IMG/VR virus record: IMGVR_UViG_3300037517_002510
Coordinates: 1-50,317 of that record
Source: a virus
Reading direction: 5' to 3' (one strand)
DNA: 50,317 nucleotides
The notes beneath the pieces are model-generated. The model saw only the letters and a list, made by a program, of their open reading frames with translations, had not been told where the DNA came from and did not search any database. Made by a program: the position numbers and the translations under genes. Of this stretch, positions 1-50,317 are shown piece after piece. The number at the start of each line of letters is the position of its first letter. Positions within the stretch are counted from its first letter, which is position 1.

Positions 1-127
1 AGAGCTGGGGTTCGGACATCCTGTGCTTCGACAGCATCATGACGAAGACGCGGGCCAAGGAGCACTTCCGTCAGATCATCGACGACATCCTGCGTCCCGC
101 GACGAACTGGATTATGACCTACTACCT
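1..127. repeat. Terminal overlap, left copy (circular closure)
   Basis: Bases 1-127 are identical to 50191-50317. The capsid reading frame runs through the junction without a break, so the contig is a closed circle of 50,190 bp. A length of 127 equals a k-mer size commonly used by short-read assemblers, so this is more likely an assembly overlap than a physical terminal repeat of the virion DNA. Confidence 0.95.
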
Positions 128-1259
128 TCAGCGCAAGGCGATGGAGTTGGCGGGCGCAAAGTGGTCCGTGGCCGCGGGTCTTCCGGACATCGAGTTCACT
201 TGGGATGCGGGCGGCTACGTCTACCTGAACGTGGACGACGGTGCGGGCAACCCCATCGACGCCACCGGCCGGCTCACCCCGGAAATCCTGAAGTCCCGCG
301 TCACGCGGCAGTTCTTCCTTGGCGCCATCCAAGCGGGCAAGGAGGGCTTCGACAGCCTGCAATTGCACACGGACAAGGACACGTTCGCCTACCTCGGCAA
401 GGAAGTCCCGACACTGTATGACCAGTGGCGTTTCGGCACCTTCAGCCCGGCGGCGAAGGAGTTCTACAAGTATGGGTTCAGCGGCTACGTGGGCGACTTC
501 ATGGTGAAGGTGCTCCAGTTCCCGCTGCGCTTCAACCGTGTGGCGGCTGGCCGTTACCAAGTGGTCCTGCCCTACGTGAACGTGGCGGCGACCGAGGGCA
601 TCCGTTCGGAGTTCAATCCGGACTACGACAACGCCCAGTATCAGATCAGCTACATCAACAACCCCCGTTCGCTCCGCGTCCTGCCCTACCGGCCGGAAGC
701 GTTGAACCCCACCATGCCGTTCATGGTCCGGGATTACGGCGGCAAGTGGCGCTTCGCCACGAACGACCTCGGTGGTGACTGCAATGGCCGGCCCATCGAC
801 AACAGCCGTGGCAACAAGGGCAAGTTCATCGCCGACTTCCAGTTGGCCGTGAAGCCCGAGCACACGGAATGGCTTGAGGTCATCTTCCACAAGGTTGACC
901 GTCCTTGTGTGACCATTGTCGCCACCTGCAATGACGACCCGGGCTATCCCGCCCAGAGCTACGACAGCGTGAACGACACCTGCCCCGGCGTGATTCAGTT
1001 CACCGCCGTCTCCGATGGCGCGAACTTCGTGGTGGATGCCGACGGCATCACCTGCGACGGGAACATCGTTCCCTTGGGCGGTGCCATCACCGACGCAACT
1101 CTGGCGACGTTCGTCTCCGAGCTGCAAGTCGCGTGGGCTGCTGCTGGCATGACCGGAACGTGGACCGTGGCCGATGCCGCCACGAACCTCATCCAGCTCG
1201 CCGGCACCGCGGAGGTTCCGCTGAACTGCACGGACGTTCAGGTTGCGTTCAACCTGTAA
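1..1259 (+). CDS. Major capsid protein, C-terminal part
   Basis: This is the continuation of the gene that starts at 49881; joined across the contig ends it encodes 522 residues in one frame. An ATG at 39 is internal and not the real start. The protein is rich in Asn, Tyr and Gly, has no membrane segment, and stands alone behind a long structured leader with its own terminator, as expected for the most abundant virion protein. The assignment rests on size, isolation, expression signals and the presence of portal, scaffold and terminase elsewhere, not on a recognised signature. The last 110 residues or so contain several cysteines and read like an added surface domain. Another abundant virion protein is the main alternative. 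Confidence 0.7.
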   Translation, partial: SWGSDILCFDSIMTKTRAKEHFRQIIDDILRPATNWIMTYYLQRKAMELAGAKWSVAAGLPDIEFTWDAGGYVYLNVDDGAGNPIDATGRLTPEILKSRVTRQFFLGAIQAGKEGFDSLQLHTDKDTFAYLGKEVPTLYDQWRFGTFSPAAKEFYKYGFSGYVGDFMVKVLQFPLRFNRVAAGRYQVVLPYVNVAATEGIRSEFNPDYDNAQYQISYINNPRSLRVLPYRPEALNPTMPFMVRDYGGKWRFATNDLGGDCNGRPIDNSRGNKGKFIADFQLAVKPEHTEWLEVIFHKVDRPCVTIVATCNDDPGYPAQSYDSVNDTCPGVIQFTAVSDGANFVVDADGITCDGNIVPLGGAITDATLATFVSELQVAWAAAGMTGTWTVADAATNLIQLAGTAEVPLNCTDVQVAFNL

Positions 1260-1275
1260 GCGCGGCTTACAACAC

Positions 1276-1303
1276 GGGGAGCCCTTTCGGGGGCTCCCCT
1301 TTC
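1276..1303 (+). terminator. Rho-independent terminator after capsid gene
   Basis: A GC-rich stem (GGGGAGCCC pairing with GGGCTCCCC) with a short TTTCG-type loop ends in TTTC, 17 bases after the capsid stop codon. It would uncouple capsid mRNA from the downstream small genes. Confidence 0.8.
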
Positions 1304-1319
1304 AAAATAGGATGCTAGC

Positions 1320-1586
1320 ATGAAAATGAACGAGCGTGAGATGGATGCGATGGGCCGCATTGGCGGAACGTCATCGAAAAATTTTGAGTTCCCTGTCCCC
1401 GAAGGAGTGGAGCTGGACGGCGAGTCCGGCCGGGCAATGGTGGATTGGGAACTTACCCCGGAGGGCACCCTGCGCGTGATCGCGTTTGACGGCGTGTCGC
1501 TGGCGGAATCTTCCACCCCCACCAACGAAAGCGAGGGTCCGGAGATGGAGATGGATGAAATGGAGGAGGAGGTAGTTTCCGCATGA
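1320..1586 (+). CDS. Small acidic hypothetical protein
   Basis: This 88-residue protein has a strongly acidic, Met/Glu-rich C-terminus and no recognised domain. Its ATG overlaps a TGCTAGCA octamer at 1313-1320, a variant of the motif repeated across this genome. Its stop overlaps the next start (ATGA). A head-associated role is only inferred from its position between the capsid gene and other virion-like genes. Confidence 0.75.
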   Translation: MKMNEREMDAMGRIGGTSSKNFEFPVPEGVELDGESGRAMVDWELTPEGTLRVIAFDGVSLAESSTPTNESEGPEMEMDEMEEEVVSA

Positions 1587-1990
1587 GCACATTCAACGAT
1601 TTGGTGGAAGGCTGCATCGACTGCCGCCCCGACGGGGAGAAGCTGACAGCCATCGTCGCGCTGCTGGAACGGCAGGCGGGGGCGACCTCTGCCAGCTCCT
1701 ACGCGCAGAATGAGGTTTCCGTGAACGGGAACGACGTTGAGATTCTATCCGCGGCCGGCGCCGGGGTGACGTATCAGCAGGTTGTGGTGCAAAACCGAGG
1801 TATCTATCCGGTGGCCATCAAGTATGGTGCCGGCGCTGATAGCACGGGCGCCAACGGTGAAATCATCCTTGCGGCCGGCTTCGTGGAGAACGACGGAACC
1901 GGGGGCGTGCTGAACGTGGACGGATACCTCGGTGCCATCACGGCCGCCGCGGACAATTTGTCAAAAGTCTCAGTTGTGGTCATCCAGTAA
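1583..1990 (+). CDS. Hypothetical virion-associated protein
   Basis: This 135-residue protein is preceded by a GGAGGAGG ribosome-binding site and translationally coupled to the gene before it. The sequence is Ala/Gly/Val-rich with alternating hydrophobic residues, suggesting a beta-rich fold. Residues about 45-135 resemble small decoration or fibre-base proteins in texture only. No family is recognised. Confidence 0.75.
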   Translation: MSTFNDLVEGCIDCRPDGEKLTAIVALLERQAGATSASSYAQNEVSVNGNDVEILSAAGAGVTYQQVVVQNRGIYPVAIKYGAGADSTGANGEIILAAGFVENDGTGGVLNVDGYLGAITAAADNLSKVSVVVIQ

Positions 1991-1996
1991 CCCATC

Positions 1997-2212
1997 ATGG
2001 GAATGAACATGGTCAACGTCGGGCTGCGAACCGGCCCGGCAAAGCCGAGGCCAAAGGTCCAGATTGGCGTGGTCCGGAGGGCCAGCATGCCGGCAGGGAC
2101 TGTGGTTCCCTTGTTCGGGGACAGTTTCAACTGGTGGTTAAACGGTGCCCCTGTCATGGGTTCCACCGTAACCTTCGATTACGGACTCAACGGCGGACCT
2201 CTAGGAATTTGA
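1997..2212 (+). CDS. Small hypothetical protein
   Basis: This 71-residue ORF sits between two virion-like genes with 6-base and 3-base gaps. It is basic near the N-terminus and has no recognised motif. The start region has several ATG codons (1997, 2003, 2009), and the exact start is uncertain. The tight spacing supports a real gene. Confidence 0.6.
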   Translation: MGMNMVNVGLRTGPAKPRPKVQIGVVRRASMPAGTVVPLFGDSFNWWLNGAPVMGSTVTFDYGLNGGPLGI

Positions 2213-2215
2213 CGT

Positions 2216-3154
2216 ATGGCATGGACAGTTACCACCGGCACCGTAAGCGGCACCGCCGGCTCCCTCATCACCGCCCTCGACCTTGAGCTGGTCACGAACC
2301 GTGGCTGGACCAAGGAGTTCTCGGGCACCAACAAGGCGGCCTACCGCAACAGCGCGCTGGCGCTGGCTCGGAAATACATGCGGGTGGTCGATGATGGCAC
2401 GGCTCCGACCTCCGGCGCTAGGGAATCCCTTGTCCAAGGCTACGCCACGATGTCGACGGTGGATGCCGGCACCGGACAGTTCCCAACCTCGGGCGACGCC
2501 TACATTCGCAAGAGCAGCTTGGCCGACGCCACGGCGCGGACCTACCTTGCGGTGGGCGACGACAAGACGTTCTACCTTTTCGTGCTAACCGGGGACACGG
2601 CCAACCAATACCTAAGCCACGGGTTCGGCGACTTCTACTCTTACAAGCCGGCTGATACGCAGGCGTGCATCCTGTTTGCGCGGCCGGTGAACACCACTTC
2701 CTCGTCCGAGTGGTCCTTCTTCTGGCAATGGAACAACAGCACCTATGGTGCAAATTCAGCCAATTACATTGGCGGAAGCATCGTTGGAGTCCCGGGAGAA
2801 ACGACGCTGTGCAAAACAGTTTCCGGAGCCGTTCAAATCGCAAACTACGGTGCGGAGGCAGTGAACTCGCACATCCCATTCCCGAATGTTGCGGACGGTG
2901 CCATCTGGGTGTCCCCATATCAGATGCTCACCAGCGCGGGCGGAAGCACGGTGGTGGACAAGGTTCTCCGTGGAAAGCTCCGCGGAATTTACTATCCGAT
3001 GCACAACTCCGTGAACTTCAGCGATGGAGACACGTTCAACGGGGCGGGCGACTTGGCGGCGAAATCGTTCAGAATCCTGAAGGGGGTTGGATTTAACGGG
3101 ACTTCTACCTACGTCGGCGCCGTTGAAACCACCGAACCCGAATCCAGCACGTAG
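2216..3154 (+). CDS. Putative virion structural / tail protein
   Basis: This 312-residue protein resembles a group of phage structural proteins that open with a Trp/Thr-rich strand. They then carry a segment like 'FSGTNKAAYRN', a 'RVVDDG' segment, and 'FPTSGDAYIRKSS' followed by 'YLAVGDDKTFYLF'. Such proteins occur near tail or fibre genes of environmental phages, and their exact role is unknown. The gene is followed after two bases by the next ORF. The reading frame and codon use are typical of the genome. Confidence 0.8.
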   Translation: MAWTVTTGTVSGTAGSLITALDLELVTNRGWTKEFSGTNKAAYRNSALALARKYMRVVDDGTAPTSGARESLVQGYATMSTVDAGTGQFPTSGDAYIRKSSLADATARTYLAVGDDKTFYLFVLTGDTANQYLSHGFGDFYSYKPADTQACILFARPVNTTSSSEWSFFWQWNNSTYGANSANYIGGSIVGVPGETTLCKTVSGAVQIANYGAEAVNSHIPFPNVADGAIWVSPYQMLTSAGGSTVVDKVLRGKLRGIYYPMHNSVNFSDGDTFNGAGDLAAKSFRILKGVGFNGTSTYVGAVETTEPESST

Positions 3155-3156
3155 TC

Positions 3157-3618
3157 ATGGCCGCGCTGCCTTACGATGGGACCACGGACAACGGGGTGTT
3201 TGAATCCCGGAGCGCCGTGCTGCTTTCCGCAATCCTTCACCGCAGCGTCCGCACCACCGACGGCGTGCAGTATTGGCTGGGGGCAGGCAAGGACGCCGTG
3301 GTGGGGAATCCGGCACCCGGCTACAAGTTCGAGCGTTACGGCTCGCTCAAGCTGCGGCTGGCCATCTCGTCCGGGACGCACATCGTCTACGCGCAGGTGC
3401 TACAACCGGACGCCTCCGCAACCCGGCCGTTCCTTCGCGTGCTGGCAAACGGCGACATCGGGTTCAACGCACCGCTGACATCAACTGCCGGCTCGTCGAC
3501 CGGGTGGCAGACGTTGGCCGTCTCCGTGACAGCATCGCAGGACGGAGGCGTTCTGGTTGAGCTTTGCAACGCCGACTTGTCAAAACCCTGCTGGTTCGAC
3601 AACGTCACCGTGTTATGA
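3157..3618 (+). CDS. Jelly-roll-like carbohydrate-binding candidate
   Basis: The protein has 153 residues and looks all-beta. The C-terminal segment ending 'CWFDNVTVL' is the kind of final strand seen in carbohydrate-binding (CBM-like) jelly-roll modules, where 'hhDNVxV' closes the sandwich. This is a texture match, not a proven domain. Its position among lectin-like genes supports a host-surface binding role. Its stop overlaps the next start. Confidence 0.7.
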   Translation: MAALPYDGTTDNGVFESRSAVLLSAILHRSVRTTDGVQYWLGAGKDAVVGNPAPGYKFERYGSLKLRLAISSGTHIVYAQVLQPDASATRPFLRVLANGDIGFNAPLTSTAGSSTGWQTLAVSVTASQDGGVLVELCNADLSKPCWFDNVTVL

Positions 3619-4637
3619 GCGCCATGACCACCACCATTGGGACCGGCCTTCAGGGTGGCGCCAACCGCTCCGGCTACGTCTACGACGGCCTGACGCAGTA
3701 TCCGGACCTCGCATGGTCGGAAGGCTACGTGTTCCGCGGCGGAACCGGCTGGTGGCAGGAGTGGCTGACGATCTTCCCGACCTACGACGAGGCGACCGCC
3801 AGCGTGACTGGCGCCAATTACGCAACCTTGGGCGGAGGTTCCGTGAACGTCTATGCCAGCAATGCTGGCACTGGATGGACGGAAGCGTTCACGGGCCTGT
3901 TCCCATCCGTTCAGGAAACGGACGCAAACATGGTAGCCTACGTCTACCAACGGGTTAATTTCCGCAACTGCCCTCCGTTCGTGGGCAACAGCGCCCCGTT
4001 CGTGCCGTTTACTTCCGGCGGGCAGTTAACCAACACGCAAAATCGCCGGGCATGCTACGCCCAGACCAATGTCGGGCTTCGTCCAGCTCTGGTGCCTGCC
4101 GCGGTTCCCGATGCGCTGGAGATGAGCTTCGACGGCACAGGCCAGTATTACCTTCGCACCGGGGCCGGGACTAACGGAGGCAATGTCATGGTCCTGTTCC
4201 GGACCACCTCGGCCAACACGCGACTGGCGGCCCACGTTTACGATACCGCAACCCCGGCCAATGTGGGCCTTCAGCTTGGCTGCTCAGGCGGACAGTCGGT
4301 AGTGTGGGCGGCCAAGACGACCGCCCTGACCACTATTGAAAATCCCGGCCCACTGCTGCCTGCGGTCACCGTGAATGACGGCGCAATTCATTCGGTGAGT
4401 GCTTACACAATAGGCAACAGCCCGACTTTCTTGGCCGCGACGGACAGCACGGACCAGACGGCTACCTTTTCCGGTAACGCGGCAATGCCAAGCACTAGTT
4501 TCTCTGTGACGCTCGGTTGTAAAAACGACTTCAGTAATCCGTTCATTGGGGAAATTGTTGAAATTGTTCTCTTTCGCAACGATGCGCCTTTGGCTACTAA
4601 AATAGCCATCAGCCAGCAACTGATCGCCCAATGGTAG
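3615..4637 (+). CDS. Lectin-like (concanavalin/LamG-type) tail protein
   Basis: The start at 3615 was chosen because it overlaps the previous stop as ATGA; the upstream part of the frame lies inside the preceding gene. The 340-residue product ends with a segment typical of LamG/ConA-like domains: 'GQYYLRTG' and 'VMVLFRTTS', then 'GEIVEIVLFRNDAPL' about 25 residues before the end. The N-terminal half is Gly/Tyr/Trp-rich. It probably binds glycans on the cell surface as part of a fibre or spike. GC drops visibly in the last 250 bases, which may mark an exchanged tip domain. Two octamers (3854 and 3863) lie head to head here. Confidence 0.75.
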   Translation: MSAMTTTIGTGLQGGANRSGYVYDGLTQYPDLAWSEGYVFRGGTGWWQEWLTIFPTYDEATASVTGANYATLGGGSVNVYASNAGTGWTEAFTGLFPSVQETDANMVAYVYQRVNFRNCPPFVGNSAPFVPFTSGGQLTNTQNRRACYAQTNVGLRPALVPAAVPDALEMSFDGTGQYYLRTGAGTNGGNVMVLFRTTSANTRLAAHVYDTATPANVGLQLGCSGGQSVVWAAKTTALTTIENPGPLLPAVTVNDGAIHSVSAYTIGNSPTFLAATDSTDQTATFSGNAAMPSTSFSVTLGCKNDFSNPFIGEIVEIVLFRNDAPLATKIAISQQLIAQW

Positions 4638-5359
4638 TCCTCATCTCAGGAACATTTGGAAATGTCGTTTCAACGAAATTCGTGAACACGACTATGGACT
4701 CCTTAACTCGGGCGCTTCCGTTTGGAAGCCAGTGGTCCAAGGTGCGGGTAGGGATTCGGTGCTTGCATGGGTTAGCTACCGCAACCCCGACCCCGGCAGA
4801 GCAAGTCCCGCTTTTCTTCGGACTGGATTCGTCCGCCGCCGCCTACGGTTACCCCAACACGTTCAACACGGTTCCGACCGGCGTGCGGGCGTTGGGGCTA
4901 TGGGTTGGAAACCCGCATCGGACCGGCGTAAGCAACCCGCATTATGACAACACCGCGGCGCAAAACCTGATTATTGACCAGACCGAGGCGACGGTGATTG
5001 TCAGTAGCCAGCTATCAGTTACACCCTACTGGACAGGCGCAACCGCCACCAATCAGGTGCTTGTGCTTGAGTTCACCAAGGGCAGCTCCGCGATTACCGT
5101 CGATGCCTTGTTCCTGAACACGACGGCCACAGCGATATCGGAGGCTACCTTCGACAGCGTAATGGCCGCCGACACGATGGCCGCAGGTCTGGCGTTGCTG
5201 GGGGTTACCTACACGCTGGAAACGCATTCCATTCCCGGAGCCATCGCCCGGGAAGCCGACGGGGCGCTGGACCGAGTGTGCCTTTCCCAATCATTTAACC
5301 CGGCCGGTTCCGGGCAGGAGGTTCAGATGCAAAAACTGGCCATCCGCCGTCTTTACTGA
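4631..5359 (+). CDS. Virion protein, tandem paralog copy 1
   Basis: The 242-residue protein is clearly related to the next gene. Both share 'LTRALPFGSQW' / 'LARAFAIGSDW', then 'FFGLDSS' / 'DFGLDHE', 'YPNTFN' / 'YPSTFD', 'GLALLGVTYTLE' / 'LALLALGGTYTLA', and a C-terminal 'LAIRRLY' / 'FTLRRIA'. The pair arose by tandem duplication. The function is unknown, but the position between a lectin-like protein and a papain-like protein suggests a virion surface component. This copy is less GC-rich than its sister. Confidence 0.75.
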   Translation: MVVLISGTFGNVVSTKFVNTTMDSLTRALPFGSQWSKVRVGIRCLHGLATATPTPAEQVPLFFGLDSSAAAYGYPNTFNTVPTGVRALGLWVGNPHRTGVSNPHYDNTAAQNLIIDQTEATVIVSSQLSVTPYWTGATATNQVLVLEFTKGSSAITVDALFLNTTATAISEATFDSVMAADTMAAGLALLGVTYTLETHSIPGAIAREADGALDRVCLSQSFNPAGSGQEVQMQKLAIRRLY

Positions 5360-5361
5360 CC

Positions 5362-6087
5362 ATGCCAGCATACAAGCAGACCAAGACCATTGCCGGGACA
5401 CCCACGGACCTTTTCAAGCTGTCCGCGGACACCTTGGCGCGTGCTTTTGCCATTGGCTCCGACTGGACGCAGCTTCGGTTTGGGTTCCGGGCGCAACTGG
5501 ACGCCGCTCCCGCCGCCGGCTCCGCGGCCATCGTCCGCTTCGACTTCGGCTTGGACCACGAGGCCGGACCGCTTTACCCAAGCACGTTCGACGCCCCAAA
5601 CTCCGGAGCGCATTACATCGTCCAGCGGAACGCCTACCAGCTTGAGAACCGGGTGGCTGGACCACCCGTGGTGTTCTACCCGTCCGCCGGGGCAAACGAT
5701 GACGTGGTGGTGGATGGCCACAACCTCACGGACGACTTCAGTGCCAGCACGGGCCAGTCCCGCCTCAGTGGCAACCCTGACATAATGGGGTGCTACATCA
5801 TCGAAATCACGAAGGGCACCGACTACGAATACCGCTACCTGTTTCCGTCGGCTGACGCGATGGTTCACAAGACCTCCGCAAACCTTGCGACCGCGATGGG
5901 TGTGGCGGACATGGGTCTGGCGCTGCTGGCACTTGGCGGAACTTACACGCTGGCATCCGCCACGATCACCGGGGCCGCCGCACGGGCCACACTTTACGGG
6001 CAGTTAAACCGGGCTTTCGTGTCATGGGCGAAGGACCAAACCGCGCCGATTAACTTCACCGACTTCACCCTCCGCAGGATTGCATGA
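5362..6087 (+). CDS. Virion protein, tandem paralog copy 2
   Basis: This is the sister of the preceding 242-residue protein (241 residues), with conserved blocks along the full length. The start codon is followed directly by the genome-wide octamer (M-P-A encoded by ATGCCAGCA), as also seen at 22349 and at the capsid start 49881. Its stop overlaps the start of the next gene. Confidence 0.78.
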   Translation: MPAYKQTKTIAGTPTDLFKLSADTLARAFAIGSDWTQLRFGFRAQLDAAPAAGSAAIVRFDFGLDHEAGPLYPSTFDAPNSGAHYIVQRNAYQLENRVAGPPVVFYPSAGANDDVVVDGHNLTDDFSASTGQSRLSGNPDIMGCYIIEITKGTDYEYRYLFPSADAMVHKTSANLATAMGVADMGLALLALGGTYTLASATITGAAARATLYGQLNRAFVSWAKDQTAPINFTDFTLRRIA

Positions 6088-6497
6088 AACCTGTCTCCAT
6101 TGAGCTGCTGCACGGCTCCCTGAAGCGCGCCGGATTCACGGAGATTCGGTTCGGCGACGAAAACTACGTGGCTCCGTCGAGGTCATGGCTGGGTGAGTTC
6201 GCCAGCTACATCCGGAGCAACGCACCCGCCTACTTCGCCCAGAAGTTCGACTGCGAGAACTTCGCCCGGTGGGCATCCTGCGAGGCAGACAAGGCGCTGT
6301 ATGCGTCTGAGGTTACGGATGCCGGCCACACTTTCGCGGAAGCACGCTGCGTTCTCCAAAAGGACGGTAAATCGCAGATGCACGCGCTAAACGTAGTCCT
6401 GTGTGATGATGAAAAACTTTACGTGCTTGAGCCGCAGAATGGTGGGGTGTTTCTGCTTGATGATTTTGACGCTCTGTGGACCTCTGTGCGGCTGTAA
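6084..6497 (+). CDS. Papain-like cysteine-peptidase-fold protein
   Basis: The 137-residue protein has the order Cys ('KFDCENFARW', about residue 55), His ('SQMHALNVV', about 100) and acidic/Gln ('YVLEPQNG', about 115). That is the arrangement of papain-like or transglutaminase-like small phage proteins related to the MOA/agglutinin C-terminal domain. The motif order is visible in the sequence; catalytic activity is inferred. It precedes membrane and lipoprotein genes and may act at the cell envelope during entry or lysis. Confidence 0.65.
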   Translation: MKPVSIELLHGSLKRAGFTEIRFGDENYVAPSRSWLGEFASYIRSNAPAYFAQKFDCENFARWASCEADKALYASEVTDAGHTFAEARCVLQKDGKSQMHALNVVLCDDEKLYVLEPQNGGVFLLDDFDALWTSVRL

Positions 6498-6537
6498 GCA
6501 TGAGCCGGCAGGTCCGCCGATTATGCGGTAACCCACC

Positions 6538-6846
6538 GTGGACAATTACTTTCAACTTTTACAAGACCACAGTGATCTTTTACAAGACCACGGTGAGCAA
6601 ATAGCCGTGCTTCAAATCGAAATGAAGGCCACAAAAACTGAACTCGCGGAGTCCAAGATGCGGGAACGCGACTTGGAAAAGGCTATCAACCATCACAACG
6701 TCACGCTGGCGCAGTGGGGCGTCATTCTCTCGGCACTGGTGTTCGTGGCCGGCACCGTGACCACGCTTGCCGTCCGATCTTCCTATGAATCCGTGAAGGC
6801 TGCCATCATATCGGAAAACGCGAACCGAAACTCACGCCCACAATGA
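6538..6846 (+). CDS. Coiled-coil membrane protein
   Basis: This GTG-started 102-residue protein has a heptad-rich N-terminal coiled coil (residues about 5-55, with a short 'LLQDH' repeat) followed by one transmembrane segment (about 62-82, 'GVILSALVFVAGTVTTLAV'). Its stop overlaps the holin-like gene. The architecture recalls haemolysin XhlA-like or spanin-like accessory lysis proteins. That role is inferred from topology and neighbours only. Confidence 0.65.
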   Translation: MDNYFQLLQDHSDLLQDHGEQIAVLQIEMKATKTELAESKMRERDLEKAINHHNVTLAQWGVILSALVFVAGTVTTLAVRSSYESVKAAIISENANRNSRPQ

Positions 6847-7031
6847 ACAAACTTTTTGAAATCATCGTTCGTGCCAGCATTCAAGCCGTTGCCGGCGCGA
6901 TGATGTCGAAGGGAATCGTGATTTCAGACGGACACATCGAACAGATTGCCGGCGCGGCGACCATCATCGTCACCGTAGTCTGGTCGGTCTGGTCAAAAAA
7001 CAAGGCAGCCCATGAAAAACCACAAGATTAG
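6843..7031 (+). CDS. Holin-like small membrane protein
   Basis: The 62-residue protein has two hydrophobic stretches (residues about 10-25 and 35-52), ending in 'VTVVWSVWSKNK'. This is a familiar tail of short phage holin-superfamily proteins, in which a Gly-containing helix is followed by VWS-x-W and lysines. It sits between a coiled-coil membrane protein and a lipoprotein, which supports a lysis role. The endolysin lies about 27 kb away. Confidence 0.65.
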   Translation: MNKLFEIIVRASIQAVAGAMMSKGIVISDGHIEQIAGAATIIVTVVWSVWSKNKAAHEKPQD

Positions 7032-7308
7032 CCTGCTGCTGGCAGTGATGCTGGCAGGCTGCGCGGTGAACCGGCCCCAGTTCTACGAAAAGACCACCGG
7101 GACCAACGGTGTTGTCATGGAGCGCAGGCTGGCCGTGTCCACATGGACGTTCTGGCCGGCAACTTCCGAAATCGGGAAGCAGAAAGCGTCGCTCGGGAAG
7201 ACCTTCAGCCTCGGTCAGTCGGAACTGGACCAGTCCGGCGGCGGAACCAACATGGTTGAGGCGCTGAAGTCCATTGACTCCATCATCGGCAAGCTCTCCC
7301 CAAGGTAA
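7012..7308 (+). CDS. Outer-membrane-type lipoprotein
   Basis: The 98-residue protein opens with a lipoprotein signal peptide: basic MKNHK, a hydrophobic core, and lipobox L-A-G-C with the acylated Cys at about residue 17. The mature part is small and polar. Its start lies inside the end of the holin-like gene. A lipoprotein next to a holin-like gene suggests an Rz1-like o-spanin, though no Pro-rich region is evident, so that remains a guess. A lipoprotein implies a diderm host. Confidence 0.7.
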   Translation: MKNHKISLLLAVMLAGCAVNRPQFYEKTTGTNGVVMERRLAVSTWTFWPATSEIGKQKASLGKTFSLGQSELDQSGGGTNMVEALKSIDSIIGKLSPR

Positions 7309-7309
7309 C

Positions 7310-8047
7310 ATGGCAACCGCAGCACAACTTCGGGCTCAAGCACTCGCGCTGATCAACATGGCCAGCGCGCAGAACGTCAATGCCGTGCTGGCAGCCGGAG
7401 TCGTGGCCAAAAACGAGGGCACTCCGCTGGACCCGACGCTTTCCACGCAGGAATTGCTGGATGCCTCGGCATATCTCGTGACGCAGCCGCAGAGCGACCT
7501 GAATGCCATCACGGTCCAGCAAGCCTTGGCGCTGCTCCAGAACGCAGGCGGAGTCTCCTCGGTGGTTGCCGGCACGAACGTCACCGTGGACAACACAGAC
7601 CCGGCGAATCCGGTCATCAGCGCGACGGGAGGGGGCGGTGGCGGAGACGTTGCGGTGATTGATGCTGGCACGTTTACCGTGGATTGGGACACCGAGTTCG
7701 GCGGCCTTACCAGCGCGTTACACGGCGGCCAATGCTTTGAGGCGCAGTTCGACCTCATATCCGGATTCTCCGGACCACGGCAGGCCGGTGACGTGCTGCT
7801 GGTCTGGAACACCGACCTGTCACAGGCGGAGGGCAACGGGGGCACGCATGTCTCCAAGAAAATCCCGATCACCGTCGGGCTCCGCGGCGCCACGGACACC
7901 TATGCCGATTTCCGCGTCATCTTTCACACAATGCCATGCCCGGACACGTCGGACCTGACGCCGGGCTTCCGGCCCTACAACTACCACAGTTCGGTGACAG
8001 ACAGCGCCGAGGAGAGTTACGCCTTCGTGGTGCTCAGAACGGCATGA
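7310..8047 (+). CDS. Fibre-like virion protein with Gly linker
   Basis: The start at 7310 is two bases after the previous stop; the upstream extension of the frame lies in that gene. The 245-residue protein has a helical N-terminal half (residues 1-80). Next comes a beta segment 'VVAGTNVTVDNTDPANPVIS', a form common just before collar or fibre repeats. After that come a poly-Gly hinge (about 112-118) and a C-terminal beta domain. This is a trimeric fibre or receptor-binding layout. The stop codon lies in the terminator of the convergent operon. Confidence 0.7.
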   Translation: MATAAQLRAQALALINMASAQNVNAVLAAGVVAKNEGTPLDPTLSTQELLDASAYLVTQPQSDLNAITVQQALALLQNAGGVSSVVAGTNVTVDNTDPANPVISATGGGGGGDVAVIDAGTFTVDWDTEFGGLTSALHGGQCFEAQFDLISGFSGPRQAGDVLLVWNTDLSQAEGNGGTHVSKKIPITVGLRGATDTYADFRVIFHTMPCPDTSDLTPGFRPYNYHSSVTDSAEESYAFVVLRTA

Positions 8048-8072
8048 AAAAACCGCCACGGTTAGGTGGCGG
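8047..8072 (-). terminator. Terminator of the leftward head operon
   Basis: On the minus strand a perfect 7-bp stem (CCGCCAC/GTGGCGG, loop GGTTAG) is followed by six T residues. It lies 20 bases beyond the scaffold-like stop and abuts the stop codon of the convergent fibre gene. A TGCTAGCA octamer lies beside it at 8077. Confidence 0.88.
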
Positions 8073-8092
8073 CTGGTGCTAGCAGTGGCAGC

Positions 8093-9367
8093 TTACATCA
8101 TGTCGATGGCGTCTTCGGGATTTTTCGGCGCGGCGGATTCCTTTGCTGCCGTCCGGCCGGAACCCGGCTCCGAACCCGACAGGTCGGACAGCCGCTTCTC
8201 CAGCTCCTTGACCTTCTGCTGAAGGCGGATGGTGCGGAGACGCTCCCGGCCAAAGGCGCGGGCGCGGAGTCCCATCTGGGCTTGGGCGCGTGCCATCATC
8301 TGCCCGCGTTCAATCGGCGACAGGCTTTCATCCAGTCCTTCGCCCTTCGTTCCCATGCGGACTAGCTTCATGCCGGACTCAAGCAGGGAGTTTCCTTCGT
8401 CGTCCCCATCCTCCTTGCCGAACAGCGCGGAGTATTCGGTTTCGGTCGTGGTGAACTCCTCGTCGAACGCGGAGTGCAGTAGCGACACCTGCTGCTGCTG
8501 CTGGGTTTGCCGGTCCTGATCGCGGCCAATCCCCTTTTCCTTCCACTCGTCGATTGCTTTCTGCCGGGCGTCCCGCAGCTCAATCAGCTTGCGACGGTGG
8601 ACCATGATTTCCGGGGCGGCCGGGCCGAACAGCTTTTGCGCCTCAACCGCGGCCTTGCCCGTGGGCATGCCCATGAGGGCAACGATGTCCCGGTGGCTGG
8701 CGGGACGCTCACCGTCGCCATCCTCGACCACGATTCCGTCGATGTCGTCGATGGCCGCCTTCCACGCATTCTTCACCGGCTCCTCGAACCGCTCCTTGTA
8801 GTCGCGGGACCGGGTGTAATCCATGAAGCGGACCTCGGTATCCAGCTCCTCGTTGCGCTTGCGGATGTCATCCAGCTCCTTCTTCAGGGCGGCGGTGGCA
8901 GTCTCAACCTCCTTGCGCGTGCCATCAGCCTTGGCGGCATCCAGCTCCTTGAGCTTGGCGGCAAGCTCGTCGCGCTCTTTCTTGGTCAGCTCGTATTGCT
9001 CCCTGAACTGCCTCATGGAAGTGGGAGCCTCCTCCTTGGCCTTGGCCGCCGGGGCAGGCTGCGGTGACTTCAGCTCGGCTTCCCTCTTGGCCAACCCAAG
9101 CAGGTCGTCCATGACGGGTTTCGGTGAGGTCTTGGTCGGGGCCGCCTCCTCCACCTTGGCGGCCGGCGGTGCCTCCACCTTGGCGGAAGCCTCGGGCGGC
9201 GCGCTCGCCTCCGCGGCCCGCGTGTCGGTCGGAAACACGTCCCCGTCAATCTTGTCGATGGCGGAGAACGCATCGTCGTAATCCGCCCCGCGCTCCGGTG
9301 GCGCCTCCGCGGTTGCGCTGCCGCTGTCTGGGGTGGGAGTGAACAGGATTCGGTGGGTCTTAAACAT
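8093..9367 (-). CDS. Putative scaffolding / capsid assembly protein
   Basis: The 424-residue protein is almost entirely charged. A Pro/Ala/Glu-rich N-terminus (1-115) is followed by long coiled coil (about 118-190), more helix, a poly-Gln run (about 295), and a final coiled coil near 385-405. It is the last gene of the operon that carries the portal. Position and composition fit an internal scaffold, but no signature residue proves it. It starts seven bases inside the end of the upstream gene. Confidence 0.65.
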   Translation of the reverse strand: MFKTHRILFTPTPDSGSATAEAPPERGADYDDAFSAIDKIDGDVFPTDTRAAEASAPPEASAKVEAPPAAKVEEAAPTKTSPKPVMDDLLGLAKREAELKSPQPAPAAKAKEEAPTSMRQFREQYELTKKERDELAAKLKELDAAKADGTRKEVETATAALKKELDDIRKRNEELDTEVRFMDYTRSRDYKERFEEPVKNAWKAAIDDIDGIVVEDGDGERPASHRDIVALMGMPTGKAAVEAQKLFGPAAPEIMVHRRKLIELRDARQKAIDEWKEKGIGRDQDRQTQQQQQVSLLHSAFDEEFTTTETEYSALFGKEDGDDEGNSLLESGMKLVRMGTKGEGLDESLSPIERGQMMARAQAQMGLRARAFGRERLRTIRLQQKVKELEKRLSDLSGSEPGSGRTAAKESAAPKNPEDAIDMM

Positions 9368-9629
9368 GAGGCTCCAAGTTTGTTGTCGTCGGCTTCTTCG
9401 GGGCCGACTGCTCCGTGATGTTCGTCAGCTCGTCGATGAACCCACGGGCTCCGCTCCGCCGGCAGTTGGCATTCCAGCCCGCCTGCGGGTTGTCGGAGCC
9501 CGGAAGGGTCCAGCAAAACTGGTTGAACGCCGCCAGTAATGCCGCCTTCATGTCAGGGTCGTCAAGCAGTTGCCTTACTCTGTCGGTCTTTTGCTTGTCG
9601 GCAAGGAATTGCGTCTTGGGTGATAGCAT
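9360..9629 (-). CDS. Small head-operon protein
   Basis: The 89-residue protein lies between portal and scaffold-like genes. It is basic and helical at the N-terminus, with two Cys and a Trp in the middle. The start codon overlaps a TGCTATCA octamer variant (9621-9628). Function is unknown. A head-completion or assembly factor is possible from position. Confidence 0.65.
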   Translation of the reverse strand: MLSPKTQFLADKQKTDRVRQLLDDPDMKAALLAAFNQFCWTLPGSDNPQAGWNANCRRSGARGFIDELTNITEQSAPKKPTTTNLEPHV

Positions 9630-9642
9630 GGTGGTTTTTCGG

Positions 9643-11940
9643 TTATTCCTCCGACTCCGGCTGCGGTGTTACCGCGGTCCGCCGCATGTCCGCGGCGGTC
9701 TTGAGGTCGAGGGAAGCGATGTCGGCCCGGGTCTGCGCGCCCTTGCGCTGCGCGTCGCCAAGCAGGGAGGCGTCCTTGCGCTGTTGTTCCTGCTGGAAGG
9801 CGATTTCTTTCTGCATGCGCTTCTGCTCGGCGTTGGCCGCGGCGATTTCCGCCTTGGACTGCGCGGTGATAATCATGGCCTGAATCTTCGCCTGCGCCTC
9901 CGGGGTGAGCCCGCCTTCCTGACCGGCCTGCTGCTGGCTTTGCGCCATCTCGGCGGCCTGCTGGAAGAACGCCTTCAGCACGTTGGCGATCTGGGTCAGC
10001 GCGTCGCGGAACATCCGCAGGTTCTCCTGCTGTCCCGGGTCTTCCTGAATCAGCATCATCTGCTGCTCAATGTGCTGCATGACGTTTTGCAGCCCGAACA
10101 GCCGGCGAGGCTCGGCGGCTCCACCCATCTGCTCAATGGATTGCACGTCGGAGTTGAGGAGTTGAATCAGGGTGGAGATGTATTCCGGACGGTTGATGGC
10201 AGATGATAGCACGACGGGCTTGCCGTCGATCAGCGTGCCCCAAGCAAGGGTCGCCTTCTCCACCGCCGGGGAAACGGTCCGGCCGGCAACCGGGGCCAGC
10301 TTGTTCGCCAGCAACGGGTCGTCGGTGTTCGCCTCCACATACATGTGGACGACCTCGGCTTGGGCGTCCGGCGTAAGCAGCGGGCGGACTGCCATCAGCC
10401 GGTCGGCCTGCGCGATCTCCAGCATCTTGTTGCCGACGCCCATGACGCGCTCGGGCATGATGTCCCACGCCTCGGAATCGGTGAGCACGGATTCGTCCAC
10501 GCCGTCCGCCATGCAGAGCTGCCGAAACTTGATGCAGTCGGGATGGTTCAGGGTGGCGAAGCGCCGGCAGATTTCCCGGTATTGGAACGTCTGCTGCGCG
10601 TAAGCCTTCGTCAGCATGGAACCCATGAGGGCGTTGCTGCTGTTGACGCGGGCCATGACCTCGGTGGCCGTCAGCTCCTTCGACGTGCCATCATTCACGT
10701 CGGACTGGTAAGAGGCGGATGATTCGGCCATGAGCTGCCGGTGCATGGACATCGCCCCGTTGAGGAGGTTGAAGTCCAAGACGTGACGTTCCGACTGCGG
10801 CACCCACGACAGGCCGTCTGGAATGACGCCCATGTGGAACAGGTCCACCTTCTCCAGCCGTTCGGCGTCCCCTTCCGAGGTTGCCCGAAACATCCACATC
10901 ATCTGCTCAAACACGGAGTCCGTAAACTTGCACCGGAGCCGGTTTTGCAGGTGGCAGACCGAATAAAGCAGGTAGCCGAGGGAACGCACCGAATGCCAGC
11001 GGAACGGGGGCACCACGGCACCGTCGGCGAACTGCGTGTGCATGAGGTGCGCCACGTCCTTGCCGTAGCAGCGGTCCTTCGGGTCGAACAGGAACTGCCC
11101 CGCCGTGTTCATGTTCCCGAACCCAGTGTTATACTGGTCAACCACGATGCGGCGGCGCCACGACGGGCAGTCGCCGGAGGTGTCGAGGAAGTAGAAGTCG
11201 TAGCACCGCAGCACGGGCACGGCGTCACTGCCCCAATAGCCGGCGTTTTCCTTGAAATCCTCCTCCACCTTCTCCGGGAAATACTGCCCCGCCCAATCCT
11301 GCGATTGCTGCTGGATGGCGTCCACCTTGGTCAGGTGGGCTAAGATTTGGTTTACCAGCGGCATGTTCCACCCGTCATCCACGGCGGTCCCACGGGTCAT
11401 CCGAATCAACTCCGCCGCGGTGAACGACGTGTAGATGGCAAAGTGACTGAGGTTTTCCAGTGATGTCAGCGTGTTCGTCGGAATCAGCATGTCTTCGATG
11501 CCGCGGGCGGTCGGGCACCAGTCCTTGTCCCGGAGCCACGTCACCGGCCCGATGCCGTGCAGCACCGTGCCGGCAAGCTGAGATTCCAGCGCGTAGCCAT
11601 ACTTGGAACTGCGCTTCAGGATTCGGTTGAGGTTGCTGGTAATGATGTTGCCCCACGCCGAACGCTTGAACCGCGGCCCCGCCTCAAGGTTTACGGCAAA
11701 GTAGTTCTGCGACTTCAGGAAGGCGTTGGTGAACTGCTGCCGCGCCGAGTGCATGATGCGCGTCCCCTCAAGGAAGTTCACGTTCGTCTCAATGCGGTTG
11801 TCGCGGGCCTCCTCGTCGGTGAACGGCGGGTTGCCGTTGAAGACGGAGTTGATTCGGCTGCGGTTCCGGGAGCGCGGCTGCTCTGCTTGCAGCATCGAAT
11901 CGACCACGTTCCAGACTTTCGAGGCGTCTTTGAAGGACAT
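9643..11940 (-). CDS. Portal protein (podovirus-like)
   Basis: The 765-residue protein begins with a helical region including 'RIETNVNFLEGTRIMHSARQQ', a portal-type N-terminus. It is followed by a large alpha/beta body and a long Gln/Ala/Lys-rich helical C-terminus (about 650-750), the barrel-like tail of many podovirus portals. Size and location next to the scaffold-like gene, in the same operon as terminase, support the call. It would form the dodecameric DNA gate and terminase dock. Confidence 0.75.
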   Translation of the reverse strand: MSFKDASKVWNVVDSMLQAEQPRSRNRSRINSVFNGNPPFTDEEARDNRIETNVNFLEGTRIMHSARQQFTNAFLKSQNYFAVNLEAGPRFKRSAWGNIITSNLNRILKRSSKYGYALESQLAGTVLHGIGPVTWLRDKDWCPTARGIEDMLIPTNTLTSLENLSHFAIYTSFTAAELIRMTRGTAVDDGWNMPLVNQILAHLTKVDAIQQQSQDWAGQYFPEKVEEDFKENAGYWGSDAVPVLRCYDFYFLDTSGDCPSWRRRIVVDQYNTGFGNMNTAGQFLFDPKDRCYGKDVAHLMHTQFADGAVVPPFRWHSVRSLGYLLYSVCHLQNRLRCKFTDSVFEQMMWMFRATSEGDAERLEKVDLFHMGVIPDGLSWVPQSERHVLDFNLLNGAMSMHRQLMAESSASYQSDVNDGTSKELTATEVMARVNSSNALMGSMLTKAYAQQTFQYREICRRFATLNHPDCIKFRQLCMADGVDESVLTDSEAWDIMPERVMGVGNKMLEIAQADRLMAVRPLLTPDAQAEVVHMYVEANTDDPLLANKLAPVAGRTVSPAVEKATLAWGTLIDGKPVVLSSAINRPEYISTLIQLLNSDVQSIEQMGGAAEPRRLFGLQNVMQHIEQQMMLIQEDPGQQENLRMFRDALTQIANVLKAFFQQAAEMAQSQQQAGQEGGLTPEAQAKIQAMIITAQSKAEIAAANAEQKRMQKEIAFQQEQQRKDASLLGDAQRKGAQTRADIASLDLKTAADMRRTAVTPQPESEE

Positions 11941-12064
11941 GAGCTGGGTATGTTACAAAGCTGGGGTTTTGGCCACAACAGAATGGGTCATGGCTTCCAA
12001 TTCGGAAACCGCTAACGCGATGCGCTACGATGGTTCCGCCCAGCGTGTTTTGCTTCATGGTTAC
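11941..12064 (-). other. Short intergenic stretch
   Basis: About 124 bases separate the methyltransferase from the portal gene. No hairpin with a T-run and no clear promoter is visible. A short ORF from 12058 overlaps the portal gene in another frame and looks spurious. Confidence 0.4.
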
Positions 12065-12655
12065 TTACCGTGTCGCAATCGCAAAATTTCCAACAAGCTT
12101 CTCGACAGTCCAGCCACAGGCGTCGGCGGCTTGGATGGAGTTCCCGTATTGAGGCAACCAGTCATCCATAAGGACGGTTTTGATTCCAAGTGTTTCGCAA
12201 AGCCTCAAGTCTCGCGAGGTTGCTTCCAATGAATGATCACCGTCCACGTAGGCCGCATCAAATTGAATCCCGGTTGCTACAAGCAGCGGATGCGCGACGG
12301 CTGAATCACTAATGATGAGCCGTAGCGAATCGGGGCCGTATTTCTGGATGATTTTTTGCTCACCGGAGCGGACACCTTTTGTGTCATACAACTCGACGCT
12401 CACTACTTTTTTTGCTCCGAGTGACAGCATGAGTGCCGCACTTGTGCCGGCGTTAAATCCAATTTCAAGGATGGTTGGAGTCGGTTTCAAATCCCGCATA
12501 AACTCAATGAATGCGGGGCAGCAATGCGGTCCACTGCCAAACACGGCCGGACCGGCAAAGCAGTCAATTCCGTTGATGGCGGCTTCATACATTGCTTTGT
12601 ATTGTTCAGCATGGCGAACGTGATGCTTGTCGATGAGTTGGAATAAGTCAGACAT
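12065..12655 (-). CDS. SAM-dependent methyltransferase (class I)
   Basis: The start at 12655 (MSDLFQLIDK) was preferred over longer frames that run into the upstream gene. The 196-residue product has the class I SAM-binding core: 'ILEIGFNAGTSAALML' (motif I, about 77-92), 'VVSVELYD' (about 100), and 'FDAAYVDGDHS' (about 147-157). The last is typical of the Methyltransf_24 group that acts on sugars and small molecules. Directly downstream of a glycosyltransferase, it may O-methylate the glycan. Lower GC than its neighbours points to recent acquisition. Confidence 0.82.
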   Translation of the reverse strand: MSDLFQLIDKHHVRHAEQYKAMYEAAINGIDCFAGPAVFGSGPHCCPAFIEFMRDLKPTPTILEIGFNAGTSAALMLSLGAKKVVSVELYDTKGVRSGEQKIIQKYGPDSLRLIISDSAVAHPLLVATGIQFDAAYVDGDHSLEATSRDLRLCETLGIKTVLMDDWLPQYGNSIQAADACGWTVEKLVGNFAIATR

Positions 12656-12671
12656 ACGGTTTTCTATTTTG

Positions 12672-14360
12672 TTATTGTGTCCCCGCAAAGTTGGTTCCGA
12701 GTTTACCCAAAGGATTCCCGCTGAAGAAAGCGCCCCACTTCCGGCGAAGGATTGCATGGGAAGCTGCCAGCATCTTGTTTTTTTCAGTGGTGGTGGACTG
12801 GCTTTCCTCGTGGATTCCCGTGGCCTGCGGGTTGTAGACCACCTTCCAGCCGGCACGACGAAGCTTCATGCACAGGTCAACGTCCTCCGAGTAGCAGTCG
12901 TATTCCTCGTCGAATCCGCCGACTTGGAAGAACGCGGACCGCCGGACCAGTGCGGCGGCGAACGTGACGCACTCCATTTCCGTTTGGACCCGGATGCTTT
13001 GGATGACCTTCTGATGGTCGATGTGACCGTATCCCGCAGTTCCACGGAACATCCCGGCGTGCTGAATCTTGCCATCAGGATACCGCAGCAACGCGCCCAC
13101 CACCGCCACGTCGGCGTTGTTCTTCAACACCGCCTTCATGGACGCCACGGCGATTCCGTCCAAGTAGCAATCATCGTTCAGGAACAGCAGGTATTCGCCA
13201 TAGGTGCGGCGGACGGCCCGCTGGCAGTTCTTCCCGTAGCCAAGACGGGTTCCGGGACACGGAATGGTCCTCACGTCCGAGCCCGATGGAATCTTCACCG
13301 GAACGCAGTCGCCATCCAGCGCAACCACCGTCTCGTAGACTTGATGCCTCACGGCTTCCAAGCACCGATGCAGCCTCGGCGTGTCCTTGTAGACCGGAAT
13401 GATGGCGGACACCAAGCCGTTCGTCAGCGTGTCCAGCTTGGTCGCAGCCGCCGAAAGGATGGCCGATGGATTCACCCACTGGCACGGCGGGGCCGACTTC
13501 ATGCCCGGGATGACGCAGGCGAACTCGTTGCACGGGGAGCATTTCACGTCCGGCGGCACCCTGAGGTAATCCGTCTGGTCGTTGAGCCGCCGGTCGATGG
13601 CGATGGATTGCTCCAAGACCACGATGGGTTTCCCCAGCGCGGCGGCAACGTGCATCGGTCCGGTGTCCGGCGTGATGACCAAGTCACAGCATGCTATCAC
13701 GGCGCAGAACTCACGGAACGTCCTTGCCCAGTCCGTCACCATGACGTTGCCAACCGCCCCGTCGATTGCAATGGCGTCAGGGATGCCCACGAACACCGAA
13801 CCCGGCAGCGCCCGAATGACATCCATGAACGCGCATTCATGCAGCGTCCGGCTTGGCCATGCGACGGAGCGTCGAACAAACACGGTCCAAGGCCGCGGCA
13901 TCTTTGCCATGCGGCTGACGGCCGCGGAAATCTCCTCCTTGGTCAGGACCATGTGCGGCCGGAGGTTGATGGCCTTCTCGGGAATCCCGTGCCTCCGCAG
14001 CTCCAGCGCGGCGGCATCGAAGAACATTTCCCCGACGGACTTTCGCTTCCGGTTCAGGTTTTTCTCGTAGGTGTTGTCGAGGTTCACCGCCGGCATCACC
14101 TCGTCCGTGACGACGTTCATGAACGGGAGGTTGTCCAGAGCCGGGGCGCATGAAATCGACGTGTCGAAGCGGACGGTGAGCCCGAAGTCGGCGAACCGCT
14201 TGGCGAGCGGCGTTGCCATCAGCACGTCGCCAAAGGCTGCCTTGCGCCGGATGGTGACGAGGCTGGACGACTTCGGCGCGGAAAGCTGCGCCATGAGGCG
14301 GCGCGCTTCGCCGGGGGTGCGGACACCCCGCTTGGTCAGGATGCTAGGATGGACTGGCAT
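12672..14360 (-). CDS. GT9-GT2 fusion glycosyltransferase
   Basis: The 562-residue protein combines two glycosyltransferases. Residues 1-305 are heptosyltransferase-like (GT9): 'FGDVLMATP' at 43-51 and 'DTGPMHVAAALG' at 232-243. Residues 317-562 are GT-A family 2: 'SAIIPVYKD' (318-326), a 'FLNDDC' acidic motif near 394-399, and 'GGFDEEY' with 'SEDVDLCMKLRRAGW' near 480-505. It lies in the head/terminase operon next to a methyltransferase, which suggests it decorates a virion or host glycan. Its start overlaps the end of the upstream gene. Confidence 0.85.
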   Translation of the reverse strand: MPVHPSILTKRGVRTPGEARRLMAQLSAPKSSSLVTIRRKAAFGDVLMATPLAKRFADFGLTVRFDTSISCAPALDNLPFMNVVTDEVMPAVNLDNTYEKNLNRKRKSVGEMFFDAAALELRRHGIPEKAINLRPHMVLTKEEISAAVSRMAKMPRPWTVFVRRSVAWPSRTLHECAFMDVIRALPGSVFVGIPDAIAIDGAVGNVMVTDWARTFREFCAVIACCDLVITPDTGPMHVAAALGKPIVVLEQSIAIDRRLNDQTDYLRVPPDVKCSPCNEFACVIPGMKSAPPCQWVNPSAILSAAATKLDTLTNGLVSAIIPVYKDTPRLHRCLEAVRHQVYETVVALDGDCVPVKIPSGSDVRTIPCPGTRLGYGKNCQRAVRRTYGEYLLFLNDDCYLDGIAVASMKAVLKNNADVAVVGALLRYPDGKIQHAGMFRGTAGYGHIDHQKVIQSIRVQTEMECVTFAAALVRRSAFFQVGGFDEEYDCYSEDVDLCMKLRRAGWKVVYNPQATGIHEESQSTTTEKNKMLAASHAILRRKWGAFFSGNPLGKLGTNFAGTQ

Positions 14361-14712
14361 GTGCTTTTGATTCCTTCGCCACCCAGCAATGTTCCGGCAT
14401 CCCCTTGGCGCTCAGGTGCTCCAGCGGAATCCAAATTTTCAGCGGCAGGTGGCAGTTGCAAACGTCGCAGGTCTTCAGCGCGGACTCGCCGGGCAGGATT
14501 GCTCCGATGGCATGCCGCACCCGTTCCGAGTCGCGGATGACCTTCCCGATGGCGCGCTCCACCGTCTTCTTGTCGATGTTGTGCGGGCAGGTGAAGCAGG
14601 TGGTCATGCGCGCCGCGGCAGTGTCGTGATCGGCCGGCTTCCCGCCCGCACCCAGCCATGCGGACAGGGCGCGGACAGCCTTGGCGTCGGTGGCTATGCG
14701 GGAGAGGTTCAT
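14344..14712 (-). CDS. Small cysteine-rich (zinc-binding-like) protein
   Basis: The start at 14712 overlaps the previous stop (ATGA), giving 122 residues. Cys/His pairs are visible as 'CFTCPHN', 'CDVCNCHL' and 'EHCW', a spacing suited to binding zinc or an Fe-S cluster. The family is common in phage head operons but has no agreed function. It runs 17 bases into the glycosyltransferase gene. Confidence 0.7.
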   Translation of the reverse strand: MNLSRIATDAKAVRALSAWLGAGGKPADHDTAAARMTTCFTCPHNIDKKTVERAIGKVIRDSERVRHAIGAILPGESALKTCDVCNCHLPLKIWIPLEHLSAKGMPEHCWVAKESKAHASPS

Positions 14713-14993
14713 CGGCCACAGAACCCGCATTGTTTCACGGCAGAAGATGATCGGACCACGGCAGGTTTCGGCGCGTTCAGGCCAAGCCTTGCCGCGGTAA
14801 ACTCCACGAGGTCGTTGGCCACCGTTTCCGGACCCGACCTAGCTGCCAGCACGGGGTTCGCCATGCGATGCTTCACGATCATGCTCACCGCCGAACTGAA
14901 GCTGTGGTTCAGCGGTGATGGCAGGCTCCACCCGGTTTCAGGCTGGTAGTATTGCCAGCCGCCGGTCGGAGTTTTGGTCAGGTTGAGTCTCAT
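14709..14993 (-). CDS. Small hypothetical protein
   Basis: The 94-residue protein starts two bases after the SSB stop codon. It opens with 'TGGWQYYQPETGW', a segment seen in short phage proteins upstream of the Cys-rich family found next door. It ends in 'CGFCGR', a possible half metal site. It may pair with its neighbour, but the function is unknown. Confidence 0.7.
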   Translation of the reverse strand: MRLNLTKTPTGGWQYYQPETGWSLPSPLNHSFSSAVSMIVKHRMANPVLAARSGPETVANDLVEFTAARLGLNAPKPAVVRSSSAVKQCGFCGR

Positions 14994-14994
14994 G

Positions 14995-15435
14995 TCAGAA
15001 CGGAACGTCATCCCCCTCCCCGTCAAGGTCGCCGGCCGTCTTGTTCGCTGCCGGAGGCGAGGAGTCGCGCTTCGGTGCCGGCGATTCATGCGAGGAGTTT
15101 TTCCCGGTATCGCCGCAGAACTGGAAGCTCTCAACAACAATTCGCGTCGCGCTGCGTTTGGCGCCCGTCTGCTTGTCATCCCATTCCTCGCGGGTCAGTC
15201 GGCCCTCAACCAGAATCGGGCTGCCCTTCCGAAAGAACTTGTTGATGGTTTCGGCGGCGGTCCCGAACGCCTTGCACTCGGCGAAGTAAACGTCCTCCCG
15301 CTGCTCGCCGGATTCGGTCTTCCATTTCCGGTTGTTGGCGATGGACAGGTTGAGGACGGCCGTTCCCTTCGGCAGGTATTTCAGCTCAGGGTCGCGGGTG
15401 ATGTTGCCTTGGATGAAGACTTTGTTAAGGGGCAT
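14995..15435 (-). CDS. ssb: Single-stranded DNA-binding protein
   Basis: The 146-residue protein has a typical OB fold: 'NKVFIQGNITRDPELKYLPKG' near the N-terminus, 'LSIANNRKW', and 'SPILVEGRLTREEWDD' near residue 75. A disordered Pro/Ser linker leads to the acidic tip 'DDVPF', which recruits replication and repair proteins. It is unusual that this replication protein lies directly behind the terminase in the late operon. Its start overlaps the terminase end by 11 bases. Confidence 0.93.
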   Translation of the reverse strand: MPLNKVFIQGNITRDPELKYLPKGTAVLNLSIANNRKWKTESGEQREDVYFAECKAFGTAAETINKFFRKGSPILVEGRLTREEWDDKQTGAKRSATRIVVESFQFCGDTGKNSSHESPAPKRDSSPPAANKTAGDLDGEGDDVPF

Positions 15436-17194
15436 AGGTGAGTTGGTGTTCTTTCAGAAGTTTCGTGTGCTTGTCAGACATACGTGTAAGCCACTGTGAT
15501 GTCTTGCGCTTTACAATACCGGGCGACGAACCGGCTGCAATCTCAAATCCGTTCCGGCGGGCGATTTCGATGGCGACCACCAGCGAGTCCCACAAGTCGG
15601 GCGAACGACCCATGCGGTCCTTGGTCTTTTCCTTGGGCTCCACGTCGATGAGCCCGGTGCGGGAGATGCCCCACTCGCGCATGGCGCCCTCCTCCGCCAC
15701 GTCCCGCGGCAACTTGCGGAGCTGCTTGCCCTCAATGATGAGGCGGGACGCATACCAGAGCGCGGTGACCATCTTGCCGTAGGCTTCCCGCTCCGTCTTC
15801 TCGTCACCCCTGCGGACCGGCCGTTCCATCGGCCTGCCGCCGAACTCGATGGGGACCACTACCGGGGACCACAGGCGGGCGAAGGCGGACATGAGCGTGC
15901 CGCGGCCGGTGGAGTCGAAGCCAACCCGCTCCGGCGTGATGGACCGCTGCTCGCAATACAGCCGGACGTATTCGGCAATCTGCTCCTCCGCCTGTTGGGC
16001 GCGGGCAGCGGTGATCGGGATGATTGTCGGCGACTCCGAGAATGATAGCAGGATGCTTCCGTCCCGTGCCGGCCCGAACGTCAGGTCGGTGAGCACGCAG
16101 CGGTCACCGCCCACGCCGGAGTAGGCGGCGTCGATTCCCACCACCCGCGTCAGCTTGTCGGACTGGTGCCAGACTGGTTCATCGAAGGCGCCGTTCTGCT
16201 CGCACAGAGACACCGTGACCACCCGGCGCGTCCCGCCGTCCCGCGGAAGGACACCCAAGTTCATCATGGAGAATTGCAGCGAGTCCCGCCCGTAGTAGGC
16301 CAAGTCCGCCTCAATCTGCTCCGGCGTGATGATTCCGCGGAACGGGTTCAGACCCTTCGGATAGTCCTTGTTTGGGGTGTCGAAGCCGCAGAGCTGGACC
16401 GCCACCCCTCCCGGCGCCCGGGTTTTCCACGTCCGCGTCTCCTCCTTGTATTCCAGCCCCTCCCACCCGCCAATGGACGGATGCGGCTCACAGACAACAC
16501 CGAGGGCGTCGGTCCGGTCCTTCGGGTTCCCCATCGCTATCATCTTGAACGATGGATTCTTCCGGAGGTTGGACACGGAGTCCAAGAACCCACGTCCCAT
16601 CAGCGATGCCTCGTCAGCTATCAGCATGACCCGGTCGTTTTTCAGGCCGACGTAGTTGGAAAGGCCGACGAAGGTTCCGCCGACACGGCACGCCACGCCA
16701 ATGATGCCATCACGGAAGTCCCATCCTTCCCCCTCGGCGACCTCGGTGGTCAGGGCGAACTTCGATTCATGGACCTTTCCCGGCAGCCAAGCCCGCCGCT
16801 CCTTTGCCTTGGAATGCAGCTCCTTGATGGCACCCCAGATGCGGAGCTGGAGGCCGTCCCGGGTAGTCGATGACATCACGATGCTGGTGCCCTTCGGCCA
16901 AATGTAATACGTGGCCAGCCCGAACGCGGCGGAACAGAACGTCTTCCCGGAGCTACCCGGACCCATGACGCCGACCTCGTTGTTCTCCACGAAGGTCTTA
17001 ATCAGGAGGTCGGACCAGTGGTGCCACTTGAACCAAGGCCAGAGCGCGGTCATCGCCTGTTTGTAATGGTAGGCCAGCCCGGAACCGTGCCGGACACCGC
17101 CGACTTCCTTGTATCCGCCAGCCTTGATCATCGCCGCCTCAATGAGAAAACGGTCCTTGGTGCTCCACGGCAGCGACAGATACTCCTGATTCAT
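15425..17194 (-). CDS. terL: Terminase large subunit
   Basis: The start at 17194 (MNQEYLSL) gives 589 residues; a longer frame would overlap the divergent gene. The N-terminal packaging ATPase has Walker A 'GPGSSGKT' (78-85) and Walker B 'VMLIADEAS'. The C-terminal RNase H-like nuclease shows 'VVGIDAAYSG', 'GFDSTGRG' and 'DLWDSLVVA', carrying the expected metal-binding acids. It packages DNA through the portal encoded downstream. No small terminase subunit could be recognised. Confidence 0.92.
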   Translation of the reverse strand: MNQEYLSLPWSTKDRFLIEAAMIKAGGYKEVGGVRHGSGLAYHYKQAMTALWPWFKWHHWSDLLIKTFVENNEVGVMGPGSSGKTFCSAAFGLATYYIWPKGTSIVMSSTTRDGLQLRIWGAIKELHSKAKERRAWLPGKVHESKFALTTEVAEGEGWDFRDGIIGVACRVGGTFVGLSNYVGLKNDRVMLIADEASLMGRGFLDSVSNLRKNPSFKMIAMGNPKDRTDALGVVCEPHPSIGGWEGLEYKEETRTWKTRAPGGVAVQLCGFDTPNKDYPKGLNPFRGIITPEQIEADLAYYGRDSLQFSMMNLGVLPRDGGTRRVVTVSLCEQNGAFDEPVWHQSDKLTRVVGIDAAYSGVGGDRCVLTDLTFGPARDGSILLSFSESPTIIPITAARAQQAEEQIAEYVRLYCEQRSITPERVGFDSTGRGTLMSAFARLWSPVVVPIEFGGRPMERPVRRGDEKTEREAYGKMVTALWYASRLIIEGKQLRKLPRDVAEEGAMREWGISRTGLIDVEPKEKTKDRMGRSPDLWDSLVVAIEIARRNGFEIAAGSSPGIVKRKTSQWLTRMSDKHTKLLKEHQLTYAP

Positions 17195-17238
17195 TGCTTG
17201 CGTGCCGGTAACACGGGGGGTTGGATTCGGCAAGATTC

Positions 17239-19068
17239 ATGGCAGTCAAAGACGCGAGACTGGTTGACGGGTTCATCACCTGCGAGGCTGGGGTGGACAG
17301 CGGTTTTTCGCCGCTGCTTCTCCAGCCGAATCAACTCTCGTGGGCGGTCAATGCCAGCATGCGGGCGGGGTTCCTGAACTGCCGGCCCGGCTGGTGGAAG
17401 CGGGCGCTGAAGTTCCCGGCGCCGGATACCGGCGGCATCGAAGCCCTGTTCGCCTCTGGCCTGTGGCAGGGGTGCGGAACCTACGTGGCCGACAACGGCG
17501 TGACCTCGTTGGCCGTCAGCATCTCCGGGCGAATCTTCCTCATCAACGCGCAGTCGTTCGTGGTGACCGAGATTACCATTCCCGGGAACGTGAACTCCGA
17601 GGTGGAGCGGCGGGCGTGGTTCCAGCAGGCGGAGCGGTATCTGATCGTCCAGAACGGGCTCAACATTCCGTTCCTTTACGACGGTGCCAACAGCCGGCGG
17701 GCAACCGCGGACGAGGTTCCCATCGGCGGACCGATGGCCTACGGCAAGGGCAGGCTCTGGGTGGCGCGGGGGTCGGTTTACTTCGGTGGCGACCTTGTCT
17801 GGTCGGACATCACCCTCGGCCGCGACTCCATCATCAAGTTCACCGAGAACACGTTCCTCAATGAAGGTGGCGCGTTTGCCGTCCAGAACGGCCCGATTAC
17901 CGGCATGGCGTTTGCCGCCAACCTCGACACATCGCTGGGTGACGGTGACCTCTTGGTGTTCACCGCCAGTGCAACCTATGCCTTTTCGGCCCCGATTGAC
18001 CGGGACGTGTGGAAAGACCTTCAATATCCCATCCAGCGGTTTGCACTCCTGAACTTCGGGTCGCACAACCACGAATCCATCGTGCCGGTGAACGGCGACC
18101 TGTTCTTCCGGGCGCAGGATGGCATCCGGTCGATGATCTACGCCCGGCGTGATTTCACGGAATGGGGCAACACCCCCATTTCCCGGCAGATGGCCCGCGC
18201 CCTTCAATACGACAGCTCGCCGCTGCTCTGGGCGGGCAGCTCAGTCAACTTCGACAACCGCTTCCTGACGACCTTGCAACCGCAGCAGGTCAACGGCCGC
18301 GGCGTTTATCACCGCGGGCTGGCGGTGCTCGACTTCCACCTCGTCTCCGGCATGGGGGCAAAGCTGGCGCCGGCATGGGAAGGTGTGTGGACCGGCTGCA
18401 AAATCATGCAGACGTGCTCCACCATCGTCTCCGGCCAGACCAAGGCGTTCCTGTGGACGCTGGAACCGGGCGGGGAGTTCGGGCTTTACGAGGTCACCAA
18501 GGATGCGCCGTTCGACTATGATGGCACGTCGGACCGGACAACCTCGTGGATTGCCGAGTCCCGCGGGTTCACCTTTGGCGACGCGAACGGGAAGAAGCGG
18601 CTGAACGGGGCCGAACTCTGGTATGACCAGATGCTCGGGGAATGCACCCTCTCGTTGCGCTACCGGTCCAACCAGTCCGCGTGCTGGTCGCCGTGGGGCT
18701 ACTTCGCGGACTGCGCCACCTACCGCTCCTGCGAGGGTTATCCGTGCCACGAAATCACCTACTACAAACCGGCTCAACGTGCCCGCGTCGGGTTCCCGCA
18801 GCCCAACGATGACATCGACCCGCAGACCGGGGGCTTCACGCGGGACGGGTATGACGTGCAGGTTCGCATCGAAGCCACGGGCCGGTTCCGGCTGAAGCGT
18901 TTGCTGCTAGCATCCAAGGTGCTTCAGGAAGACACGTTCGGCGACATCGCCAACGTGCAGTGTGCGCCCACGTCCGGGGCAACTTGCCAAGTCGGCTGCC
19001 TTGCGCTGGAATGCCCGGGTGTCTGCTCGGAGCCGCCAGACTACGACTACCAAATTTCAACCTCCTAA
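17239..19068 (+). CDS. Tail hub / nozzle-like structural protein
   Basis: The ATG at 17239 gives 609 residues. The protein is beta-rich with repeated Asn/Gly/Trp blades and reads like the propeller-type nozzle or tube proteins of short-tailed phages. It contains 'GNVNSEVERRAWFQQAERYLIVQNG' -type segments split by turns. The final 60 residues are Cys-rich, suggesting disulphides or metal binding. It is divergent from terminase by only 44 bases and leads the tail operon. Fold and role are inferred from texture and context. Confidence 0.65.
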   Translation: MAVKDARLVDGFITCEAGVDSGFSPLLLQPNQLSWAVNASMRAGFLNCRPGWWKRALKFPAPDTGGIEALFASGLWQGCGTYVADNGVTSLAVSISGRIFLINAQSFVVTEITIPGNVNSEVERRAWFQQAERYLIVQNGLNIPFLYDGANSRRATADEVPIGGPMAYGKGRLWVARGSVYFGGDLVWSDITLGRDSIIKFTENTFLNEGGAFAVQNGPITGMAFAANLDTSLGDGDLLVFTASATYAFSAPIDRDVWKDLQYPIQRFALLNFGSHNHESIVPVNGDLFFRAQDGIRSMIYARRDFTEWGNTPISRQMARALQYDSSPLLWAGSSVNFDNRFLTTLQPQQVNGRGVYHRGLAVLDFHLVSGMGAKLAPAWEGVWTGCKIMQTCSTIVSGQTKAFLWTLEPGGEFGLYEVTKDAPFDYDGTSDRTTSWIAESRGFTFGDANGKKRLNGAELWYDQMLGECTLSLRYRSNQSACWSPWGYFADCATYRSCEGYPCHEITYYKPAQRARVGFPQPNDDIDPQTGGFTRDGYDVQVRIEATGRFRLKRLLLASKVLQEDTFGDIANVQCAPTSGATCQVGCLALECPGVCSEPPDYDYQISTS

Positions 19069-19071
19069 ACC

Positions 19072-20073
19072 ATGCCAGAAGTTGTCCTGACACCCGGAGT
19101 CCTGCCGCAGCCACAGTGCTACGCGGACGAGCAATCCCGCTTTGAGGCGTATGTGGCGGCAATCATCACGTCGCTTACGGGCGGGCTGCAATGGACTGCC
19201 AGCACGACGGCGCCCACTGACCTGACGCAGTATTGGCTGAAGACCGATACATCGAACCCGGGCGACCCGACGTATGCCCGCGGGCTGGAAATCCTGAAGT
19301 GGTCGGTCCCGGATGCCGCTTGGGTTCGGGTGTTCTCGGTGCCCTCCTCGACGGGCGTCATCGGCGGGGTGGTGAACTCCTTCACGCTGACGCACTCGCC
19401 GCCCTACATCACCGCGGCATCGGCTTACCGGGTGGGGCAGGTTTACGTCTTCATCGCCAACAATGCCATCACGGGTGCCAGCACGCTGAACGTGGACGGC
19501 CTCGGCGCCAAGGCGATCAAGAAGCGGGTCACCGTGGACTTGGCTGAAAACGACATCCTTGAGGACCAGATGGTGTCCGTGATCTTCGATGGCACGAACT
19601 TCCAGATGCTCTCGGAAGCCTCGACCTACGACCTGTCGAACTTTCCGGGTGGGGAGTTTGGGGAGGTGCTGAAAATGGTTGGACCGTATCCAAGCGTGAC
19701 GGTGGATTGGGATAGTTTTGCATTTGCGTCGGATTTGCAGGCATTCCCAGCAACCCAAGGGGCCGCTGCTACGCCGGTTTCCCACAATTTTTCATCCCAG
19801 CCATCATGGTATAGATGGGTAGCGGTGTGTAACACCCCGGAACATGGCTATCTTGCAAACGAGGAAGTTCCTACCGATTGCCTCATTGAGTCAAACGCCT
19901 CCAGCACGACATCGCAGTTTAGCACGCAATGGGTCGACACTGTGAACGGGACTTTGAATTTGCGCCGCGCAAACATTGGCGTGAATACCGTTTACATGCT
20001 GTCCAAAACAGCCGGGGCGCTGTCGGTTTTGACTCCCGGTAGCTGGAGGCTGAAAGTTTACTACGCCCGATAA
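19072..20073 (+). CDS. Fibre / receptor-binding protein candidate
   Basis: The 333-residue protein has an N-terminal half with fibre-like segments ('TAPTDLTQYWLKTDTS', 'ITGASTLNVDGLGAKAIKK'), the latter typical of phage fibre repeat regions. The C-terminal third (from about base 19670) has clearly lower GC and different codon use. That is what one expects when receptor-binding tips are exchanged between phages. The gene lies between the tail hub and an adaptor. Confidence 0.72.
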   Translation: MPEVVLTPGVLPQPQCYADEQSRFEAYVAAIITSLTGGLQWTASTTAPTDLTQYWLKTDTSNPGDPTYARGLEILKWSVPDAAWVRVFSVPSSTGVIGGVVNSFTLTHSPPYITAASAYRVGQVYVFIANNAITGASTLNVDGLGAKAIKKRVTVDLAENDILEDQMVSVIFDGTNFQMLSEASTYDLSNFPGGEFGEVLKMVGPYPSVTVDWDSFAFASDLQAFPATQGAAATPVSHNFSSQPSWYRWVAVCNTPEHGYLANEEVPTDCLIESNASSTTSQFSTQWVDTVNGTLNLRRANIGVNTVYMLSKTAGALSVLTPGSWRLKVYYAR

Positions 20074-20076
20074 CCC

Positions 20077-21120
20077 ATGAGGAAAACCCTTCTCCAAGCC
20101 AAGTCTGGGACCATTCCGCAAGCAGTGGGTTATGCCGCCTGTGACAGCAGGTTCGTGATGCTGCTCAACGAGGCGCAGTCCCGCCTTGCTGACATGGGAA
20201 AGTGGTGGGGCACCTACAAGCGCATGCGGATTTGCGTTACCGCAGGCTGCATTACATGGCCCCGCGAGGTGAAGACCGTCGAGGCGATGAACGTGTGCGG
20301 CATGGGGATTCCGGTTCAGAACGGGTGGTATGAGTTCCAGCAGGACGTGCCAGCACCGGGAATCGGGTGCGAATCGTGCGAGCAACGGCAGCTACTTGAC
20401 CGCGGAATGGTGACTCAGTATCGGGATTTTACGGGGCTTTCCAAGGTTCGCATCTACGCCTCGTCAGCAAGCGACTACGGCAAGCGCGTGCTGCTTCAGG
20501 GAATCGACGCCAACGGCGATGCCATAAGGACGTTGGACGCAGTTTCCGGGGACTACGTCTGGGGCGAATACGTCACGCTGGCCGCCGGGTTCGTGGAGAC
20601 GACCAACTCCTTTGCGTCCCCGCTCCTCACCGGGGCACAGAAGGCGGTGACCAACGGGCGGCTCACGGTCACGGGCGTCAACGTGGTGTCGGCGGTTGAA
20701 ACCGAGGTTGCCGTGTGGGAGCCCGCCGAGGAGAACCCGCAGTATCGCCGGACCTACCTCGTCAACCGTCCGACCGGATGCAACGACGGAAGCTGCTCCG
20801 ACGGTGGCGACGGCTGCACCCCGGCGGTCACGGACTGCACCGGGTCGATGATGGAAGCAATCGTCCGGCTGGAGTTCGTGCCGGCGGCGGTGGACTCCGA
20901 CTGGCTTTTCATCGGGAACCTGCAAGGGCTGAAGCACATGATGCGCGCCATCCAGAAGGAGGACCGCAACGAATACAACGAGGCGGAGCGGGAGATTCAG
21001 CTTGCGCTCCGGGCGCTTCGGAATGAACTCGAAGCGTATTCCCCGAAGGAACGAACCGTCGTGAACGTGTTGTCGTATGGAACTGCAAACCCCCGAAAAA
21101 TCTTCTCCGGATTCATCTGA
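20077..21120 (+). CDS. Head-tail adaptor-like protein
   Basis: The 347-residue protein resembles a widespread environmental-phage family. Members start with a helix ('LLNEAQSRLADMGKWWGTY'), continue with 'CITWPREVKTVEAMNVCG' and an 'NGWYEF' motif, and end with a long helix followed by basic residues. These occur beside the tail hub and are probably neck or adaptor components. Three cysteine pairs are present. The last 44 bases overlap the next gene. Confidence 0.65.
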   Translation: MRKTLLQAKSGTIPQAVGYAACDSRFVMLLNEAQSRLADMGKWWGTYKRMRICVTAGCITWPREVKTVEAMNVCGMGIPVQNGWYEFQQDVPAPGIGCESCEQRQLLDRGMVTQYRDFTGLSKVRIYASSASDYGKRVLLQGIDANGDAIRTLDAVSGDYVWGEYVTLAAGFVETTNSFASPLLTGAQKAVTNGRLTVTGVNVVSAVETEVAVWEPAEENPQYRRTYLVNRPTGCNDGSCSDGGDGCTPAVTDCTGSMMEAIVRLEFVPAAVDSDWLFIGNLQGLKHMMRAIQKEDRNEYNEAEREIQLALRALRNELEAYSPKERTVVNVLSYGTANPRKIFSGFI

Positions 21121-21601
21121 GGTGCTGGCCACGGCAACGTGGGCGGACTTCATCTTTGAACCGGGCATCAGCTTCGACGAGGCGCTGACTCGCTGGGAAG
21201 CGTTCATTATCCGCACCGGCACGGAGGAGCTGTCGGACGAGGACTGCCCGCTTCAGCACAACTTCCCGGACGGGCTTTACACCCGGGAGCTTTTCATGCC
21301 AGCAGGCTCGGTCATTACCAGCCTTGTCCACCGGTTCGACAACCCGTTCTTCATCCTGAAGGGCAAGGTCACCGTGCTCAGTGAGAACGAAGGCCGGGTC
21401 ACCTACATTGGTCCGTGCTACGGCATCACCAAGCCCGGGACGCGGCGGCTGCTTTTGGTCCAAGAGGACACCATCTGGGTCACGGTTCACCCGAACCCGG
21501 AAAACATCAAAGACGTTCCTACGCTGGAAAACCGGCTGACTTTCGTGAAAGAAAACCCGTATCTGGAGGAGAAAACATGTCATTCATTGCCGTCGGAGTA
21601 G
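21077..21601 (+). CDS. Cupin-like phage protein
   Basis: The 174-residue protein shows the cupin-type pattern 'GLYTRELFMPAGSVITSLVHRFDNPFFILKG' (in two blocks, residues about 66-96), then 'PGTRRLLLVQEDTIWVTVH' near 115-135, with His and Glu at metal-ligand positions. Related small cupins sit in tail operons of many environmental phages; the role is unknown. The ATG at 21077 gives a 44-base overlap with the gene before. A GTG at 21122 is the alternative start. Confidence 0.7.
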   Translation: MELQTPEKSSPDSSEVLATATWADFIFEPGISFDEALTRWEAFIIRTGTEELSDEDCPLQHNFPDGLYTRELFMPAGSVITSLVHRFDNPFFILKGKVTVLSENEGRVTYIGPCYGITKPGTRRLLLVQEDTIWVTVHPNPENIKDVPTLENRLTFVKENPYLEEKTCHSLPSE

Positions 21602-22344
21602 GGGCTGGACTCCTCGTGGGTGGAACCGCCATGTCCGCCAACGCCGCCAAAAAGAAGAAGCAGGGCATGAACGCGATTGCGAACACGCCCGGCTTGGACC
21701 TTGCCAGCATGATTTCGGAGTCGTCGGGGCTGGCCCCGCAGACGCAGCGGCTGGAGTCGGAACGGAACGTGTTCAACCAGCAGCAGATGCAAGCCATGCT
21801 GGCAGCAGGCATTCCGGGCTTCGCCGAAATGCAGAAGCAGCGCGGCGGGAACGCCCTGTCCCTTCTGCGCGGTGAGCTGCCACCGGACATTGCCCAGCTC
21901 GTTGCCCGGCGCGGCGCCGCGAAGTCGCTGGCCGGCGGCTACGGTGGCAGCCAAGCGGCGTCAAACCTGACGGCCCGTGACCTTGGCCGCACGTCACTGG
22001 ACATGATGCAGCTCGGCAGCCGGGAGGCGCAGGGGTTGATTTCAGGAACCCCGATGCCGCAGCTCGCCAACTTCATGTTCACCCCGGGCGACATTGCCGG
22101 GCTGCGTTCCAGCGAGCGGACGCAGAAGCTCAACATGCAGATGTCCGCGATGGGCATGCCCGGCCCGGGTGAGATTTGGGGCAAGCAGATGCAGCAGACC
22201 GGCGGTGGAATGCTGTCGATGGGGGTGGGCAATCTGGGAGGAGCACCAAGCACCACGCCCGTCTCCATGCCCAGCTACACCCCGATGAACACCGGCTCGT
22301 CCGGCGGTTATTATCCGGGCGGAATCAGCCCTTACGGAGGCTAA
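21577..22344 (+). CDS. Internal virion / ejection protein candidate
   Basis: A strong ribosome-binding site (GGAGGAG) precedes the ATG at 21577; longer frames overlap the cupin gene. The 255-residue protein starts with a hydrophobic Gly/Ala segment (residues 2-22) followed by KKKK. The middle is Gln/Ala-rich and helical, and the tail is Gly/Pro/Met-rich. This matches small ejection proteins that insert into the cell envelope. It leads the series of three likely ejection proteins. Confidence 0.65.
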   Translation: MSFIAVGVGAGLLVGGTAMSANAAKKKKQGMNAIANTPGLDLASMISESSGLAPQTQRLESERNVFNQQQMQAMLAAGIPGFAEMQKQRGGNALSLLRGELPPDIAQLVARRGAAKSLAGGYGGSQAASNLTARDLGRTSLDMMQLGSREAQGLISGTPMPQLANFMFTPGDIAGLRSSERTQKLNMQMSAMGMPGPGEIWGKQMQQTGGGMLSMGVGNLGGAPSTTPVSMPSYTPMNTGSSGGYYPGGISPYGG

Positions 22345-22348
22345 CATT

Positions 22349-23395
22349 ATGCCAGCAATCCAAGCAAACTTCGGCCTGTCCATGCCCCGCACCGCGGGCG
22401 CTGACGAATACGTGGAGCGTCTGCCCGACCTCGGTGCGGCCTACCGCTCCGGGCAGCAGCTCCAGATGCAGCGGAAGCGGCAGGAGCTTGAGGAAGCCGA
22501 CCTGCTTTACCGGCGTGGCCAGCAGGAGCAGCAACGCCGCGACCAGATGGCACAGCGTTATGGGGACAGCCTGATCATTGACCCCGAGTCGGGTGCCATC
22601 GACGTGCCAGCATCCGAGCGCGCCCTTCAGCAGCGGACCATCAAGGAGAAGGGGGCGTTCCAGTTCGGCTACCAGTATGGCTTGAGCCCGAAGGCTTCGG
22701 TGCTGACGCCGGACGAGGAGATGTTGCTGAACACTCCGCAAGGTCGGGCCGGGCTGGCGTCGGCCATGTCGAAGGCGGCGGAGCAGGACCGGGGGTTCAT
22801 GGACAAGATGGCGATGGATGCAGCGTTGCTCAAGCAGCGCACCGACAGCGCGGAGAAGATTGCACAACAGCGTTCCAACGATGCCTTCGTTAGGACAATT
22901 CTCGGAGGTAGTAGGGGGGCAGGTGGAGCGACGAAGGAGGCCATCTATTCATGGACGGAGCCTGACGGCTCAAAGGGCAGGGGCACCTTGGCGGCGAAAG
23001 AGGCCGCCACGGCGCGGGTAAAACTAGCGGAACAGGAGGCAGACGCGATGCAATTTCTGGATGCCACCGTCACGCACTACGAAAACCAGCTCAAGGCGCT
23101 GCGGGAGTTCAGGGCCAAGGGCATCGACATCGACCTTGAAGACGAGGACACCGACCGCCCGTATGTCGAGGAAAGCAACATGTTCACGACCAGCGACAAC
23201 GCGGCGGAAGCCGAGGCTATTCTCAGGAAGGGACTGGAGAGGGCGCGCAAGGAGCAGAGAAAGGCCCGTTCTGCGTGGTCAAATGCTGGCGTTGGGGTGC
23301 TGAAAAATGATGCTGGCAGCGAAGGTTCCGGCGATACGATTCGGATTGGTGACGATGGTTCGCCCCAAAAGGAAATCCTAGACTCGTTGGAGTAA
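22349..23395 (+). CDS. Internal virion protein candidate (helical)
   Basis: The start codon is followed by the genome octamer (ATG CCA GCA). The 348-residue protein is largely alpha-helical with heptads rich in Gln, Glu and Arg (about 30-75 and 215-300). It has no catalytic signature. It is placed between a small membrane-active candidate and the giant protein, as is usual for core or ejection proteins of short-tailed phages. Confidence 0.65.
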   Translation: MPAIQANFGLSMPRTAGADEYVERLPDLGAAYRSGQQLQMQRKRQELEEADLLYRRGQQEQQRRDQMAQRYGDSLIIDPESGAIDVPASERALQQRTIKEKGAFQFGYQYGLSPKASVLTPDEEMLLNTPQGRAGLASAMSKAAEQDRGFMDKMAMDAALLKQRTDSAEKIAQQRSNDAFVRTILGGSRGAGGATKEAIYSWTEPDGSKGRGTLAAKEAATARVKLAEQEADAMQFLDATVTHYENQLKALREFRAKGIDIDLEDEDTDRPYVEESNMFTTSDNAAEAEAILRKGLERARKEQRKARSAWSNAGVGVLKNDAGSEGSGDTIRIGDDGSPQKEILDSLE

Positions 23396-23401
23396 CACCA
23401 C

Positions 23402-26400
23402 ATGGGCGTCATCCTAGATTTCGGAAAAGAGTTGGGCACGATGGAGCTGCCCGACGACATGACCCGCAAGCAGGCGGAGGAGTTCGCCCGCGTCAACGGC
23501 AAGGAGCTGCGGAAGCAGCGCATCGCCGAGCGCATGGCGGAGCAAGAGCTGGAGACTCGCGTGGACGAGCGCATGGCCGGCAAGCCCAGCCTGTATGAAC
23601 GCCTTGGCGACTTCGCCATCGCCATCCCGCGGTCGGCACAGGAGATGGCTGGCGGTGCCGTGCGGAACGTCGGCCGATACCTAAGCCAAGCGCCGCTGCC
23701 GCAAGACCCGAACTCGTTTGATTCGTTCGTCGCCGAGGAAAACCTAAGGCGTAGGAAGCGCACTCAAACGGAAGCCGAAGCCGAGTTTAACGCCAACCCA
23801 TTCACGCAGGCCGGCGAGGACATCATGGAAGGCGCCGGGGACAGGTTCCCGGTGGTTCCCGGCCGTGAAGGCACGCTTGCGGTGCAAGTCGGCAGCGGCG
23901 TTGGTTCGGTGCTTGGACTGGCCCCGGCGGTTGCCACCGGCCCGATGGCCCCGGTGACTGCCGGCCTGATGTATGGCGCCTCTGCCGGCGAGTCAGCCGC
24001 GATGGACGCGGACCAAGTCATCAAGCAGAAGATTGCAGCGGCGCTGTCCGTGGGCGACACCGGCACAGCCGCCGAGCTGGAGCGCACCCGGTTCCAGAAG
24101 CAGAACATCGCGGCGGCGGTCACCGCCCCCATCGGTGCTGTCACGGAGGCAACCCTTGGCGTCGGCCCGGCGCTCATGCGCCGGATTGCCGGCAAGAAGG
24201 CCGCGGCCGGGATTGGCGTCCGCATTGCCGAGAAGCTGGTCGGCCGGAACGTCCCGGCATGGGCCGCCAAGCGGGCCGGCGGGGCGGTGGAAGGCTTCGG
24301 CCGGGAAATGCTTCAGGAAGGTTCCGAGCAGGGGCTTTCCAACGCGGCGGCGAACATGGTCTATGACCCGGACCGGAACATCACCGACGGCATGGCGGAG
24401 GCCATGATTGCAGGCGGCCTGACCGGCAAGCTGGTAGGCGGCACGTTCGGTGTGGACTTGGAAGCTGCCCAGCAGCTTGCCAGCACGGGCGCAATCCCGT
24501 CGATGCCGCTGCCCAGCTCCACCAAGCAGGTGCTTCAGACCCAGCCACAGCCGGCCGCGGCGGAGGTTATCGAGGTGGAGGCGAAGGTTGTGGCTGAGGA
24601 GGAGGAAGGGGACGTTGTTGGCGCAGAATCGAAGCGTCAGCGCGAAGTGGACGCGGCCATGAAGGCGGCCGACGAATCGCGGAAGGCTGTTACCGGAGAA
24701 ACCGAGCTGGTCATGGACGAGGCAGGGAACGTGACGGCGGTGCCGGTAGAGGCTGCCGCGCCGGTTGCGCCCGCTTCCGCTGTTTCTGCACCTGCAAATG
24801 CAACAAGTTGGACGGTTGAAGAACCCAACTTGGAACTTCAAAGCAAGAATCGGGAAGAATTTTTAGCACAACTTCCAGAGGACGAACGTGAAGAATGGGG
24901 CAAGCAATTTGACCGGTGGGGCGTAGATCAAACGCTTGTATCAAGAGTTGAATACCTTGAAGATGCATTGCAACAGGCCGCAAGCGGTGACGTTCCCCTG
25001 ATTCAAGCAATGCAGGACGAGCAGCGCCGGCAAAAGCTTTCGCTTCCGGAGTATTGGGCCAAGCTGGAATCTGCCTATTCAGTATATTACGACGAGTCTG
25101 GCCTGCGTAAGCCATCGCCAAAAAAGTCAGCGTTGCGGAAATTGCCGGCCCCTGTTCCAACCGAAACCCAACCTGTAGCTACCAATGCCGTTCAAGAACC
25201 GAGCCCAAGTGAAGGCGTGCTTCGCGAAGAAATCCCCGCAATGGGACTGCCGCAAGTGGCTGAAGGAGGGCGGGCTGCCGAAGGAGAAGTCGAAGTCGTT
25301 GGAAAAGAAACGCAGCCCGGAGAAGAACAAGCCCCGGCAGAAACCGCAATAACCCTGAAAGGTCAACAGTGGTTGGCCAGCCCACGCGGTGAGGTTGATT
25401 CAGTAAGCGGAAAAGCTCGCGTCACTCGGTTCAAGGTTCGGAACCCAAAAACCGGCGCCTACGACTACGTTTATGCCCCGGCGGGCGGAAAGGTTTTCGA
25501 TTCGTGGGAGCAGGCTGAAGCGGCTGCCGGCGAGTTCATCACGGAACTCAACAAGCGCGGCGCAAAAACAAGGACGAACGAAAACGGCGAAATCGAATTT
25601 GTCGCAGGGCCGAGTCAGCCGGCGCTGCCAGCAGCAGCCCCGGCGCCGCAGCCTGCCCCGGCTCCTGCCCCCACCCCTGAACGAATCCGTGACGACCTTC
25701 CTGAAGCGCAGCCCATCAAACAGCAGATTGATGAATTGGTGGCTGAAGCTGAACGCCGCCATGCAGCCATGTCGCCGGGGCAGACAAAAGACCTGACTCA
25801 ACCAGTTGATTTGTTGGACGCCGCGGAGAAGGCAAGGCTGAACGCCCTGCAAATGCGGCTGCGCCCAAAGAGCCAAGCAGAAGCCAAGGCAGATGTTCAA
25901 CGGAAGCGAGCCGCTAGGCTCGATGCCCCCGCGGCTCCCGTGGCTCCCGCACCCGCCCCGGAACCCACCGCACCCGCCGAGGACAAGGCGCGGGAGGACT
26001 TCATTGAAACCGTGGAGGATGCGGACTTGAACCTTGCCGAGGCTCCGCGGCTCAAGTCGCTGGTGAAGCAGGCGGTGAAGAAGGGCTACATCACCGAGGC
26101 GGACGCCAACGAAATCCTCCGCATCCAGAAAAGCATTGGTGGCAAGGAGGACACGACCGATGCCTTTGACGAGTTCAAGAGCATGCTTGGCTTGCGGCAG
26201 AAGCAGGCAGCACCGGCTCCCGCTCCTGCCCCCGCCAAGCGCCCCGTCCGCGAGGATGCCGCGGAGTTCGACGCGCTCCTGCTCGAAGCCGGGCCAGAGC
26301 TGGGCTGGGCGGACAACCTCGACGCGCTGGCACCGCAGATGCAGACCGCCAAGATGGATGGCACCACCATCGCGGCGAAGATGGCGCGTTCGACCGAGGT

Positions 26401-29400
26401 GGCCAAGATGCGGAACCGGGCGCTGAAGCAGATGGGGGAAAGCACCGACAAGGCGATGACCCCGACGCGAAAGGCGAAGTTGCTGCCGAAGCTGAAGGCG
26501 TTGGTGGAATCCGAGCGCGCCGCGGCCTCGTTGCAAGACCTCACCACGGAGGCGGAGAACCGGCCGATGGCGATTCCGGCCGGCGAGCTTGGCGTCGGTG
26601 ACGTGCTATCACTGCCGAACAGCCGGACCGCCACCGTGACCGACGTGGATGCGGAGGGCGTGGTCACCATCACCGGGAACGACAACTCTGGTGTTACCGT
26701 TCAGGTTCAGGACGGGCAGACGGTCCACGTCGTTTTCCGCAAGGCCGCGGAGCAGAGCACGGAGTTTGCGCCGAAGGAGGAGGAGCAGCAACCGTGGCAG
26801 ATGACCCGCGCTGAATACGCGGCAGCCGCAAAAACCCGCCCCGAACCGCCATCTATTTTCAAGGCGCTGGATGCAATCTCCAAGCGCAACAACAGGGCAC
26901 CCCACAATCCGGACGCAATCACGGAGCAGGATGTCGCCAAGCTGAAGGCGGACGGGTTGATAACCGGGACAAAAAACTTCAAGCTCACCGAAGATGGACG
27001 CGCCAAGCTGGGTGATTGGCAGATGGACGAGCGCGACAATCGGAACGCAGAGGCGGACGCTTCTGACCGGCATTACGAGCTGGTGCGCGAAGCCGTTGAG
27101 CAGGGCAAGCAGGTGCCGGAGAATGTCGTCGGAGAATACGAAACCCTCGTGCCGCTGGCCACCCCCAAGCCCGCCACTCCGCTGAAGGCTCGCCCGCTTG
27201 AGGTTGTCGAACGGGAAATCGAGGACAACAACGCCCGCATCATGGTCATCGGCGAGGCGTTGCGGGACATCAAGGAAGGCTCCGCGCAGGCCAACGCGCA
27301 GTTCGTGAAGCAGCTTCGCGCCGAGGAGGCAACAAGGCGGAAGACGGTCAAGGATTTGCAGGCGGAGCGGAGCGCGCTGCGGAACCAGCCGACCCCCAAG
27401 CTGGCCGCCGGGGTGAAGCAGGGCGACATGATTGCCAGCACGCAGACCGAGGACTTCGCGCTGGTCGGCGAGCAGGGCACCGACGGAGCCAAGGCGGAGG
27501 CGGAGAAGGCAGCCGCCGCCAAGGCCAAGGCGGAGGCGCAGGCATTGCAGGACAAGCAGCAGCTCGGGCTGTTCACGCCCCGTGAGGAGCAGGCGAAGAT
27601 GGACGCGCTGACGGAGGCGAGCAGTCCGCTTCAGCAGACCGGCCAGAAGGCACTCGACTTCCTAGACAAGCTGGACAAGCAGATCAATCAAGGTCCGTTT
27701 TCCGACCCGCTGTTCCTAGTCCCCATCGCCAAGCTCGCGCTGAAGCTGGCCAAGGCGTTTGTCGCAAACGGCATGAAGCTGGAGGCTGCCATCCGCAAGG
27801 CCATCGCCGATGCCAAGGCGCAGATGCCGAACGAGGAAGTGGACGAGGCGCAACTGGAAGCCGCGTTGCTGAAGGCAGCAGCCGAACCCGAAGCCATCGA
27901 ACCCAGCGCAGCCACGCCCGGGGAACGTGGCGAAAGCCAAGGTGTGTTCGCAGGCAACTACGTCAAGGAGTCGGACGAAGGTTGGGCCAAGCGTGCGAAG
28001 GCGTGGGTGGACAAGTGGCCGGATTTGCTGACGGCCTACGAGAAAACCGTCTCGCCGAAGCAGGCGGAGGCTGGCCTTACCGATGCCATCCGGAAATATG
28101 CGCTGAACGAAATCATGGAGCGCGCCGTGGCCATGCTGAAGGCGCAGAAGAATCCCGTCGAAATGGCGATGGCACGGCAGGTCATTGAAGCATCGGCCAA
28201 GTCATTGCAGTCCATCAGCTCGGATGCCGGCGCAACCCTGTCCGCGTCCAACCTGTCGCAGCGGCGTTACAGCAGCCTGCTCCCGGTGCTGTCACTGTTC
28301 AACCTGATCAACAAGCAGCATCGGAAGCTGTCCTTCCCGGAACTGACCGACGACGTGCTTCGGCAGTGGGCTATCAACACCAAGGCCAAGGCGATTCAGG
28401 AGACGAAGAAGAACCTCTCCGAGGCTGCCGCCATCGTGGCCCGCGAGTTCAAGATTGCCGCCAAGGAACTCGACCTCATCTGGGGTGAGATTTTCAGGTC
28501 TTCACTGAAGAACCAAGATGCCACCAAGCGTGCCATCATGCGTGAAATCCTGAAGCACCCGAAACTTCAGAAGCTATCCGATGACGGTGTGGCCGAACTG
28601 GCCAACCTGCTTGGCCGCGAGTGGGCCAAGGCACACAAGGCGGTCTACCGTTCCGAGTTCTCCAAGCTCATCGAGCTGCCGAAGGTGTCGCAGAACAAGC
28701 GGCTGAAGATGATGAACGCGCTGCCGCGCATCATCATGCTGGCAAACGTCGGCGTGCTGGACAACGCTGCGTTCCGCAACGCCATCGCCCCCGCGTTCGG
28801 GATGCTGACCTTCGACGGCGACCTCGCCAAGCGGGTCATCCAGCTCTCGCAGGAAGCGCAGGAGTTCACGGGCAAGCGGCGCGACCAAGCGGTTGAGAAG
28901 ATTTACCACGAGATGCTGAAGTCGGGTGGCATCAACCCGTGGGAAGTGCTCCGCGACTGGTGGTATGGCGCCGTGCTGTCCGGGTTCCAGACCACGGTGG
29001 ACGATGCGTCGGGCATCCTGAACGGCGGCATTCACACGCTGATGATGGCAGGCATGGCCGGGCGCGGCATGCCCTACGTGTTCAAGGCATACGGCAAGGG
29101 CATGCGGGAGGCGTTGTCCGAGTTCTTCCCGATGCTCTGGCGTGGCGACATGTGGCGGTCCGAGGACTTCAACCAAGAGAAACCGGAGACGGTCCTTGAG
29201 GCGCTGTCCGAAAGCCGGAACCTGTTCAAGAAGGCAATCGGGCAGATGAAATACATGCGCCGCGTGAAGGGCGCCATTGACCACCTGAACGGATTGCCGA
29301 CGCAGCAGGCCGCCATCGCCTTGCTGCTTCACCGCGCTGGCATGACGGCGGAGCTGAAGCGCATGCTGGACCCGACGCCCGATGACATCCGGCTGGCCCG

Positions 29401-30712
29401 CGAACGGGCGGAGGCGGAGGGCACGCCGCCGGAGATGATTAGGAAGCGGGTCCGCGAAATCCTTCAGGACACCGTGCCGGATGAAATCACGCTGGAAGCG
29501 CGGGACATCCGCCGCATGGTTGGCTACAAGAACACGCCCCGCGGTTTCCTTGGCGCGTTTTACAAGGCAATCTCCGAGGGTGAGAAGCGAATCCCGGGCG
29601 CGAAATACTTCCTCGGCACGGCGTTCGTCCGGTTCGCCGCGAACTACGGCAACGACTACCTGAACTACATGGCCCCGGTGGCGGCCGTCCGGTGGGTTAT
29701 GTCCAGCGGCAGGTTTGCTGGCGGAAAGCATGGCCTGCAAATGACCCCGGTGGAGCGCGAGCTGATGCTGGTGAAGGCGTCGCTTGGAACCGTGGCCGCC
29801 GTGGCGGCGGCTGCGTTGTTCCTTGGGGATGATGACGGCAAGGAGCATGACGTGGACATCACGGGCAGCTTCAAGTCGCTGGACCCGACGCAGAAAAACC
29901 AACTGCTAGCACAGGGGAAGAAGCCCTATTCCATCAAGGTTGGAAACACCTACGTCTCTTACCGGCAGTTCGGCATCGGTGCGGTGCTCGGCGTGGTCGG
30001 TGAGCTGCGCGACCGGCAGCTTTACCAGCCGAAGAAGTGGAGCAAGGAGGACATCTTGGACAAGTTCTCCGACGCCATGCTGTCCGGCGTGCTCATGGTC
30101 CGGGACTCGTCGTCCATCGCGGCGCTCATGCAGACCGTGGGCTTTGCGAACGCCTACAAATACGACACCGGAAAGCTGAGGGAGAAGGACATCCCGAAGT
30201 ATTTGGCCGGCGTCATGGGGTCCATCATCCCCAACGTCATCCGGGACGTGGATGCGTGGTCGGACCCGGGGCTGTATCAGGCGAACACGGGCGGCGAATA
30301 CTTTGTCCGGGCGGTCCCGTTCTGGCGGCGCGAGGTTGGGGACGGGCCGCAGCTCAACGTGCTCGGCGAGAAGATCGAGGTGAACCGCTACCCGTGGAGC
30401 CGGTGGGTGAAGTCCCGCGAACCGGACAAGGCGTGGGATACCTTGGGCGCGCTGGCCGCGAAGGGTGTGTTCATGCCCACGCCCGAGGCGGTGAAGGTCA
30501 CCCCGCGGAACGGCAAGCGCCGGGACATGACGCCTGCCGAACTGACCCGCTACCAGAAGGAAGTGGGCGCCGGCTTCCGTGCTTTTCTTGAGAAGGACGG
30601 CAGCCGAATCCTCCGGCTTCGCGACCCGGACAAGATGGCCGATGCCATCGACGACTTGGCCACGCCGGTCCGGCGCCGGGTGCTGGACGACATCAACCGG
30701 CGGGCACGCTGA
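23402..30712 (+). CDS. Giant polyvalent virion protein
   Basis: The 2,436-residue protein is about 15% of the genome. Residues about 150-340 form a Gly/Ala hydrophobic, membrane-compatible region. A Pro/Ala/Glu-rich linker follows, including an AT-richer insert encoded at about 24830-25460, then long helical stretches, and a C-terminal third with conserved-looking folded blocks and one hydrophobic segment ('TVAAVAAAALFLG', about residue 2135). Large multi-domain proteins at this position are carried in the capsid and injected with the DNA. No protease, lysozyme or polymerase motif is evident. It ends the tail operon just before a new promoter. Confidence 0.75.
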   Translation: MGVILDFGKELGTMELPDDMTRKQAEEFARVNGKELRKQRIAERMAEQELETRVDERMAGKPSLYERLGDFAIAIPRSAQEMAGGAVRNVGRYLSQAPLPQDPNSFDSFVAEENLRRRKRTQTEAEAEFNANPFTQAGEDIMEGAGDRFPVVPGREGTLAVQVGSGVGSVLGLAPAVATGPMAPVTAGLMYGASAGESAAMDADQVIKQKIAAALSVGDTGTAAELERTRFQKQNIAAAVTAPIGAVTEATLGVGPALMRRIAGKKAAAGIGVRIAEKLVGRNVPAWAAKRAGGAVEGFGREMLQEGSEQGLSNAAANMVYDPDRNITDGMAEAMIAGGLTGKLVGGTFGVDLEAAQQLASTGAIPSMPLPSSTKQVLQTQPQPAAAEVIEVEAKVVAEEEEGDVVGAESKRQREVDAAMKAADESRKAVTGETELVMDEAGNVTAVPVEAAAPVAPASAVSAPANATSWTVEEPNLELQSKNREEFLAQLPEDEREEWGKQFDRWGVDQTLVSRVEYLEDALQQAASGDVPLIQAMQDEQRRQKLSLPEYWAKLESAYSVYYDESGLRKPSPKKSALRKLPAPVPTETQPVATNAVQEPSPSEGVLREEIPAMGLPQVAEGGRAAEGEVEVVGKETQPGEEQAPAETAITLKGQQWLASPRGEVDSVSGKARVTRFKVRNPKTGAYDYVYAPAGGKVFDSWEQAEAAAGEFITELNKRGAKTRTNENGEIEFVAGPSQPALPAAAPAPQPAPAPAPTPERIRDDLPEAQPIKQQIDELVAEAERRHAAMSPGQTKDLTQPVDLLDAAEKARLNALQMRLRPKSQAEAKADVQRKRAARLDAPAAPVAPAPAPEPTAPAEDKAREDFIETVEDADLNLAEAPRLKSLVKQAVKKGYITEADANEILRIQKSIGGKEDTTDAFDEFKSMLGLRQKQAAPAPAPAPAKRPVREDAAEFDALLLEAGPELGWADNLDALAPQMQTAKMDGTTIAAKMARSTEVAKMRNRALKQMGESTDKAMTPTRKAKLLPKLKALVESERAAASLQDLTTEAENRPMAIPAGELGVGDVLSLPNSRTATVTDVDAEGVVTITGNDNSGVTVQVQDGQTVHVVFRKAAEQSTEFAPKEEEQQPWQMTRAEYAAAAKTRPEPPSIFKALDAISKRNNRAPHNPDAITEQDVAKLKADGLITGTKNFKLTEDGRAKLGDWQMDERDNRNAEADASDRHYELVREAVEQGKQVPENVVGEYETLVPLATPKPATPLKARPLEVVEREIEDNNARIMVIGEALRDIKEGSAQANAQFVKQLRAEEATRRKTVKDLQAERSALRNQPTPKLAAGVKQGDMIASTQTEDFALVGEQGTDGAKAEAEKAAAAKAKAEAQALQDKQQLGLFTPREEQAKMDALTEASSPLQQTGQKALDFLDKLDKQINQGPFSDPLFLVPIAKLALKLAKAFVANGMKLEAAIRKAIADAKAQMPNEEVDEAQLEAALLKAAAEPEAIEPSAATPGERGESQGVFAGNYVKESDEGWAKRAKAWVDKWPDLLTAYEKTVSPKQAEAGLTDAIRKYALNEIMERAVAMLKAQKNPVEMAMARQVIEASAKSLQSISSDAGATLSASNLSQRRYSSLLPVLSLFNLINKQHRKLSFPELTDDVLRQWAINTKAKAIQETKKNLSEAAAIVAREFKIAAKELDLIWGEIFRSSLKNQDATKRAIMREILKHPKLQKLSDDGVAELANLLGREWAKAHKAVYRSEFSKLIELPKVSQNKRLKMMNALPRIIMLANVGVLDNAAFRNAIAPAFGMLTFDGDLAKRVIQLSQEAQEFTGKRRDQAVEKIYHEMLKSGGINPWEVLRDWWYGAVLSGFQTTVDDASGILNGGIHTLMMAGMAGRGMPYVFKAYGKGMREALSEFFPMLWRGDMWRSEDFNQEKPETVLEALSESRNLFKKAIGQMKYMRRVKGAIDHLNGLPTQQAAIALLLHRAGMTAELKRMLDPTPDDIRLARERAEAEGTPPEMIRKRVREILQDTVPDEITLEARDIRRMVGYKNTPRGFLGAFYKAISEGEKRIPGAKYFLGTAFVRFAANYGNDYLNYMAPVAAVRWVMSSGRFAGGKHGLQMTPVERELMLVKASLGTVAAVAAAALFLGDDDGKEHDVDITGSFKSLDPTQKNQLLAQGKKPYSIKVGNTYVSYRQFGIGAVLGVVGELRDRQLYQPKKWSKEDILDKFSDAMLSGVLMVRDSSSIAALMQTVGFANAYKYDTGKLREKDIPKYLAGVMGSIIPNVIRDVDAWSDPGLYQANTGGEYFVRAVPFWRREVGDGPQLNVLGEKIEVNRYPWSRWVKSREPDKAWDTLGALAAKGVFMPTPEAVKVTPRNGKRRDMTPAELTRYQKEVGAGFRAFLEKDGSRILRLRDPDKMADAIDDLATPVRRRVLDDINRRAR

Positions 30713-30723
30713 CGGTTTCCTGC

Positions 30724-30755
30724 TTGACATAGACATACTTAGACATACGATGGCG
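30724..30755 (+). promoter_or_regulatory. Promoter with GACATA repeats before recT
   Basis: A perfect -35 TTGACA (30724-30729) and a -10-like TACGAT, separated by 16 bases, lie just upstream of the RecT-like gene. The sequence contains the direct repeat AGACATAC twice, ten bases apart. The 15-mer AGACATACGATGGCG (30741-30755) recurs at 34672-34686, suggesting a shared operator. Confidence 0.6.
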
Positions 30756-30759
30756 AGGC

Positions 30760-31812
30760 ATGAATGAACCTTCATCCCTCGCCGTGGCGACTGTCCCGGC
30801 AGCCGGTGGCGCAACCACCATCTCCGCCTTCTCCTCCGAGCTCGCCTTTGTCTCCGCGCAGCGGATGGCCAAGGCGCTCTGCTCGTCCACCATCGTCCCG
30901 GAAATTTACCGGGGCGAAGCGAACCTCGGCAACACGATCATCGCGTTGGAGCTTTCGCACCGGGTCGGCGCCTCCGTGATGGCAGTCATGCAGTGCATGA
31001 CCCCGATTCACGGCAAGCCAAGCTGGTCGTCCACGTTCCTCATCGCCACCGTAAACACCTGCGGCCGGTTCTCCCCGCTGCGATTCCGCTGGCAGGGGCA
31101 GGAAGGCACCGACGCTTGGGGTTGCCGCGCCGTGGCCAAGGAGAAGGCAAGCGGCGAGGAGCTGGTCGGCAGCCTGATCACGATTGCGATGGCCAAGATG
31201 GAGGGGTGGTATTCCAAGGCGGGCAGCAAATGGAAGACGATGCCCGAGCAGATGCTTACCTACCGGGCCGCCGCGTTCTGGACCCGGGCCTACGCGCCTG
31301 AGCTTTCGCTGGGCATGGTGACCACCGACGAGGCGCATGACATCGCGGCCACCGAACGCAGGCGCGGCCCGTCCATCGACCAGTTGCGCGAGCCAGCACC
31401 AGCCAGCGTCACCGTGGAATCGACGGTCGTGGTGGAATCCACGCCGGCAACGCATCCGGTGTGGGGTGAGCAGCGGTTGGACACTGCGCCTCCGCAGCCC
31501 GAGCAGGCGGTGGAAGTCGCTGCCGAACCCGTGGCCGTTGCTCCTAAACCCGATGCCGCGCCCACTACTGCCCCGACTCAGCCCGTTTCCGGCGTCCCGG
31601 AAACCGTCGAGGACGTGCTGGCACAGTGCGGCATCACGTATGACCAGCTCAAGTCGCTGGCCACGGATAGCCAGTGGTGGGAGAAGCCCGAGGAATACAG
31701 CGAACCGAAGTGGCTGCCGGCCGAGGTTGTCTCATGGATTCTGCGGAATCACCGCGGGATTGCGCGGGCGGCGAAGAAGATGTTGGCTATGAAGAAGCCG
31801 GAGGCGGCGTAA
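30760..31812 (+). CDS. recT: RecT-family single-strand annealing protein
   Basis: The 350-residue protein shows the RecT core: 'LAFVSAQRMAKALCSSTIVPEIY', then 'NTIIALELSHRVGASVMAVMQ', 'IHGKPSWSSTFLIATVN', and 'GCRAVAKEKASGEELVG'. The final core motif is 'MPEQMLTYRAAAFWTRAYAPEL' (long blocks quoted in part). The C-terminal 150 residues are a Pro/Ala/Val-rich linker plus a small helical domain. It anneals single-stranded DNA during phage recombination. A PDDEXK exonuclease follows, completing a RecE/RecT-like pair. Confidence 0.87.
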   Translation: MNEPSSLAVATVPAAGGATTISAFSSELAFVSAQRMAKALCSSTIVPEIYRGEANLGNTIIALELSHRVGASVMAVMQCMTPIHGKPSWSSTFLIATVNTCGRFSPLRFRWQGQEGTDAWGCRAVAKEKASGEELVGSLITIAMAKMEGWYSKAGSKWKTMPEQMLTYRAAAFWTRAYAPELSLGMVTTDEAHDIAATERRRGPSIDQLREPAPASVTVESTVVVESTPATHPVWGEQRLDTAPPQPEQAVEVAAEPVAVAPKPDAAPTTAPTQPVSGVPETVEDVLAQCGITYDQLKSLATDSQWWEKPEEYSEPKWLPAEVVSWILRNHRGIARAAKKMLAMKKPEAA

Positions 31813-31839
31813 ACCACCACCTGCTAGCAAAATCAAACC

Positions 31840-32076
31840 ATGAAAAAACCAAACCTGTCCGTCGGACGCGGCGAAAAACTTCCCGTGTCCAAGGGCGCCG
31901 GGCTCACCGCCAAGGGACGCGCCAAATACAACGCGGCCACCGGCAGCAAGCTCAAGGCGCCCGCACCAAAACCCAAGACTGCCGCCGACAAGGCCCGGAA
32001 GAAATCCTTCTGCGCCCGCAGCGCCGGCTGGGATGGCGAGCGCGGGAAGGCGGCACGGAAGCGGTGGAAGTGCTGA
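31840..32076 (+). CDS. Small basic protein with FCARSAGW motif
   Basis: The 78-residue, Lys/Ala-rich protein ends with 'SFCARSAGWDGERGKAARKRWKC'-type sequence, a short conserved motif of a widespread small phage protein family of unknown function. It is strongly basic and may bind nucleic acid. A TGCTAGCA octamer lies at 31823-31830, just upstream, and no clear ribosome-binding site is seen. Confidence 0.75.
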   Translation: MKKPNLSVGRGEKLPVSKGAGLTAKGRAKYNAATGSKLKAPAPKPKTAADKARKKSFCARSAGWDGERGKAARKRWKC

Positions 32077-32247
32077 TTTTGGCGAGCCGCACTGCGCCCA
32101 GCGCAACGGCAAAGAGTAGCCACCGAACGCCGGGCCTAGGCGTGACAGCCGGAGAGACGGAACCTTGTCCGCTGGTGAACCGCGGAACGCTGAACGGTGG
32201 AAAGATGACCGAGACAGCCGGAGAGACGGCACCAACTCAAAACGCAC
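32077..32247 (+). repeat. Intergenic region with 17-bp direct repeat
   Basis: This 171-base gap has no ORF. GACAGCCGGAGAGACGG occurs at 32144-32160 and again at 32213-32229, 69 bases apart. The segment between them has CGCTG/GAACCGCGGAACG inverted elements. The second copy ends 18 bases before the exonuclease start, so it may bind a regulator or form a leader structure. Confidence 0.6.
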
Positions 32248-33027
32248 ATGACACAGGAACAATACCGGGCACACCCGGCCATCAACATCTCGGCGCTCAA
32301 GGCATTCCGCCGCTCGCCTCTGCACGCAAGGCACGGCTTCGAGGAGGAGCACGAACCGTCCGACGCCATGAAGATCGGTAGCCTGCTGGACCACCGCATC
32401 CTCGGCTCCGACTACCTTTACACCACGTCCCCGTTCGATGACTTCCGCACCAAGGAGGCTCGGGCATGGCGCGACGAGCAGGACCACCGCGGCGTGACCG
32501 TGTTCAAGCAGGAGGAGATCGAGCGGGTCAACTGCATGGTGGATTCGCTGCGCGCACACCCGATGGCCATGCGGTTCCTGACCAAGGGCACCCCGCAGAA
32601 GGTGGTGATAGCACCCTACGAATCGCCGGGCGGGAAGACCTGCGACCGCAAGGGCATGATCGACTGGACGCCCGCCGAAATCCCCGTGCTGGTGGACCTG
32701 AAGAAGACGCGCAACGCCTCGCCGTTCGGGTTCTCCCGGCAGGTGATGGACCTGTGCTATCATGCTCAGGCCGCCTACTACCTTGACCTGTGGAAGCACA
32801 CGTTCATGGAGACTCGCGGCTGGGTGTGGGTCTGCGTCGAGGACATGGCGCCCTATGCCGTGGCCGTCTACTCAGCGGCGCCCGACATGCTGGACGCGGG
32901 CGACAAGCTCTGGCGTTCGTGGCTGAACCAGTGGCTTGAGTGCTCGGACACGGACATGTGGCCGGGCTACAACGGCGATGACATCACGGAGCTGGAACTG
33001 CCGGGCTGGGCGAAAGGAAAGGAATGA
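32248..33027 (+). CDS. PDDEXK exonuclease (RecE/Cas4-like)
   Basis: The 259-residue protein fits the phage exodeoxyribonuclease VIII-like PD-(D/E)XK family. It opens with 'INISALKAFRRSPLHARHG', has 'MKIGSLLDHRIL' (about 41-52), the catalytic core 'DRKGMIDWTP' (Asp) with 'VLVDLKKT' (D-x-K, about 150-157), and 'QAAYYLDLWK'. It would resect duplex ends to feed the RecT-like annealing protein encoded upstream. The next gene overlaps its stop. Confidence 0.85.
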   Translation: MTQEQYRAHPAINISALKAFRRSPLHARHGFEEEHEPSDAMKIGSLLDHRILGSDYLYTTSPFDDFRTKEARAWRDEQDHRGVTVFKQEEIERVNCMVDSLRAHPMAMRFLTKGTPQKVVIAPYESPGGKTCDRKGMIDWTPAEIPVLVDLKKTRNASPFGFSRQVMDLCYHAQAAYYLDLWKHTFMETRGWVWVCVEDMAPYAVAVYSAAPDMLDAGDKLWRSWLNQWLECSDTDMWPGYNGDDITELELPGWAKGKE

Positions 33028-33473
33028 CCTTTACCACCGGACAAACCATCCGCATCCGGCGCACGCTCCTTGATTCGTCCGTGAACTTCGAGGATTCGCT
33101 GGCCCGCTTCGAGCGTTACGGTCCGTCGGGCATGGTCTACGCCACCCGCGAGGATGGCAGCGATTCCGTGGCGTTCGCGGAGGAATGTTTCCCCTCGTCG
33201 CATGTCGCCGTGATTCGGGCAAGGGCGGTGGCGCCGGAGGCGCGGCCCGTCCCGGGCACGTTCAACTTCCGGAACCACGCGCACACCAAGCGTGATGTTG
33301 CCGGGTATAGCTACATCCAGCTTGCGGACATGGCGGGAATCACGGTGTCAGTGCTGAAAAAAATGATCAGCGCCGGCAAGCTGAAGTCGGAAAGGATTGG
33401 GCCACGCAGGGCGGCGGTCGCATTCGACGAGGCGAAGCGTTGGCTGGAAAGCCGGAAGGGGAAGGAAGCATGA
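33024..33473 (+). CDS. Excisionase-like helix-turn-helix protein
   Basis: The 149-residue protein has an unknown N-terminal region and a C-terminal winged-helix-like segment from about residue 95. That segment reads 'SYIQLADMAGITVSVLKKMI' then 'KSERIGPRRAAVAFDEAKRW', the pattern of MerR/Xis-like HTH_17 domains. It may regulate the flanking genes. No integrase is present, so a recombination directionality role is unlikely. Confidence 0.68.
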   Translation: MTFTTGQTIRIRRTLLDSSVNFEDSLARFERYGPSGMVYATREDGSDSVAFAEECFPSSHVAVIRARAVAPEARPVPGTFNFRNHAHTKRDVAGYSYIQLADMAGITVSVLKKMISAGKLKSERIGPRRAAVAFDEAKRWLESRKGKEA

Positions 33474-33715
33474 ATGCGGATAAGACAGGCGGGCCAGCCT
33501 TTCCGGTCCCTGACTCACACGACGCCAACGGACAGGTGCAATACGGAGCGAACGGCATGACCCTCCGCGACTGGTTCGCGGGGCAGGCGTTGGCCGGTTT
33601 GCTTGGGAATAGCTACATCTCGGAAAGATATGGGCAGCCGGCTGCGGAACGGGCAATTGACGCCTACATATTTGCCGACGCGATGCTGGCCGAGCGCAAC
33701 AAGGAGAAGCCATGA
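33470..33715 (+). CDS. Small hypothetical phage protein
   Basis: The ATG at 33470 overlaps the preceding stop. The 81-residue product contains 'GGPAFPVPDSH' and 'GMTLRDWFAGQALAGLL', hallmarks of a very common small phage family of unknown function, and a C-terminal helix ending 'ADAMLAERNK'. Its stop overlaps the endolysin start. Confidence 0.8.
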   Translation: MNADKTGGPAFPVPDSHDANGQVQYGANGMTLRDWFAGQALAGLLGNSYISERYGQPAAERAIDAYIFADAMLAERNKEKP

Positions 33716-34074
33716 ACCTCGCCGCCCTCGCCGCTGCCATCATCACCGTCGAGTCCGGCGGGAATGACTTGGCCATCGGCGATGGCGGAAGGTCGGTCGG
33801 CGCCTACCAAATCAGCCGGGGCACCGTGTCGGATGTGAACCGGATTTATGGGACTCGGTTTTCTTGGACCGGGATGACCAACCGGGAGCATGCTGGCACG
33901 GTGTTCCGGCTTTACGTATCCACCTACTGCACGGAGCGCCGGCTTGGCCGGACACCCACGGAGCAGGACGTTGCCCGAGTCTGGAACGGCGGCCCGCTGG
34001 GGCACACGCGCAAGTCCACCGCCGCCTACTGGAAAAGGGTAAAGCGTGAAATTCAGAATCGACGTGATCGTTGA
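33712..34074 (+). CDS. Endolysin, lysozyme/transglycosylase-like
   Basis: The 120-residue protein carries 'IITVESGGNDLAIGDGGRSVGAYQIS' (residues about 11-36, in two blocks). This is the lysozyme-superfamily signature with catalytic Glu (about 15) in an ESGG motif and the GAYQIS turn. 'VARVWNGGP' lies near residue 90. There is no signal peptide, so release through a holin is expected; the holin-like gene is at 6843. Confidence 0.85.
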   Translation: MNLAALAAAIITVESGGNDLAIGDGGRSVGAYQISRGTVSDVNRIYGTRFSWTGMTNREHAGTVFRLYVSTYCTERRLGRTPTEQDVARVWNGGPLGHTRKSTAAYWKRVKREIQNRRDR

Positions 34075-34219
34075 GGTGTCGCTGCCGTGCGACGAGAAGG
34101 CGGCAGTGGCGGAAGCCGCGAAGATGCGGGACGCCGTGGAGTTCGAGGTGCTTGGGCTTTTCTACGGGCGGGAAACGGTGACCCGAACCCTTGTCAGGGT
34201 GGCACCGGAGGGGAAGTGA
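34046..34219 (+). CDS. Small GTG-started hypothetical protein
   Basis: This 57-residue ORF is too short for standard gene lists. It starts with GTG inside the end of the endolysin gene and ends just before a convergent tRNA-like gene. The product 'MKFRIDVIVEVSLPCDEK...' is a plausible compact alpha/beta sequence and codon use matches the neighbours. The function is unknown. Confidence 0.55.
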   Translation: MKFRIDVIVEVSLPCDEKAAVAEAAKMRDAVEFEVLGLFYGRETVTRTLVRVAPEGK

Positions 34220-34221
34220 AG

Positions 34222-34298
34222 TGGAGGCGGCGGCCGGACTCGAACCGGCGCAGGCGGTCCTTGCGAACCGATACTCTACCAACTGAGTTACGCACGCC
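34222..34298 (-). tRNA. Degenerate tRNA-like gene, anticodon unclear
   Basis: On the minus strand the D arm (ACTC-AGTTGGTA-GAGT), T arm (GCCGG-TTCGAGT-CCGGC) and an encoded CCA are intact. Only four of seven acceptor pairs form (GGCG with CGCC), and the anticodon stem closes only if the loop is six or eight bases. A GCA-like or CGC-like anticodon would be ambiguous. It looks like a decayed or highly atypical tRNA, 8 bases from a normal tRNA-Met. Confidence 0.55.
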
Positions 34299-34306
34299 TT
34301 GGAAAT

Positions 34307-34381
34307 TGGTAGCGGGGGCTGGATTTGAACCAGCGTCCTCAGAGTTATGAGCCCTGCGATCTGCCGCTGATCTACCCCGCT
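34307..34381 (-). tRNA. tRNA-Met (anticodon CAT)
   Basis: On the minus strand a complete cloverleaf is present: acceptor AGCGGGG/CCCCGCT, D stem GATC/GATC, anticodon stem CAGGG/CTCTG around loop CTCATAA, T arm GCTGG-TTCAAAT-CCAGC, and an encoded ACCA end. The CAT anticodon could serve Met, or Ile if modified to lysidine. It may offset host codon supply or tRNA cleavage. Confidence 0.9.
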
Positions 34382-34388
34382 AGCAAAA

Positions 34389-34426
34389 GCCCGCCCCCGG
34401 AAAGCACAACCAAGCCGGGGACGGGC
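34389..34426 (-). terminator. Terminator upstream of the tRNAs
   Basis: A 12-bp GC-rich inverted repeat (GCCCGCCCCCGG and CCGGGGACGGGC, one mismatch) is followed on the minus strand by TTTT. It closes the leftward gene at 34479 and directly precedes the tRNA-Met. Confidence 0.7.
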
Positions 34427-34478
34427 AAACCCCAAACGCAAGCAAGACGTATGCAGTCTGCCGGCGGATGGGAAAGTG

Positions 34479-34661
34479 TCAACCCTGACCGCGGGCCTGA
34501 CCACGCACGATGGCGCGGTTGCCGATCACGGTCGGGGCGGTGGCGAGCGGCGAGTTCACCCGGATTCCACGGATGACCACGCGCCGCTTCACCTGTTTCC
34601 GGCGGGCACGCTTAACCGGTTCCGGCTGCAACCCGCCTTGCTGTTCAGTCTCAGTGCTCAT
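34479..34661 (-). CDS. Small basic protein
   Basis: The 60-residue protein has a strongly basic centre ('KRARRKQVKRRVVIRG') and a Gly/Arg/Gln tail. It could bind nucleic acid. Upstream lies a copy of the AGACATACGATGGCG element (34672-34686) shared with the recT promoter. No family is recognised. Confidence 0.5.
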   Translation of the reverse strand: MSTETEQQGGLQPEPVKRARRKQVKRRVVIRGIRVNSPLATAPTVIGNRAIVRGQARGQG

Positions 34662-34671
34662 GTATGCCAAA

Positions 34672-34686
34672 AGACATACGATGGCG
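34672..34686. promoter_or_regulatory. Shared operator-like 15-mer
   Basis: The sequence AGACATACGATGGCG is identical to 30741-30755 in the recT promoter. Here it lies upstream of the leftward gene at 34661 and forms part of a GTATGTC-GGCATAC inverted arrangement. This suggests a common DNA-binding regulator. Confidence 0.45.
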
Positions 34687-34692
34687 CACGCC

Positions 34693-34878
34693 CTAGGTCA
34701 ACCGTTTTTCGGGTCCGCCCTCCACGCTGAACTCAGCATGGATGATGCGCCGCGGGTGCCGTGACATGACGCCCTCCACGCCGCGCCGGGCCTCGCGTTC
34801 AACCCGCTCGTCGGTCGGCGCCTTGGTGGTCCACTCCACGATGACGTGGAGCCTTGCCTTGCGGGTGCCCGGTTTCAT
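34693..34878 (-). CDS. Small hypothetical protein
   Basis: The start at 34878 overlaps the stop of the upstream gene (ATGA). The 61-residue product is basic with a beta-alpha-beta texture ('LHVIVEWTTKAP', 'IIHAEFSVEGG'). It is not recognised. Confidence 0.6.
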   Translation of the reverse strand: MKPGTRKARLHVIVEWTTKAPTDERVEREARRGVEGVMSRHPRRIIHAEFSVEGGPEKRLT

Positions 34879-35480
34879 GGCAGCGCCCCCATTGCCGCCA
34901 TGCTCATCGCGGTCACTTCGAGGAACTTTCCCTGCTCCTTGGTCATCACGTAGGCCGGGTCGCACGAGACTGCCAGCATGGACAGCCAGCCCTCACGTTC
35001 TTTCATCGTCTCCTCCGCCTTCCTCATGGACTCGTCATCGAAGGCCACGATGGGGTCCAAGCTGGCCTCGCTGATGCGCTTGGCCTGCGCCTGCATTCGG
35101 GGCGGAATCCACCGGCAGAGGTAACCGACGGCCCGCTCCGGGGTGAGCCCTACCTTGGCGAACTCGGGACCGTGGTCCGGATACTCGCCGTAGCCGGCTG
35201 CCATCACGGCGCACCGGCCTGCCAGCAGGCTGAAGCGGGCGTCGCCCTTGAATTGCGGCGCATGCTTTATCAGCCAGAGTTCGTCCGGGAAATCCAGCCG
35301 GCCCTCCTCGTCTATCCACAGTTCAAACACTTCGTCGTGGATGTAGCGTTCGATCAGGCGGGAGTCGCGCTGCCCCTTCAAGACCCAGTCGAACATCTCC
35401 TCCCCGGTCAGGTGCTGGACTTGGATGGTGCGGGTGGCGGGGTCGATGGTGACTACTTGCTTTGCGTTTGTGCTTTTCAT
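34875..35480 (-). CDS. Hypothetical protein
   Basis: The ATG at 35480 (MKSTNAKQ) gives 201 residues; the longer frame enters the upstream gene. The sequence is mixed alpha/beta with 'IHDEVFELWIDEEG' and a helical C-terminal third. It has no recognised domain. It lies four bases after the upstream stop, within the leftward accessory operon. Confidence 0.72.
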   Translation of the reverse strand: MKSTNAKQVVTIDPATRTIQVQHLTGEEMFDWVLKGQRDSRLIERYIHDEVFELWIDEEGRLDFPDELWLIKHAPQFKGDARFSLLAGRCAVMAAGYGEYPDHGPEFAKVGLTPERAVGYLCRWIPPRMQAQAKRISEASLDPIVAFDDESMRKAEETMKEREGWLSMLAVSCDPAYVMTKEQGKFLEVTAMSMAAMGALP

Positions 35481-35484
35481 GGTG

Positions 35485-36171
35485 TTACTGGTTTTGTGCG
35501 TTGATGGACGAAATGATTTCGAGTGCCTGCCACATGGCGGCCTTGCGTTCGGACAGGTTGGCGCGCTCGCCGCCGATGCTTCCAACTTTGATGCGGACCG
35601 CGCCATCGTCCGCCTTGGACATGATCACGTCGGACCCGATGCTCACGTCCCACCCCTTCGCCGAGGTGAGCGCCGCAGATAGCTCCCGGTATTCGTCATC
35701 GACGTGGTCCTTCTCCTCTGGGATTGGCACCGAATACAGCCCGTGAACCTGCGCGTAATCACTGCGGACCGAAAGTTCCACGACGGGCGTCTCACCCTTC
35801 CACGACACCCGGGCCACGCCGTCGGGTGATACCTCGTCGAACTCGCCGGAAACGAGGCGGACGCCTTCGCCAAGGGTGACCTTGCCGCGGGCATACATCC
35901 GGCCTGCCAGCACATATCCACCCATGACGATCTGACTTTCCCACGGGGTAACCTTGCTGGAATCCAAGCGGATTTGGATGGTGGTTTCGTTGGTGACCTT
36001 GCCGAAGAACCGACGGATGAACTCCTCCGTCTCCGCGTTCAACGGGAGAACCCACTTCTTCCCCCTCCACTTGCCCTTTAGCTGGTGATAATTCGCGTTG
36101 GATGCCCCGTTGTAGGGGCCATCGAAGGTTGCGAAGCGCGCATCCGTCGAGAATGTGATTTTGGTTTGCAT
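35485..36171 (-). CDS. Hypothetical protein
   Basis: The 228-residue protein begins 'MQTKITFSTDARFATFDGPYN' and looks beta-rich in its first 150 residues. Its leader carries AAGCACAAGCACT directly before the ATG, the element shared by five leftward genes here. An exact 20-base repeat (36184-36203) found also at 47479-47498 lies just upstream. Function is unknown. Confidence 0.75.
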   Translation of the reverse strand: MQTKITFSTDARFATFDGPYNGASNANYHQLKGKWRGKKWVLPLNAETEEFIRRFFGKVTNETTIQIRLDSSKVTPWESQIVMGGYVLAGRMYARGKVTLGEGVRLVSGEFDEVSPDGVARVSWKGETPVVELSVRSDYAQVHGLYSVPIPEEKDHVDDEYRELSAALTSAKGWDVSIGSDVIMSKADDGAVRIKVGSIGGERANLSERKAAMWQALEIISSINAQNQ

Positions 36172-36183
36172 AGTGCTTGTGCT

Positions 36184-36203
36184 TTAAGGTGACATACATT
36201 GAC
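36184..36203 (+). repeat. Dispersed 20-bp repeat, copy 1
   Basis: TTAAGGTGACATACATTGAC occurs here on the plus strand and on the minus strand at 47479-47498. This copy is intergenic, upstream of the leftward gene that starts at 36171. The core GTGACATACATTGACAC is nearly palindromic, so it may be an operator. Confidence 0.6.
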
Positions 36204-36210
36204 ACCACTC

Positions 36211-36241
36211 CGCACCACGGAACAGCCCGTCCCGTGGTGCG
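36211..36241 (-). other. Intergenic hairpin
   Basis: A perfect 10-bp inverted repeat (CGCACCACGG and CCGTGGTGCG, 11-base loop) lies between the stop of the gene ending at 36260 and the next leftward start. It has no T-run. Similar hairpins separate other genes up to 40 kb and may stabilise mRNA ends or attenuate transcription. Confidence 0.7.
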
Positions 36242-36259
36242 TGTGTGATGGCACGCTGC

Positions 36260-36742
36260 CTAGTTCGCCGGCAGCAGCAGGGCGATGGGATGCAGCCACT
36301 TGCCCGGAGGATACTCGCCGCGCTCCAGCCGGAACTCGTCGAGGTGATTGGCCAGCACGCCGGCCACGTCGGTCCGCATGGCCACGTCGGCAACGTGGTC
36401 GAGCAGGAACGGGATGCCGAAGTAGGTGCATTCCTCGGGGCTGTCCCATGTCACGTCGATGACGTTGCCCGCGTCATCGCAGAGCCAGCCGTGCTGCAAC
36501 GGGAACAGCCCCGGCCGCAGCGCGTAGCCCTCGCAATAGATCAGCTTCCCGTCCAAGGCATGATGCAGGCTGTTGTTGAAGCAGTGCTTCGGCTTCATGC
36601 GGCGGAAGCCCTTCGGCAACGGGGCCGGCTTGAACGTCCGGCCATGCGATAGCAGCAGGTCCGCCATGCTGGCACGGTCGGCGCACGACAGCTTCTTCAT
36701 CGCCTCGTTCATGCTGGCGAGGTAGTCGCGGACCGCATTCAC
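36260..36742 (-). CDS. Hypothetical protein (Cys/His, CFNNS family)
   Basis: The 160-residue protein starts with GTG overlapping the previous stop. It contains 'KHCFNNSLHHAL', 'YCEGYALRPGLFPLQHGWLCD' and 'VIDVTWDSPEECTYFGIPF'. That is the pattern of a common phage and bacterial family with a conserved Cys, His and Asp in cysteine-peptidase-like order. Enzyme activity is unproven. Confidence 0.7.
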   Translation of the reverse strand: MNAVRDYLASMNEAMKKLSCADRASMADLLLSHGRTFKPAPLPKGFRRMKPKHCFNNSLHHALDGKLIYCEGYALRPGLFPLQHGWLCDDAGNVIDVTWDSPEECTYFGIPFLLDHVADVAMRTDVAGVLANHLDEFRLERGEYPPGKWLHPIALLLPAN

Positions 36743-37176
36743 AGCGCCCCCTCCTTCTCGGGTGAGACGAGGACGATGTAGTCCAGCGCGGCCACGTCAT
36801 CCACGTCGATGCCCTCGGCTTCCCACAGCTTCCGAATCTCGGAGTCGTGCTTGTCGGCGATGCCGCATGCCAGCAGCGAGGCGTAGCGCATGGACAGCAG
36901 GTCCGCGCCTTGCGGCCACCTCACCCGCTCCATCAGCATGAACCCGGCGATGTTGTAGACGGTCATCATCTCGGCGCAGACGGCCACGCTTGCCGCGTGC
37001 GGGTGATACTTCCCAAAGTCCTCGCCGAACGACCGGTGCTTGCGCTCGGATTCACGCTCCAGCTTCGCCACCTTTTCAATGGCGCGGTCGAGGTCGGAGG
37101 ACGTGTGAAGCAGGGCAGCGTATGCCTTGCGCGCCAGCTTGATGTGGCGCTTCTGTTCGCTTTGTTGTGCTTTCAT
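36739..37176 (-). CDS. Hypothetical helical protein
   Basis: The 145-residue protein is largely helical and basic at the N-terminus (about 1-55). The centre carries 'AEMMTVYNIAGFMLMERVRWP' and the C-terminus is acidic. The start codon is fused to the AAGCACA element. It is not recognised. Confidence 0.68.
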   Translation of the reverse strand: MKAQQSEQKRHIKLARKAYAALLHTSSDLDRAIEKVAKLERESERKHRSFGEDFGKYHPHAASVAVCAEMMTVYNIAGFMLMERVRWPQGADLLSMRYASLLACGIADKHDSEIRKLWEAEGIDVDDVAALDYIVLVSPEKEGAL

Positions 37177-37192
37177 TGTGCTTTCTGTGTTC

Positions 37193-37211
37193 CGCAGCCG
37201 TGGTGGCTGCG
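37193..37211 (-). other. Intergenic hairpin
   Basis: A 7-bp perfect stem (CGCAGCC/GGCTGCG, loop GTGGT) lies upstream of the AAGCACA-led gene at 37176. A second hairpin (CCCGCC/GGCGGG) lies around 37240-37257. Confidence 0.6.
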
Positions 37212-37276
37212 TTCCCGGAGTTCATCCCCGGTCCAGATGACCCGCCACTCGGGCGGGGCACCGGAACCCGGAACCA

Positions 37277-37381
37277 CTATTCGATGGGGCCGCCGCCTAT
37301 CCAGCCGGCCAGCCAGACCACGGCGGCGAAGACCAGCGCGCCCAGCGCCGCCTTCCAGCCGGGCAGGTCATTGCGGCTCAT
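37277..37381 (-). CDS. 34-residue single-pass membrane peptide
   Basis: Its ATG overlaps the stop of the upstream gene (GCATGA), the usual junction here. The peptide opens MSRNDLPGWKA, has a hydrophobic helix (about residues 12-28, Leu/Val/Ala/Trp) and ends GGPIE. A charged, Trp-flanked single-pass helix suggests a membrane toxin-like, superinfection or lysis-related peptide. None of these is shown by the sequence. Confidence 0.55.
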   Translation of the reverse strand: MSRNDLPGWKAALGALVFAAVVWLAGWIGGGPIE

Positions 37382-38226
37382 GCCAGCAGCCTTTCCCGTT
37401 GGGCCGTCATCCAAGCGTTGATGGCCTTCTCATTTCCCAGCAGCGGGGTTAGCTCCGCCATCCGAATCGCCACGCTACCCGTCTCGGCGTTGCGCTTCGA
37501 TGTATCCACGCTGCCGTAGCCGCCGTCGATGCCGTTCAGGCATTCAATCCAGCGGAACGCCACCCGGCGGAACGAACTAGGGTGCATCGCGGCGACCACC
37601 TTGGCCAAGTCCAGCGGGTGATTCGCCCGCTTGACCCAATGTTCCAGCTCGCAGTCAACGCGCCTGCCAGCATCGTCCTTGCAGACGGAGCTGTGCCGAT
37701 ACCGCACCACGAACTCGCAGCGCACGCCGGCAAGCTCAAGGCTGTCGATCAGCGCGCCGACGATCACCGCGGCCTGCATCAGGTGCCGCGCCTTCACTCC
37801 GGCGCTCACGCAGCCGTCGAAGACCACCTGCGCGACGCGGCCGAACGCCGGCACGTCTTCCATCCGGAAATCCAGCATGTTCTCTGGCTCGCCGGCCAAG
37901 TATCGGCCCACGTCAGGTTCTTCGCCGGCCACGTCGTAGTAAGTGACGTGCCGCTCGGCGACGTTGGCTTCCGCCACGGCGAAGACCAGCCGTGCCTGCA
38001 TCTTGCTAGCCTGCTCGGCACCTTCCGGCCAGCCGTCGAGAAGGAGGCGTTCGGCCGCCCCGTAGCCGTTGGTTTCGCAGAACTCATGGCTGCCGGTTTC
38101 GGACTGCCGACAGTGGTGCGACTTGCCGTAGGCGTATTCGTCGGCGGACAGATAATCCGCCGTGCTATCACAGGACAGGGAGTAGGCATTCAGCCCGGCA
38201 TCCCACTTCCAAGGGGAGGCTTTCAT
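37378..38226 (-). CDS. MoxR-partner protein (VWA/DUF7192-like)
   Basis: The ATG at 38226 overlaps the stop of the AAA+ gene; a GTG at 38232 is possible. The 282-residue product contains 'NGYGAAERLLLDGWPEGAEQASKM' (in part) and 'HPSSFRRVAFRWIE', typical of phage proteins encoded beside MoxR/CbbQ ATPases and distantly like VWA metal-site domains. It is likely the ATPase's substrate or adaptor. The pair may remodel a host or virion complex. Confidence 0.7.
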   Translation of the reverse strand: MKASPWKWDAGLNAYSLSCDSTADYLSADEYAYGKSHHCRQSETGSHEFCETNGYGAAERLLLDGWPEGAEQASKMQARLVFAVAEANVAERHVTYYDVAGEEPDVGRYLAGEPENMLDFRMEDVPAFGRVAQVVFDGCVSAGVKARHLMQAAVIVGALIDSLELAGVRCEFVVRYRHSSVCKDDAGRRVDCELEHWVKRANHPLDLAKVVAAMHPSSFRRVAFRWIECLNGIDGGYGSVDTSKRNAETGSVAIRMAELTPLLGNEKAINAWMTAQRERLLA

Positions 38227-39395
38227 TTGCACCGCGCCTCCACACGCTTCCGGGCGTCGGCGTCCATGCCCTTCCAGAGCAGACCTTCTTCAAGCCAATA
38301 CCGACCCATGCCAGCACGGGCCAGCTTGTCACCGAGGATGGTCGCCCGGGGCGAAACAACCGCCCGGACCTTCTCGGCGGCGATTGCTTCCCGGACCTTC
38401 CCGACGCGGGCGAACCACTGCTCGGTGGAAATCAGCCCGCCGCGGCCGATGTCAACTTCCTCGGATGTCCGGGAGAGCCCGACGCACGCGGCTTCAAGGC
38501 CGGCGTCGATTCCCCATTCGAGGACGAAGAACCGGTCGAGAGTTGCCGCATCCAATTGGTTGCGCCCCACGTATTGACGGTCGGCCCCTTGGCCATAGGT
38601 ATTCGCGGCTGCTATCAGCCGGAACTGCTTGTGCCGGGCGATCATCCCGCCCTGCGTCGGCATCACGTTGCCGGCCGCCGCCGCGTTCATCCCGGTCAGC
38701 ACGCCGGGGTTCCCGGCGTCGATTTCGTCCATCAGCATCACCCCGCCGCTGCCGTAGCAGTCGGCGAACAGCGAACTGTGATACGTGCCCCCGGCGTCCT
38801 TGTAGCCGAACAAATCCGACTTTGAAGTCTGCGGATTAACGCTCAGGCACCCGAACTTCACGCCGAGCGCCTGCGAAGCGGAGACGGCCGCCGAGGTCTT
38901 CCCGGAACCGGCCGGGCCGACCAGCATCACCGGCACGTCGTTGGCGACTGCCAGCATCAGGAGCCCGAACCGGGCATGCTGCCGGGTCATTTCAACCGAC
39001 GGCAGGTCTGCTATTTTCACTTCCAGCTTCGCGGAAGGCAGCTTCGCGGCTTCCTCCGCGGCGATTTCGCGGACGCGGGGCTCGTCGAGTCCCTGCTTGG
39101 GAATGAGCGTCGCAAGCACCGCCTGCAATGCCTGCACCGCGCTGGTCGTGTCAGCCGGCGGAACCGGCACCGTGGCAGGCGCCTCGTGCTTCACCGCTTC
39201 ACCGGGCCAGACGCCAGTTTCCAGCGCCGCGATGCACGTCGCCTTGTTGGCGCCGGCAATCATCAGCGCCGGGCCAATCTTGCGGCGCCGGCAGAGTGTG
39301 CGGAGGTCCGGAACGGAAACCGCCAAGTAATTTGGCGACCCGTCCGGGTTGAGCGGAACATGCGGTTCCGCGGGGTTTTGGAGTTCTAGGTCCAT
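38223..39395 (-). CDS. MoxR/CbbQ-type AAA+ ATPase
   Basis: The 390-residue protein has an N-terminal helical region (1-130) and then an AAA+ module. Walker A is 'GPAGSGKT' (160-167), 'DLFGYKDAGGTYHSS' gives the MoxR-type insert, and Walker B is 'VMLMDEID' (219-226). Sensor 1 is 'RLIAAANTYGQG', and 'LDRFFVLEW' follows. It is led by AAGCACAAC-ATG, with no Shine-Dalgarno sequence. Confidence 0.85.
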   Translation of the reverse strand: MDLELQNPAEPHVPLNPDGSPNYLAVSVPDLRTLCRRRKIGPALMIAGANKATCIAALETGVWPGEAVKHEAPATVPVPPADTTSAVQALQAVLATLIPKQGLDEPRVREIAAEEAAKLPSAKLEVKIADLPSVEMTRQHARFGLLMLAVANDVPVMLVGPAGSGKTSAAVSASQALGVKFGCLSVNPQTSKSDLFGYKDAGGTYHSSLFADCYGSGGVMLMDEIDAGNPGVLTGMNAAAAGNVMPTQGGMIARHKQFRLIAAANTYGQGADRQYVGRNQLDAATLDRFFVLEWGIDAGLEAACVGLSRTSEEVDIGRGGLISTEQWFARVGKVREAIAAEKVRAVVSPRATILGDKLARAGMGRYWLEEGLLWKGMDADARKRVEARCK

Positions 39396-39411
39396 GTTGT
39401 GCTTTGTTTCG

Positions 39412-39458
39412 GTTCCGATTCATTCGGAACACGTCTGGCGCCTACTTTCGCAGGCGCC
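39412..39458 (-). other. Two intergenic hairpins
   Basis: GTTCCGA/TCGGAAC (39412-39430) and GGCGCCT/AGGCGCC (39437-39458) are perfect 7-bp stems in the 70-base gap. The related block TTCCGTTCATTCGG recurs in the next gap (about 39697), so these gaps share ancestry. Confidence 0.65.
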
Positions 39459-39465
39459 GGGCGTG

Positions 39466-39672
39466 TCACGCCAGCATTGCACAAATCCGGTCATCTTCCG
39501 CCGCTTCCCATTCGGCCAGCGGGTAAAAGTCGCACGCTTCCGGGGCAAACCGCACCACCTTCAAACCGTTTTCGTCGTAATGACGTGCCAGCATGGCAAT
39601 ACCGTCCCCGTGAAGTGGGCGTTCGTAAATGGCGACCGCGTCGTGCTTCGTGGCAATTTCGTGGAGTTTCAT
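39466..39672 (-). CDS. Small hypothetical protein
   Basis: The 68-residue protein (MKLHEIATKHD) is alpha/beta and acidic at the C-terminus. AAGCACAAG directly precedes the ATG. Hairpins flank it on both sides. Function is unknown. Confidence 0.65.
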   Translation of the reverse strand: MKLHEIATKHDAVAIYERPLHGDGIAMLARHYDENGLKVVRFAPEACDFYPLAEWEAAEDDRICAMLA

Positions 39673-39756
39673 CTTGTGCTTCCTATGTTCTCGCTTCCGT
39701 TCATTCGGCTGCGACTTCGCCCCGTGGTTTCCCGCGAGGCGCGTGTCACGGTCGAC

Positions 39757-40155
39757 TTACTTTCCAGCCTTGAGGCGTTCAATTTCGGCGCGGAGTTCGG
39801 CGAGTTCGGCCGCGGCCTTTGCGGCCTTCGTCTGCCGGAGGGCGCCGACTTTCGGCAGCTTGGCGAACTTGATCACGGCTCCGGACTTCCGGACTTCGGC
39901 GGTGTCGGCCGAATAGCCGGCCGTGGTCAACGTGGCCACAAGTTCAAGGGCCGCGGCCTTCCGGGCGCCGTCGGGAGTGGTGAGCCCGTCTTTGATGAAG
40001 CGACGCCGCGCCGCGCCGGTGAGACCGTTTTCCTCGGCCAAGGTGCGAAGTTCGCGGGCTGACTTGGTGCCAAGGAAGTAACGGGTGCCGGTCTGGTTCC
40101 CACTCTTGGTGGAAACAATGGCGGTGGAACGAAGGGTTGTGGTGATGGTGTTCAT
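39757..40155 (-). CDS. Hypothetical helical protein
   Basis: The ATG at 40155 (MNTITTTLRS) gives 132 residues; longer frames enter the non-coding control region. Thr/Ser-rich strands come first, followed by 'ARELRTLAEENGLTGAARRRFIKDG', and then an Ala/Leu/Glu coiled coil over the last 30 residues. AAGCACAAC precedes the start. It is the first leftward gene from the putative origin, so a replication or regulatory role is possible. Confidence 0.68.
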   Translation of the reverse strand: MNTITTTLRSTAIVSTKSGNQTGTRYFLGTKSARELRTLAEENGLTGAARRRFIKDGLTTPDGARKAAALELVATLTTAGYSADTAEVRKSGAVIKFAKLPKVGALRQTKAAKAAAELAELRAEIERLKAGK

Positions 40156-40208
40156 GTTGTGCTTGTGTTTACGGTGCCAGCATCCGGCTGGCGCGGTTTC
40201 AGCTTTGC

Positions 40209-40298
40209 GCTGACGTGTGGGCACTGTTTCCAGTGCCAACAAGTCAGCCCGCCGTGCAATGCACGGCGAGCGAAGGGTGAAGCGCGCAACGCGCGCTT
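40209..40298. repeat. Cluster of three strong palindromes
   Basis: Within 90 bases lie GGCACTG-TTTC-CAGTGCC nested inside GCTGAC/GTCAGC (40209-40248), CGCCGTGCA-A-TGCACGGCG (40250-40268) and AAGCGCGC-AAC-GCGCGCTT (40280-40298). All stems are perfect. The cluster lies in the 666-base divergent gap and could be part of a replication origin, cruciform or structured RNA. Confidence 0.8.
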
Positions 40299-40570
40299 GG
40301 GTTTGTTGTTGTCCCGAAGCTGTGAACTCCGGGCTCGGGGCTTGTTCCCCTTCCGGCCAGTCTTTCGACTTGGCCAAGGTGCAGTTGCGTCCCGTGAGTC
40401 AGCAGCGTGTGGCATTCACGCCGCCTTTCCCCGTGGGTAACTGTCGGACCTGTGGTTGCCGCTTCCTTTCGCTCGGGCTTTTCCCCGCTTGCCCCTATGT
40501 CGGGGCTGGCAACTCTGGCGGACTGCCGGACACCTTCCGGTTTCACCGCGGCGATTCAAAGAACGTTGGC
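40299..40570. other. Non-coding part of the control region
   Basis: Open frames cross this stretch on the plus strand, but their products are Cys/Ser/Arg-rich without a plausible fold or start signal, so I do not annotate a gene. A transcribed leader or origin-associated sequence is possible. Confidence 0.4.
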
Positions 40571-40750
40571 AGTAAACACTACCCTTCCCATAGTGGCGAA
40601 AACTCAGGGGCGAGTTGCTGGTTTTTAGGGACGAGTTGCTGGTTTTACCAACCCCACAACTGTAAACGGTAGTGTTTCACGGTGTAAACTCACAGGTGTA
40701 ATCTACCCTGAAAGGGGGATAAATTACGGGTGTAAGGTTACGGGTGTAAT
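40571..40750. repeat. Iteron-like origin candidate
   Basis: This AT-richer stretch holds an inverted pair (AAACACTACC at 40574-40583 and GGTAGTGTTT at 40668-40677) and a direct repeat of about 17 bases (GAGTTGCTGGTTTT around 40612 and 40633). GGTGTAA repeats begin at 40681, 40695, 40729 and 40743; the last two belong to an exact 12-mer TTACGGGTGTAA with 14-base period. Such iterons usually bind an initiator protein. Confidence 0.65.
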
Positions 40751-40766
40751 TGTTCCATGTGGAACA
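40751..40766. promoter_or_regulatory. parS-like site
   Basis: TGTTCCATGTGGAACA differs at one central base from the palindromic bacterial parS form TGTTCCACGTGGAACA bound by ParB. It lies directly beside the iterons. No ParA or ParB is encoded here, so host ParB would be the binder if the site works. Confidence 0.6.
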
Positions 40767-40821
40767 TGGTGGAAGCGGTTTCCGGTTGCCAGTGCTGGCA
40801 GTGTATGTCACCTGCTTTGCC

Positions 40822-41178
40822 ATGCCGAGACTAGATGAACTCTCCTCTGCCGCTTTGGCCGGCAAGTCATTGGTGCGCATTGGTGCCCGTAGTGCAAAGG
40901 GTTTGCAATTGCTCAAAGCGACTGAGCCGGCGAAGTCGGCGTTTCGGGCAAGGCGACTTGCGGCGCGGATGTTTGACATCGCCAATGACGCCGAAGTCCC
41001 CGTTGCGGACAGGGTGGCGGCCTGTAAAGCCATGCTGGCAGCACAAGACCAAGTATTGGACTGGCTTTCCTACCCGAAACGGCCCGCTGCTGGCAGTGCT
41101 GGCAGATCGGCAATCCCGATTGAGGCCATCGAGGCCATCCTCGCGACACCACCCGCCGACTTGCCCCTAGACCCCTAG
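40822..41178 (+). CDS. Small hypothetical protein beside the origin
   Basis: The ATG at 40822 gives 118 residues (MPRLDELSSAAL). An upstream TTG at 40750 would read through the parS-like site. The sequence is Ala/Arg-rich and helical. The gene carries three octamer copies (41033, 41088, 41097) and a fourth just upstream. Terminase-small-subunit-like helical proteins have a similar texture, but I cannot support that call. Confidence 0.5.
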   Translation: MPRLDELSSAALAGKSLVRIGARSAKGLQLLKATEPAKSAFRARRLAARMFDIANDAEVPVADRVAACKAMLAAQDQVLDWLSYPKRPAAGSAGRSAIPIEAIEAILATPPADLPLDP

Positions 41179-41349
41179 TTTACAGTTGTAAAGATTGAAT
41201 ATAATGGTTGTTGTGCAGAGGCCTTTTTCCGAAGGAAAAAGGGATTCCTTTGGGCCGAGGGGGTAGGGTGGTGGTGTAGGGGCAGGGGGGAAACGAAGCG
41301 AGGGTTCCACGTAGGAACCCCCTCTTAAAAACCGCCGTGATTTCCGGGT
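41179..41349. other. Intergenic region with hairpins
   Basis: TTTACAGTTGTAAA (about 41180) is palindromic. CCTTTTTCC-GAA-GGAAAAAGG (41222-41242) and GGGTTCC-ACGTA-GGAACCC (41302-41320) are perfect hairpins. They lie between convergent genes and probably act as a bidirectional terminator region. Confidence 0.65.
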
Positions 41350-41898
41350 TTAGACCCCGGGCTGGACCTGCCCCGCCCGAATCCGCCAGAGCATCCTGCG
41401 GTTGCTGAACGACCGGACCAGATCGGGCAGCTCCTCGGCGACGCGGCCTAGGATGCGTCCCATCCACACGTCGTTCAGGCGGTGCTTGGCGGTGGCTTTT
41501 GGCAGGAGCTTGAGCCAGCCGCGGGCGCTTTCGGTGAGGTGCAGTTTCCCGGAGGCGACGAAGACGGCCAGCAGTTCCTCGCGCACATCCTTGGCGGCGG
41601 CGTCCTGATTCATGGGGGTGGCGGGCAGCTCGGGTTTGGGCGCCAGCAGGAGCCCGAGGGCCAGTCCGGAATCGAAGGCTGCGGTGGCCACTGTGCGCCA
41701 CTGTATCTTCTCCGGGGTATCAGTCTCCTCGGGAGACATCAGATGGATGGCGCCCTCGATTGGGTTGATTCCAGCCTGAGTCAGCAGCTCGGAAACCCGG
41801 TCCTCCAAGGCCGGTTTGTCATGGTAATTTACCCACAGCTCGAAGCAGGTGTCGCGTAGGGCGTCGATGAGTTCTTTTTCAGTAATGAGTATGTTCAT
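41350..41898 (-). CDS. Hypothetical protein
   Basis: The ATG at 41898 (MNILITEKEL) gives 182 residues. The protein is mostly helical with an acidic first half and a basic C-terminus ending 'NRRMLWRIRAGQ'. No domain is recognised. It has an AT-rich upstream region that can hold its promoter. Confidence 0.68.
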   Translation of the reverse strand: MNILITEKELIDALRDTCFELWVNYHDKPALEDRVSELLTQAGINPIEGAIHLMSPEETDTPEKIQWRTVATAAFDSGLALGLLLAPKPELPATPMNQDAAAKDVREELLAVFVASGKLHLTESARGWLKLLPKATAKHRLNDVWMGRILGRVAEELPDLVRSFSNRRMLWRIRAGQVQPGV

Positions 41899-42225
41899 GG
41901 TGTGATGGTCCACAACGGATGTATTACTGGTCCCCCGACTGTTTGTCAAACACGAATAGTTTTACCCACCGTTGGCGTCAGGAAAAGCCGTCATTGGTGA
42001 CAGCTCCTTCTTTTGACTATTTATTGATTGAACTTCTTCTTAATCAATCAGTTATAGAAGATAGATGACAGAGTGACAGAGGTTTTAAGGAATTGACGGT
42101 CAGGGTGATGCAGTAGTAGATACACAGGATAATAGTATTGCCTCACTTCCCTAAAGGATAGGGAGGGGGGGGTGGCACCCGACACCCGTCACCCGGAGCC
42201 ACCCGCCTCGGCGCCTTCCAGACGC
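41899..42225 (-). promoter_or_regulatory. AT-rich upstream region
   Basis: About 330 bases without a gene, clearly AT-richer than the rest. It contains GTTTG-T-CAAAC (about 41941) and an inverted repeat TTGATT...AATCAA (about 42023-42046). Promoters for the leftward gene at 41898 are likely here; no single -35/-10 pair stands out. Confidence 0.5.
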
Positions 42226-42252
42226 AAAAAACCCCGGGTGGGATTCCCGGGG
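42226..42252 (-). terminator. Terminator of the replication operon
   Basis: On the minus strand CCCCGGG/CCCGGGG forms a 7-bp stem (7-base loop) followed by six T residues, 26 bases after the primase-helicase stop codon. Confidence 0.88.
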
Positions 42253-42277
42253 TCGCTGGCGCTGCCGACGCAGATGT

Positions 42278-44503
42278 TCAGCCTTGGCTTCGCAGGATGG
42301 TCCAGAGGCGCTTGGTCTTCGTTCGGCGGAAGGAATACCGGTCGGGCTGTTGGACGGCAAGGCGGGCCAGATAAACGCCAAGGCGGGCCACGTTTGAGAT
42401 GAGGTTCCGGGCGTCCCGGCTCCGGCGGCTGTCGATGAGCTTCGTTTCGAGGTCGGACGGGCTGCCCTCCCACGAGGTAATCGGGAACTCCTCCCCGCTG
42501 CTGGCGAAGATCACGTCGGAGATCAGTTCGTCGAGCTGGGTTTCCGGGGAGGTGGCACACAGCTCCTCAAGGACGGACGGGTGCTGGTAGTGCCGGAGGC
42601 CGGTCCGGGGCTCGGCTTCGGTTTCCGGGATTTCGAGCGCGTCAACGAAGGCGGCGAATGCTGGCAGCTCGGTGAGCATGCTGGCATACTCGTCGAACTC
42701 GCAGGTCCGGCCGCCCGTAAGCGGGACCACCCGGCGAATGCAGGACAGGATGATGACCTTGTCCCGCATGGACTCCTCCATCGGGGGCAGGACTTGCAGG
42801 TTTTCCGGCTCGTTGTTGAGGCAGGCGGACATCGCCCAGATCGGCCGGAGGGAGACGGCGTCCCGGCCCTTGGCGTGGCAGGACTGCTGCGGCGAGAACA
42901 GCATTGACTTGATGTTGGAGCCGAACGCCCGGCGGGAATCCATGTCGCGGCCGGGGCAGTCGTCGTCGATGACGAGGTGCTCCGCCCAGAAGTGGTCCCC
43001 GTTGAACGGGGTCTTCTCGGACATGAACGGGTAGGGCTTGGCGGACCGGCCGCCGAACAGCGGGGTGAGGATGCCCGACTGCACGTAGGTCTTGCCGCAG
43101 TTTGCCGGCCCGACGAGGACGAGCAGGTGCCCGGCCCGCCACTGACCCGTCCGGATGGCCTTCCGGCGCAGGTGGACCCATAGCAGGAACCGCCAGTATT
43201 GCGCGTCGTCGGCGCCCAGCATGTTATAGAGGAAGTTCAGGAGCCGCTGGCAGTCGCCCGGGACGGCGATGACCGGGTTGGGGTGCGTCGTGACGAGGAC
43301 GTTCTGGCCGGCGACGGGTCCGGCGCGGTGCCCGGCGAGCGGGCCGACGTAGGTCCACTTGGAGTTTTTCTGTTGGTCGGACAGCTCCCGCTCCAGCTCC
43401 GAGGTGCCGGAGTCGTCGTTGAAGGTGTCCAGCCGGCGCTCCGCCCGCAGCAGCACGCGCAGGGCGTCGAGCGTTATGGTGTTCCACTCCCCGGAGTCGG
43501 CCCGGATGCGATACTTGCCGGCGAACCGGTCGAACGTCCACTGCTCGGCGGATGCTGGCAGCGTGGGCTTGGGGGTTTTGTCCGGCGGGGGCGGCGGGGC
43601 ATCCGCCGACGCGAGGATGCCGGCGACGCTGATGTTTTCCGGAATCTCGTCGGCGATGTCCCAGCCGTCCGGAAGATCAGGGGGCAGGACGACCTGCTTG
43701 GAGCCCGGGTTCGCAGCCCGGATGAAATCCATCGCGGCCCGGCCGGGGGCGTCGTTGTCCGGCCAGAGGATGAGCTTCCGGCCACGGAGCGGGGACAGGT
43801 TGGCCTTCCGGACGGCGGCGGCCCCGCCCTGCCACGTCACGCAGACGAGGTGCGGGAACTGCTTCGCCGCGGCGTCGCAGGTTTTCTCGCCCTCCACGAC
43901 GAGCACGGTGTCGTCCGGCCGGCGGGCCAGCAGGTGCTGGTTGTAAATCGGCCTGCCCGTATTCAGGAAATCCCCAAGCCCATGCTTCCAGTGGGCATCG
44001 TTGTCGCGGTCCGGCTCCCCGCCGGACGGCGGGAAGAATCCCAGCGGCATGACATCCTTCACCTTCTTGCCGTCGGCGTTGATGCGGTCATACCGCAGCA
44101 CGTAAAGGCACGGCGTCCCGTCGGCTTCGTGATAGCACCATGCTTTTGACGGCAGCATGCTGCCCGCCCACTTTTGCAACGGGTCGAACCTCCGCGGCTT
44201 CCCGTCGCCCTTGTATTCCGGCAGCCCAAGGAACTCCCGCGCCCACTTGGCGGCCGGGCCGACCTTTGCGAAGTTCAGCGCGTTCTGGACGAGGGAGAGC
44301 AGGTCACCGCCCTTGCCGGCGGCGTGGTCGAACCACATGCCGGCCTTGGGTCCGACCAGCTCGACGATCATGCTCTCCCCCTTCTCGCCGGCCACGCTGC
44401 CGACGAACCACTGCTTGCCGCGTTGCTGTCCGTTCGGGAGCAGTTCCCGGCAGACCTCCTCGGCGCGGTCGGAAAGGAGGTCGTTCAATTCGGGAAGGGT
44501 CAT
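42278..44503 (-). CDS. Primase-helicase (TOPRIM + SF3-like)
   Basis: The start at 44503 (MTLPELNDLL) was chosen because the longer frame overlaps the upstream gene. The 741-residue protein has a TOPRIM domain ('VVEGEKT' 202-208, 'WPDND' 247-251) and a C-terminal helicase. The helicase has Walker A 'GPANCGKT' (465-472) and Walker B 'HLVIDDD' (509-515), as in D5-like and plasmid primase-helicases. With no phage DNA polymerase seen, it probably opens the origin and primes for the host replisome. Confidence 0.83.
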   Translation of the reverse strand: MTLPELNDLLSDRAEEVCRELLPNGQQRGKQWFVGSVAGEKGESMIVELVGPKAGMWFDHAAGKGGDLLSLVQNALNFAKVGPAAKWAREFLGLPEYKGDGKPRRFDPLQKWAGSMLPSKAWCYHEADGTPCLYVLRYDRINADGKKVKDVMPLGFFPPSGGEPDRDNDAHWKHGLGDFLNTGRPIYNQHLLARRPDDTVLVVEGEKTCDAAAKQFPHLVCVTWQGGAAAVRKANLSPLRGRKLILWPDNDAPGRAAMDFIRAANPGSKQVVLPPDLPDGWDIADEIPENISVAGILASADAPPPPPDKTPKPTLPASAEQWTFDRFAGKYRIRADSGEWNTITLDALRVLLRAERRLDTFNDDSGTSELERELSDQQKNSKWTYVGPLAGHRAGPVAGQNVLVTTHPNPVIAVPGDCQRLLNFLYNMLGADDAQYWRFLLWVHLRRKAIRTGQWRAGHLLVLVGPANCGKTYVQSGILTPLFGGRSAKPYPFMSEKTPFNGDHFWAEHLVIDDDCPGRDMDSRRAFGSNIKSMLFSPQQSCHAKGRDAVSLRPIWAMSACLNNEPENLQVLPPMEESMRDKVIILSCIRRVVPLTGGRTCEFDEYASMLTELPAFAAFVDALEIPETEAEPRTGLRHYQHPSVLEELCATSPETQLDELISDVIFASSGEEFPITSWEGSPSDLETKLIDSRRSRDARNLISNVARLGVYLARLAVQQPDRYSFRRTKTKRLWTILRSQG

Positions 44504-44519
44504 GCGTTCGGGGTGTGGG

Positions 44520-44765
44520 TCAGGTGTGCTTGGTTGATGTGGCGTGGATGCTCCGCCAGTCGGAAAGGTTGTGCTCGGCGACCACGTTGCCCGGGTTCGG
44601 GACGAGTCGGCAATAGAATCCCGGCATCGTGGACCATGCCCCGGGGTCGGAGACGGTGATGGCGGAGACGTTGGAATGTTCGTTGGCCGCCCACAGGTAG
44701 AAACCCGGGGAGGTGGGGTTTTCCCGGTCAAGCCGGACGCCGTTCCAGATGAGGTATGTGTTCAT
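44520..44765 (-). CDS. Small hypothetical protein
   Basis: The ATG at 44765 (MNTYLIWNGV) gives 81 residues with many Trp and Asn, 'SPGFYLWAANEHSN' and 'TMPGFYCRLVPNPG', suggesting a small beta domain. It is 16 bases upstream of the primase-helicase gene. It is not recognised. Confidence 0.62.
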   Translation of the reverse strand: MNTYLIWNGVRLDRENPTSPGFYLWAANEHSNVSAITVSDPGAWSTMPGFYCRLVPNPGNVVAEHNLSDWRSIHATSTKHT

Positions 44766-44830
44766 GGTATTTGAAAAAACCCGGGCAGGACGACGGTAAC
44801 TGTCCAAGGTTGTCGCCGCTCGGCCCGGTC

Positions 44831-44899
44831 ACCCCTCACACGAGGGGTGGAAAGTGGTTGGTGGTGGTCTGTTATCCGTTCGCGCCGCAATTTTGCGGC
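44831..44899 (-). other. Two hairpins after the cassette region
   Basis: ACCCCTC-ACA-C-GAGGGGT (44831-44848) and GCCGCAA-TT-TTGCGGC (44884-44899) are perfect stems in the 145-base gap. The second follows the methyltransferase stop by 11 bases and may be the remnant of a terminal attC or a weak terminator. Confidence 0.6.
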
Positions 44900-44910
44900 T
44901 CACTCAACTG

Positions 44911-45549
44911 TTAGACCTCGTTACCCCACACGTCCCATCCGTCGCGTTTCCGACGGGCGAACATTTCGAGATACGGGCCGGGTGATACACTCTCCACGAG
45001 TCTTTGGAAGGCTTCCGGCTTGCGGGAGTGTTTTGGGCCGGTGTCCTTTTCTGGCCGCGTCCAGTTCCACCACGTCGAGTCCACACGCTGCTTGGCGATG
45101 TCGAGTCCACGGCGGCAGAACAGGACGTGCTCGGTTGTCTGGACGAACGCGCCACCGAAGCCGAGGCCGCGAGGCGTCTTTGCCCATGTGAGCAGCGCGA
45201 CGGGTCGGAAGCTCCAAGCGCGGGCGAGCGCGTAGGTTTGTTCGATGTAGGCATTGATTGTCCAGATGTAGAGGTGTGCATTTTCGGCGGCGGCGTCGGC
45301 GACTGGCAGAGCTTTGATTTCATCGAGCGTCATTGTGTTGTAGTTCATCGCTGCTGGCGTCCACGTCCCTTTCGGGCTTCCTGTCGAGGCTCTTTCAGCG
45401 CGGCGTGTGTCCTCTCCGAATTTCACATCCCACGGCGGGTCAGCGACGATGGTTGAGTATTCGCCCACGAGGTCTAACAACGCGCTGGAGCGAACGGGGA
45501 TGAGCGCGGGCACGTCCTCGTTGCAATCGGTTGTCATTGGCGCGCTCAT
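44911..45549 (-). CDS. MT-A70-type adenine methyltransferase (cassette C)
   Basis: The 212-residue protein belongs to the MT-A70-like DNA adenine methylase group: 'TIVADPPWDV' (catalytic DPPW, about 37-40), 'AHLYIWTINAYIE' , 'TEHVLFCRRG', and the terminal 'EMFARRKRDGWDVWGNEV'. It would transfer a methyl group from SAM to adenine N6. The first 25 or so residues are translated from an attC-like site. The stop codon lies inside GTCTAAC (44909-44915), a canonical integron core. Likely roles are protection from restriction or host reprogramming. Confidence 0.85.
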   Translation of the reverse strand: MSAPMTTDCNEDVPALIPVRSSALLDLVGEYSTIVADPPWDVKFGEDTRRAERASTGSPKGTWTPAAMNYNTMTLDEIKALPVADAAAENAHLYIWTINAYIEQTYALARAWSFRPVALLTWAKTPRGLGFGGAFVQTTEHVLFCRRGLDIAKQRVDSTWWNWTRPEKDTGPKHSRKPEAFQRLVESVSPGPYLEMFARRKRDGWDVWGNEV

Positions 45550-45576
45550 CCCCGTCGCTCAGCTTGGTCGTTCGAC
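45472..45576 (-). mobile_element. attC-like integron site 1
   Basis: On the minus strand the element opens with GTCGAAC (45576-45570) and closes with GTTAGAC (45478-45472), a perfect GTTRRRY core. Between them the arms 45488-45508 and 45541-45560 pair over 20 bp with one unpaired base, around a 32-base loop. Single extra-helical bases and conserved ends with variable arms are the hallmark of attC sites. It spans the junction of the two methyltransferase genes. Confidence 0.78.
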
Positions 45577-46193
45577 ATTTCTACATCGCTGGCGATTTCG
45601 TTGCCCCATGCGGACCAGCCGAGTCGGCGGGTTCGAGCGAACATTTCCAGACGTGGGCCGGGTGATACTCGCTCAACGAGGTCGTAGAACGCATCCGGCT
45701 TTTCAGAGTGTCGGCCACGCGGCCAGTTGAAGTATGTGCCGCCAGTTGTTGCCGCCACACGCCCGCCCGACCCGAATGGGTTGCCCTCGCGCCTTCCCTT
45801 GCGGCACACCAAGACGTGCTCCGTGTTGCACTGGAAGCGACCGACACCGAGGCCGGGCTTGCACCATGTCAGCATCGTTGCCACTTCATCGAATCCCCAC
45901 GCCTTTGCCACCATGTAGCCCCAGTCCACATGCTGCGTCAGCACCCACAGCCACAGGTGGCATTGTGGCGCGGCGGGCGGAGACAGTTTGCAGATGTCAT
46001 CCAGTAGCATCGTCGGGTAGTGCTTTTGAGGCCCAGCCTTGTCCACCGTTGCGCGGCGTGGGTTGTCCGCGTGCAGAGAGGGACGCCAAGGAGGGTCTGC
46101 GACGATACAACGAAAAGCCGAACAAGGCGCTGCACCTAATGACTGCCCCGCCACGTCTGCCGCGAGTTCGAGAGTCTGATTGAGGGCAGTCAT
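45546..46193 (-). CDS. MT-A70-type adenine methyltransferase (cassette B)
   Basis: The 215-residue protein is a diverged relative of cassette C: 'CIVADPPWRP' (about 30-39), 'HLWLWVLTQHVDWG', 'NTEHVLVCRKGRRE' and 'EMFARTRRLGWSAWGNEI'. It extends beyond the domain by 'SDVEMSNDQAERRG', which is translated attC sequence. The start codon also lies in the upstream attC. Start and stop overlap the neighbours as ATGA. It probably methylates adenine in a different sequence context from its sister. Confidence 0.85.
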   Translation of the reverse strand: MTALNQTLELAADVAGQSLGAAPCSAFRCIVADPPWRPSLHADNPRRATVDKAGPQKHYPTMLLDDICKLSPPAAPQCHLWLWVLTQHVDWGYMVAKAWGFDEVATMLTWCKPGLGVGRFQCNTEHVLVCRKGRREGNPFGSGGRVAATTGGTYFNWPRGRHSEKPDAFYDLVERVSPGPRLEMFARTRRLGWSAWGNEIASDVEMSNDQAERRG

Positions 46194-46214
46194 AGGTGAG
46201 CTTGGTCGTTCGAC
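46117..46214 (-). mobile_element. attC-like integron site 2
   Basis: On the minus strand it opens with GTCGAACGACCAAGCT, the same 16 bases as site 1, and closes with AGCGCCTTGTTCGGC. The arms CACCTAATGACTGCCC (46133-46148) and GGGCAGTCATAGGTG (46184-46198) pair fully except for one bulged base, around a 35-base loop. The R' core GTTCGGC differs from GTTRRRY at one base. Confidence 0.75.
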
Positions 46215-46462
46215 ATCATCCGCCAGCCACTATCTTTGAGTGGCGCGTAGCAGTTCATTGCCGGGTGTGTGCAGTCCGTGAGATACCAGCCTAACAGTCC
46301 ACGCAGTTTTGCTGTCCGCGTTCCAATGAAGTTCGGATGCGTGATTTCCACTTCCACGTCTTGCGGCGGGAAGGTTTCAGTTGTCCGATGCCATGCCGAA
46401 CAAGGCGCTGGAGCACAACTGCCGCCCCGCGCTTTTGTTTCTAGTATTTGTGTTGAGTTCAT
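46190..46462 (-). CDS. Hypothetical protein (cassette A)
   Basis: The 90-residue protein has a small folded part ('VEVEITHPNFIGTRTAKLRG', 'GWYLTDCTHP', 'NCYAPLKDSGWR') similar in style to short cassette-borne and phage proteins that fold around Trp and Cys. The first 25 residues are encoded by a half attC and the last eight (MSNDQAHL) by attC site 2. It has no known function. Confidence 0.68.
   Translation of the reverse strand: MNSTQILETKARGGSCAPAPCSAWHRTTETFPPQDVEVEITHPNFIGTRTAKLRGLLGWYLTDCTHPAMNCYAPLKDSGWRMMSNDQAHL
46395..46433 (-). mobile_element. Half attC site (R'/L' side only)
   Basis: On the minus strand this ends in CTCCAGCGCCTTGTTCGGC, matching the closing half of sites 1 and 2, with an arm (46410-46431) that has no partner upstream. 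The left half was lost, presumably when the array joined the phage genome. Confidence 0.6.
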
Positions 46463-46659
46463 ACGTTTTTGGTGTCGTCCACGGTCGCCGTCGGCCCGCC
46501 GTCGCTGACCTTATCGTTCTCCCCCGCGCACTCCGCGCAAAGGTTGTCGCCGACGCAGTTCAGGTGCCGGCGCCATGCCGTCCGCTGCCGTTCGTCCTCG
46601 CGGCACAGCTCGTCGGCAATCGGGTCGGTGTCCTCGATGGGCTCGGGTTCGGGTTTCAC
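46459..46659 (-). CDS. Small Cys-containing protein
   Basis: A GTG at 46659 overlapping the previous stop gives 66 residues; an ATG at 46686 is the alternative. The acidic N-terminus is followed by 'ELCREDE', 'LNCVGDNLCAECAGEND', a possible zinc site. Its stop overlaps the cassette A start. Confidence 0.6.
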   Translation of the reverse strand: MKPEPEPIEDTDPIADELCREDERQRTAWRRHLNCVGDNLCAECAGENDKVSDGGPTATVDDTKNV

Positions 46660-46895
46660 GGCTTTCCCTTTTTGGCTTGGTCCCATTCTTCAACCGCCAC
46701 CTCGTCTTCCGTGAATACGGATTCACGCAGTCGGAAGGCAATCTCATCCCCCGCCGACTCCAGCCGGCGGATGCGCTCGCGGGCCGCGGCCAGCTCGCGT
46801 TCGAGTTGCTCAAACGATTTGGCCGCAACCACCCAGCCGCCATTGTCCGACCAAAACTTTTCCGTATCAGTCCTCGGTGTTGGTGTGTCGCTCAT
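46656..46895 (-). CDS. Small coiled-coil protein, family copy
   Basis: The 79-residue protein starts MSDTPTPRTDTEKF and has the block 'ELAAARERIRRLESAGDE', then a C-terminal 'WDQAKKGKP'. It is a paralog of the genes at 47113 and 47831. GGAGGT precedes the start. Such 'TPRT' proteins are common in phage early regions, with unknown function. Confidence 0.72.
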   Translation of the reverse strand: MSDTPTPRTDTEKFWSDNGGWVVAAKSFEQLERELAAARERIRRLESAGDEIAFRLRESVFTEDEVAVEEWDQAKKGKP

Positions 46896-47116
46896 TTCAA
46901 CCTCCGTTCCGCGTCTTCGATCATCGCAACCAACTGTTTCGCGTTATCAAATGCCCAACGCTCGGTTTTGATCGTGAAGTATTTTCCAGCGCCTCCGTCG
47001 TGAGATTCGATTTCGATGTATTGGCCAATCGTGCTGTCGTCGCAGCAGTCGTTTTCCTGCCCATAGGTCAGTTGCCCGGCTTCCATGACCGGCTCTTTTT
47101 TTGGTGTGTCGCTCAT
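46892..47116 (-). CDS. Small MSDTP-starting protein
   Basis: The ATG at 47116 overlaps the previous stop (74 residues); an upstream ATG at 47143 is less likely. It shares the MSDTP start with its neighbours, but the body differs ('IGQYIEIESHDGGAGKYFTI', 'AKQLVAMIEDAERRL'). This suggests domain exchange behind a conserved translation start. The ribosome-binding site is AAGGAGG. Confidence 0.65.
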   Translation of the reverse strand: MSDTPKKEPVMEAGQLTYGQENDCCDDSTIGQYIEIESHDGGAGKYFTIKTERWAFDNAKQLVAMIEDAERRLK

Positions 47117-47325
47117 GCTTTTGCCTCCTTGGCTTTGGTCCATTGGTGAGTTTGTAACGTCGGGTGGTGAAATTGCTGGAATAACGCATCCCCCGCCTGC
47201 TCCAGCCGGCGGATGCGCCCGTTGGCCGCGGCTAGCTCGCGTTCGAGTTGGCGGGCGAAGTCAACGGAGACGCGCCCTGTTCCAAATTGCGCCTCATTGG
47301 TCCTTGGTGTTGGTGTGTCGCTCAT
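47113..47325 (-). CDS. Small coiled-coil protein, family copy
   Basis: The start at 47325 has a strong AGGAGGAGG site. The 70-residue product reads MSDTPTPRTNEAQF, then 'FARQLERELAAANGRIRRLEQAGD' (in part) and 'WTKAKEAKA'. It is a paralog of the gene at 46656. Its stop overlaps the next start. Confidence 0.72.
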   Translation of the reverse strand: MSDTPTPRTNEAQFGTGRVSVDFARQLERELAAANGRIRRLEQAGDALFQQFHHPTLQTHQWTKAKEAKA

Positions 47326-47474
47326 TCCTCCTCCTGTTGGTTCATTTCCCATTCCTTTGCCTCCAGCCACGCGATGCGCTGCTGCTCCGGGGTCGGCGTG
47401 CTGATTCCGCAGAGCACCCCCAGCCGCTCCTCGTAGCGGTATCTCGCCTCGGGTTGCAACGTGTCAGGGTCCAT
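47322..47474 (-). CDS. 50-residue acidic protein
   Basis: This short ORF starts 15 bases after the nuclease stop and ends overlapping the next ATG. The product begins MDPDTLQPEARYRYEERLG and ends with a Glu-rich helix (NQQEEE). Tight coupling on both sides and a plausible amphipathic composition support a real gene. Confidence 0.6.
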   Translation of the reverse strand: MDPDTLQPEARYRYEERLGVLCGISTPTPEQQRIAWLEAKEWEMNQQEEE

Positions 47475-47478
47475 GTAA

Positions 47479-47498
47479 GTCAATGTATGTCACCTTAA
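47479..47498 (-). repeat. Dispersed 20-bp repeat, copy 2
   Basis: TTAAGGTGACATACATTGAC on the minus strand is identical to 36184-36203 on the plus strand. Here it covers the last codons and stop of the nuclease gene and leads into the start at 47474. Confidence 0.6.
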
Positions 47499-47834
47499 GT
47501 CTAGGTTGTCAACCCCGTCCGCCCGGACGGCGATTCCCCCGTGCTCCCGGACCACGCGCATCCATGTCTCTTGGTTCGGCCGGAGCCCCTTTCCCGGGCG
47601 CTTTACCTCGACGGACAGGAACACGGCGAGCTTGGTCCCCACCATGTCCGGGGTGACCGTCACGGACTTCCACCCGATGAGGTCGCCGGAACCGGGATGC
47701 AGCCCCATCGTGACGGGCCGGTGGTTGGGCGGCTCGCCGACGAAGCCGAAGCCGACTTGGTTGCGGAACACGCGCACGTCCGTCCGGCCGCCGAGGGCAC
47801 GCATGACGACGGCTTGGATTTGGGCTTCGGTCAT
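47490..47834 (-). CDS. VRR-NUC domain nuclease
   Basis: The ATG at 47834 overlaps the previous stop; a start at 47855 would read the same junction in another frame. The 114-residue protein is a stand-alone VRR-NUC fold: 'EAQIQAVVMRALG' , 'VFRNQVGFGF', the catalytic 'GSGDLIGW' and 'FLSVEVKRPGKG' (D...E-x-K). Phage VRR-NUC enzymes cut branched DNA, and this one lies beside a helicase. Confidence 0.85.
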   Translation of the reverse strand: MTEAQIQAVVMRALGGRTDVRVFRNQVGFGFVGEPPNHRPVTMGLHPGSGDLIGWKSVTVTPDMVGTKLAVFLSVEVKRPGKGLRPNQETWMRVVREHGGIAVRADGVDNLDLR

Positions 47835-48049
47835 GGGTTCCTTAGCTTGGTCCATGCGGCGACCGCCCGGAGCGACCGGACGATAAAGCTGCCATCATCG
47901 GTAGCCGTCGTCCCGATTCCATTGGCAACTCGCGCCACCTCGTCGCCGGCCTGCTCAAGCTGCGTGATGCGGTCCTCCATTCGCTTCACTTCCTCAACCA
48001 CCCAAGGGGCGGCTTCACAGTTCGGCCGGATTCGTTCTGATAAGCTCAT
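47831..48049 (-). CDS. Small coiled-coil protein, family copy
   Basis: The 72-residue protein (MSLSERIRPN) carries 'VKRMEDRITQLEQAGDEVARV' (in part) and a C-terminal 'AWTKLRNP'. It is a third relative of the genes at 46656 and 47113. Both ends overlap neighbouring genes by ATGA. Confidence 0.68.
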   Translation of the reverse strand: MSLSERIRPNCEAAPWVVEEVKRMEDRITQLEQAGDEVARVANGIGTTATDDGSFIVRSLRAVAAWTKLRNP

Positions 48050-49425
48050 GCCATCACCTTTGCCTTCCTCGCGTTGAACCTGAACCACGCCCACCCGGGC
48101 TTGTGGCCACGTTCGCGCCCAAGTTTCTGCCAGTCCTCCAGCGTCCGGCAAGCCCCCTCCTCCCGGCGCCGAGCCACGATTTGCGCCATGTGCTGAAAAT
48201 CTTCGGCCGTCAGTCTTTGCAGCTCCCCGTCTACCTCCTCCGTCTCGCGGGCCTTCGGCTCCGGGCGATGCTGGCATTGCGGGCATTGCGGACCACCGTA
48301 GATGGCGAAGCACTGCGGGCAGGTCTTCACCTCCATGAGCTTTTCCTTCTGCTTGCGCTTCCCCTTGCCTTCCAAGCTCCACTCGCGGTCCTGCTCGGCA
48401 AGCCCGTGCCGCATGCAGTTTCCGGCGTGGTCCAAGATCACCGCCTCCTTCTTCCCGGGGAACACCCGCAGCGCCCGGCCAAGCTGCTGAAGGTGCATGG
48501 ACAGGGAGGCGGTGGGGCGGAGCAGGATGGCGGCGTTGACCGTGGGCAGGTCGAACCCCTCGGAAATCAGCTCGCAGGACGTGAGCACGAGCACCTTCCC
48601 GGACTTCAGGTCCGCGACGGTCTGCCGGCGGATGTCCTCCTCCATGCCGCCGTCGATGTGCGCGGCCGGGATGCCAGCATCGTTGAACCGCTGCGCGACG
48701 TGCTGCGCGTGCGCCACCGAAACGCAGAAGGCCACCGCCCGCTGGCCGGGGCAGAGGCGCTGGTAATGCTTCACCGCATCGCCCGTGATGGCAGGCCGGT
48801 CCAGCGCGTCCGCCAGCTTCCCCTTGTTGAAATCCCCGCCGACCATGCCGATGCCCGACAGGTCCGGCGGGGCAACCCTTGACGCGTAGTAGACCGGCTT
48901 GGCAAGGAACCCTTCCCGTATCAGCCACGACACGGACGGCCCGAGGGTCATGCGCTGGAACAACGTGCCCAGCCCGGAACCGTCCAGCCGCTCCGGCGTG
49001 GCCGTGACACCAAGGAAGCGGGCCTTCTGCCAGCAGGCGAACATCTGGATGTAGGTGGCGGAGACGCTGTGATGGGCCTCGTCGACGATGACAAGGTCCG
49101 GCTCCTCCACGGTGTCCATGCGCCGCGCCAGCGTCTGCACGCTGGCCACCATGACCGGCCGGTTCATCGGCGACTTCCCCGCCTGAACAAACCCGTGCTT
49201 CACGCCCACCTCGGTCAGGGTGGCGGAAATCTGGTCCAAGATTTCGCGTCGGTGCGCGACGATGAACACACGCTGCCCACGTTCGGCGGCGCTCTTGGTG
49301 ATGAAGGCGAACAGCACGGTTTTGCCGCTGCCCGTGGGGCTCACCGCGAGCTGCCGGGAGATGCCGGCACGGTATCCGCCCCGCAAGTCCTCCACCAAAT
49401 CGGTCTGATACGGACGAAGTTCCAC
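48046..49425 (-). CDS. SF2 DEAH helicase
   Basis: The 459-residue protein has 'LRPYQTDLVEDL' (Q motif), Walker A 'SPTGSGKT' (29-36), 'VDEAHH' (114-119), 'GVTATPERLDG' (about 136-146), and the second RecA domain motifs 'TSCELISEGFDLP' and 'QQLGRALR'. A zinc ribbon 'CPQC...CPQC' follows near residues 370-385. It belongs to the UvrB/RecG-like phage helicases and leads the leftward early operon. Confidence 0.88.
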   Translation of the reverse strand: MELRPYQTDLVEDLRGGYRAGISRQLAVSPTGSGKTVLFAFITKSAAERGQRVFIVAHRREILDQISATLTEVGVKHGFVQAGKSPMNRPVMVASVQTLARRMDTVEEPDLVIVDEAHHSVSATYIQMFACWQKARFLGVTATPERLDGSGLGTLFQRMTLGPSVSWLIREGFLAKPVYYASRVAPPDLSGIGMVGGDFNKGKLADALDRPAITGDAVKHYQRLCPGQRAVAFCVSVAHAQHVAQRFNDAGIPAAHIDGGMEEDIRRQTVADLKSGKVLVLTSCELISEGFDLPTVNAAILLRPTASLSMHLQQLGRALRVFPGKKEAVILDHAGNCMRHGLAEQDREWSLEGKGKRKQKEKLMEVKTCPQCFAIYGGPQCPQCQHRPEPKARETEEVDGELQRLTAEDFQHMAQIVARRREEGACRTLEDWQKLGRERGHKPGWAWFRFNARKAKVMA

Positions 49426-49445
49426 GGCTCCACTTTGGAAAAGCT

Positions 49446-49482
49446 GCTTGACGTGTCAAGCAAAAGACATAAATGGATGTCT
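49446..49482. promoter_or_regulatory. Divergent operator/promoter
   Basis: Between the leftward helicase and the rightward small gene lie two perfect inverted repeats, GCTTGAC-GT-GTCAAGC (49446-49461) and AGACAT-N6-ATGTCT (49465-49482). The first contains a -35-like TTGACG. Repressor binding here could set both transcription directions. Confidence 0.6.
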
Positions 49483-49483
49483 C

Positions 49484-49654
49484 ATGTCGCATCGCAAAAG
49501 CAAGCGGGTCATCCGCCGGGTCAGCTACCGGCTGCCCAAGGACGTGAAGGACGCCCTCGTGAAGGAGTCCGTGAAGTCGTGCCGGACGGAGACGGCCGCG
49601 CTCATCATCGCCATCCGCCTTGCCTACGCGGAGCATTTCACGAAAGAGGGTTGA
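49484..49654 (+). CDS. Small DNA-binding (ribbon-helix-helix-like) protein
   Basis: The ATG at 49484 gives 56 residues. A basic N-terminus is followed by a predicted strand 'RRVSYRLPKDVKDALVKESV' and two helices ('ETAALIIAIRLAYAEHF'), the layout of Arc/CopG repressors. It lies directly behind the operator pair and may autoregulate. Confidence 0.6.
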   Translation: MSHRKSKRVIRRVSYRLPKDVKDALVKESVKSCRTETAALIIAIRLAYAEHFTKEG

Positions 49655-49880
49655 CAGCCCGGCGCTTCGGGCGCACAACGCGAACGACAGCACCACTGCG
49701 ATTCGTCACCGCAGCGCGATTCATGCGCGTTACCATGATGGCATGGACCCCAAGGGGTCCGCCGGTTCCACGGCTCGGGTTCGCCGCCGAGGTTGGATTC
49801 TGGTCCGCACGGACCTGCAATCTGCCTCGTTTCGTCTTGTAGGGGTGGGTCAAGCAGCCACAAGACGAAGGAACAAAGTT
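49655..49880 (+). promoter_or_regulatory. Capsid gene leader with stem-loops
   Basis: Three perfect inverted repeats occur: GGACCCC-AA-GGGGTCC (49745-49760), GGTCCG-CA-CGGACC (49802-49815), and TTCGTCTTGT / ACAAGACGAA (49831-49840 and 49860-49869, 19-base loop). The last stem ends in the GAAGGA ribosome-binding site 12 bases before the capsid ATG. The capsid promoter is probably in the upstream half. Confidence 0.65.
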
Positions 49881-50317
49881 ATGCCAGCAGGCAATGTGAT
49901 TAGCTGTAAGCAGTTCCAGAACTTCCTCGTCTCGCAGGAGCCGGTTTACGACAAGGAGATTCTGAAGGATGTGCGCCCGTTTGACGGCCTCATCGGTTAC
50001 TACCAGACCGGGAGCTTCGATGCTTACTCCGGCACCACCCACACGTTCGACCGCTTCAACAGCGTGTTCCCGAACGTGACCGTGCCTTGGGGCGAGTTCT
50101 CCGGCGCGGCCTGCACGGGCCAGCCGTGCGACCCCGACGAGAACAAGATCGGCTGGGGCTACACCCGCGACACTTACTCGCTGGAGCGCCAGAGCTGGGG
50201 TTCGGACATCCTGTGCTTCGACAGCATCATGACGAAGACGCGGGCCAAGGAGCACTTCCGTCAGATCATCGACGACATCCTGCGTCCCGCGACGAACTGG
50301 ATTATGACCTACTACCT
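49881..50317 (+). CDS. Major capsid protein, N-terminal part
   Basis: This is the true start of the capsid gene (ATG at 49881, MPAGNVISCKQF), with GAAGGA upstream and the octamer TGCCAGCA overlapping the first codons. It runs to 50190 and continues at base 1; bases 50191-50317 duplicate 1-127. Residues 1-104 contain 'TVPWGEFSGAAC' and 'GYTRDTYSLERQSWG'. See the entry at 1-1259 for the rest. Confidence 0.72.
   Translation, partial: MPAGNVISCKQFQNFLVSQEPVYDKEILKDVRPFDGLIGYYQTGSFDAYSGTTHTFDRFNSVFPNVTVPWGEFSGAACTGQPCDPDENKIGWGYTRDTYSLERQSWGSDILCFDSIMTKTRAKEHFRQIIDDILRPATNWIMTYY
50191..50317. repeat. Terminal overlap, right copy
   Basis: Identical to bases 1-127. Remove one copy to obtain the circular genome. 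Confidence 0.95.

Follow-up and report, generated by a model that had tools for sequence, protein, structure and literature searches.

A putative glycan-building cassette at a modular site in the head module of uncultured tailed phages

A fused GT9-GT2 glycosyltransferase (GT) and a methyltransferase (MT), encoded between the terminase and portal genes of an uncultured virus, may form an old, modular glycan-building cassette that is fixed in the head module of a whole group of uncultured tailed phages and whose acceptor would most likely be a head or neck protein. The probability of this reading is put at roughly 0.45. The site itself is, as judged from the sequences compared, an old modular site for carbohydrate enzymes, with a changing complement of accessory methyltransferases and other genes.

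Gene order of the head module

The window (the whole stretch of DNA analysed, an IMG/VR virus record of 50,317 bases) bears the cassette and the head genes on its minus strand, in the order terminase, SSB, UP94, ZN128, GT9-GT2, methyltransferase, portal-type protein and scaffold-like protein (Table 1). A first-pass annotation of this DNA had placed a GT and a methyltransferase between terminase/SSB and portal, and the ORF map bears this position out; two genes it had left unnamed, UP94 and ZN128, sit between SSB and the GT. The ZN128 and GT genes share a 17 nt overlap in different frames. Chance or chimeric ORFs were ruled out for the cassette, since homologues lie in conserved order in other contigs, with gene order and overlaps recurring.

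Table 1. Genes and domains of the head module and cassette in the window
Feature	Position	Strand	Basis or remark
Large terminase	15425..17233	-	Start of head module; phrog_2 terminase large subunit, E 7.2e-9
SSB	14995..15435	-	PF00436, E 1.7e-30
UP94, small protein with PPGGW..QPET.W motif	14709..14993	-	Without family match; homologues in 12/12 related records
ZN128, cysteine-rich domain	14344..14730	-	Alignment and AF2 model
Fused GT9-GT2 glycosyltransferase, 562 aa	12672..14360	-	Pfam and AF2 fold match
GT9 half (GT-B, heptosyltransferase fold), residues ~35-310	13431..14258	-	PF01075; 3tov/1psw/TibC, Z 20-23
GT2 half (GT-A), residues ~316-520	12801..13415	-	PF00535; Z 17-20 against GT2 structures
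Class I methyltransferase, Methyltransf_24 type, 196 aa, GC 0.508	12065..12655	-	PF13578
Portal-type protein, 765 aa	9643..11940	-	Name from size and place; without family match
Scaffold-like coiled-coil protein	8093..9367	-	Name from position; without family match

Among phage records, neither the DNA of the cassette region nor the window portal found a match, and the terminase matched at only 22%, to Arthrobacter phages. The SSB gene is part of the head module in the window and in 6/6 cassette-less records, and in 0/6 outgroup records; in L001 its position is taken by an unrelated 125-aa gene. A 406-aa gene at positions 39-1259, with homologues in 12/12 related records (33-66%) and no family match, encodes a candidate major capsid protein.

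Several further features of the window lie outside the head genes. Hardly any gene of the block at 1997-7308 has a homologue in the 12 related records, and the block is possibly a host-range region; positions 2216-3154 match phrog_9600 (tail assembly). A RecT-like annealing protein is followed by a DUF3799 PDDEXK-like nuclease at 30760-33027, and a tRNA-Met gene lies on the minus strand at 34307-34381. An AAA ATPase (phrog_249) adjoins a DUF7192 protein at 37378-39395, an arrangement absent in G020, G034 and six outgroup records, and two adjacent MT-A70 methyltransferase genes (PF05063) at 44911-46193 lack homologues in all 12 related records.

The fused glycosyltransferase

The GT is one 562-aa ORF in which both Pfam domains score above cut-off, as the first-pass annotation had proposed in calling it a two-domain GT9-GT2 fusion. 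The match to PF01075 (Glyco_transf_9) covers residues 215-248 only (E 8.5e-10, 38.8 bits, cut-off 22), and that to PF00535 (Glycos_transf_2) residues 318-477 (E 7.6e-12, 45.9 bits, cut-off 23.3). The same annotation had named structure prediction of both domains as a check, and the GT9 and GT2 folds were each recovered. The AF2 model, built from a 6-row alignment, had a mean pLDDT of 70.6 and a pTM of 0.74, with residues 435-451 and 519-562 below 50. Residues ~31-315 matched the GT9 structures 3tov (Z 22.9; 272 residues aligned, rmsd 3.2), WaaF 1psw (Z 21.7), TibC (Z 20) and WaaC (Z 19.9), while residues ~314-522 matched the GT2 structures 6yv7 (Z 19.6) and WrtF (Z 18.9). Across six relatives, D45, D232, P235, H237, C274, C277, C282 and C293 are invariant in the GT9 half, as are N395-D396-D397, E492-D493 and H517 in the GT2 half. 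Such invariant active-site residues would fit working enzymes, as expected, and the four cysteines presumably resemble the metal site of TibC. The GT scored far below the cut-offs of the NCBIfam heptosyltransferase equivalog models (TIGR02195, heptosyltransferase II, E 8.5e-8) and of all specific GT2 family models, and its tblastn matches to phage records fell in the GT2 half only, at 22-31%. The highest 19-residue hydropathy was 1.57 in the GT and 1.27 in the MT, with no obvious membrane segment in either; from this ceiling we infer that the GT acts as a soluble enzyme in the cytoplasm.

The fold of the GT9 half bears on an alternative, in which the cassette would remodel a host surface glycan (the LPS core or another envelope glycan) during infection and so block superinfection or re-adsorption to debris, with the GT9 half acting as on LPS heptose. 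By fold, the best matches of the GT9 half are indeed LPS heptosyltransferases and a GT9 protein that is uncharacterised, but TibC, which we take to be a protein-modifying GT9 enzyme, trails them only slightly (Z 20). The TIGR02195 match points to the host surface while lying far below its cut-off, as does the presence of GT25 (LPS-type) and pyruvyl transferase genes in related cassettes. Superinfection prevention by cell-wall glycosylation is, moreover, suggested for freshwater actinobacteria phages in PMC10202952. No membrane protein, flippase or lipid-carrier gene was seen in the cassettes, however, and the cassette sits within the head module, with fusions linking it to proteins of that module. 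Remodelling of the host surface is considered an unlikely, if still serious, explanation.

The methyltransferase and its base composition

The start of the MT ORF was set at the ATG at 12655 and not at the GTG at 12856, which lies inside the GT gene. The product matches PF13578 (Methyltransf_24) just above cut-off (E 4.2e-6, 28 bits against 26.3) and gave no match to a TylF model; the label of sugar-type methyltransferase it had received earlier is plausible. Homologues occupy the same site in L084 (35%) and L086 (32%), and in L085 a TylF/PF13578 protein comes after the GT; a single-protein search of viral contigs returned no MT homologues. Judged only by the neighbouring genes, a function as a sugar O-methyltransferase is plausible.

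With a GC content of 0.508 and a GC3 of 0.536, the MT falls below its neighbours (0.62 and about 0.8), while the GT, at 0.618 (GC3 0.806), matches its own genome (window 0.621). Low-GC accessory genes also occur in L085 (0.45 and 0.44 against 0.52) and L167 (0.42-0.48 against 0.53), with the GT keeping genome GC. The accessory genes therefore have the appearance of exchangeable parts, and nothing in the base composition marks the GT core as foreign; the MT of the window may have been exchanged recently.

Carbohydrate enzymes at the same site in distant relatives

Thirteen distant contigs could be read past ZN128 (L001, L083, L084, L085, L086/L159, L166, L167, L168, L177, L343, L344, L345 and L346). 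Left out were L087, which ends in the GT, L169, which ends after ZN, L178 and L186, where no ZN was found, L214, with a portal match on the other strand, and the too short L093 and L095. In all 13 the interval from ZN128 to portal is occupied by other genes; in L344 and L346, whose pieces stop short of the portal, such genes follow ZN128. Nine of the 13 (L001, L083, L084, L085, L086, L343, L344, L345, L346) have GT9 homologues at the site. The cassette of L167 follows a UP94-ZN-GH130-like ORF and comprises GT-like, FkbM, GT25 and PF13578 genes. L166, L168 and L177 carry one gene at the site, with a GT-A-like motif by eye and no Pfam or PDB match, which by that motif is a putative GT. Two of these contigs have a second gene set after the scaffold gene (L166, 16956-19752; L168, 17246-20769), that of L166 including a weak GT9 match; whole-record searches found GT2, GT9 and PF13578 there.

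Sugar-modifying neighbours in the cassettes of relatives include PS_pyruv_trans, TylF, PF13578, FkbM, GT25, GH130-like proteins and further GTs. The recurrence of methyltransferase, pyruvyl transferase and GT neighbours would fit enzymes that build and cap a glycan.

The L084 cassette also holds a gene with a PPC motif and no Pfam match, which we take to be cytosine-methyltransferase-like. It could be read in favour of another role, in which the GT would glycosylate phage DNA bases against host nucleases; base glycosylation is the function of some phage GTs according to PMC12619734 and PMC10202952. Such a gene occurs, however, in L084 only among 13 records compared, and the thymidylate-synthase-type family PF00303 is absent from the window and outgroup records (0/11; control positive in 9/14). 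The Tet_JBP family (PF12851) was likewise found in 0/11 of these records, a count that says little because its positive control was silent. Modification of DNA bases is held to be very improbable.

A sister clade without the cassette

A terminase search returned 80 close loci at 76-79% identity, among them L081, which is the window's own virus (99.96% over 4,895 bases, window 16074-20968); L094 was counted in its place, giving 80 loci of other viruses. As confirmation of the cassette L081 was dropped, because the contig does not cover it. The site is spanned in 66 of these close relatives, and in every one of them the portal comes directly after ZN128; the other 14 of the 80 are too short. The distance from ZN128 stop to portal start is 6-7 nt in 63/66; in the remaining three the computed stop of the ZN frame lies beyond the portal start, with ZN and portal matches still within ~23 nt. 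By coordinate arithmetic, the ZN128 and portal matches of L074 (12482-12845) abut in one frame, as if an intervening stop were missing. Nine more contigs without the cassette were found via ZN128 (L275, L279, L285, L288, L290, L302, L306, L320 and L337).

Family content was compared across 36 whole records, comprising the window, 10 of the outgroup and 25 cassette-less ones (mostly the longest of the clade); as the records are related, the counts do not represent independent events. PF00535 was found in 9/11 window-plus-outgroup records against 0/25 cassette-less ones, and PF01075 in 8/11 against 0/25. PF13578 was found in 8/11 against 1/25, the exception being G027, where it lies at 5-6.5 kb, a long way from the site. 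Across records, GT and Methyltransf_24 co-occur. When 59 window ORFs were compared with 12 related records, none tracked cassette presence, and the comparison thus gave no pointer to the acceptor.

In the terminase (26 rows) and portal (25 rows) trees the cassette-less rows form one side of a branch (SH-aLRT 96 and 100), with the window outside this clade and adjoining it; these trees are unrooted and, like all others here, quick and without bootstrap. Support for the cassette-less clade was 99 with L344, L345, L302 and L337 added and 98 without four long rows; in the terminase tree without those rows, the window and L345 branch at the base in no settled order. A 91-row tree gave a count of three changes, because the truncated or rearranged L093, L169, L178, L186 and L214 had been labelled cassette-less. 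Since the rows outside the clade have cassettes, the pattern is explained most simply by a single loss in the sister clade.

In the reverse history the site would have been empty ancestrally, and the GT and MT of the window would have entered it by a recent horizontal insertion. In agreement with this, the 80 loci in the closest clade lack the cassette where readable, the MT is low in GC and GC3, and the window GT has a long branch. Yet GT homologues sit at the same site in nine distant contigs, the window lies outside the cassette-less clade in both trees, and the GT matches its own genome in GC and GC3. Recent insertion was rejected for the GT on this GC match and the tree position, and may hold for the MT; for the two genes together we regard it as improbable. 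The recent addition that the first-pass annotation had seen in the MT's lower GC may stand for that gene as an exchange, but finds no support for the module as a whole, given the distant GT homologues at the same site and a pattern fitting one sister-clade loss. The window GT is itself more diverged than the terminase (45% against 64% identity to L001), and the GT tree (six rows) resolves only L084-L085, with the window GT on a long branch. Because of this divergence and unsettled placement, the window GT may have been exchanged with a related phage or re-acquired at the same site.

ZN128 and UP94 are joined to the enzymes by in-frame fusions

ZN128 has C45, C48, C88, C91, C93 and C115-W116 invariant in 24 rows and an AF2 model with pLDDT 81.5. 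It found no match in Pfam, PHROG, NCBIfam, PDB sequences or PDB folds, none among phage records, and none of significance in BFVD (best E 0.079). ZN and GT are separate genes in the window and in L086, and elsewhere they are joined. ZN-GT9-GT2 forms one frame in L001 (659 aa), L083 (657), L084 (667) and L085 (682), L343 and L345 have ZN fused only to GT9 (436 aa), and in L344 and L346 one ORF of 747 aa encodes UP94-ZN-GT9-GT2. In L167 the UP94-ZN ORF has a GH130-like C-terminus. By Rosetta-stone reasoning, these fusions would tie UP94 and ZN128 to the enzyme. Both proteins persist in the clade without GTs, which argues that they have some role of their own.

A bolder proposal, which we hold as doubtful, is that UP94 and ZN128 form a docking or acceptor unit of the head module that becomes fused to whatever carbohydrate enzyme fills the site (GT9-GT2, GT9 or a GH130-like domain). 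The ZN128-portal site would then be an exchange point for types of virion glycan, and one clade would have given up its glycan coating and kept the dock.

Proposed mechanism and its significance

Under the reading of a head-module glycan cassette, the GT9 half would add one sugar, possibly heptose from a host nucleotide sugar, to the acceptor, the GT2 half would extend it with the next sugar and the MT would O-methylate the glycan product. ZN128, with UP94, would bring the enzyme, or what it makes, to the particle under assembly; it is because these two belong to the conserved head module that a head or neck protein would be the likeliest acceptor. Differing accessory genes at the site would give each lineage its own glycan, and one sister clade would have dropped the cassette.

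About a dozen contigs with the cassette, together with the window, can be set against a large sister clade without GT2/GT9 match; this natural contrast set would allow the effect of a phage glycan on virion and host to be tested. The fusions point to UP94 and ZN128, conserved and unnamed head-module proteins, as possible glycosylation partners, a role that could explain other now-unnamed genes of their kind.

A host was sought through MAG matches and was not found: the matches were three small MAG contigs (Actinomycetota, Chloroflexota, Verrucomicrobiia), one of them read as phage-only, and no host is claimed since binning error is possible. Among genomes of two phyla (387 and 400 searched), 8 and 10 had a match, nearly all weak; the best new genome match, L260, looks like a distant prophage terminase and was set aside.

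Comparison with known systems

Phage serotype-conversion cassettes of the gtrA/gtrB/gtrC type combine a membrane flippase with a membrane GT. The present cassette differs in both respects, with hydropathy of at most 1.57 in GT, MT, ZN128 and UP94 and no flippase family among the scanned cassette genes of the window and its relatives.

In 2023, Freeman et al. reportedly described GTs of the mycobacteriophages Che8, Corndog and Myrna that glycosylate virions. According to PMC11256854, PMC12619734 and PMC12363180, mycobacteriophage capsid and tail-tube proteins are glycosylated by phage GTs, and PMC10202952 describes freshwater actinophages that encode GTs, with DNA protection or superinfection exclusion proposed. 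What is shared with the mycobacteriophage systems is a soluble GT, encoded by the phage, for which structural proteins are the proposed substrates. Unlike the mycobacteriophage enzymes, the GT described here is a GT9-GT2 fusion, is tied to a cysteine-rich head-module protein, is accompanied by methyltransferases and occupies a fixed terminase-portal site; the GTs of Maravista, according to PMC11256854, are encoded close to the 3′ end of its genome.

With WaaF, WaaC and TibC the GT9 half shares its fold (Z 19-23), D45, the DTGPxH core and four cysteines, but it is fused to GT2 (and in relatives to ZN/UP94) and falls below the cut-offs of the heptosyltransferase models. The GT2 half resembles WrtF, chondroitin synthase and MftF in fold and motifs, with specific family models far below cut-off. 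The MT is akin to the Methyltransf_24/TylF/CmcI sugar O-methyltransferases through its PF13578 match, and same-site relatives match TylF and RMNT_CmcI; it differs from TylF/CmcI in that it matches PF13578 weakly and no TylF model. A literature search found nothing on the arrangement of GT9-GT2 with UP94/ZN128 in a head module, which is no proof of its absence in print. Three features set the present case apart from known phage GTs: a GT9-GT2 fusion, the tie of this enzyme to two conserved proteins of the head module, and an exchange site at a fixed place.
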